The position numbers and the translations under genes are program-made. Positions 1 to 34,351 of a stretch of DNA of 34,351 nt are shown here, piece by piece. The notes beneath the pieces are model-generated. The model saw only the letters and a list, made by a program, of their open reading frames with translations. It was not told the DNA's origin and made no database searches. The DNA comes from Acidobacteriaceae bacterium (GTDB lineage: Bacteria; Acidobacteriota; Terriglobia; Terriglobales; Acidobacteriaceae). The stretch's first letter is position 1; each line of letters opens with the position of its first letter. The DNA lies in contig PLOI01000063.1 in the NCBI GenBank assembly GCA_003142015.1, positions 708-35,058 on the forward strand, read 5' to 3'.

Positions 1-1
1 C

Positions 2-55
2 CGGCTCGACGCTGTGACGAGGGCGGAACGGCTGGCGACGGAAGCGGGCAAGTAA
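2..55 (+). CDS. C-terminal tail of an upstream gene (partial, unknown)
   Basis: The frame starting at base 2 is open from the window edge to a TAA at 53-55 and encodes RLDAVTRAERLATEAGK. The composition (Arg, Ala, Glu) is typical of a helical C-terminus in a GC-rich genome. It would end 24 bases before the stop of the converging deacetylase gene, a normal tail-to-tail spacing. Only 17 residues are visible, so no family can be named and chance openness cannot be excluded. Confidence 0.35.
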   Translation, partial: RLDAVTRAERLATEAGK

Positions 56-79
56 GCTCCGCGACAGACCAGAATGCAT

Positions 80-2974
80 CTACGGGCGCGGCGCTTGAGT
101 TTGATTGCTCCGCGCCGCATTCTTCTGGCCCGCGCTCAGAATGTTAGCCAGCAACCGGTAAGCTCCGGGCACTAACTCGGGAAGCTGACGATAGAGCGCG
201 TAGGCGACATAGATATAAGTTCCTTTGCCGAGATGCGCCACCAGCAGACCGCCGCGCTGCGGGTCCTGGCCAGGGTCGGCTGTCTCGGTCAGCGCCGTGT
301 AACTAGCATCCCAGCTATCCAGAAAAGAGTGGCCGCGCTCTTCAACCCAGCCGCCGAAATCCGCATCGGTGATGGCGTTCGGCCAGTTAAGCAGCGGATG
401 GGCCGGGTTCAACAGTTTCACCTGCGCTCGCTCGTCCATCACACGCTCCGGCATGCGTCCCATCGACAACGGAAACGGAGCAGGGAAGTTGCCGCTCTGG
501 TACTGGACAATCAGCGTTCCGCCTCGGCGGACAAACTCAACCAGCCTCGATTGCGCCGCAGTTAGCTCAGGGCGCGCGGAGTAAGCGCGGATGCCAATGA
601 CAATCACGTTCCACGCCGAAAGGTCGCTCGAAGTCAGCTCGGAAGCGGTGAGCAGATGCGGCACAACTCCCAGTCCTTCGATGGCCTCGGGAACCAGATC
701 GCCCGTGCCCATCACGTAGCCTATGCGCAGTCCCGGCGCCAGCTTCACATCCACCTTGCGGGTCTTCAACTGAGCGGGCTTGTACTGGTTATAGGGCCGC
801 AATCCGGCGTAACCCACGCTCTGCCAGCCGGTGCGGTAAAAATGTCCATCCCAGTGCGCCACGGCCTGGATCGCGTATGCCGCTTCTTGCGTGGCGGCGG
901 GAGTAACAGAAAACTGAATTGGTTCGGTGTCGCCTGCAAACGCCAGATGAAAGCTCGCCTCTGCCGGTACCGCGCGCCATCCGGCGGGCAACTCCAGCGA
1001 GACTGTACCCTCAGCCGCGGCCTGCGCGTGTACCGTGACCCGCACCGGCAGTGCCGACCCGTCGAGTGGCAGAATGCGCGCCTCGGGTTCCATGCGCACG
1101 CCGATCAACGGCGTCACCACCAGCGGCTCGTAGAATCCCCCCTGCCCTTGAACGCGTTGCAGCGTTTGTACTGTCTGGCTCAAATGAATCGGCAAGCCGT
1201 CGAAGGTGAACTCCGCCCACGCCGCCAGCGGATAAGGCGCAAACGAGCGCAATCGCCACTCCGGTCGCGATACATCGTAATACGGTTGCTCGATGGAAGG
1301 CCGCGTGAAGTATGGCTGAGTCGGCTCCGCATTTTCCGCAGCGCGCACGCGAAAGATCGAGTCGGCGACCGAAGATTCCGGGCCGAAGTCTCCCTTTACA
1401 ACGTCCGTCTTCCATGGATCGCCGCTCGCGCTCTCCAGCCACATGCGATTGAGCGCTGTTTCAGCCGTGGCTTGCGCGGCATGCACGTGAACCTTGAACT
1501 CTTCGCCCGGAGTCACGCTGCGTGGCATCTCGTCAGCCGAACCTCCGCGGAATGAGCCGCCGCTCTGCGCGCTGTCGGCCTTCGTTGTAAAAGCGACAAG
1601 GTCAAGGCCGAGCAAATCCTTAAGCGCGGTCTGAATCTCGTCAATCTTCGTGTCCAATTCAAACAGCAAACCAGCCTTGGCTTCCGCATCAAGAGTGCTG
1701 GCAGCTACTTGTTTGCGCAGCTCCAGAGTCTGGCGATAAATCGGCGCAACTTGATGCGCCACCGCTGCGCTTGTCTTGCCCTGCCGCGCGGTCTCGAACT
1801 GCTTGAGGCTCAGGTCCAACTGGTGCAAGCCAGTAGAGAGCCACGCGGGCGGATTGTCCTTTGCCAGACGGGCGAGCCCCGCAACGCTCGTGTCGATGTT
1901 GACCTTGCGGTTGTGAAACAGATCTTCGTTCCGCGAAGCTGTTCCCGGCGCACCTGCTGCTTCCGTCGTCACAGCCCACAAGTGATAGCTCGTGGTCGAT
2001 GGGCCGCTCAGCGCGGGATTCGCGCCGCCATTCTGCGTCTTCTGCTCGCCCCATCCCTCACGCGCAATCTGCATATAGCTGCGCCCCAGCACAGGGTCAA
2101 GTTTGCCCACCTGCATCGTAACGTCAGCCGAAGGCGCGGACGCGCTCCACTCGCCGGTCACATAATTCCTGAACCGCGCCGGAGCCCATTTGCCCGTCGC
2201 GTAGTCAAACATCTTTCCGTCTTTGATGGGCGCAAACGGAACCATCGAGTAAACAGCCAAAGGATGCCAGGGCTGCAATCCGTCTTTCAATTGCTCGGGA
2301 AAAATCTTGGGATCGCCGGCCGCTTTGAAAACCTCCTGCGCAATCTCGCCGGAGACTTGATGTTGGCCGTGGCCGTCGGTGATGCCGCCAACAAAAGTAG
2401 AAACGATCACCTGTGGCCGTTCACGCCTGACAGCCAGCACAGCATCGTAGAGTACGCGTTCATGTCCCCAGCGCTCGAACGATTGCTCCTGAGTTTTGGA
2501 AAATCCGAAGTCCACCTCAGTGCCCCAGAGCTGTATTACACCGTAATATTCGTCAGCCTTCAACAGCTCATTAGTGCGAATGATTCCCAGCGCATCGTAG
2601 GCGTCGGCCGACATGGCGTTCTGCCCGCCTTCGCCGCGATTCAGCGTCAGCAGCGTGGCGCGCGCGCCCAACCCGCGACTCAGATAAGTCAGCAGCGCGC
2701 CGTCTTCATCGTCCGGATGCGCCACAATCATCATCACGCTGGCCGTGGTTCCCAGCCGCCGCAACGATTGTTCCAGAGCCGCAGCGCCGCGATCCTCAGG
2801 CAAGGGCAGCGCAATCTCGCTCGGCTCGGCCAAAGGAATTGCCGCATAAGCGCCTTCTATCCGCGCCGATTGCTGCGTCTTCTCTTGCGCCGCCACGCGA
2901 TGCATCCCAGTCAGCATCAGCCCTGCAAGGACGGCGCCCGTCACTGCTCTTTGAACTCTCTCGAATCGAATCAT
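80..2974 (-). CDS. Secreted PIG-L family deacetylase with C-terminal ThuA/GATase-like region
   Basis: A 964-residue protein. Residues 1-30 form a signal peptide (basic start, hydrophobic core, then A-A-Q), so it acts outside the cytoplasm. Residues 80-210 hold the PIG-L/LmbE zinc site: the AHPDDE motif at 85-90 and a GHGQH segment at 201-205. This family removes acetyl groups from N-acetylglucosamine-type substrates; the substrate here is unknown. The middle is beta-rich, and the C-terminal ~200 residues resemble the ThuA/class I amidotransferase-like fold seen at the end of many large acidobacterial PIG-L proteins. The frame stays open for 50 more codons to 3124, but that extension would overlap the divergent permease gene and lacks a signal peptide, so the ATG at 2974 is chosen. 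Only 40 bases separate the two divergent starts. Confidence 0.88.
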   Translation of the reverse strand: MIRFERVQRAVTGAVLAGLMLTGMHRVAAQEKTQQSARIEGAYAAIPLAEPSEIALPLPEDRGAAALEQSLRRLGTTASVMMIVAHPDDEDGALLTYLSRGLGARATLLTLNRGEGGQNAMSADAYDALGIIRTNELLKADEYYGVIQLWGTEVDFGFSKTQEQSFERWGHERVLYDAVLAVRRERPQVIVSTFVGGITDGHGQHQVSGEIAQEVFKAAGDPKIFPEQLKDGLQPWHPLAVYSMVPFAPIKDGKMFDYATGKWAPARFRNYVTGEWSASAPSADVTMQVGKLDPVLGRSYMQIAREGWGEQKTQNGGANPALSGPSTTSYHLWAVTTEAAGAPGTASRNEDLFHNRKVNIDTSVAGLARLAKDNPPAWLSTGLHQLDLSLKQFETARQGKTSAAVAHQVAPIYRQTLELRKQVAASTLDAEAKAGLLFELDTKIDEIQTALKDLLGLDLVAFTTKADSAQSGGSFRGGSADEMPRSVTPGEEFKVHVHAAQATAETALNRMWLESASGDPWKTDVVKGDFGPESSVADSIFRVRAAENAEPTQPYFTRPSIEQPYYDVSRPEWRLRSFAPYPLAAWAEFTFDGLPIHLSQTVQTLQRVQGQGGFYEPLVVTPLIGVRMEPEARILPLDGSALPVRVTVHAQAAAEGTVSLELPAGWRAVPAEASFHLAFAGDTEPIQFSVTPAATQEAAYAIQAVAHWDGHFYRTGWQSVGYAGLRPYNQYKPAQLKTRKVDVKLAPGLRIGYVMGTGDLVPEAIEGLGVVPHLLTASELTSSDLSAWNVIVIGIRAYSARPELTAAQSRLVEFVRRGGTLIVQYQSGNFPAPFPLSMGRMPERVMDERAQVKLLNPAHPLLNWPNAITDADFGGWVEERGHSFLDSWDASYTALTETADPGQDPQRGGLLVAHLGKGTYIYVAYALYRQLPELVPGAYRLLANILSAGQKNAARSNQTQAPRP

Positions 2975-3014
2975 ATCTCCCGTCAGTGTACAATCCGGGG
3001 AGCGCATCAGCCCC

Positions 3015-4439
3015 ATGAATTTGCCCAACTCCAACCCCGCCAGCACCCTCCAGCGCCGCATAGGCCTGCGTTCGGCTGTTGCCTTCAACATGCTTGAGAT
3101 GATCGGCGTCGGCCCGTTCATCACGCTGCCGCTGGTGATTGCCGCCGCGGGTTACCGTCTCTCGGTGTGGGCATGGGTGCTGGGCGCGGCCATCGCTGTG
3201 GCCGACGGCCTGGTCTGGGCTGAACTGGGCGCGGCCTTCCCGCGTGCCGGAGGCTCTTACGCTTTTCTGCGCGAAATCTACGGCCCCGAGCGCGCCGGCA
3301 ACTGGCTCAGCTTTCTCTATGTCTGGCAGGTGAGCTTCACCGCGCCGCTGTCCATCGCATCCGGCTGCATCGGCCTTTCGAGCTTTCTCGCCTGGTTCTG
3401 GCCAGGGCTCGACGCCTCCCCCGTCGCCGCTTGGCCGGCCTTGCACTACACCAACTTCGCCGCGGCCTCTGCCTGCCTGCTGGTCACCGCGCTGCTCTAT
3501 CGCAATCTCTCGTCCATCACGCGCCTCGCATGGGTGCTCTTTGCCGGGGTTCTCGCGGCTATTGCCGGAGTCATTGTCTCCGGTTTTTACCACGCCGCGG
3601 CCACCGGCGGCTGGCAGATGCCGGCATCAGGCGCGCTGTCAATCCCCGCGGCGCTCGGCGGCCTTGCGCAGGCTACGCTGCTCACCACTTATTGCTACTG
3701 GGGCTACTACAACATCTGCTTTTTGGGCGGCGAAGTGCGGCGGCCCGAGCGGACCATTCCGCGTGCCATTCTGCTCTCGGTGCTCTTCGTCTCGGCGTTT
3801 TACGTGGCCATGAACCTGGCCGCGCTGCCTGCGATACGCGATTTTGGGCGCGACGCCGCTTCGCACGGTGCCGCAGGCGCCTCTGTCCGCCTTCAACTGG
3901 TAGCCGACATCGCCGCTTCCGCTTTTGGCAGCCTGGCCGGTCGCCTGATGGCCGCGCTCATCGTTTGGACAGCGTTCGCCTCGGTCTTCTCGCTGCTGCT
4001 CGGCTACTCCCGCGTGCCGTACGCGGCCGCCCGCGACGGAAACTATTTCCGTTTCCTCGCCGCCGTCCATCCGCGCTACAACATTCCTCACCGCTCCCTT
4101 GTCGCTTTGGGACTGGTCGCAATGGCCTTCTGTTTCTTTTCGCTGGTGCAGGTCATTACGATGCTGGTGATTACGCGCATCCTGTTGCAATTCCTGCCGC
4201 AGCAAGTGGGAGTGATGCTGCTTCGCATCCAACGGCCTGAGCTCGTGCGGCCCTTCCGCATTCCGCTTTATCCGTTGCCGCCGCTCATCGCTCTTGCGGG
4301 ATTCGTCTTCATGCTGGTCAACCGCGGCCACGCCCTGGTTGAATTGGCCGTAGCCGCCGCAATTGCCGTCTCCGGCACGCTGATCTACCTCATCCGCGCC
4401 CGCCGTCTCGGCCAATGGCCGTTTGCTCTAAGCAAATAA
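3015..4439 (+). CDS. APC superfamily amino acid/polyamine permease
   Basis: A 474-residue protein made almost entirely of hydrophobic segments, about 12 predicted membrane helices, the usual size for the amino acid-polyamine-organocation family. The first helix contains the stretch EMIGVGPFITLP, which corresponds to the glycine-rich unwound substrate-binding segment of this family. It should be a secondary transporter in the inner membrane importing or exchanging an amino acid or amine; the substrate cannot be read from the sequence. It is divergent from the PIG-L deacetylase. The start at 3015 is the first ATG and leaves a short cytoplasmic N-terminus ending in R-R-I-G-L before helix 1. Confidence 0.9.
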   Translation: MNLPNSNPASTLQRRIGLRSAVAFNMLEMIGVGPFITLPLVIAAAGYRLSVWAWVLGAAIAVADGLVWAELGAAFPRAGGSYAFLREIYGPERAGNWLSFLYVWQVSFTAPLSIASGCIGLSSFLAWFWPGLDASPVAAWPALHYTNFAAASACLLVTALLYRNLSSITRLAWVLFAGVLAAIAGVIVSGFYHAAATGGWQMPASGALSIPAALGGLAQATLLTTYCYWGYYNICFLGGEVRRPERTIPRAILLSVLFVSAFYVAMNLAALPAIRDFGRDAASHGAAGASVRLQLVADIAASAFGSLAGRLMAALIVWTAFASVFSLLLGYSRVPYAAARDGNYFRFLAAVHPRYNIPHRSLVALGLVAMAFCFFSLVQVITMLVITRILLQFLPQQVGVMLLRIQRPELVRPFRIPLYPLPPLIALAGFVFMLVNRGHALVELAVAAAIAVSGTLIYLIRARRLGQWPFALSK

Positions 4440-4483
4440 GCGCACATATTCGGTATCCCTCGGCCGTCCGAGATTTTGCCAAA

Positions 4484-5101
4484 TTATTTTTGGAGAGGAA
4501 GTTCGCCTTCGTACGACCCAAAATGCACGAACCTCTCGCCGCCAAGCTTCGGCCACTTAATCGTCGTCAAATACTTATCGTTCGTCACGCTATAGGCAAA
4601 CAGGAGAAGCCCGGTATTTCTAGCGCGATCCAAGTCAAGTTTTATTGGCCGGAAGTCGCCCGCAGCAATTATGTTGTCATCGAGCCTGCTCTCAACGGTG
4701 GATTCCGGAATTGATTCTCCGTAGGCCCATTGTGCCATCAAAGCCGGACCTTGTCCGCAGTTGTAGATGCTGAAGCCTCCATCGCGTTCGTTCCGAAGCG
4801 CCAGAACCGGACATCCCGAGAAAAAGCCTGCCTCTAAGCTCACCAATTGGGCCTTGACTCCCCCAAGTGCGACGTTGGCTCCTTGAAGTGCGACCTTGGT
4901 TCCTTGAACCGCGACCTTTAGGTAAAAAATGTTAAACACCACGAGGACCACGACCGACAGAGCACTGATGATTGAAGCGACCCCAGTCCACCCGGTCCCG
5001 CTGAGGCCAAGAAAGGTATCCGGAGTTTGCATAGTTGCCCAATCCTCCGGTGCGATTCTAAATGATGGGCATATGATCTGAGCTGGTCGCTGAGCGCTCA
5101 T
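4484..5101 (-). CDS. Hypothetical membrane-anchored protein
   Basis: A 205-residue ORF with no family I recognise. There is one strong membrane helix at about residues 41-65, followed by a short segment with a 7-residue rhythm ([21 protein letters not shown]) that could form a coiled coil. The rest is a soluble C-terminal domain of about 110 residues with two cysteines (SGCP, NCGQ). Base composition is visibly less GC-rich than its neighbours, which may point to recent acquisition. A GGAGG lies 11 bases before an internal ATG at 5032, so the true protein may be 182 residues. It lies between the permease and msrP on the opposite strand, with no evident functional link. Confidence 0.6.
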
Positions 5102-5249
5102 TTTCTCGAACGCGAAGTTATGGGCGTATCACCGCCCACTCGGCTCCATCGGTGGGAAACCGCGAATCTCTCAAACAAATCTTGTAACGTCCATCCCCTT
5201 CATCGTGTCTAATGATTGTGTTCAGCACTTCCCCGTGCGAGGTCACTCG

Positions 5250-6230
5250 ATGCTCATCGGCAAACCGCCCGACATTCCCTCTTCCGAGATCACTCTCCGA
5301 GCCGAATACGACCGCTACATGAATCGCCGCCGCTTCCTCCGCACAGCCGCTTCCACTGCCGTGGCTGCACTGGGCGTCGAGCGGCTGGCCGAGGTGGTTT
5401 CGCCGCGCATTACCGCGCACGCCGGCACAAAACTTCAGACCGTGAAGAGCCCGCTCACCACCACCGGCGAGCAACTCACCAGCTTCGAGGACATCACTCA
5501 CTACAACAACTTCTACGAATTTGGAGTAGAGAAGGACCAGCCCGCGAAGAACGCCGGGGGCCTGCCCACCCGCCCATGGACCGTGCGCATCGACGGCAAG
5601 GTGAAGCAGCCGAAGACCTTCGATATCGACACGCTGCTCAAGCTGCGCCCGCTCGAAGATCGTGTCTATCGCCATCGCTGCGTCGAGGCCTGGAGCATGG
5701 TCATTCCCTGGGTCGGCTACTCGCTCTCGGAGTTCATCAACCAATGTGACCCGCTTCCCAGCGCAAAATACGTTCAGTTCCTTTCCTACTACGACCGGCA
5801 CGTGGAGAAGTGGACTGGCGAGTCGACCATCTCCTGGCCCTACTCCGAGGGGCTGCGCATGGACGAGGCCATGAACCCGCTCACGCTGCTGACTTTTGGA
5901 TTGTATGGCGAGGTGCTGCCCAATCAGGATGGCGCGCCGGTGCGCATCGTCGTGCCGTGGAAGTACGGCTTCAAATCAGCCAAATCAATTGTCGCCGTGC
6001 GCTTCCTCGATAAGCAGCCGCCCACCACCTGGAACGATCAAGGGCCGAGCGAATACGGCTTCTACTCGAACGTCAATCCCAGCGTGGACCATCCGCGCTG
6101 GAGCCAGAAGACCGAACGCCGCATTGGCCAGCCCTTCTATGCCCAGCGCCGCACCACCTTGATGTTCAACGGCTACGGCGACCAGGTAGCCTCGATGTAT
6201 AACGGGATGGATCTGCGGAGAAACTTCTGA
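5250..6230 (+). CDS. msrP: Protein-methionine-sulfoxide reductase catalytic subunit MsrP (YedY)
   Basis: A 326-residue periplasmic molybdopterin enzyme that reduces methionine sulfoxide in oxidised envelope proteins. The N-terminus M-L-I-G-K-P-P-D-I is typical of the family and precedes a twin-arginine export signal (NRRRFLR, residues 25-31) and a hydrophobic stretch. The molybdenum-ligand cysteine lies in RCVEAWSM (Cys144), matching E. coli YedY. The C-terminal sulfite-oxidase-fold motifs ([25 protein letters not shown]) are intact. I chose the ATG at 5250 because a GAGG lies about 7 bases upstream; the frame opens earlier at 5205. Its membrane partner msrQ follows only after an unusual 638-bp spacer. 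Electrons should come from the quinone pool through MsrQ. Confidence 0.95.
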
Positions 6231-6261
6231 GAACTTGCTGAAAAACTCCAGTTTTGTGTCA

Positions 6262-6283
6262 GGGCACGACTTCAGTCGTGCCG
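6262..6283. repeat. REP-like palindrome
   Basis: The bases GGCACGACT and AGTCGTGCC form a perfect 9-bp inverted repeat around a 2-base centre, 32 bases after the msrP stop. I recall similar hairpins as dispersed repeats in acidobacterial genomes; this is from memory. It could also act as a weak terminator or mRNA-end stabiliser for msrP, although no T-run follows. Confidence 0.7.
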
Positions 6284-6330
6284 TAAAGGTTGCAAAATGA
6301 ATGCGGGCTTTAGAGTTTATCCGCAAATTC

Positions 6331-6435
6331 GTAGCGCCGACCTCCTGGTCGGCTGTCCTGTGGGTCTCCAGACCCACAGGTGACGTCTGGCAGCGTGGAC
6401 GCTGCCAGCACAGCCGATCTGGAGACCGGCGCTAC
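6331..6435. repeat. 105-bp nested inverted-repeat element
   Basis: The 25-bp ends (6331-6355 and 6411-6435) are inverted copies that agree at 21 of 25 positions, with the outer 9 (GTAGCGCCG / CGGCGCTAC) perfect. Each end is itself a small hairpin, for example GCCGACC / GGTCGGC at 6336-6353. Inside lie two further perfect palindromes: an 11-bp stem at 6357-6380 (CCTGTGGGTCT / AGACCCACAGG) and a 9-bp stem at 6387-6408 (CTGGCAGCG / CGCTGCCAG). The element has no coding capacity and resembles a composite REP or MITE-like unit. Confidence 0.8.
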
Positions 6436-6529
6436 ATTCCTTTCTCAATTTAGGGATAGGTTCTTAGCCGCTGAGGGAATGCTTTCTGTTCCTAGCAACA
6501 TTTCCAACAAGCTCCCAAAACAGGGAGTA

Positions 6530-6815
6530 AAGTCAGTTTGACGGGGTATAACCCCACCTTTGAAGGTAAACGGCATTTTGAAGCAAAAAAACTTCAGTTT
6601 GACGGGGTATAGCGCCAGTTTTGAGAGGTGAAGCGCCAATTTTGAATGGTAAATCGCCAGTGTTGATGGGTAAACCGCCAGTTCGAAGGCAAAAACGTCA
6701 GCGTGAAGGCAATAACGTCATTGTGAAGCAAAAACACCCCAATTTGACGACGTATGAGCCCGCGTTTGAGAGACAAAACGCTAATTGTCACCGAAAAACC
6801 ACCGATTTTCGCGCA
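6530..6815. repeat. Degenerate ~21-bp tandem repeat array
   Basis: About 13 diverged units of 19-23 bp follow one another. Each has the pattern c-g-c/t-c-a-(g/a)-t-t-t-t-g-a-(a)-g-g-t/c-a-a-a. The cgcca/cgtca anchors fall at 6613, 6634, 6655, 6676, 6696 and 6716, i.e. spacings of 21, 21, 21, 20 and 20. One 18-base stretch (TCAGTTTGACGGGGTATA) is exact at 6533-6550 and 6594-6611. The array fills most of the msrP-msrQ spacer. It is less GC-rich than the flanks, and short ORFs across it give low-complexity heptapeptides, so I do not regard it as coding. Confidence 0.8.
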
Positions 6816-6868
6816 GCTTCAAGTTCACTCATTCCGTTCACGAAAGTGACTCCGCACATTCACACTCT

Positions 6869-7480
6869 ATGAAAAGAACGACGCTTCTTGCACTCAAGAC
6901 CCTCGTCTGGCTGGCCTGCCTTTGGCCGCTGGGCTTGCTCCTTTGGGGCGCAATCAACAACAAACTGGGCGCGGACCCCACGGCGACCATCACCTTTGCC
7001 ACCGGACTGGCCACGCTGCGCCTGCTCACCATCTCGCTGGCCATCACGCCAGTGCGCCGTCTTTCGCCGCGCCTCGGCTGGCTCATCAAGTTTCGCCGCT
7101 TGCTGGGCCTCTTCGCCTTCTTTTACGCCACGCTCCATCTGTTCACTTATATCGCTCTCTACGCCGGCTTCGACGTGAACGCAATGGCTGCCGACATCGC
7201 CAAGCGCCGCTACATCACCGCTGGCGTGGCGGCGTGGCTGCTGCTGTTGCCGTTGGCCGCGACCTCGACGAATTGGGCCATTCGCAAGCTGGGCGGCAAG
7301 CGCTGGAACCGGCTGCACAGGCTGGTTTATGTGGCCGCTGTCTGCGCAGTAATTCACTACTGGTGGCAGGTGAAGCCCGGCGTGCTCACGCCGCTGACCA
7401 TGACGATTGTGCTGGGCATTCTCCTCCTGGCGCGGCCCGTGCAGGCTTGGAATCAACGACGCAAAGTGCACTTGGTTTAG
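6869..7480 (+). CDS. msrQ: Heme-binding membrane subunit MsrQ (YedZ)
   Basis: A 203-residue integral membrane protein with about six helices, the normal size of MsrQ, the b-heme quinol-oxidising partner of MsrP. Candidate heme ligands are the histidines in FFYATLHLFTYIALY and in RLHRLVYVAAVCAVIHYWW, positioned as in the ferric-reductase-like family. The frame is open from 6785, but the upstream part lies in the end of the tandem array, so the ATG at 6869 (MKRTTLL) is taken as the start. In most genomes msrP and msrQ are adjacent or overlapping; here a repeat-filled spacer separates them, which may uncouple their translation. Confidence 0.92.
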   Translation: MKRTTLLALKTLVWLACLWPLGLLLWGAINNKLGADPTATITFATGLATLRLLTISLAITPVRRLSPRLGWLIKFRRLLGLFAFFYATLHLFTYIALYAGFDVNAMAADIAKRRYITAGVAAWLLLLPLAATSTNWAIRKLGGKRWNRLHRLVYVAAVCAVIHYWWQVKPGVLTPLTMTIVLGILLLARPVQAWNQRRKVHLV

Positions 7481-7683
7481 CAAAACCCTTTCCAAATTTG
7501 CGGTGCAAACAGGACTCCCACGGCAGGAGTATTCTATGCATAGCGATTGATGATGGCCGTCTGGAATCGGCGGAAATTCAGCCTTGCGCTGCTGTAGTGC
7601 TGCCGGTCCGCAGCCCTCACGCTCCCGGAGCTATTTTCCAGAAGAATCAGCGCTGCACCATCCCATTTGAGGAGGATGTTCTT

Positions 7684-9327
7684 ATGAAAGCGTTCAGTTC
7701 GATGCGCCGCGATTTCTTACGCACCAGCAGTTTCGGCATGGCCGCTGCCGCCATTCCAGCCGTTTCTCTCGCAGCCTCGGGGCAGGACAGTGCCCCGGCA
7801 GGCGAGCCAGCCCGCAACCTCTTCAACGTCCGCAAATACGGCGCGACGGGGGACGGGAAAACGTTGGATACAGAGGCCGTGAACCGCGCCATCGAAGCCG
7901 CAGCCGCCACGGGCGGAGGAGTGGTTGTCTTCCCGGCGGGATCGTATCTTTGTTTTTCTATCCACTTGAAGAGCCAGGTTCATCTGCTCCTGGAGCAGGG
8001 CAGCGCAATCGTGGCTGCCGACTCCCCGATGCCTGGCGACCTGACCGGCTATAACGGCGGAGTTTACGACGCTGCCGAACCGAATACGGCCTGGGACGCC
8101 TATCAGGACTACGGCCATAACCACTGGCATAACTCGCTGCTGTGGGGCGAAGATATTCACGACTGCAGCATTACGGGCTCGGGCCTGATCTGGGGCAGGG
8201 GGCTCTCGAACGGCCGCGGACGCAAAGGAGACGGCGCGCCTTTCAAGGCCGAACAGGCAGGCGCGGGCAACAAGGCCATCGCGCTGAAGAATTGCCGCAA
8301 TGTCCTTTTGCGCGACTTCGCGATTCTCAAGGGCGGCCATTTTGGACTTTTGCTGACCGGCGTCGATAACCTGACCATCGACAATCTCAAGATCGATACC
8401 GATCGCGACGGCATCGACATCGATTGCTGCCAGAACGTGCGCGTCTCCAATTGCACGGTCAACTCGCCATGGGACGACGGCATTTGCCCGAAGTCGAGTT
8501 ATGCCCTGGGTTATGCAAGGCCCACCAGGAATGTGATTATTTCCAACTGCTGGGTCACCGGGTATTACGAACTGGGTTCGGTGCTGGACGGAACCTTCAA
8601 GAAGTTCGTGCCGGGTGTAGTCGATCACCCCACCGGTCGCATCAAATGCGGCACGGAATCCAATGGCGGCTTTATCAACATCACCATCAGCAACTGCGTA
8701 TTTGAAGGCTGTCAGGGTTACGCATTGGAATCGGTCGATGGCGCGCTGCTGGAGGACATAACCATCACCAATACAACCATGCGCGACCTTGCCTCTGGTC
8801 CCATTTTCATGCGCCTGGGAGCGCGCTTACGTGGTCCCAAAGAAAGCACAAAAGTGGGAACACTTAAGCGCATTCTCATCAGCAATCTCGAATGCTACAA
8901 CGCGCCGCAAGAGGTCAGCTCGATTCTCAACGGCATTCCAGGCTATCCGATTGAAGATGTGAAGCTCTCCAACATCTACATCGAAACGGTAGGCGGCGCA
9001 ACGGCCGGGATGGCTCAGATACAACCGCCCGAGCTCGAAGCGGCGTATCCGGAGCCAAGAATGTTCGGACCCATGCCGGCATCGGGGTTCTTTCTACGGC
9101 ATGTGCGCAATGTGGAGATGAGTCATGTGGATATAGCGAACGCGACCGCCGACGCGCGCCCCGCGTTCTACCTGGCCGATGTTGAGCGCGCGGATTTCTT
9201 CGCCGTTACGGCTCGGCGCGGTGCGGACGGCGCCTTCGCGTTGCACGATGTGAAAAACCTGCGCATCGGCTGGAGCCGCGCTGCCGCCGACGCAACACTA
9301 GACAGAGTCGATAACAAGATGTTGTGA
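7684..9327 (+). CDS. Tat-exported glycoside hydrolase family 28 (polygalacturonase-like) protein
   Basis: A 547-residue right-handed beta-helix protein expected to cleave galacturonan or a related pectic glycoside outside the cytoplasm. It begins with a twin-arginine signal (RRDFLRTSSFG, residues 8-18) and a hydrophobic segment. The fold opens with FNVRKYGATGDGKT (47-60). Catalytic-site motifs of GH28 follow: DRDGIDID (240-247), SPWDDG (261-266) and GRIK (318-321). The classical GHG motif is not obvious, as in many bacterial exo-acting or rhamnogalacturonan-type members, so the exact substrate is open. The start is fixed by AGGAGG at 7670-7675, 8 bases before the ATG. It is convergent with rnhB, 34 bases away. 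Confidence 0.85.
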   Translation: MKAFSSMRRDFLRTSSFGMAAAAIPAVSLAASGQDSAPAGEPARNLFNVRKYGATGDGKTLDTEAVNRAIEAAAATGGGVVVFPAGSYLCFSIHLKSQVHLLLEQGSAIVAADSPMPGDLTGYNGGVYDAAEPNTAWDAYQDYGHNHWHNSLLWGEDIHDCSITGSGLIWGRGLSNGRGRKGDGAPFKAEQAGAGNKAIALKNCRNVLLRDFAILKGGHFGLLLTGVDNLTIDNLKIDTDRDGIDIDCCQNVRVSNCTVNSPWDDGICPKSSYALGYARPTRNVIISNCWVTGYYELGSVLDGTFKKFVPGVVDHPTGRIKCGTESNGGFINITISNCVFEGCQGYALESVDGALLEDITITNTTMRDLASGPIFMRLGARLRGPKESTKVGTLKRILISNLECYNAPQEVSSILNGIPGYPIEDVKLSNIYIETVGGATAGMAQIQPPELEAAYPEPRMFGPMPASGFFLRHVRNVEMSHVDIANATADARPAFYLADVERADFFAVTARRGADGAFALHDVKNLRIGWSRAAADATLDRVDNKML

Positions 9328-9361
9328 GTTGGCGCGAGGGCCATGCCGGCCAGCGGCGCGT

Positions 9362-9997
9362 TCAGGCTTCTGGGAATCGCAGCACAGCCTGCGCCACCGG
9401 GCGATAGCTTTTCCGGTGCAGCGGCGTTGGTCCCAGCCGCGCGAGGGCGGCCAGGTGCGCGGGGCAGCAGTAGCCCTTGTGCTGCGCCAGCCCGTAGCCG
9501 GGAAACGCGCTGTCCAGCTCCACCAGCAGCCGGTCGCGGTGGACCTTAGCCAGAACACTGGCTGCGGCAATAGAAAAACTCATCGCGTCGCCTCGAATGA
9601 CGGCTCTCTGCGGGCACTCCCAGTCGATGGTATCGCGGCCGTCAATGAGTAGAAAGTCCGGGTTGAGCGCCAGTTGCTCGACGGCGCGGCGCATGGCCAG
9701 CAGTGACGCCTGGCGAATGTTGATGCGGTCGATGGTCTCCGCGTCCACCTCGGCGATGGCGAAAGCAACGGCGTTGGCGCGAATCTCCAGGTCGAGTTTG
9801 TTGCGCTTTTTCTCAGAGAGCTTCTTCGAGTCGGTCAAACCGTCAAACCGATAGCCGGAAGCCAGAACCACAGCGGCAGCCACCACCGGTCCGAAGAGCG
9901 GCCCGCGGCCCACCTCGTCCAGTCCGGCAATGCGCAGCGCGCCGCGCCCGCGCGCGGCCTCTTCCAGCGTCCATCCGCAAACCGTGGCTTTGACCAT
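9362..9997 (-). CDS. rnhB: Ribonuclease HII
   Basis: A 211-residue cytoplasmic endonuclease that cuts the RNA strand of RNA-DNA hybrids and removes single ribonucleotides from DNA. The type 2 RNase H signature is complete: GLDEVGRGP (acidic residues Asp27 and Glu28), LTDSKKLSEKKR, LLIDGR (Asp119) and ASVLAKVHRDRL (Asp155). The start at 9997 (MVKATV) gives the standard family length; the longer frame to 10144 would run into the upstream gene. It lies 46 bases downstream of the zinc-ribbon/J-like gene on the same strand and may be co-transcribed with it. Confidence 0.95.
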   Translation of the reverse strand: MVKATVCGWTLEEAARGRGALRIAGLDEVGRGPLFGPVVAAAVVLASGYRFDGLTDSKKLSEKKRNKLDLEIRANAVAFAIAEVDAETIDRINIRQASLLAMRRAVEQLALNPDFLLIDGRDTIDWECPQRAVIRGDAMSFSIAAASVLAKVHRDRLLVELDSAFPGYGLAQHKGYCCPAHLAALARLGPTPLHRKSYRPVAQAVLRFPEA

Positions 9998-10043
9998 GTT
10001 CTCAGTATAGAAACAGGGTGGCCGTGGCGGGCGTGGCCACCGG

Positions 10044-11174
10044 CTATCTCGCCCGAAGCGGAATCGAAGCGGGATCGCTTTTCCAACTAACGACTTTGTT
10101 ATCGCGAAAATACACTTCGGAGCCGCCGTATTCGCACTTGTCATCAGTAAATGCAGTGGGAGTTCCCTGAACCGCCAGCACTATATCTCTGGATGAGCCA
10201 ATCGTAAAATACTCCGGACTCGGATTAATCGTATATTGCGGCCACAGCTTTACTCGAATCGGGGATGAAACAGGATCGATTTGCCAGCCGACGACGAAGC
10301 CGCGTTTGAGATACAACTCCGATTTGCCGTAAACCAGCTTATCTTCCGAGGCTGCTGTCGGAGTTCCTTGCTGAGCCAGCACTTCCTCTCTGGTGAAACC
10401 AACGGTAACGTACGGCTTGACTATGCCTGCCACGGGTTGAGCATTCCGGGCCGTCGAGTGAATCTTCTCCGTCTGCCCGCCATTCGCATTCGTGGACGCG
10501 GGCTGCTCGGTTTGCGGGTCTGCTGCCTGCTCGGACTCTCGCGGATCCAAACTCTGCAAATCCTTCTTGATTTCATCCAGCAAAGTTTCCTTGTGGGCCT
10601 TCACGCCGCCCCGCAGATGAGAGAAGTTGTCGCTCGCTGCTTGCGCACTGCCGGGGTTATGAGCCTTTATAACTGTCCAGATCGATCTGCCCATGAAAAG
10701 CGCGAAAACGAGCGCCGCAATCTTCAAAGACGTTTTGAGCTTTGGCCAAACTTTTACGAAGGTCTTAATCCCTTCCCCGGACGGCAGAAGAGAAAACGCA
10801 TTTGGACTCAGGACAGGCGCTTGATTGTTCGCCGCCGCGCCGCTGGGAGCGGATTCAGCGTCCGTTGATGACCCCTCGGGAGCTTTGGATTGTGCCACAT
10901 AACATGGCCGCTCATCCCGGCTTAACTCCATGGAAGTCGAAGTCAAAAAATAGAATGCGGTATTCACATTCTTCAGCTTGATCTCGGCCGCCTCTTTCGA
11001 CTTTTGGTCGTCTTTGAAATTCTCAGGGTCCCAGGCCTTGGCGAGCAAGTGATAGGCGCTTCGGATTTCCATCTCCGTCGCATCCGCTTTAACTCCGAGA
11101 ACCTCAGTGGCCTCGCACCGCGGGCACTGTATGTACTTGGCATCAATCAAAATTCCACACGAACAGGTATTCAT
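10044..11174 (-). CDS. Zinc-ribbon / degenerate J-domain membrane protein with C-terminal repeats
   Basis: A 376-residue protein of unknown role. Residues 4-20 form a zinc-ribbon-like C-x-C-x10-C-x2-C. Residues 21-80 look like a DnaJ J-domain (EVLGVKADATEMEIRSAYHLLAKAW), but the HPD tripeptide that stimulates Hsp70 is replaced by W-D-P-E (48-51), so classical co-chaperone activity is doubtful. A membrane helix lies near 149-168. The C-terminus carries two ~42-residue repeats (about 257-298 and 323-365) built on F-T-x-G-S/F-x-R-x-x-V-L-A-x-Q-G-T-P-T and a W-containing strand, a repeat type I know from bacterial J-like proteins. The ATG at 11174 is preferred over a TTG at 11219 because an AAGGG precedes it. 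Confidence 0.75.
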   Translation of the reverse strand: MNTCSCGILIDAKYIQCPRCEATEVLGVKADATEMEIRSAYHLLAKAWDPENFKDDQKSKEAAEIKLKNVNTAFYFLTSTSMELSRDERPCYVAQSKAPEGSSTDAESAPSGAAANNQAPVLSPNAFSLLPSGEGIKTFVKVWPKLKTSLKIAALVFALFMGRSIWTVIKAHNPGSAQAASDNFSHLRGGVKAHKETLLDEIKKDLQSLDPRESEQAADPQTEQPASTNANGGQTEKIHSTARNAQPVAGIVKPYVTVGFTREEVLAQQGTPTAASEDKLVYGKSELYLKRGFVVGWQIDPVSSPIRVKLWPQYTINPSPEYFTIGSSRDIVLAVQGTPTAFTDDKCEYGGSEVYFRDNKVVSWKSDPASIPLRAR

Positions 11175-11272
11175 GGCCCGGTAGCCCTTGCCCTTCACTC
11201 TGTTTTTGGAGTCGCCCAATTATAGTCGAGCCCGACGCGGCGCGCTGACGCATAAACTGAGGAATCCGTAGA

Positions 11273-13336
11273 ATGAACTTAGCGGTGCTTTTTCGGAACT
11301 GGATGACCTTTACGGAACAATACGATGTGGTGGTGGTTGGCGCGGGCCACGCCGGGTGCGAGGCGGCGATGGCGGCCTCGCGCATGGGCCTGAAGACGGC
11401 GCTCATCACCATGAACATGGACCTGATTGCGCAGATGAGTTGCAATCCGGCTGTCGGCGGAGTGGCCAAAGGCCATTTGGTCCGCGAGGTGGACGCACTG
11501 GGCGGCGTGATGGGCGAAGTGGCCGACGCAGTGGGGATTCAGTTCCGGCTGCTGAACGCTTCGCGCGGGCCGGCGGTATGGAGTCCGCGGGCGCAGTGCG
11601 ACAAGCAGCTCTACCGTGTGAAGATGCGCGAAGTGCTCGAAGGCCAGTCGGGGCTGCACATCCGTCAGGCTGAGGTGGTGGGGCTGATTGTCGAGGAGGG
11701 ACGAGGGACCAGGGACATAGGGACTGGCGAACAGCGGCGAAAGGTCCTGGGCCTGAGGCTGCGCGACGGCCGTCAAATGCGGGCCGGGGCCACCATCATT
11801 ACCACAGGTACGTTTCTGAACGGGCTGATCCACTGCGGCGAAGAGAGTTATCCGGCGGGGCGCAGCGGGGAACCGGCCTCTGTTCTGCTGGGCGAGGCGC
11901 TGCGGGCGCTGGGGTTGCGGACCTGCCGGCTCAAGACCGGGACGCCGCCACGGCTAGACGGCCGGACCATTCGTTGGGAGGCTTTCGAGGAGCAGGCGGG
12001 CGATGCGGACCCCACGCCCTTCAGCTTCAGAACCAAAAGAATTGTGCAGCCGCAGATCAGTTGCCACATCGCCTTCACCACGCCGGAGACCCTCCGCATT
12101 ATTCGTGAAAATGTGCATCGCTCGGCGATGTATTCCGGGCAGATAGCAGGCATTGGGCCGCGCTATTGCCCATCCATCGAGGACAAGATCGTCAAGTTTC
12201 CCGACAAGACGCAGCACCAGTTCTTTCTGGAGCCGGAGGGGCTGAACACTCACGAGGTCTACGTCAACGGTATGTCCACCTCGCTGCCCATGGCGGTGCA
12301 GTGGGAGATTGTGCGCTCCATTCCGGGGCTCGAGGCAGCCGAGATGCTGCGTCCCGGTTATGCCATCGAATATGACAGCGTGGACGCGACCGAACTGGAC
12401 CGTGCGCTGCGCGTCAAGAGCATCGAGGGCCTGTACCTAGCCGGGCAGATCAACGGGACCAGCGGTTACGAGGAGGCTGCCGGCCAGGGCATCATGGCCG
12501 GCATCAACGCCGCGCTCTGGATCAAAGGTGAGCCGCCTTTCACCATGGACCGGAGCGAGGGCTACATCGGCGTTCTGATTGACGACCTGATCTCCAAAGG
12601 GATCAACGAACCTTACCGGATGTTCACCTCGCGCGCTGAATTCCGGCTGCACCTGCGCATCGACAACGCCGACAGGCGGCTGACCCCGTACGGTCGAAGG
12701 CTGGGGCTGATTGATGACTCGGCCTGGGCGGAGTACGAGCAAAAGCAAGCAAGAATGATTGCGCTTGAAAAGCTGCTCACCACACGCAAGGTCGATCCCG
12801 ATAAGTTGTCCGCCGCGGGTCTAGGCGAACTGACCGCGACCGCCGGCCTAACTTGGGCGCAACTGCTCAAGCGGCCCGAAGTCACAATCGAACCGGTGCT
12901 GGGCGCATTGCGCGAAGACCTCGAGGTCGAGCCGCTTCTCAAGGAGATGGCTGCCCTGACCGCCCAGAATCCAGGCCAGGCCGCGAAGGCCGGGATGGCC
13001 AGTTTGCGCAATGAGGCTCGTGCCGTGGAGACCGAGATCAAGTTTGCCGGTTATCTGGAGCAGCAGAAGAAATCCATTGCCAAGCTGAAGGGCGCCGAGG
13101 CCGTGGCGGTTCCCGAGTGGCTTGAGTACGGCGCCATCAGCGGGCTTTCGCGAGAGATGCGCGAAAAGCTGGAGCGGGTGCGCCCCGGCACCATTGGCCA
13201 GGCCAGCCGCATCTCCGGCGTGACGCCGGCCGCGCTCAGCCTGGTGCATGTATCGATTCGCCTTCAGGGAGCCCGGCGTCAGGCGGGGAAACAAGCCGGC
13301 GTCGCAGCCAAAAGCGTAGAAGGCGATTGCTACTGA
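11273..13336 (+). CDS. mnmG: tRNA uridine-5-carboxymethylaminomethyl modification enzyme MnmG (GidA)
   Basis: A 687-residue FAD enzyme that, with MnmE, modifies the wobble uridine of certain tRNAs. The FAD-binding GAGHAG is at residues 23-28. Family signatures include [28 protein letters not shown], the [16 protein letters not shown] segment and the C-terminal [12 protein letters not shown] and [14 protein letters not shown]. It is longer than the usual ~620-650 residues partly because of a ~14-residue insertion after LIVEE encoded by AGGGAC-type repeats (11697-11725), and partly because of a basic C-terminal tail. TGAGGA at 11258-11263 supports the start at 11273; the ATG at 11303 ([10 protein letters not shown]) is the alternative. 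The 3' end overlaps the converging gene by 7 bases. Confidence 0.95.
11697..11725 (+). repeat. AGGGAC-type heptamer repeat inserted within mnmG
   Basis: Four consecutive units read AGGGACG, AGGGACC, AGGGACAT and AGGGACT. The block stays in frame and encodes part of the extra segment [10 protein letters not shown] that follows the conserved LIVEE of MnmG, between two strands where the E. coli protein has only a short turn. Related G-rich blocks occur in the intergenic region at 13941-14013. Confidence 0.65.
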
Positions 13337-13917
13337 CTGCCCTTGTCGCCCTTGCCTATAAACGGAATGTGGAAAGGCGTCTCGTCGTTGGAGGGCTTTT
13401 TGTGCTTGCCGCCGGAGTCTTCGGGGAGCTTGGTGCGCTGCGAGTTGATGCACACCCAGCCGCCATGCGTCTTCTCGAAGACGTGGGTAAACACGCCCTT
13501 TTCGTCCACCTCGCCTGATCCGGCTTTGTGGTGCAGCACATAAGTGCCGTTAGCCACCGCGATGTCGCCCAGAGTGCGCACGGCAACCACCCGCTGATCA
13601 AGATGGAGGGTTTTGTCCTCGAGGGTAATCAGTTGGGCCAATTGCTGGTTGCGGGTGGTGATGTCGCCGCCGGCGGAGACATCCACGAACAATGGAGAGA
13701 GCACTAGTTCAAGACCGTACTGGTCGCGCAGATTGATGGCGGTGGACCAGGCGTCTTCAATCTTCTGGAACTCGCTTTTCTGCGGGCTTTCGGCCGAGGT
13801 TGCGGCGGACTGGGGCGCGGTCGCAGCCGGCGCCGAAGCCCGATTCTGGGCCACAACAAAGCAGCATGAGAGCAAAAAGACAGACGAACCAGCCACGAGA
13901 CGGGTCATAAGCACCAT
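13330..13917 (-). CDS. Secreted NTF2-like (SnoaL/DUF4440-type) protein
   Basis: A 195-residue protein starting with a signal peptide ([21 protein letters not shown]) and an Ala/Ser/Pro-rich linker to about residue 45. The following ~110 residues have the pattern of a cone-shaped NTF2-like fold: an opening helix with [33 protein letters not shown], and three strands ending in [22 protein letters not shown]. The tail is Lys-, Gly- and Pro-rich. Such domains often bind small ligands or have lost enzyme activity, so I cannot assign a function. Starts at 13917 and 13908 are both possible. It converges on mnmG with a 7-base overlap. Confidence 0.7.
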
Positions 13918-13940
13918 GAACTCCAGCTAAACAGTTGTGA

Positions 13941-14013
13941 GGGATCAGGGGTCAGTTGCCGTGGATCCGACTGCCTTCGGGGGAGGAGGCCTGTTCCCTG
14001 TCCCTATTCCCTT
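13941..14013. repeat. Intergenic G-rich heptamer repeats in inverted orientation
   Basis: Between the NTF2-like gene and the Crp/Fnr gene, GGGATCAGGGGTCAG (from 13941) faces TTCCCTGTCCCTATTCCC (13994-14011). Both are made of the same AGGG(A/T)C-like units seen inside mnmG. A small GGCC-GAAA-GGCC hairpin follows near 14040. No coding sequence is evident in this 160-bp gap. Confidence 0.5.
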
Positions 14014-14079
14014 TCTTCCGATGATAGCTCTTGGACTCGGCCGAAAGGCCTTTGGGAGCGCCAAAAGTGTAGAAAATCC

Positions 14080-14832
14080 CTAGCAGAGTGTTTGCAGCCG
14101 CTCGGGCTCGTGAAGGGTGACCAGGGAGTCCTCGATGGAGATCCAGCCCTCCTTGCGGAACTGGCCCAGGGTGCGGGTGACGGTCTCGCGGGTGGTGCAG
14201 GCCATGGAGGCCATCTCCTCGTGAGTCAACAGTAGGGGGAAACGGAAGCCGCCCTCATCCAGGTGTTCGCCGATCTGGTGGGCCAGCTCTAGGAGCAGAC
14301 GCCCCAGGCGGGCGGCTACGGTCTCGGCCAGGGCGATGCGGCAGGCGTCCTGCAGGGCAAAGCGGTACTCCTGACAGATGCACTGGACGGCGCGCATCTG
14401 GGCCTCTTTGTGGGTGCGCAGAAAGACGAGGAACCGGTCGCGCTCGACGGGACGGAGTTGCGCGGCGGTAAGCGACTCGGCTGAAACTTCGTAGACGCCA
14501 TGCGAAAGAACCGCATACAGGCCCAGCATCGAACCCGGCCCGGCTACGCGGACGATCATCTGTTTATCCTGAAGGCGCCCGGCGGTGAGCTTCAGATAGC
14601 CGCCGCAGATCAGGTAAAGGCAGCGCGCATCCTCGCCCTGGGTGAAGAGCGCGGCCTGAGCAGGCAGCGCGATGGTGCTGGTGGCAAGTTCAAGATCCGC
14701 CAGTACGGCGCTGCCCAGCGAGCAGAACCAGCCGGGGCGGCGATTGGAGCAGGCCGCACACCCCACCGGAACCTGCCGTGCGATGTGTTTCTGCCGTCCT
14801 TGTATTGTTGCCGAGATCTCTGTGTGTGCCAT
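14080..14832 (-). CDS. Crp/Fnr family transcriptional regulator with N-terminal cysteine cluster
   Basis: A 250-residue regulator with a cNMP-type beta-roll sensor (about 38-150), a long dimer helix, and a C-terminal winged helix (about 175-245). The recognition helix TTRETVTRTL (213-222) has R215, E216 and R220 in the R-E-x-x-x-R arrangement with which E. coli CRP reads TGTGA half-sites; FNR has V-E-x-x-S-R there. The N-terminus instead looks FNR-like: Cys25, Cys28 and Cys37 in C-x2-C-x8-C, with Cys71 and Cys76 further on, which could hold an oxygen- or NO-sensitive iron-sulfur cluster. The frame is open to 15009, but the ATG at 14832 (MAHTEIS) fits the family. It is divergent from the cytochrome cluster and has a perfect CRP-type palindrome upstream. 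Confidence 0.9.
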   Translation of the reverse strand: MAHTEISATIQGRQKHIARQVPVGCAACSNRRPGWFCSLGSAVLADLELATSTIALPAQAALFTQGEDARCLYLICGGYLKLTAGRLQDKQMIVRVAGPGSMLGLYAVLSHGVYEVSAESLTAAQLRPVERDRFLVFLRTHKEAQMRAVQCICQEYRFALQDACRIALAETVAARLGRLLLELAHQIGEHLDEGGFRFPLLLTHEEMASMACTTRETVTRTLGQFRKEGWISIEDSLVTLHEPERLQTLC

Positions 14833-14994
14833 GGCCTTGCCCCGTCTGCCGCTGGTTCCATCTCTCCAGCTCGGCTTTTGAATCGAACCCTCCCCGCTGC
14901 GAGCGGGCCGATTCCGAGGTGAAAAATACCCTGGCCTCCTGGGGAAGAGACACTTATCTAATAGAGAGTCTGCCGGAGCTGCCGCCTTTGTGAA

Positions 14995-15010
14995 TGTGAC
15001 GGGCCTCACA
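14995..15010. promoter_or_regulatory. Perfect CRP-type operator, TGTGA-N6-TCACA
   Basis: The 16 bases TGTGACGGGCCTCACA are a perfect match to the palindromic core recognised by CRP-like proteins. They lie 163 bases upstream of the Crp/Fnr-family gene's start, in its promoter region, suggesting autoregulation. The recognition helix of that regulator is CRP-like, which agrees with the site. Confidence 0.65.
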
Positions 15011-15011
15011 T

Positions 15012-15054
15012 CTATGCAAAGCCCCGGCAGACGCGGTCTGCACCCGGCACATAG
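15012..15054. promoter_or_regulatory. Imperfect hairpin beside the regulator operator
   Basis: The core GCAGAC-GCG-GTCTGC (15027-15041) is a perfect 6-bp stem with a 3-base loop. It is extended by GCC/GGC pairs and, at the ends, by CTATG (15012-15016) against CATAG (15050-15054). It directly abuts the perfect CRP-type site and may fold in RNA from either strand. Its function is not known. Confidence 0.4.
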
Positions 15055-15384
15055 CCTTCAAAACCACGGCTTTTTCCGTCCCATCGCCGGGTGGGCCGTC
15101 CATCGGCAACGGCGGAAGCCCTTGACGGCCTAACGCCGGAAAGCAGTACGGCTTCGCGCAGTTTCATCGCGTGAAGGGATAGGTGTCTAATTTTGCACAG
15201 CCGCAAAGCCATAGCCATGTTCTTCTTACGCGGGGAGAGTCTCCAGCATCCCGGTGTTTCTGGTTTCAGAGGGTGGCATTGTATGTTGGCTCTCCGCGGC
15301 TGAGCTTGGAAATTTGTGCCTATCCGGTAGTCAACGTCACCTTCGGACAGGAAATCCAAACCGAAAGAACCCCACCTCGACGGA

Positions 15385-15400
15385 TGTGATGGACATCACC
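15385..15400. promoter_or_regulatory. CRP/FNR-type operator of the cytochrome operon
   Basis: TGTGATGGACATCACC matches TGTGA-N6-TCAC and, read with a 4-base centre (GTGAT-GGAC-ATCAC), also resembles the FNR layout. It lies about 190 bases before the decaheme cytochrome start. The -10-like hexamer at 15423-15428 would put the site centre near -42, where CRP/FNR activators contact RNA polymerase at class II promoters. This position suggests activation. Confidence 0.6.
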
Positions 15401-15580
15401 GCTTGTCATTATGACGAAACCGTAATCTCTCGGTCATGAGTGATGCTCCGCACAAAATGCACCTTCCGCGACTGGGTGGCTGAGACAGTTGCCGCCGGAG
15501 CGGCGGTCCCGAGAGGGGATCTGCCGTTTTGAGCGGCCGGGCACCGGTAAGATTGTTTGCAGAAGTAGCTACGAGAGCAC

Positions 15581-16561
15581 ATGAGGCGGTATTCGATGCA
15601 TAGAAATTGGCCTGTTACGCAATTGCCGATAAGTGCGGCTCCGGGCAAGAGGCCGGGGTTGCGAGTTGGTTTGATGTTACTGCTGGGCGCAGGTATGCTA
15701 TGCGTCCCCGTGCTGGCGGCTCCGGCATCCGCCGCTAAGCCTGCTACCGCGCAGACCAAAGACACCGCGGCCGCGGATTATGTGGGCACCGAAACCTGTG
15801 CAACCTGCCACGAAGAAGTGGTGAAAGGGTTCGCCAACAATCCTCACACCAAGCTGGCCCTTGAACACGGCAAGAACGGGGTCACCTGTGAGAACTGTCA
15901 CGGCGCAGGCAAGGGGCACGTTGAAGGCGGTGGCGACATAACCAAGATTTTCGACCCTGCCAAGGCTACGCCTAAAGAGGTAAACGAGAATTGCCTTGGT
16001 TGTCACGCCGGCACACACCCCAACTTTGATCGTTCGCCTCACGCCAAGGCGGGGGTAAGCTGCATCAGTTGCCACAACGTCCACAAAAGCGCCACCCCGG
16101 AGTTCCTGCTCAAGGCCTCAGAGCCCGCGCTCTGCTTCCAGTGCCACACCGACGTGAAGCCGGCGTTCGATATGCCGTTCCACCATCCGGTGAACGAAGG
16201 CGTGGTCAAATGCAACGACTGTCACGACGTTCACGGCACCTTTGGGAATAACAACCTGAGGTCCACGGCCGATCAGAATATGGTTTGCACCAAGTGCCAC
16301 ACCGATGTGCGCGGTCCTTTCGTTTACGAGCACGCAGCGGTCAAGGCGGAGGGATGCCTGGCCTGCCACACTCCGCACGGCTCGCAGAACCCCCGGCTGC
16401 TGAATATGCCCAGCGTCGGCATGCTGTGCAACCAGTGTCATAGCCCGGTTGCCGCAGGCACAGTGCACGGGATGAGCTCAGGATCGGCGGATCTGCCGCC
16501 CTGTATCGCCTGCCACACCTTTATCCATGGGTCCAACCTCAATCAGGCGTTTCTCAAGTAA
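15581..16561 (+). CDS. DmsE/MtrA-type decaheme c-type cytochrome
   Basis: A 326-residue periplasmic cytochrome with exactly ten CxxCH heme motifs: CATCH, CENCH, CLGCH, CISCH, CFQCH, CNDCH, CTKCH, CLACH, CNQCH and CIACH. The length is close to that of Shewanella MtrA. In this family ten hemes form a wire that passes through an outer-membrane porin and carries electrons between periplasm and cell surface. A signal peptide with hydrophobic core LMLLLGAGMLCVPVLAA spans about residues 30-47. The ATG at 15596 is an alternative start supported by GAGG at 15583-15586. The PioB/MtrB-type porin gene follows 122 bases later, as in mtrAB, mtoAB and pioAB loci. The upstream operator suggests Crp/Fnr control. 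Confidence 0.93.
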   Translation: MRRYSMHRNWPVTQLPISAAPGKRPGLRVGLMLLLGAGMLCVPVLAAPASAAKPATAQTKDTAAADYVGTETCATCHEEVVKGFANNPHTKLALEHGKNGVTCENCHGAGKGHVEGGGDITKIFDPAKATPKEVNENCLGCHAGTHPNFDRSPHAKAGVSCISCHNVHKSATPEFLLKASEPALCFQCHTDVKPAFDMPFHHPVNEGVVKCNDCHDVHGTFGNNNLRSTADQNMVCTKCHTDVRGPFVYEHAAVKAEGCLACHTPHGSQNPRLLNMPSVGMLCNQCHSPVAAGTVHGMSSGSADLPPCIACHTFIHGSNLNQAFLK

Positions 16562-16683
16562 TGGAGCTCGGTCGCGCCCTCTAGACCCATCGGGCGGCGC
16601 GGCCCGGATCCCGTAGCAACTTGGCACACGAGTTCAAGATCTTCGATGTCAGCAACAATGCTCTTTTTCAAGTGAGGCTTCAT

Positions 16684-19365
16684 ATGAGGAACACAGGCTG
16701 GTTTTCCCGGCTGTTCAATCAACAGCCCTCCACCGCAATGATCCGGCGCATAACTGGGGGCGTTGGAGTAGCCGTTTTAATGATGATGACGGGCATTGCT
16801 GCCGCCCAAAACCCGACCGCTCAAATTCCAACGCCGGACTCACAGATGTCCATCCCTGATGGGTACTCGGCCCATGGGACAGTGGACTTGGGTGGGCACA
16901 TGGCCGGCATCACGGGCAGCACCGCCATGTACGATACGCTGGTCAACATTCAGTCCGGGCCGCGCGTGCTTGGCGAGACCTTTGAGATGCATGCGCTGCC
17001 GGGCAACAAGCACACCCTTTTCGATTCCCTCAGCGCCATAGGCGACGGGTTCGGCGGCGATCCGAACAGCTTTTCCAAGCTGGACTTCCATAAGGGGAAG
17101 ATCTACGAGTTCTCGGGAACCTTCCGTCGCGACCGCCAGTACTTCGACTACGACCTGCTGGGCAACCCGAATATCCCCTCCGGGGTAACGGTCCCTTACG
17201 GAAAGACCGCCGGCGTGCCTACCACCGCGGCGCTTACGTGGCCGCAGGTTAACCAGTCGCCGGTGATGTTCAACACCGTGCGTCGCATGACGGACACCAA
17301 CCTCACCCTCTTTCCGCTGTCGACGGTGACCTTTCGAGTGGAATACTCGCATAATATCTTCCAGGGTCCGAGCCTGACCCCCGGTGAATCTGTCGGCAAG
17401 TACGATTCCCTGCTACAGGAGTTTGAGCGCAATAGCACCGACGATTTCACGGGGGCAATCGATTGGAAGCCCCTGCAGGGCACCAAGCTGACCTTTGAAG
17501 AGGAGATTGACCACTACAAGACAGACTCCTATTTCACCCTGGCCCCCAGCGACTTCATCGCGCAAGAGGCCGATGGAACGCCGGTCTCGCTGGGCGATTG
17601 GAACAGCACGTCTGCCCCCTACAGTATCTCTGCCTGCAATACGGGCAGCATGGGCAGCGCGTACACCAACGCAACCAACTACACCATCTTCTCGGCCCCG
17701 CAAACCACCGGCGGCCTGCCTATCATCAACCCGGCCTGCGATGTGGTTACGAGCTATCTGCGTTCGCAGCCCACGCGCATTCTCTACCCCACGGAGACCT
17801 TCCGGTTCCAAAGCACAAGCATCAAGAACGTCACGATGAACGGAGATTTCCGCTACACCAAAGCAAACATGAACCTCCCCAACTACTACGAGAACTTCCA
17901 GGGTCTGGTGGGGGAGTCCGCCACTGCTGCGGGAGTCACCCCCGCATACCCCGCGCAGGCAATCCGCTCTGCCACGTTTACAGGCAGCGCGACGGCAAAG
18001 CGGGAGGTAGTATCTGCCGACTATGGCTTCGTCTGGCAGGCGACAAAGACGGTCAGTCTCTCCGATCAGGTTGACTACTCCAATGTCCATCAGCCCGGCA
18101 CCTCCAACATCTCGTTAGGGATCACAGCAAATACGTCCACGAACCCGAATGAAACCATCAACTACTCGGGTACGCTGGGTCCCGGATCCAATCTAAGTGT
18201 CGAGGGCAGCGCCAACGGCACCGCCCTGCCGGACTACTTCGGTCAGCGGTTCCTGACCAATAACCTGACGGGGAGTTGGGACGCCTTGCCGCGCACGACG
18301 CTCTCGCTCACCTATCGTTACCGTACGCACATGATCGCCGAGGGCGACCAATCGGCCGGGGGCGGCAATCCCGGCAACATTCCGATACCCGTGAGTGCGA
18401 CGAGTGGCGGAACAGTGACCATCAACGAAAACGGCGGAATCTTCAACGCCGCCGTGCGTCCCACCAACGATTGGGATGTCAATGGCACGGTCGAGGTGCT
18501 TTACGACGACAACGCCTTCACCCCGGTCGGTCCGCGGCAAACCAAGCACTACAGAGTGCATACCCTCTACAGGCCGAAGCCCTGGGCCACGCTCTCCGGC
18601 GCCTTTAACGACCTGGAACGGCATAACAACACCAACAACGCCCAGGTCGACATAGCGGCAGGCGGTTTGTACTACGGACCGATCGATCATGTCGATCACA
18701 GCCGGGTTACGAGCCTGGGTGCGGTGCTGACGCCCAACGAGCACTATGGGGTCGATTTCAACTACGCCCATAGCGATGTCTATACGGCGACCAACACTTG
18801 CTATACCAGTGGCGCTGCGGGCGCTTCTTACCCCGGCACTGCCTCGGCTGGGGTCACCGGTGTGCCGAACGTCTATGCGAATGGCGTCTGCGGGGGCGTG
18901 TTCGCACGCGGAACCACCACGCCTGTGGACTGGTATGCCAGGGATTTCATGGATGCTCCCACGCAGTACGGTTCGGTGGCTCTCGCCCTGTCCCCCATCG
19001 ACAAGATCCACTCCCACATTGGTTATCGTGTCAGCTCGGTGAACGGCAATCAATTCTTCAAAGACGCGCGCGATGTCAAGGGATCGCTCGACTCAACCTA
19101 TCAGTCTCCCTTTGTCAATCTTGCATGGACGGTCCATACCGGATTGATTCTGAGAGCGGAATACAACTTCTACGGCTACGGCGAGGGCGGTCCTTCCGGC
19201 GCGGCGTTGTGCAGCACTTCAACGTCGGCCACCGCAGTCGCTATTCCGTGCAACTCTTCCACGATTACCGGCCCGACCGGTCTGACCGAATCGCCTTCCG
19301 GTCTGACCGCACCTCGGAACTTTCATGCAAATAACGTGACCCTCGGAGTTCATTTCGCGTTCTAA
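16684..19365 (+). CDS. MtrB/PioB family decaheme-associated outer-membrane beta-barrel
   Basis: An 893-residue outer-membrane protein that should form the sheath around the decaheme cytochrome encoded just upstream. After a signal peptide (MIRRITG..., ending A-A-A-Q near residue 40) most of the chain is alternating polar/hydrophobic strands with long Ser/Thr/Asn/Gly-rich loops, and it ends in phenylalanine (LGVHFAF), the usual recognition signal for the barrel assembly machinery. It is longer than Shewanella MtrB (~700), with extra loop sequence. No N-terminal CxxC like that of Shewanella MtrB is visible; instead three cysteine pairs sit in putative surface loops. GAGG about 6 bases before the ATG at 16684 supports the start. 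A strong stem-loop follows the stop. Confidence 0.88.
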   Translation: MRNTGWFSRLFNQQPSTAMIRRITGGVGVAVLMMMTGIAAAQNPTAQIPTPDSQMSIPDGYSAHGTVDLGGHMAGITGSTAMYDTLVNIQSGPRVLGETFEMHALPGNKHTLFDSLSAIGDGFGGDPNSFSKLDFHKGKIYEFSGTFRRDRQYFDYDLLGNPNIPSGVTVPYGKTAGVPTTAALTWPQVNQSPVMFNTVRRMTDTNLTLFPLSTVTFRVEYSHNIFQGPSLTPGESVGKYDSLLQEFERNSTDDFTGAIDWKPLQGTKLTFEEEIDHYKTDSYFTLAPSDFIAQEADGTPVSLGDWNSTSAPYSISACNTGSMGSAYTNATNYTIFSAPQTTGGLPIINPACDVVTSYLRSQPTRILYPTETFRFQSTSIKNVTMNGDFRYTKANMNLPNYYENFQGLVGESATAAGVTPAYPAQAIRSATFTGSATAKREVVSADYGFVWQATKTVSLSDQVDYSNVHQPGTSNISLGITANTSTNPNETINYSGTLGPGSNLSVEGSANGTALPDYFGQRFLTNNLTGSWDALPRTTLSLTYRYRTHMIAEGDQSAGGGNPGNIPIPVSATSGGTVTINENGGIFNAAVRPTNDWDVNGTVEVLYDDNAFTPVGPRQTKHYRVHTLYRPKPWATLSGAFNDLERHNNTNNAQVDIAAGGLYYGPIDHVDHSRVTSLGAVLTPNEHYGVDFNYAHSDVYTATNTCYTSGAAGASYPGTASAGVTGVPNVYANGVCGGVFARGTTTPVDWYARDFMDAPTQYGSVALALSPIDKIHSHIGYRVSSVNGNQFFKDARDVKGSLDSTYQSPFVNLAWTVHTGLILRAEYNFYGYGEGGPSGAALCSTSTSATAVAIPCNSSTITGPTGLTESPSGLTAPRNFHANNVTLGVHFAF

Positions 19366-19391
19366 TTCCGTGTGTTGATCGAGTAAGGCAC

Positions 19392-19432
19392 AATCGGCGC
19401 AGTTCCCTTGATGCAAGGGAGTTGCGCCGATT
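19392..19432 (+). terminator. Strong stem-loop after the barrel gene
   Basis: AATCGGCGCA (19392-19401) pairs with TGCGCCGATT (19423-19432). Inside, TCCCTTG (19404-19410) pairs with CAAGGGA (19414-19420) around a 3-base loop, with a GT/GT internal mismatch. It begins 26 bases after the stop. There is no long T-run, so it may be an attenuator or mRNA-end stabiliser as much as a terminator. Confidence 0.65.
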
Positions 19433-19575
19433 CTTGTGAGATGGCACCTTATTGCCATTTCGATTGCTTCCCCAGCGACTGGCGCCTATCGCCGGGGTTA
19501 AAGTATAAGGAAGCAAGCACTCGGCAGGGGATTCTCCCGCGCGACCCGGCCGACAGAATTTCAAGGAGAGTTGCA

Positions 19576-19893
19576 ATGACAAAGATGATCCGTTCCCTCT
19601 TGGTGTTGGCCGTAGTAGCGTGTCTGGCCGGTGCCGTGGGCTTCGCCCAATCCTCTGGTGAAGCGACCTACAAAGCCAAGTGCGCAATGTGCCACGGAGC
19701 CACGGGCGTCCCCAGCGCGGGGATGGCCAAGGCGATGGGCGTGAAGCCGGCCTCCGATCCCGCCATTAAGAAGCTGACCGCGGCCGAGATGTTTACCTCT
19801 GTCAAGAATGGCAAGGGCAAGATGAAGCCGATTGCCGGGCTCAGCGAAGCACAGATCAAGGACGCGGTGTCTTACTACCGCGGCTTGAAGTAA
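19576..19893 (+). CDS. Small class I c-type cytochrome
   Basis: A 105-residue periplasmic monoheme cytochrome. A cleavable signal peptide (MTKMIRSLLVLAVVACLAGAVGFAQ) is followed by one heme motif, CAMCH, near residue 37. The likely distal ligand is the methionine in KGKMKPI near residue 85, as in cytochrome c6/c551-like proteins, and the chain ends with the family's closing helix (EAQIKDAVSYYRGL). It probably shuttles electrons in the periplasm between the inner-membrane multiheme protein encoded next and the decaheme cytochrome. AAGGAG at 19563-19568 sets the start. Stem-loops flank the gene on both sides, so it may be expressed at its own level. Confidence 0.92.
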   Translation: MTKMIRSLLVLAVVACLAGAVGFAQSSGEATYKAKCAMCHGATGVPSAGMAKAMGVKPASDPAIKKLTAAEMFTSVKNGKGKMKPIAGLSEAQIKDAVSYYRGLK

Positions 19894-19923
19894 GGTTACA
19901 ATCGGAACGAGAAGTCAAACAAG

Positions 19924-19943
19924 GCCCGCCGATCTCGGCGGGC
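19924..19943 (+). terminator. Hairpin after the small cytochrome gene
   Basis: GCCCGCCGA (19924-19932) and TCGGCGGGC (19935-19943) form a GC-rich inverted repeat, followed by the T-rich TGTCTATTT. It lies 31 bases after the stop and just before the next start at 19967, so it is either a leaky terminator or an attenuator. Confidence 0.6.
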
Positions 19944-19966
19944 TGTCTATTTGAGAATGGGGGTAG

Positions 19967-21400
19967 GTGCCAGTGTTTCAAAAATTCCGTGAAGGCTGGG
20001 TGCGTCCGGCGCTGTTTTTCGGCAACAATCCCATCAGCCTGGCCGGCGGAGCCATTACCACTGCCTCCGGCGTGACCATGATCGCCTATTGGCTGGTGGA
20101 GATCTTTGGCCGCCCCAACGACAATCCATACCTCGGCATCATCTTCTTCCTGCTTCTGCCCGGCCTGTTTATCGCCGGATTGGCGCTGATCCCGATAGGC
20201 GTGTGGGTGCGCCGCAGAAAGCTGCAAAAGGCCGGGCAGATTCCGGCCGAATTTCCCAAAATCGATTTAAACGACCGCATCTTCCGCCATGGACTCGATA
20301 TCGTTCTGGTGGCTACCATCATGAACCTGCTCGTGGTCTCTGTCGCCAGTTATCGCGGCGCGGCCTACATGGATTCGCCGCAGTTCTGCGGCCAGTCGTG
20401 CCACGTGATGCACCCGGAGTACACGGCCTACAAAATCGCGGCGCACTCGCATGTGGACTGCGTAGCCTGCCACATCGGCTCGGGCGCGGCTTCGTACTTT
20501 GCCGCCAAGGTGAACGGTACCAAGCAGATTCTTGAGGTCACGTTTGATCGCTACCCTACGCCGATTCCTTCGCCGGTTGAGAGCCTGCGCCCGGCGCGAT
20601 ACATCTGCGAGGGCTGTCACACGCCAGCCCGGTTCGTTGGCGAAAAACTGCTGGTGAAGTCGAGCTTTGCCGACGACGAAAAGAATACCGAGACCCAGAC
20701 TGTGGTCGTGTTGCACCTTGGCGGGCTCGATGGACTCTCGCATCTGACCGGAATTCACGGCGTTCATCTGGGCCACATCGAGTACATCGCCACCGATCCT
20801 ACTCGAACCACCATCCCCTGGGTGCAGAAGCGGAACGCCGACGGATCGGAGACGGTCTATGCTGCGTCCGCGCTCAACGGCGCAACTCCCCAGGGCGAGC
20901 GGCGGGTGATGGACTGCATCGACTGCCACAACCGCGCGGCACATCCCTTTGTGACCGCGGAGGAAGCCCTCAACCAGGCTATGGCCGACGGCCCGGTGAG
21001 TCCGGAGTTGCCTTGGATTCACAAAGAGGGGCTGGTGCTGCTGAAGGCCACCTACGCCAGCCAGGTCGAAGCGCGCACCAGGATTCCCGCGCAGCTTGAG
21101 GCCTTCTATCGCTCCGAGCATCCCGAGGTGATGGCCACGCAGGCCAATCTTGTCAAACGGGCCGGAGATGGACTGGTGACCCTTTACAGCCAGAATGTCT
21201 TTCCCTTTATGAAGTTGACCTGGGGAACGCATCCCAACCACATCGGACATATGAGCTATCCAGGCTGCTTCCGCTGCCACGATGGCGATCACATGGCCAA
21301 GGATGGCTCGGCCATTCCTCAGGACTGCTCGGTCTGCCACAACCTTCTGGCAGTGGACGAATCCAAGCCCAAAGTCCTTTCCGATCTCGGTATTCAATAA
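19967..21400 (+). CDS. NapC/NirT-type inner-membrane multiheme cytochrome c (ImcH-like)
   Basis: A 477-residue protein with three N-terminal membrane helices (about residues 24-48, 54-82 and 108-135) and a periplasmic multiheme domain. Five standard heme motifs are present (CVACH, CEGCH, CIDCH, CFRCH, CSVCH), plus one with an extra residue, CGQSCH, placed where NapC/NrfH-type proteins have their first heme near the membrane. The layout resembles ImcH of Geobacter, which passes electrons from the quinone pool to periplasmic carriers for high-potential extracellular acceptors. Here it would feed, or be fed by, the small cytochrome and the decaheme/barrel conduit upstream. Start codons are GTG at 19967 or GTG at 19973; neither has a strong ribosome site. 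Confidence 0.87.
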   Translation: MPVFQKFREGWVRPALFFGNNPISLAGGAITTASGVTMIAYWLVEIFGRPNDNPYLGIIFFLLLPGLFIAGLALIPIGVWVRRRKLQKAGQIPAEFPKIDLNDRIFRHGLDIVLVATIMNLLVVSVASYRGAAYMDSPQFCGQSCHVMHPEYTAYKIAAHSHVDCVACHIGSGAASYFAAKVNGTKQILEVTFDRYPTPIPSPVESLRPARYICEGCHTPARFVGEKLLVKSSFADDEKNTETQTVVVLHLGGLDGLSHLTGIHGVHLGHIEYIATDPTRTTIPWVQKRNADGSETVYAASALNGATPQGERRVMDCIDCHNRAAHPFVTAEEALNQAMADGPVSPELPWIHKEGLVLLKATYASQVEARTRIPAQLEAFYRSEHPEVMATQANLVKRAGDGLVTLYSQNVFPFMKLTWGTHPNHIGHMSYPGCFRCHDGDHMAKDGSAIPQDCSVCHNLLAVDESKPKVLSDLGIQ

Positions 21401-21426
21401 GCCGGCTACGCACAACAGATCCGTGC

Positions 21427-21462
21427 CCCATCCTTTCGCCTTCTTTCTCGCGAAAGGGTGGG
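21427..21462. repeat. Palindromic repeat / terminator-like hairpin
   Basis: CCCATCCTTTCGC (21427-21439) pairs with GCGAAAGGGTGGG (21450-21462) with one mismatch over 13 positions (a T opposite G, so a wobble pair in RNA), around a pyrimidine-rich 10-base loop. It lies 26 bases after the multiheme gene. I recall CCCACCCTTTCGC-type palindromes as common acidobacterial repeats; this is from memory. It could also end transcription of the cytochrome cluster. Confidence 0.55.
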
Positions 21463-21561
21463 TAACCGGCAATCTCACGACGCCCCCGTTCTCTCACACC
21501 GCACGGACCCCAACCCCGATATGGTAGGCTGGCTTGTCAGTTTGAAGGAGCCAGATTTCTC

Positions 21562-23028
21562 ATGTCTTCCAGCCATCCCTTTCATTTCAATCTTGTAGTC
21601 GCGGCCCATGCCGCCATGATCGAGCACGGTTTCCAGCCCGATTTTCCCGCCGGAACCGACAAGGAACTCGGCGCAATCCAGGCCCATCCCGAGCCTCCCG
21701 CCGTAGCCGGAATTCAGGACTTGCGCAGCCTGCTCTGGTCCTCAATCGACAACGATACCTCCAAAGATCTCGACCAGATTGAGTGGGCCGAGCAATTGCC
21801 CGATGGCCGCATCCGCGTGCTCATCGGCGTGGCTGACGTAGACGTGCGCGTGGTTGAGGGATCAATCATCGACGGTCACGCCAAGAGCGAAACCACCTCG
21901 GTCTACACCGGCGTCAGGGTCTTTCCCATGCTGCCTGCCGAACTCTCGGAGGGCATCACTTCGCTCAACGAGAACGAGGATCGCGTGGCGCTGGTCATCG
22001 AGTATGCCGTGGATAAGGCAGGTACGGCCACTGACGGCAAAGCCTATCGCGCGCTGGTCCACAACCGCGCGCAACTGGCCTACAACAGCGTGGGAGCATG
22101 GCTCGAGGGCAAAGGTCCCGCGCCGGCCAAGGTAGCCGCCAACGCCGATCTGGCGGCGCAGCTCAAGCTCCAGGACACGGCCGCTCAGCGCATGGTCGAT
22201 GGACGTTTCCAGCACGGCGCGCTTGATCTGGAAACCATCGAAACCCGCCCCGTGATGCTGGCCGACGATGCGGTCGAGATCGTGCGCCTGACCAAGAACC
22301 GCGCCACCTCGCTCATCGAAGAATTCATGGTGGCGGCCAACGGCGTTATCGCACGCACCTTCGAAGACGCCGGCGTGGCCTCCATTCGCCGCATCGTGCG
22401 CACGCCCAAGCGTTGGGACCGCATCGTCGAGCTGGCCCAGGGCCTGGGCACAACTTTGCCCGCCGAACCCGACTCGAAGGCTCTGAATGATTTTCTGTTG
22501 GCGCAGAAGCGGAAGGACCCCGACCACTTCCCGGACCTCTCGCTGGCCACGGTCAAGCTGATGGGCCCTGGCGAGTACGTGCTCGTCAAGCCCAACGAGG
22601 TTTCTCCCGGCCACTTCGGCCTCGCCGTGCAGGACTACACTCACTCCACCGCGCCCAACCGCCGCTTTCCCGATATGGTGACGCAGCGGCTGATGAAGGC
22701 CTGGCTCGCCAAGGCGCCCCAGCCTTACTCCGTCGACGATCTCAACGCCATTGCCGTTCGTTGCACGCTGATGGAAGACAACGCCCGCAAGGTTGAGCGC
22801 GAAATGCAGAAGCGCATCGCCGCTGTCGTGCTGCACCCGCGCATCGGCCAAAGCTTCCCCGCCATCGTCACCGGCGTCAACCATTACGGCACCTTCGTCC
22901 GCACCCTCGACCCGCACGTGGATGGCATGGTCGTCCAGGGCGGCAAGGGCCTCGACGTAGGCGACAGGGTGACTGTCAAACTGATCTCCACCGATCCACA
23001 GCGCGGGTTTATTGACTTCGCGGTGTGA
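21562..23028 (+). CDS. RNB-domain exoribonuclease with C-terminal S1 domain
   Basis: A 488-residue cytoplasmic 3'-5' exoribonuclease of the RNase II/R superfamily. The RNB domain starts near residue 45; the metal-binding segment is SIDNDTSKDLDQIE, where E. coli RNase II has D-M-D-D. The last acidic position is therefore Gln72, a form I associate with the short Deinococcus DR0020-like branch. Further RNB motifs include HSTAPNRRFPDMVTQRL. An S1 RNA-binding domain closes the protein (from about residue 425, FPAIVTGVNHYGTFVR). There are no N-terminal cold-shock domains, so it is shorter than RNase R. AAGGAG at 21545-21550 precedes the ATG. Confidence 0.9.
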   Translation: MSSSHPFHFNLVVAAHAAMIEHGFQPDFPAGTDKELGAIQAHPEPPAVAGIQDLRSLLWSSIDNDTSKDLDQIEWAEQLPDGRIRVLIGVADVDVRVVEGSIIDGHAKSETTSVYTGVRVFPMLPAELSEGITSLNENEDRVALVIEYAVDKAGTATDGKAYRALVHNRAQLAYNSVGAWLEGKGPAPAKVAANADLAAQLKLQDTAAQRMVDGRFQHGALDLETIETRPVMLADDAVEIVRLTKNRATSLIEEFMVAANGVIARTFEDAGVASIRRIVRTPKRWDRIVELAQGLGTTLPAEPDSKALNDFLLAQKRKDPDHFPDLSLATVKLMGPGEYVLVKPNEVSPGHFGLAVQDYTHSTAPNRRFPDMVTQRLMKAWLAKAPQPYSVDDLNAIAVRCTLMEDNARKVEREMQKRIAAVVLHPRIGQSFPAIVTGVNHYGTFVRTLDPHVDGMVVQGGKGLDVGDRVTVKLISTDPQRGFIDFAV

Positions 23029-23104
23029 AGGGACGTCCTGGGACGCGCAATGTCGTGATGGCACTCAAATAGGCTGTGAAACCACAGCGAAGGAGAAAGA
23101 GTGT

Positions 23105-23743
23105 ATGAACAAAATGTGCAAGTTTGCGATTGTAGTTGGAACTGGAGCGGCACTGGCTCCTTGGGCTGTGTTCGCGCAGGTTCCGGCAGACCAGCTTGCA
23201 GCAACATCCGTGCCGGCAACGGCAACATCAGCGGCCATTCCGCTCGATCAACAGCCGACCAAAGAACAATTAGCCAAGCTCTTCGAGTTGATACGGGTGC
23301 GCCAACAGGTGCAGTCATTGTTAAAGATGATGCCGGCCATGGTGCAGCAACAGATGCAGGCGCAAGCCAAAACAATAGAGGCCAAACATCCGGAGTGCAA
23401 TCTGTTGAAACCGGAGAATCAAGCCGCCTTCGATAAGGTGATGAGTAAGTTCATGGAAAAGGCACTCAACATCGTCAACATTGACGAGATGCTCGACGAT
23501 ATGACGGTGGTCTACCAGCGCCACGTCAGCAGCACAGATGTGGATGCGCTCATCGCTTTCTACAGTTCGCCGGCCGGCCAGCATCTGCTCGATGCGCAGC
23601 CGATCATCATGAAAGAGTATATGCCTATGGTAATGAAGCGCACTCAGGAGCGTTCCGCCGCACTCATCGAGGGGTTAACTAACGACTTGGAGCAATTTGC
23701 CAAGTCCATCGCGCCGTCTGCGGACAAGCCTGCCGCCAATTAG
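23105..23743 (+). CDS. Exported DUF2059 family protein
   Basis: A 212-residue protein with a signal peptide (MNKMCKFAIVVGTGAALAPWAVFAQ) and a short Ala/Thr/Pro linker. The DUF2059 region occupies roughly residues 110-190, with the characteristic DVDALIAFYSSPAGQHLLDAQP and a following Met/Lys-rich helix. Members are periplasmic helical proteins of unknown function. The longer frame to 23012 overlaps the RNB gene; GAAGGAG at 23089-23095 places the start at 23105. A terminator shared with the converging gdhA lies downstream. Confidence 0.85.
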   Translation: MNKMCKFAIVVGTGAALAPWAVFAQVPADQLAATSVPATATSAAIPLDQQPTKEQLAKLFELIRVRQQVQSLLKMMPAMVQQQMQAQAKTIEAKHPECNLLKPENQAAFDKVMSKFMEKALNIVNIDEMLDDMTVVYQRHVSSTDVDALIAFYSSPAGQHLLDAQPIIMKEYMPMVMKRTQERSAALIEGLTNDLEQFAKSIAPSADKPAAN

Positions 23744-23805
23744 CCTGAAACCAACGGCATCTGCGAATCCCCTCAGCCGCGCTATAACCATCCCTGCAAA
23801 GAAAA

Positions 23806-23835
23806 AACGCGGGAAGGATTGCTCCTTCCCGCGTT
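23806..23835 (-). terminator. Rho-independent terminator, strongest for gdhA, possibly bidirectional
   Basis: AACGCGGGAAGGA (23806-23818) and TCCTTCCCGCGTT (23823-23835) form a perfect 13-bp stem with a 4-base loop. Read on the minus strand it is followed by TTTTTTC, a proper U-tract, 23 bases after the gdhA stop. On the plus strand it is followed by TCAGTTTTG and may also stop transcription from the DUF2059 gene. Confidence 0.85.
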
Positions 23836-23858
23836 CAGTTTTGCAGCGTTGTAAAGGT

Positions 23859-25253
23859 TTAGACCAGACCCTGATCCAGCATCGCGTCCGCGACTTTCAG
23901 GAAGCCGGCGATATTGGCGCCATTCACGAGGTTGCCCGGCGTGCCATACTTCTTGGCCGTTTCGTAGCAATTCTCATGGACGGCGATCATGATCTTGTGC
24001 AAGCGAGCGTCGACTTCTTCGCGTGTCCACGACAGGCGCATGCTGTCCTGCGTCATTTCCAGTCCGGAGGTGGCGACGCCGCCGGCATTGGAGGCCTTGG
24101 CCGGCCCGTAGAGGACCTTGGCGTCGATGAACGCCTTTGTCGCTTCCAGCGAGCTCGGCATATTCGAGCCTTCGCAGACCAGCTTGACGCCGTTCTTCAG
24201 CAGATTGAACGCATCCTTTGCGTTGATCTCGTTTTGAGTGGCGCTCGGGAACGCGCAATCGGCCTTGATGTCCCACAGCGGGTTGTAGTCTAGCTTGCGG
24301 TTGATGGGCGTGTAGATCGCGTTCCTGTATTTGTCGGCGTACTCCTTGATGCGGCCGCGGCAGTTGTTCTTCAGGTCAAGAACATAGGCCAGCTTCTCGC
24401 GGTCAATGCCGTCGGCGTCGTAAATGAAGCCGTCGGAATCGGACAACGTGACCGTCTTCGCGCCCAGGTCAAGCAGCTTCTCGACCGTATATTGCGAGAC
24501 ATTGCCGCTGCCGGAAACCAGGCAAACCTTGCCTTCCAGCGAGTCTTTCCGCGTCTTCAGCATCTCGTCGGCGAAGTACACGCAGCCGTAGCCGGTGGCT
24601 TCGGGACGAATCAACGAGCCGCCCCATCCCAGGCCTTTGCCCGTCAGAACGCCGGTGAACTCATTGCGCAGACGCTTGTATTGTCCGAATAGATAGCCAA
24701 TCTCGCGTCCGCCCACGCCGATGTCGCCGGCCGGGATGTCTGTGTCGGGGCCGATGTGGCGTTCCAGTTCGCTCATGAAGCTCTGGCAGAAGCGCATCAC
24801 TTCGTTGTCGCTCTTGCCCTTGGGATCGAAATCGGATCCGCCCTTGCCGCCGCCCATGGGCAGCGTGGTCAGCGAGTTCTTGAATACTTGCTCGAACGCC
24901 AGGAACTTCAGAATGCCGAGGTTGACCGAGGGGTGCAAACGCAGTCCGCCCTTGTACGGACCGATGGCGCTGTTCATTTCAATGCGGAAGCCGCGATTGA
25001 TTTGCACGTCGCCCTTGTCGTCGAACCAGGGAACGCGGAACATGATCACTCGTTCCGGCTCGGTGATGCGCTCCAGGATCTTTTCTTTCTGATACCGCGG
25101 GTGGCGATCCAACACAGGCTTCAAGGAATCGACCACTTCATGAACGGTCTGGTGAAATTCCGGCTCGCATGGGTTCTTGGTTTTCACGAGGTTGAGAATG
25201 TGATTGACATACTCCGCTGCATTACACGTAAGCGGTTCCATAACAGCACTCAT
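23859..25253 (-). CDS. gdhA: Glutamate dehydrogenase, hexameric NADP-type
   Basis: A 464-residue cytoplasmic enzyme interconverting glutamate with 2-oxoglutarate and ammonium. It aligns along its length with the ~450-residue bacterial GDH family. The substrate and catalytic segments are intact: FRIEMNSAIGPYKGGLRLHP, LPMGGGKGGSDFDPKG with the catalytic lysine, and PAGDIGVGGREIGYLFGQY. A nucleotide-binding VSGSGNVSQYTVEKL follows. NADP preference is inferred from family resemblance only. GGAGG lies 8 bases before the ATG; Met5 is an alternative start. It follows the Vor/aminotransferase operon on the same strand, about 300 bases after ilvE. There it could recycle glutamate formed by transamination to 2-oxoglutarate, or supply glutamate for the reverse reaction. 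Confidence 0.94.
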   Translation of the reverse strand: MSAVMEPLTCNAAEYVNHILNLVKTKNPCEPEFHQTVHEVVDSLKPVLDRHPRYQKEKILERITEPERVIMFRVPWFDDKGDVQINRGFRIEMNSAIGPYKGGLRLHPSVNLGILKFLAFEQVFKNSLTTLPMGGGKGGSDFDPKGKSDNEVMRFCQSFMSELERHIGPDTDIPAGDIGVGGREIGYLFGQYKRLRNEFTGVLTGKGLGWGGSLIRPEATGYGCVYFADEMLKTRKDSLEGKVCLVSGSGNVSQYTVEKLLDLGAKTVTLSDSDGFIYDADGIDREKLAYVLDLKNNCRGRIKEYADKYRNAIYTPINRKLDYNPLWDIKADCAFPSATQNEINAKDAFNLLKNGVKLVCEGSNMPSSLEATKAFIDAKVLYGPAKASNAGGVATSGLEMTQDSMRLSWTREEVDARLHKIMIAVHENCYETAKKYGTPGNLVNGANIAGFLKVADAMLDQGLV

Positions 25254-25362
25254 AAGTGTTTCCTCCGAATTTCAAGTTCTGAACGAGTTAAGAAGCAAAA
25301 CGCTGCAACAATTGCGGCAGCGATCATAAATGCGTGGAGCAACGGCGCAGCCATGATTGACG

Positions 25363-25494
25363 TCACCGGATTTCGTGATGAATGAACACAAGTCCCCAGG
25401 CATGAAACACAATGCACGCGGCCACGTTCGCTGCCGCACCAAAATGTTCCAACGCAACGATGCAGGCTTTATCTGCATCGTTCGTTGTGCTCAT
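25363..25494 (-). CDS. Possible 43-residue small protein between ilvE and gdhA
   Basis: An ATG at 25494 follows a strong AGGAGG placed about 10 bases upstream. It opens a 43-codon frame, MSTTNDADKACIVALEHFGA... ending F-I-H-H-E-I-R. The centre is hydrophobic (ANVAACIVFHAWGLVFI), consistent with a short membrane segment. It lies in the ~300-bp gap between ilvE and gdhA on the same strand. I recognise no family. The gap holds nothing else evident except an 8-bp hairpin (CGATGCAG / CTGCATCG) that falls inside this ORF. Confidence 0.4.
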   Translation of the reverse strand: MSTTNDADKACIVALEHFGAAANVAACIVFHAWGLVFIHHEIR

Positions 25495-25555
25495 CTTCTT
25501 TCTTCCTCCTGTGGTCGAACCAGCCGGCAAAGCGCTTTCCCGCGAGATCAAAGTT

Positions 25556-26542
25556 TCAACCGGCAATAATTCCTGCCAGAGAACCATGGTCCTGCTCTTG
25601 TTTCATCCGCGCTTTGTAAACCGGCGTCAGCCAATTCAAGTAAGTCCGCAAATGTCCTCGCGTCGCATCGAAGTACAACTGTTGCACCTCGCGCGTAATC
25701 GCGCCGATCTTTCCATCTTTCACTAGCCGATGATCAACTTGCGTCACGGGCGAAACTCCCACTGCCGTGCCGGTGAAGAGCAGCTCGTCGCAAACATACA
25801 ACTCGCTGCGGTCGATGGGGCGCTCCACAACCTCGACACCCAATTCCCGCTGCGCCAGCTCCATCACTGCGTCGCGCGTGATGCCCTCCAGCACGTTCTC
25901 GGTCACCGGAGGTGTGATCAGTTTTCCCTTGCGCACCATGAAGATGTTGCATGATGAGCCCTCGGCAACATGACCGGCGTCGTTCAGAAAGATGGCTTCG
26001 TCGAAACCGCAGCGGTGGGCGTCGTCACTGGCCAGCGCGCTGTTCACGTATGCTCCGCAGATCTTGCCCCGCGCCGGAATCGCATTGTCGTCGATGCGCC
26101 GCCAGGAACTAACGCCCGCGTGCACTCCACCTTCTTTGGCCAGATATTCGCCAAAGGGAAGCGCGATCAGCGCAAAGGCGTTTTCGTCGTCGTAGCTTAT
26201 GCCCACGCGCTCGGCGCTTTTGTATGCCAGCGGCCTAACATATACATTCGTCCGAAAGCCATTCCTCCGCATCAGCTCGATGGTTATCTCGGTCAACTCC
26301 TCGGGCGACAGCGGAACAACAATCCGCAGGAAACCGCAGTTCTGCTTCCAGCGCTCATAGTGCTCCACGGGGCGCATCACAAACAGTTCCTGCTGCGCTT
26401 CATCCCAGTGCGCGCGAATCCCTTCAAACACGCCCGTGCCGTAGTGCAGGGCGTGAGTCAGAATTCCTACGCGCGCATCGGCAAGCGGCATATAACGCCC
26501 GTCGAAGTACACAATCATCTGCGGATCTCCATCAGTACGCAT
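25556..26542 (-). CDS. ilvE: Branched-chain amino acid aminotransferase
   Basis: A 328-residue fold-type IV PLP enzyme that exchanges the amino group between leucine, isoleucine or valine and 2-oxoglutarate. Signatures are IVYFDGRYMPLADARVGILT, LHYGTGVFEGIRAH, the PLP lysine Lys160 in IPARGKICGAYVNS, and NDAGHVAEGSSCNIFMVR. The start at 26542 overlaps the end of the upstream beta/gamma subunit gene by 11 bases and has AGGAGG about 7 bases before it, so translation is probably coupled. Being last in an operon with a 2-oxoacid:ferredoxin oxidoreductase suggests its products are oxidised to acyl-CoA, or that it aminates 2-oxoacids made by the reverse reaction. Confidence 0.92.
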   Translation of the reverse strand: MRTDGDPQMIVYFDGRYMPLADARVGILTHALHYGTGVFEGIRAHWDEAQQELFVMRPVEHYERWKQNCGFLRIVVPLSPEELTEITIELMRRNGFRTNVYVRPLAYKSAERVGISYDDENAFALIALPFGEYLAKEGGVHAGVSSWRRIDDNAIPARGKICGAYVNSALASDDAHRCGFDEAIFLNDAGHVAEGSSCNIFMVRKGKLITPPVTENVLEGITRDAVMELAQRELGVEVVERPIDRSELYVCDELLFTGTAVGVSPVTQVDHRLVKDGKIGAITREVQQLYFDATRGHLRTYLNWLTPVYKARMKQEQDHGSLAGIIAG

Positions 26543-28004
26543 TGCACACCTCCTGGCACGACTCTATGTAGAGCGCGCGGCCCTTTGCCAGCGCGCGCCC
26601 GTTCAACTCCATCCAGCGAGGACTCTTCACCAGCCGTTTGAATGCCGCGTCAATATTTACGTCTCGCAAAACTCCGGCGATCTCCAGCAGCGCGCCCAGC
26701 ATCACCATGTTGCAGGCTCGCGCGTCGCCCAGTTCGTCGGCCACTCGCGTGAAAGGACACGCCAGCACATGAATATCATCCTGTTCGCAATCGGCGGGGA
26801 ACGCATCGCCGTTGTATAGAATCCATCCCCCCGCTGGCACGCTCTTATAGAACTTCCTGAGCGAAGGCTCATTCATCGCCACCAGCACATCGGGATTCAT
26901 CACCATGGGCGAATCGATAGCATGCCTCGACAGACGCACATGGCAGTTCGAAGTGCCGGATCGCATCTCAGGTCCATACGAAGGCAGCCATGAAACCTCA
27001 AGGCCAGCATCCAACCCGGCCTCGGCTAGTACCTCGCCCAGCAGCAAAACTCCCTGTCCGCCAAAGCCCGCCACTCGTACGCGAAGATCCATCACTGCCT
27101 TCTCATCGTGCGCCGCCGGATTGCCTTCCGGCAGATCCTCGTTCGCGACGCCAAGAATTTTCGGAATCCGATCAAGCGCCGGTGCAGGCTCGGGCAACTG
27201 CCGGGGCTGCGCCTCTTTTGTGCGATCGAGAATCACCTTGAGCGGGAAAATCTTTCCCAACACATCGCGCACCCAGCGCTGCGCGTCCACGGGGTTCATC
27301 TTGAAGATCGTCGGGCACGGCGCCAGCACTTCGACCAGCGAAAAGCCCAGCCCGCGCACCTGGTTGTCCAGCGCGCGCCGCACAGCGCGCGTCGCCTGCG
27401 CAATCTGCTTGTTGTCTCCCAGACCAACTCGCTCAATGTAGACGGGAGCGTCCAGCGTGGCCAACATCTCGCTCATGTGCAGCGGATAGCCCTCGTTCTG
27501 CGCGCTGCGTCCGAAAGGAGTTGTCGCGGTCTTCTGAAGCAACGGGGTGGTAGGCGCCATCTGTCCGCCCGTCATGCTGTAGATTCCGTTGTTCACGAAG
27601 ATGACCGTGATATTTTCGCCGCGATTCGCCGCATGAATAATCTCCGCAGTTCCAATCGACGACAAATCGCCGTCGCCCTGGTAGCTGATCAGGATGCTCT
27701 CCGGCCTGCTCCGCTTGATGGCCGTGGCCACCGCCGGCGCGCGTCCATGCGCCACCTGCACGTTGCCCACGTCGAAGTACTCGTATGCCAGCACCGAGCA
27801 ACCCACCGGGCTGATCAGAATCGTCCTGTCCTGGATGCCCAACTCATCGATAGCCCGCGCCACCATCTTGTGCACGATGCCGTGCCCGCACCCTGGGCAA
27901 TAGTGCGTCTGGTGCTGCAACTCATCCTTGCGCTCAAAGCGCGCGAAGAATGCCTTCGGCCGGGCGTGCGACACTTCGTATTCAGAAACCATCTCGCTAG
28001 GCAT
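26532..28004 (-). CDS. 2-oxoacid:ferredoxin oxidoreductase, fused beta (TPP) and gamma subunits
   Basis: A 490-residue fusion. Residues 1-270 are the thiamine-diphosphate beta subunit: CPGCGH (36-41), and GDGD (110-113) with NN (138-139), the TPP/Mg motif. After a Pro-rich linker (about 265-305), residues 306-490 are the gamma subunit, opening with [21 protein letters not shown]. Together with the VorB-type alpha subunit and the ferredoxin-like subunit it should convert a branched-chain 2-oxoacid plus CoA to acyl-CoA, CO2 and reduced ferredoxin. The ATG overlaps the alpha gene stop by 8 bases (ATGCCTAG). In many anaerobes beta and gamma are separate proteins, so the fusion is notable though not unique. 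Confidence 0.9.
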
Positions 28005-29091
28005 TTGTCATCCGCTCCTCTTCCAGTTGCATTTCCGACAGAATTCGTCCCGCCTGTTGCTGTACGATCCCGAGAACCTCTTCGTGTGACGGAACATTCC
28101 CGCCCACGCGACTGAAGAACTCCACCGGACGCGCGCCGTTCACCGCGAGCCGCACATCTTCCACCATTTGCCCGTTGCTCATCTCCACCACCACGAAAAC
28201 GCGCGCCGTCTTGGCCAGGCGCTGAAAATTCTTGGTAGGGAACGGATACAGCGTGATCGGCCGCAGCACGCCCACCTTGATCCCGTTCGCGCGAGCTTCG
28301 GCTGCCACGGCCTTCAAAATCCGCGCCACAATCCCGTAGCCCACCAGCACAATCTCCGCGTCCTCGGTTTGCCACTCTTCGGCGCGCACCTCGCACTCTT
28401 CTACGCGGCGATACTTTGCTTCCAAATCGAGTTGATGCTTCTCCAGCCCATCGTTATCCAGAACCAGCGATGTCAAGAAGTTGCCGCGCGTCTCTTTCGT
28501 TCCCGCCACAGCCCAACCCGGCATGCGCGGCTCGACGGCCGTCTGCGGAAACTCGACCGGCTCCATCATCTGCCCGATAAATCCATCTGCCAGCAGCACC
28601 ACCGGATTGCGATAGCGGTCGGCCAGCTCAAAAGCCAGCGCGGTCAAATCCGCCATCTCCTGCACGGAATGGGGCGCCAGCACGATCGTCCGATAGTTGC
28701 CGTGGCCGCCGCCCTTCACCACCTGGTGATAGTCGCCCTGCTCGGAGGAAATGTTTCCTAATCCCGGCCCGGCACGGGTAATGTCCACGATCACGCAGGG
28801 CAACTCCGCGCCCGCCAGGTAGCTCATACCTTCCTGCATCAGGCTGATCCCCGGTCCGCTCGAAGACGTCATCACCCGCACGCCCGCCGATGCAGCGCCG
28901 TACAGCATATTGATCGACGCGACTTCGCTCTCCGCTTGCAGAAACACTCCGCCTGACGGCGGCATGTAAAGCGCAGCGGCCTCGGTAATCTCAGTCGCGG
29001 GCGTGATGGGATATCCATAGAACGCGCGACATCCAGCGAGAATCGCGCTCTTCACAACCGCTTCGTTGCCCTTCATCAGTTGCTTGCGCAT
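27997..29091 (-). CDS. vorB: 3-methyl-2-oxobutanoate:ferredoxin oxidoreductase alpha subunit (VorB-type)
   Basis: A 364-residue pyrimidine-binding alpha subunit. The sequence closely follows VorB of valine/branched-chain 2-oxoacid oxidoreductases: [76 protein letters not shown], and [15 protein letters not shown]. Substrate specificity for branched-chain acids is inferred from this resemblance and from the neighbouring aminotransferase; 2-oxoglutarate or pyruvate would be alternatives. The start at 29091 overlaps the preceding ferredoxin-like gene by 16 bases, with GGGGG about 8 bases upstream. Confidence 0.9.
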
Positions 29092-29378
29092 GAACTTGCC
29101 CCCACAATGTCTGTATCAATGGCGTGTCCGGTATTGACCGGCGGATGCGCGAGTTTCAAAACAGTAATCGCTCCCGGTTCCGGGCACACCATAAAGCAGA
29201 TTCCGCACCCCGTGCAGCCCGCGCCCGCATACGTTGCCGTGCGATAGCCGTAGTGATTCAATCGTTCGCTCAGGGCAATCACCTTCGGCGGACACGCCTC
29301 CGCGCAGAGGCCGCAGCCCTTGCACTCTTCCACATCCACCCGCAGCATGCCACGGTCCTTCTTTCCCACTTCCGTCAT
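29076..29378 (-). CDS. Ferredoxin-like (2x[4Fe-4S]) delta subunit of the 2-oxoacid oxidoreductase
   Basis: A 100-residue protein with two classical four-cysteine clusters: [12 protein letters not shown] (Cys19, 22, 25, 29) and [12 protein letters not shown] (Cys55, 58, 61, 65). In VorABCD-type enzymes this subunit passes electrons from the TPP site to free ferredoxin. The ATG at 29378 has GGAGG about 11 bases upstream; a GTG at 29408 would begin right at the end of the preceding gene. It overlaps vorB by 16 bases. Confidence 0.9.
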
Positions 29379-29408
29379 TTCCACCCCTCCCCGGCCGGCC
29401 GTAAGCAC

Positions 29409-30734
29409 TTAGGCATAAATGACCGCCGCCGCTTGGCGCTCCATATAATGGGAGCGCACCGCAAAATCTCCCAACTCATCCCTGAATCGCGGATCGGCAA
29501 TCGCGATCAGCGCCTCTGCCCGCTCACGCAGCGTTTTCCCATGCAGGTATGCAATGCCGTGCTCGGTCACCACATAATGCACATCGGCGCGCGAAGTTAC
29601 CACGCCTGAGCCCGGCTCCAGCATCGGCGCAATCCGCGAAACCGTGCCGCGCCGCGCCGTCGAAAGCAGCGCGATGATCGGCACTCCACCCTTGGAACGC
29701 GATGCTCCACGAATAAAATCCACTTGTCCGCCAAACCCGCTGTAGGGCTTGGTTCCCAGCGAGTCAGCGCACACCTGGCCCGTCAAATCCACCTGCAGTG
29801 CTGAGTTGATGGCGACCATCCTGTCGTTCTGCGCCACCACAAACGGATCGTTGGTGTAGCAAATCGGACGGAACTCGAAAGCCGGATTGTCATGGACAAA
29901 GTCAATGAGCCGCTGCGATCCGAGCGCAATCGAGATCACCGCCTTGCCGCGGTGCAGCGTCTTGCGCTCGCCGTTGATTACGCCCGACTCCATCAGGTCG
30001 ATTACGCCGTCCCCGACCAACTCACTGTGAATTCCCAGGTCGCGCTTATCTCCCAGGCAGGCCAGCACCGCGTCGGGGATCCCGCCGATACCGGTCTGCA
30101 GCGTTGCTCCTTCGGGAATCAGCGAGGCCACATTCTCCGCCACGCGGCGGTGCAATTCGGTGAACGGTTCCGGGTGCAATTCCAGCAGCGGGTGTGATGT
30201 TTCCACGATCGCGGAGATGCGGCTCACATGAATGGCCGTCTCTCCATGCGTGCGCGGCATCTGCTCATTGACTTCGGCAATCACCGTCCGTGCGCAGCGG
30301 GTGGCGTTCAAGGTGCAGCCCACGGTCGTTCCCAGGGTCACGTATCCGTGATCATCCGGTGGCGATACCTGGATCAGCACCACGTCAAGAGGCAGATTGC
30401 CGCTCGAAAACAAGCCTTCAATGTCGCTGAGGAAGATGGGCGTGTAGTCGGCGCGTCCCGCAACCACTGCCTCGCGCACGTTCTCTCCCATGAACATTGC
30501 CCGATGACGAAAAATTCCTGCGTACTCGGGCCGGGTGTACTCCGCGTCGCCCATCGTCTTTATGTGCACGATCTCAACGTTGCGCAGTTCGCCCGCTCGC
30601 GCCACCAGAGCATTCAGAAGTGTAGCTGGCGTGGCGCAATTGGAATGAACCCATACACGGTCGCCGGAGCGGACCGCCTTCAGCGCCTCGGCGGCGTCCA
30701 CGCACTTGTTCCGATACTCTTCGCGCCAGTTCAT
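29409..30734 (-). CDS. Acyl-CoA:carboxylate CoA-transferase (acetyl-CoA hydrolase/transferase family)
   Basis: A 441-residue enzyme of the family that includes 4-hydroxybutyrate and butyryl-CoA:acetate CoA-transferases. Key segments are LQTGIGGIPDAVL and GIHSELVGDGVIDL, which carries the glutamate that forms the covalent CoA thioester. NSALQVDLTGQV and SGFGGQVDFIRGA are further family signatures. As first gene of an operon with VorB-type subunits and a branched-chain aminotransferase, it likely exchanges CoA between branched acyl-CoA and acetate or another acid, releasing isobutyrate, isovalerate or 2-methylbutyrate and saving the thioester energy. ATG at 30734 has GGAG 10 bases upstream; the frame also opens at 30764. 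A CRP-type palindrome lies about 190 bases upstream. Confidence 0.88.
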   Translation of the reverse strand: MNWREEYRNKCVDAAEALKAVRSGDRVWVHSNCATPATLLNALVARAGELRNVEIVHIKTMGDAEYTRPEYAGIFRHRAMFMGENVREAVVAGRADYTPIFLSDIEGLFSSGNLPLDVVLIQVSPPDDHGYVTLGTTVGCTLNATRCARTVIAEVNEQMPRTHGETAIHVSRISAIVETSHPLLELHPEPFTELHRRVAENVASLIPEGATLQTGIGGIPDAVLACLGDKRDLGIHSELVGDGVIDLMESGVINGERKTLHRGKAVISIALGSQRLIDFVHDNPAFEFRPICYTNDPFVVAQNDRMVAINSALQVDLTGQVCADSLGTKPYSGFGGQVDFIRGASRSKGGVPIIALLSTARRGTVSRIAPMLEPGSGVVTSRADVHYVVTEHGIAYLHGKTLRERAEALIAIADPRFRDELGDFAVRSHYMERQAAAVIYA

Positions 30735-31406
30735 CTCAGCTTCACTCCGTACTCGCGTTCGCATCGGCCGTCCATTCTATTTCCTTTATTGCTGCCGCTC
30801 GCCGCCAACCAACATCTCAGCCTTGCTTTCTCACTCTCAAAACCGCTTCGCCTACCTCTGCAAATGTGCCTCCCCAAAACCCAAATCATTCTCTGCTTCG
30901 CTAAGATACGCGGCTGTGATGAGTGTCACTATCCTATTACTCAATGAGGGTAAAATGCCACTTAAACTAGCCAACTTTCCGAACGTAAAGTTTTGCCTAT
31001 CTAAAAAGTAAGAGTGTTAACTTTGGATACCCGCAAATTTATCTAAGTGTTGTAGCCTGCGAAAAGAAATAAATAGGAGGACAAAAAAGATAAATATATG
31101 CGTAAGATTTGTGTACTCAGACACATACAGAATAAGTTAGTCATTGGTTGCTGGTAACTTTCGGCATGACTTAGGGGCCGCAACACAAAAGATGGTGAGC
31201 GCCTGTACGCAGTCCGAAGCGGCAATCAATTGTGGTAACCCGAAGATAGAAACTACCCATCTTGTATTAACCGCACGAGATTAATTACATAAGTTTGATG
31301 AGCTTCCATTTCACTCGTCGTTCACGTTCTCCAAAATGATTCCGGCTTAGGAAAATTCCTTGCCGCCCTTGTATTCTGAGGGCAACTGGATTCTAATTTC
31401 GTTCGG
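30735..31406. other. 670-bp intergenic region with an AT-rich stretch
   Basis: The region separates the divergent CoA-transferase operon and the spermidine-synthase-like gene. The part near the operon is pyrimidine-rich on the + strand and holds the CRP-type site at 30915-30930. From about 30950 to 31330 the sequence is clearly more AT-rich than the rest of the window. An AGGAGG at 31075-31080 is followed only by a 19-codon ORF at a poor distance. I see no tRNA, IS end or recognisable gene remnant. Confidence 0.5.
30915..30930. promoter_or_regulatory. CRP-type operator upstream of the CoA-transferase/Vor operon
   Basis: TGTGATGAGTGTCACT matches TGTGA-N6-TCAC. It shares the longer TGTGATG....TCAC pattern with the site upstream of the decaheme cytochrome. 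It is about 190 bases upstream of the first operon gene (30734, minus strand). Control by the Crp/Fnr-family regulator at 14080-14832 is inferred from its CRP-like recognition helix. Confidence 0.55.
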
Positions 31407-33734
31407 ATGAATACGCACATCAATTCCGTTGCAGGTTTCCAGACGCCAAGCTCGCAGCTTCCCGTCAACGCGGCTCTGATGCTGGCAGGGTTCAGCGCGG
31501 TCATCGGCCAGGTCGTTCTCATGCGCGAACTGATGGTCGTCTTCAGCGGCAATGAGATTTCGCTGGGCGTCATGCTCGCCACCTGGCTCTTCTGGACCGC
31601 TGCAGGCAGCCTTCTGTGCAGCGGCCTTGCGTTGGGCCAAGTCAACGCGCGCCGCGCTGTGGCTGTGCTCGAATTCCTTCTCGGCGTCAGCCTGCCGCTC
31701 ACCGTCTGGGCATTGCGCGCCAGCAAGAGCCTTTTTCAAACTGTGCCGGGGGAACTGGTTGGCCCTGTCCCGGTGCTGCTTGCATCGCTGGTGTGCCTGA
31801 GCATTTTTTGCGTTGTTGCCGGCGCGTTGTTTGTCACCGCTGCTCGCATGTACGGCCACGAGCGCGCTGTTGATGCGCGCAGCGCCATCAGCGCTGCTTA
31901 TCTTCTGGAGGCGGCCGGCTCCGCCCTGGGGGGAATCGTCGCCAGCCTCGTGTTGCTCCGTTTCCTCTCGCCGTTCCAGATTGCCGGCGTCATATTGGTC
32001 CTGAACCTGTGCATGGCCGCTTTCCTCTTGACGCGGATGAGCCGCAAGCAGCTTGGCTTCGCGGCGGCTGCGGCTGCGCTGCTCGCAATCTTCCTTCTCG
32101 TCTGTGTTGCGCCTTGGCTGGAAGACGCCGCGCAGGCGCGTCAGTGGCGCGGCTTTCACCTGCTCACATCGCGCGACTCCATCTATGGAAACCTGACCGT
32201 CGTTGAAACCGGCAACATCCGAAGCCTGTATGAAAATGGCCTTATCCTCGCCAACTCGCCGGACGAAAGTGCCGCTGAAGAGTCGGTGCAATACGCACTG
32301 CTGGAGCACTCTGCGCCGCGCCACATTCTCATGATCGGCGGCGGCGCCAGTGGCGCCATCGCGCAGGCGCTCCGTCATCCCACGGTCGAAAGCATTGACC
32401 TGGTCGAGCTGGACCCCGCGCTTATCGGCGTCGCGCGTGAATTCTTTCCATCTGAGGCCGCGCCTCTTTACGCCGATCCCAGGGTGCATCTGCATTACGC
32501 CGATGGTCGCGCTTATCTCAAGTCGGCGCACGACACGTTTGACGTGATCATCGTGGATGTCCCCGACCCGCAGACCGCGCAGTTGAACCGCTTCTACACC
32601 GCCGAATTCTTTCGCTCCGCGCGCGAGCATCTTGCGCCCGGCGGATTATTGTCGCTGCAACTGCGCTCGTCGGAGGAAACCATCAGCCCCGGCCTGGCTG
32701 AATTTCTGCGCTGCATTAACCGTACGCTCGGAGCGGTCTTTCCCCACGTTGTCGCTATCCCCGGAGAGACAATTCACTTCTTTGCCTCAACGCGCTCCGA
32801 TGTCCTTACGGACGATCCGCATGTGTTGGTTGCGCGGCTGCTCGAGCGAAACCTGAAGACGCGTTATGTTCGCGAATACTTCATCCCCTTCCGCATGATG
32901 CCGGACCGCATGGAACAAGTGCGCGGCCAGTTGCAGCCACTCGCCACCACACCCGTCAATCGCGACTTCTCGCCCATCGCCTACTATTTTGATGTTGAAT
33001 TGTGGAGCGCGCAGTTCAAGCCCGCGTACGCCCTCTGGTTGCGGACCGCCGCGCATGCGGACTTCAGAATCGTCCTTGGCGCGGTTCTTGTTGTTTTATT
33101 TTTCACGGGAGCGCTTCTCGGATTTCTGCCCGCTCGTGAGCAGCGCTCCCGCGTGGCAGCCGCCTATTGCATGGCCGCGACGGGATTCACGCTGATGGCG
33201 CTCGAAATCTTTCTGTTGCTCGCCTTCCAATCCATCTACGGTTACATCTATCACCAGCTCGCCATTTTGATTGCACTGTGCATGGCCGGCATTGCCGTGG
33301 GAAGCTGGCTTGCCATGCGCCGCATTCATCGCGGCGGTCATTCCGCTTGCCGCGCCGTCGCGTCCACGCAATTTCTTCTGGCTTTGTCCGCGCCTGCGCT
33401 GATGCTGTTGGTCAGCCTGCTCGCGAAAATCTCCGGCACGACGGGAAACTGGCTTGCCGCGCAGTGCGTCTTTCCTGCGCTGGCCGCGCTATCGGGCATC
33501 CTGGGTGGCTATCAGTTTCCCATGGCGACCGAAGTCTACCTTCACGGCGGCAAAGGCCAGCGAAGCATGGGCATTCTCTATTCCATTGATCTGTTGGGCG
33601 GTTGCGCGGGCGCGCTTGCGCTCAGCGGCTATCTCATCCCGGTATTCGGATTCTGGAAGACCGCATGGCTCTGCGCGGCGGTGAATCTGGCGCCAGCACT
33701 GCTGGCTGCGCGAGCTTGCTTCCATCGCTCATGA
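31407..33734 (+). CDS. Membrane-bound spermidine-synthase-like protein
   Basis: A 775-residue protein in three parts. Residues 20-240 hold about six or seven membrane helices. Residues 250-530 form a polyamine-synthase-like Rossmann domain with the nucleotide site IGGGASG (310-316), the acidic VELDPALIGVAREFF, and DVIIVDVPDP (379-388). Residues 550-770 hold about six more helices. The fold normally transfers aminopropyl groups from decarboxylated S-adenosylmethionine to putrescine, but large membrane-fused versions are widespread and mostly untested, so the substrate is unknown. No clear ribosome site precedes the ATG at 31407. Its stop overlaps the converging AMMECR1 gene by 6 bases (TCATGA). 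Confidence 0.82.
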   Translation: MNTHINSVAGFQTPSSQLPVNAALMLAGFSAVIGQVVLMRELMVVFSGNEISLGVMLATWLFWTAAGSLLCSGLALGQVNARRAVAVLEFLLGVSLPLTVWALRASKSLFQTVPGELVGPVPVLLASLVCLSIFCVVAGALFVTAARMYGHERAVDARSAISAAYLLEAAGSALGGIVASLVLLRFLSPFQIAGVILVLNLCMAAFLLTRMSRKQLGFAAAAAALLAIFLLVCVAPWLEDAAQARQWRGFHLLTSRDSIYGNLTVVETGNIRSLYENGLILANSPDESAAEESVQYALLEHSAPRHILMIGGGASGAIAQALRHPTVESIDLVELDPALIGVAREFFPSEAAPLYADPRVHLHYADGRAYLKSAHDTFDVIIVDVPDPQTAQLNRFYTAEFFRSAREHLAPGGLLSLQLRSSEETISPGLAEFLRCINRTLGAVFPHVVAIPGETIHFFASTRSDVLTDDPHVLVARLLERNLKTRYVREYFIPFRMMPDRMEQVRGQLQPLATTPVNRDFSPIAYYFDVELWSAQFKPAYALWLRTAAHADFRIVLGAVLVVLFFTGALLGFLPAREQRSRVAAAYCMAATGFTLMALEIFLLLAFQSIYGYIYHQLAILIALCMAGIAVGSWLAMRRIHRGGHSACRAVASTQFLLALSAPALMLLVSLLAKISGTTGNWLAAQCVFPALAALSGILGGYQFPMATEVYLHGGKGQRSMGILYSIDLLGGCAGALALSGYLIPVFGFWKTAWLCAAVNLAPALLAARACFHRS

Positions 33735-34351
33735 TTTGTGCTCGCCGAAGACAACCGCGGTGAAACTGAAGATATCCGTATCCTCATCCTTCCAGCAGCC
33801 GACGCGCATTCCCGCCTTGGCGCAGGTCTGCTCAAGGAACGTCGGCAGGTCCCATTTCTGTTCCACCGGAACCTGCGGAAGCAGCAGGCCTTCGTCGTTG
33901 CCGTTCTTCATCAGCAGTCCGTGCTGGCCGATCCTGATCTGTTGAACGTCCGTCACGCGCCGCAGAGGCGACAGCACGGAGATCTCATATTCCAGGCTGG
34001 GTAGCTCCGCGACCGTTACTGGCCGGAAGCGGGGATCGCGCATGGCCGCCAGCGTAGCCGTGTCGCGCACGGTCATGTAGAGCGGCTTCACCGCGGAGGT
34101 GTAGCCAATGCATCCGCGCAGCTCGCCTGACTCTTTCAGAGTCACAAAGGCGCCGCGCTCCTGGTTCAGCGCTGCGCCTTCGCTTGCGGGCGGCTCATAC
34201 GCGTCACCCGTCTGAACCACATGCTCCACCGATTTGCGTGCCAGCGCGAGCAGCTCGCTCTTTTCCTGCGCGCTCAGCGAAAACGGAGTTTCCATCGCCT
34301 TCCCGCCTGAGGTTTTCACAAAAACATCCGCGCTGTATCCCACCACGCGCG
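33729..34351 (-). CDS. AMMECR1-domain protein, apparently fused to the C-terminus of a Memo domain (partial)
   Basis: From about 34295 downward the sequence encodes a ~188-residue AMMECR1 domain (AmmeMemoRadiSam system protein A): LSAQEKSELLALARKSVE, ELRGCIGYTSAVKPL, RDPRFRPVTVAELPSLEYEISVLSP and QVPVEQKWDLPTFLEQTC. The frame stays open upstream to the window edge, and the residues there, R-V-V-G-Y-S-A-D-V-F, look like the conserved end of Memo family proteins (system protein B). The gene is therefore probably a Memo-AMMECR1 fusion whose start lies outside the window. A separate start at the ATG 34295 (METPFSL), preceded by GGGAAGG, remains possible. The family's biochemical role is not established. 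Confidence 0.8.
   Translation of the reverse strand, partial: RVVGYSADVFVKTSGGKAMETPFSLSAQEKSELLALARKSVEHVVQTGDAYEPPASEGAALNQERGAFVTLKESGELRGCIGYTSAVKPLYMTVRDTATLAAMRDPRFRPVTVAELPSLEYEISVLSPLRRVTDVQQIRIGQHGLLMKNGNDEGLLLPQVPVEQKWDLPTFLEQTCAKAGMRVGCWKDEDTDIFSFTAVVFGEHKS

Follow-up and report, generated by a model that had tools for sequence, protein, structure and literature searches.

How might a member of the Acidobacteriaceae connect its inner membrane electrically to the outside of the cell, and in which direction would the electrons run? The question is raised by five neighboring genes in a 34,351-nucleotide stretch of DNA, hereafter called the window, from a soil-type Acidobacteriaceae bacterium. 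The present analysis suggests that this conserved cluster probably encodes a connection from the inner membrane to the cell exterior and that control of the conduit is apparently coupled with anaerobic-type metabolism. The components are akin to known ones, in an arrangement that is little described. The features of the cluster are as follows.

14080..15009, minus strand: Crp/Fnr-type regulator (Pfam), ORF of 309 aa, with an N-terminal C-x2-C-x8-C and a RETVTR recognition helix
15386..15399, no strand assigned: inverted repeat GTGATGGACATCAC, conserved as GTGAY-N4-RTCAC and predicted to be the operator for mtrA
15423..15428, plus strand: TAATCT, predicted -10 element, from its position relative to the operator
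15581..16561, plus strand: MtrA/DmsE-family periplasmic decaheme cytochrome c, 326 aa (family models, heme motifs, PDB profile match)
16621..19365, plus strand: MtrB-fold outer-membrane barrel, ORF of 914 aa (AlphaFold model, structure search, family scans, hydropathy)
19576..19893, plus strand: monoheme class-I-like periplasmic cytochrome c, 105 aa (PF13442, one CXXCH; the ORF opens at 19408)
19967..21400, plus strand: ImcH-type NapC/NirT inner-membrane cytochrome, 477 aa, six heme motifs (Cytochrom_NNT)

ORF positions and domain scans agree on the layout proposed in the sequence-only reading, with crp/fnr on the minus strand divergent from mtrA-barrel-cyc-imcH on the plus strand. The identities given there to the parts are borne out by Pfam and NCBIfam matches together with heme-motif counts, and the nearest named loci agree with its placement in the Acidobacteriota. 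The MtrA ORF contains exactly 10 CXXCH motifs and passes the NCBIfam DmsE-family model TIGR03508 (255 bits, cut-off 192); its family profile matches 6r2q_A in the PDB at 1.7e-57, and the protein matches NF041028 (E 8.7e-64) with 215.7 bits, under the curated cut-off of 325.

The barrel, whose signal-peptide-bearing start is probably Met40 at 16738, is a divergent protein. Neither Pfam nor NCBIfam models match it at E 0.01 or in looser scans, the MtrB/PioB sequence models PF11854 and TIGR03509 fail to recognize it, matching only weakly 3 and 2, respectively, of the 41 members of the barrel alignment, and a PDB sequence search with the profile of that alignment returned nothing at E up to 1. NF041027 matches 30 of the 41 barrels (best 1.5e-10), with no match to the window barrel itself. 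The AlphaFold model is nevertheless a large beta barrel (pTM 0.69), its top PDB match is MtrB (6r2q_B), and in the structure searches MtrB alone stood clear of unrelated barrels; the MtrB-type fold proposed in the sequence-only reading is thus upheld by structure. MtrA and the barrel diverge jointly, which lends indirect support to a conducting MtrA seated inside the barrel.

The start of the small cytochrome is likely the internal ATG at 19576, where a signal-peptide-like segment follows AAGGAG. The protein looks like a His/Met class-I cytochrome, with a candidate Met in KMKP. Its neighbor matches Cytochrom_NNT (Pfam) at 1.6e-10 and carries five CX2CH motifs and one CX3CH, the latter at residue 141; the available text of PMC6295460 defines ImcH by a CX3CH beside the membrane domain and 5-9 CX2CH, and the heme motifs of the window protein conform to this. 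Of the three N-terminal transmembrane helices typical of the ImcH family, two stand out in the hydropathy profile (57-75, 105-123), and the first segment falls under the threshold used. A GC-rich hairpin at 19923-19944, between cyc and imcH, could divide the transcript there; terminator-type hairpins were not more frequent than in shuffled sequence, and a sigma-70 promoter scan likewise gave no enrichment over shuffles.

Control of the cluster appears to center on the regulator, which matches HTH_Crp_2 (1.4e-18) and cNMP_binding (1e-10). Ortholog alignment indicates that the conserved protein probably starts at Met60 (14080-14832), and all 19 aligned orthologs retain the N-terminal Cys of C-x2-C-x8-C. 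The regulator thus carries the hallmarks of the FNR type, an N-terminal Cys cluster and a Crp HTH, with putative Fe-S binding and oxygen response. GTGAY-N4-RTCAC occurs in 19/19 crp-mtrA intergenic regions and upstream of 24 of the 38 family mtrA genes, where 0.046 sites per gene would be expected. Among culturable relatives with the cluster, Acidobacterium sp. S8 (locus L094) lacks the site in the interval searched, and AB60 (L084) has both crp and the operator, along with a split mtrB that may be a sequencing error. A TANNNT begins 23-25 nt past the site in all 19 crp-linked loci, a count made without a shuffle control, and in the wider family one lies inside a 19-34 nt window for 15 of 24 site-bearing mtrA genes. 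We take this operator-to--10 spacing to suit a class II CRP/FNR-activated promoter. Other Crp/Fnr paralogues could also bind such a site, as CRP-type sites in general share the core GTGA-N6-TCAC. No FNR box (TTGAT-N4-ATCAA) was found in the window within one mismatch. At a further site, L161:9978, which precedes a CbcL-like gene, a well-placed -10 is lacking by eye, and we therefore claim no regulation there.

The window holds a second exact copy of this motif, which lies upstream of a metabolic operon.

30916..30929, no strand assigned: GTGATGAGTGTCAC, second exact GTGAY-N4-RTCAC
25556..30764, minus strand: 2-oxoacid:ferredoxin oxidoreductase operon
29409-30764, minus strand: CoA transferase
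29076-29408, minus strand: ferredoxin subunit
27997-29091, minus strand: VorB-like alpha subunit
26532-28004, minus strand: beta/gamma fusion
25556-26542, minus strand: branched-chain aminotransferase

In 21 of 30 loci the motif is found in the 800 nt that precede this CoA-transferase gene; an earlier, narrower count gave 7 of 20 at a 500-nt limit, 10 of the 30 having been dropped for want of a recognized ORF. The operon is possibly co-regulated with mtrA, and the common operator proposes what metabolism supplies the conduit.

The path had been called complete, a claim that is not supported at its outer end. Only two ORFs of the window have at least three heme motifs, mtrA and imcH, so the cluster shows no MtrC-type surface cytochrome, and TIGR03507 (OmcA/MtrC family) found nothing above cut-off in the organism's own genome; two sub-cut-off matches lie on contig 120 (E 0.03-0.05). 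Such absences are weak because the assembly is 88% complete. Accessory cytochromes differ among relatives. The 11-13-heme proteins encoded between mtrB and imcH in loci of the L035/L091 type were considered as surface terminal reductases and rejected on account of a C-terminal cytochrome b561 domain; in the scan, which covered the large proteins of L091, L053, and L105, these look CbcL-like, i.e., inner-membrane.

Collectively, these data lead us to favor, with a probability of roughly 0.6, a conduit of the MtrAB type that is fed by ImcH and sends electrons outward when oxygen is limited. In this model the Cys-cluster regulator would sense low oxygen or redox state and would activate mtrA, and probably also the operon for ferredoxin-dependent 2-oxoacid oxidation, by binding at the sites observed. 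ImcH, by analogy with its family, would oxidize menaquinol at the inner membrane, and electrons would pass to MtrA through the small cytochrome c, the periplasmic hemes of ImcH, or both. MtrA, in a putative complex in which the MtrB-fold barrel sheathes it, would conduct them through the outer membrane. Because the searches did not find MtrC, the acceptor (Fe(III), Mn(IV), humics, or a partner) would be reduced directly by MtrA at its exposed end.

The sequence-only reading allowed either Fe(III) reduction or Fe(II) oxidation; the present evidence leans toward outward flow. The lack of a surface cytochrome in the cluster recalls the Fe(II)-oxidizing mto/pio systems and speaks against outward flow, as do three further points. 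The small cytochrome would be an awkward donor to low-potential MtrA because the His/Met class-I type is usually high-potential, and MtoD of Fe(II) oxidizers is likewise a short cytochrome. GSU3259 is, we presume, the imcH locus tag of Geobacter sulfurreducens. This gene is down 2.8-fold in the hematite table in the available text of PMC4070692. An Mto/Pio-like role would have MtrAB oxidize Fe(II) or another extracellular donor, with the small cytochrome c feeding a terminal oxidase and ImcH reversed to reduce quinone. Beyond the monoheme class-I-like cytochrome, such uptake is favored by the absence of MtrC, a trait shared with the mtr-type clusters of Fe(II) oxidizers (available text of PMC4245776), and by 27 hits to PioA/MtoA homologs reported from class Acidobacteriia (PMC10654088, in part). 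RuBisCO (PF00016), however, was not found in the organism's own 88% complete genome, ImcH has so far not been tied to quinone reduction in the available parts of PMC6295460, and an operator common to the conduit and the ferredoxin-dependent 2-oxoacid operon suggests anaerobic control; we therefore consider uptake unlikely. The CbcL-like neighbors of relatives do not discriminate, because that family occurs in both Fe(III) reducers and Fe(II) oxidizers. A two-way conduit, or one whose main task is redox balance, with humic substances or shuttles as acceptors, and not growth on minerals, would be consistent with the missing MtrC, the variable accessory cytochromes of relatives, and the naming of bog, palsa, fen, or peat, all humic-rich, in 16/80 ImcH-locus record titles. 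Sequence cannot separate it from outward flow, and we judge it improbable.

Could the genes instead lie together by history alone, forming no functioning conduit? The imcH gene is absent from the L036 stretch and on a separate contig in G006, L076 has mtrA and no barrel gene at the locus, and neither mtrA nor mtrB is present in 41 of the 80 named ImcH loci. Against this, the order mtrA-mtrB-cyc-imcH, a search for which in relatives had been proposed as a check, is kept in 24 of those 80, the operator is invariably retained in the crp-linked loci, and 36 of 40 family mtrA genes have ten heme motifs, the other four being cut at contig ends or mis-framed by the script; co-location by history alone is thus very unlikely. 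Among the 40 mtrAB stretches from the family, some of which stop at contig ends, imcH is present in 19. These stretches and the 80 named loci are partly the same, as L035, L041, and L047 sit on contigs equal in length to those of L092, L094, and L120 and probably represent the same loci. Repeated swapping of barrels was rejected, since support is weak for the crp tree, which calls for 3-4 barrel-type changes. One change suffices for the imcH tree and for the crp+imcH tree, and a single clade of type b barrels is not rejected by the AU test (p 0.26); for these reasons only one barrel replacement is claimed. A DmsEF-like system that uses a molybdoenzyme to respire DMSO, or some other small oxidized compound, outside the cell is barely credible: MtrA does pass the DmsE-family model, but the examined neighbors of the cluster include no DmsAB-type gene, and the sole PF00384 match in the 88% complete genome is, by inspection, a NuoG-like protein beside NuoH. 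As no DmsA-type protein was found there, this explanation was rejected.

The locus had also been set apart from known mtr, mto, and pio systems for uniting inner-membrane and periplasmic carriers with the outer-membrane pair, a contrast that is not supported: the available text of PMC6295460 and PMC8805035 already has such carriers co-encoded with mtrAB/mtoAB (cymA, mtoC, mtoD, pdsA/netBCD). Systems such as mtoABD-cymA and mtrCAB-pdsA-cymA/netBCD (also PMC10654088, in part) thus share with the window a co-encoded quinone enzyme and periplasmic carrier; they use CymA, MtoC, or NetBCD in place of ImcH, and mtrCAB has MtrC. Shewanella Mtr (PDB 6r2q) likewise has an MtrA/DmsE-family decaheme cytochrome adjoining an MtrB-fold barrel, whereas the window barrel is missed by the MtrB/PioB models, MtrC was not found, and an ImcH-type protein replaces CymA. 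Geobacter sulfurreducens GSU2203 (OmcK)-GSU2204, up with hematite and magnetite (PMC4070692, in part), is linked to the window by the NF041028 match of MtrA and to 30/41 barrels by NF041027, described as an MtrB/PioB family barrel (PMC13188914, in part). In contrast, the window MtrA falls below the cut-off and the window barrel gives no match, and imcH linkage goes unmentioned in the available text of both papers. The ImcH family of Zhong and Shi (2018) shares the CX3CH after the membrane region, the five CX2CH, and the NapC/NirT domain; the available parts of that survey report no mtrAB-linked imcH, as is found here. Group 5 MtrCAB of Acidobacteriia (PMC8805035, in part) also places MtrAB in Acidobacteriota and differs in that MtrC is present, mtrB is followed downstream by a tetraheme protein, and no quinone enzyme lies nearby. 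Ghost-rock porin-cytochrome group 2 (PMC13264449, 2026, in part) comprises eight clusters in which, as here, a decaheme cytochrome lies beside a 25-36-strand porin, six of them with an ImcH- or NapC/NirT-like cytochrome; the window's lineage, regulator, operator, and monoheme gene are unnamed in the available text.

More tentatively, we suggest that Acidobacteriaceae may own a widespread trans-envelope respiration, built on a divergent MtrB-fold barrel and its decaheme cytochrome, the two being both inherited and exchanged as a single cassette. It would be ImcH- and not CymA-fed, and MtrC-free. An Fe-S Crp/Fnr protein would switch it on in concert with ferredoxin-dependent amino-acid oxidation, making the conduit the electron sink for anaerobic catabolism of peptides or amino acids in peat. 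An ImcH-MtrAB locus that is conserved and regulated would account for the failure of MtrB sequence models to find the barrel and would serve as a marker for this capacity, and the question of who reduces iron in acid peat would become testable in isolates.

All five genes that the sequence-only reading had placed in a row as an electron conduit were found in the window: a decaheme cytochrome (mtrA), a barrel (mtrB), a small monoheme cytochrome (cyc), an ImcH-like cytochrome (imcH) and a divergent Crp/Fnr regulator (crp). Together with a DUF4440 gene they fill the interval between two flanking genes.

Genes flanking the cluster
11273-13336: mnmG, one flank
21562-23028: RNase R-like gene, other flank

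Intergenic gaps are 59 bases after mtrA, 210 after mtrB and 73 after cyc, with the cytochrome start taken as 19576. In GC content and GC3, the cluster is similar to its neighbors, mtrA being somewhat lower in GC3 (71.5 vs. 77.7 for mnmG). Between cyc and imcH (19923-19944), a GC-rich hairpin followed by a weak run of T is a possible attenuator; hairpins of this kind were equally frequent in shuffles. The draft genome comprises 3.42 Mb and is 88% complete, the contig measuring 75,867 bases, and the named loci that match best belong to Acidobacteriaceae, unclassified Acidobacteria MAGs and Terracidiphilus, which NCBI taxonomy now places under Occallatibacter, Acidobacteriaceae.

The window MtrA contains ten CXXCH motifs and exceeds the cut-off of the DmsE-family model (255 bits vs. 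192). Its match to the GSU2203 decaheme model (8.7e-64) stays below that model's cut-off. In a PDB search, a profile of 31 MtrA sequences retrieved a chain of the Mtr complex, 6r2q_A (1.7e-57), which bears another molecule name in the PDB file and which we take to be MtrA. Ten heme motifs were counted in 36 of the 40 mtrA genes compared, with L043 and L063 truncated by contig ends; a separate count gave ten each for the L037 and L052 genes. The ImcH-type protein combines a NapC/NirT domain with a CX3CH motif at residue 141 and five CX2CH motifs, counts that fall within the ranges for ImcH in excerpts of Zhong and Shi (PMC6295460). The same excerpts assign ImcH three membrane motifs; hydropathy of the window protein indicates two clear membrane segments. 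A profile of 20 ImcH relatives, which occur in a short (5+1 hemes) and a longer (6+1 hemes) form, matched the quinol dehydrogenase NrfH (2j7a_C, 1.3e-11).

The gene order, which the sequence-only reading had proposed to seek in other Acidobacteriota, proved to be shared. Among the best 80 of at least 576 confirmed ImcH loci, a sample thereby biased to near relatives, mtrA-mtrB-cyc-imcH lie in order on a single strand in 24, all with Acidobacteriota titles of some kind, and a divergent crp ortholog (>60% identity) is present in 15. By analyst-set thresholds, 30 of these 80 loci have both mtrA and mtrB, 9 have one and 41 have neither, some on short contigs. Within the family, 48 of 100 genomes gave a barrel match, and imcH is present in 19 of 40 stretches taken from it. 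Across the phylum, ImcH (E up to 1e-40) occurs in 174 of 396 genomes and the barrel (E up to 1e-10) in at least 84, a lower bound because two barrel candidates were scored per genome; barrel and imcH lie, on either strand, within 5 kb in at least 27 of the 84 and within 15 kb in at least 35. Many genomes of genus g105 (family f24) have ImcH and do not appear among those scored with a barrel; they might use another way across the outer membrane.

Individual loci vary. A complete genome (G047, single contig, 4,127,356 bases; locus L034) has the order imcH-cyc-mtrB-mtrA. In the syntenic L076 (8319-9811), a stretch free of N, a small cytochrome gene directly follows mtrA and the barrel gene is absent. 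The barrel gene of isolate AB60 (L084, 6362-9021) appears as two overlapping matches with an open frame of only 511 residues, suggesting a frameshift or sequencing error. L032 carries four tandem small cytochrome c genes between mtrB and imcH (10357-12154); other mapped loci have at most two matches.

From a set of 24 loci, identities were compared in the 17 where crp, mtrA, mtrB and imcH were all usable, leaving out L084 with its split barrel and six incomplete loci. Twelve barrels are window-like (type a), four are different (type b) and that of L045, scored as b, is intermediate. Mean identities between types, vs. within a and within b, are 29.5 vs. 57.3 and 57.5 for the barrel, 54.9 vs. 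66.1 and 70.8 for MtrA, 79.9 vs. 77.6 and 82.1 for Crp, and 72.9 vs. 73.9 and 79.1 for ImcH. Pairwise identities correlate at 0.82 for mtrA-mtrB, 0.67 for mtrA-imcH and 0.59 for crp-imcH, and lower for crp-mtrA (0.41), mtrB-imcH (0.30) and crp-mtrB (0.09). Relative to the window, type-b loci have 78-82% identity in ImcH and 27-29% in the barrel; the figures are 53-57% and 51-58% for eight loci (L033-L035, L037, L091-L093, L095), and 52-58% and 32-42% for L040-L042, L047, L094, L119 and L120. The simplest reading is that the mtrAB pair was swapped as one unit while the flanking genes remained in place, as would be expected if MtrA must fit its barrel; on the imcH tree one replacement is enough. 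Fast joint divergence of MtrA and the barrel is a conceivable, less simple account. A comparable argument for MtrAB appears in excerpts of Baker et al. (PMC8805035).

The regulator and its putative operator are conserved alongside. A C-x2-C-x8-C motif close to the N-terminus is retained in all 19 crp orthologs compared, and inspection shows a RET(V/I)TR recognition helix in each. Every one of the 19 crp-mtrA regions contains one GTGAY-N4-RTCAC inverted repeat, vs. a mean of 0.6 (maximum 4) in mononucleotide shuffles scored with a slightly looser pattern. In all 19 (raw count), a TANNNT hexamer begins 23-25 bases past the site, a distance that fits class II CRP/FNR promoters. In the wider family, the site precedes 24 of the 38 mtrA genes whose upstream sequence is long enough (0.046 expected per gene), and in the named set 24 of 29 (0.028 expected); these are not independent events, given the overlap between the sets and the kinship of the loci. 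TANNNT falls within a 19-34-nt window in 15 of the 24 family genes with the site. Because the site is a CRP-type core, another paralogue could read it.

The only other exact match to this pattern in the window (30916-30929) lies upstream of a minus-strand operon.

Features downstream of the second site
25556-30764, minus strand: CoA transferase/2-oxoacid:ferredoxin oxidoreductase/branched-chain aminotransferase operon, with a predicted site as before mtrA
23859-25253, minus strand: glutamate dehydrogenase gene, following the operon

The site occurs within 800 nt upstream of the CoA-transferase gene in 21 of 30 loci (0.071 expected), a count that covers this gene alone, with orientation uncertain in a few loci (L169, L177); 7 of 37 matches had no locus. 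Site and gene are 72-165 nt apart in the closest relatives; in the remainder the distance is mostly 546-701 nt, and a further gene may lie in between.

In excerpts of PMC13264449, decaheme-porin clusters of MAGs are described as including ImcH/NapC-like cytochromes; that combination is thus already reported. According to excerpts of their 2018 survey (PMC6295460), Zhong and Shi found no mtrAB beside imcH; they list Acidobacterium capsulatum ATCC 51196 as an Fe(III) reducer with ImcH. In the literature searched, mostly open-access, with subscription papers and preprints largely outside its scope, no excerpt described the predicted operator before mtrA, the occurrence of such a site at the 2-oxoacid operon as well, or mtrAB cassette exchange in Acidobacteriaceae (PMC6295460, PMC8805035, PMC4245776, PMC3669403, PMC10654088, PMC7399161, PMC11748539, PMC12133095, PMC12977616, PMC4070692, PMC13188914, PMC13194489, PMC9248073, PMC13264449).

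The genome encodes further multiheme cytochromes and cytochrome c assembly genes. Contig 23 carries a 9-heme protein, weaker multiheme matches lie on contigs 60, 65, 120 and 153, and contig 29 (L161) holds a gapped group.

Cytochrome group on contig 29
7768-11798: 11-heme membrane-anchored protein, cytochrome b-like protein and CbcL-like multiheme-b561 gene; 30-N gap

The 11-heme and CbcL-like proteins are 65% and 50% identical to L091 proteins sited between mtrB and imcH; thus, a single cluster in relatives corresponds to two places here. RuBisCO, a DmsA-type enzyme and an OmcA/MtrC-family protein over the cut-off were not found in the 88%-complete genome.

Against outward electron flow through the conduit, we counted the absence of MtrC, the class-I-like monoheme carrier and the decrease on hematite of GSU3259, which we take to be imcH. 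In excerpts of PMC4070692, GSU3259 falls in the same hematite table in which GSU2203/2204 rise. Electron uptake seems unlikely, and mixed-direction or redox-balancing use somewhat more so. Outward flow is favored by the ImcH type of the inner-membrane cytochrome, the CbcL-like partners in relatives (not decisive), the failure to find RuBisCO, the hematite induction of GSU2203/2204 in Geobacter (PMC4070692) and the function of MtrAB without MtrC in S. oneidensis (PMC4245776), the last two from excerpts. With the anaerobic-looking 2-oxoacid operon carrying the same site as mtrA, these observations suggest, at a probability of about 0.6, that this acidobacterium would use the conduit to pass electrons outward.
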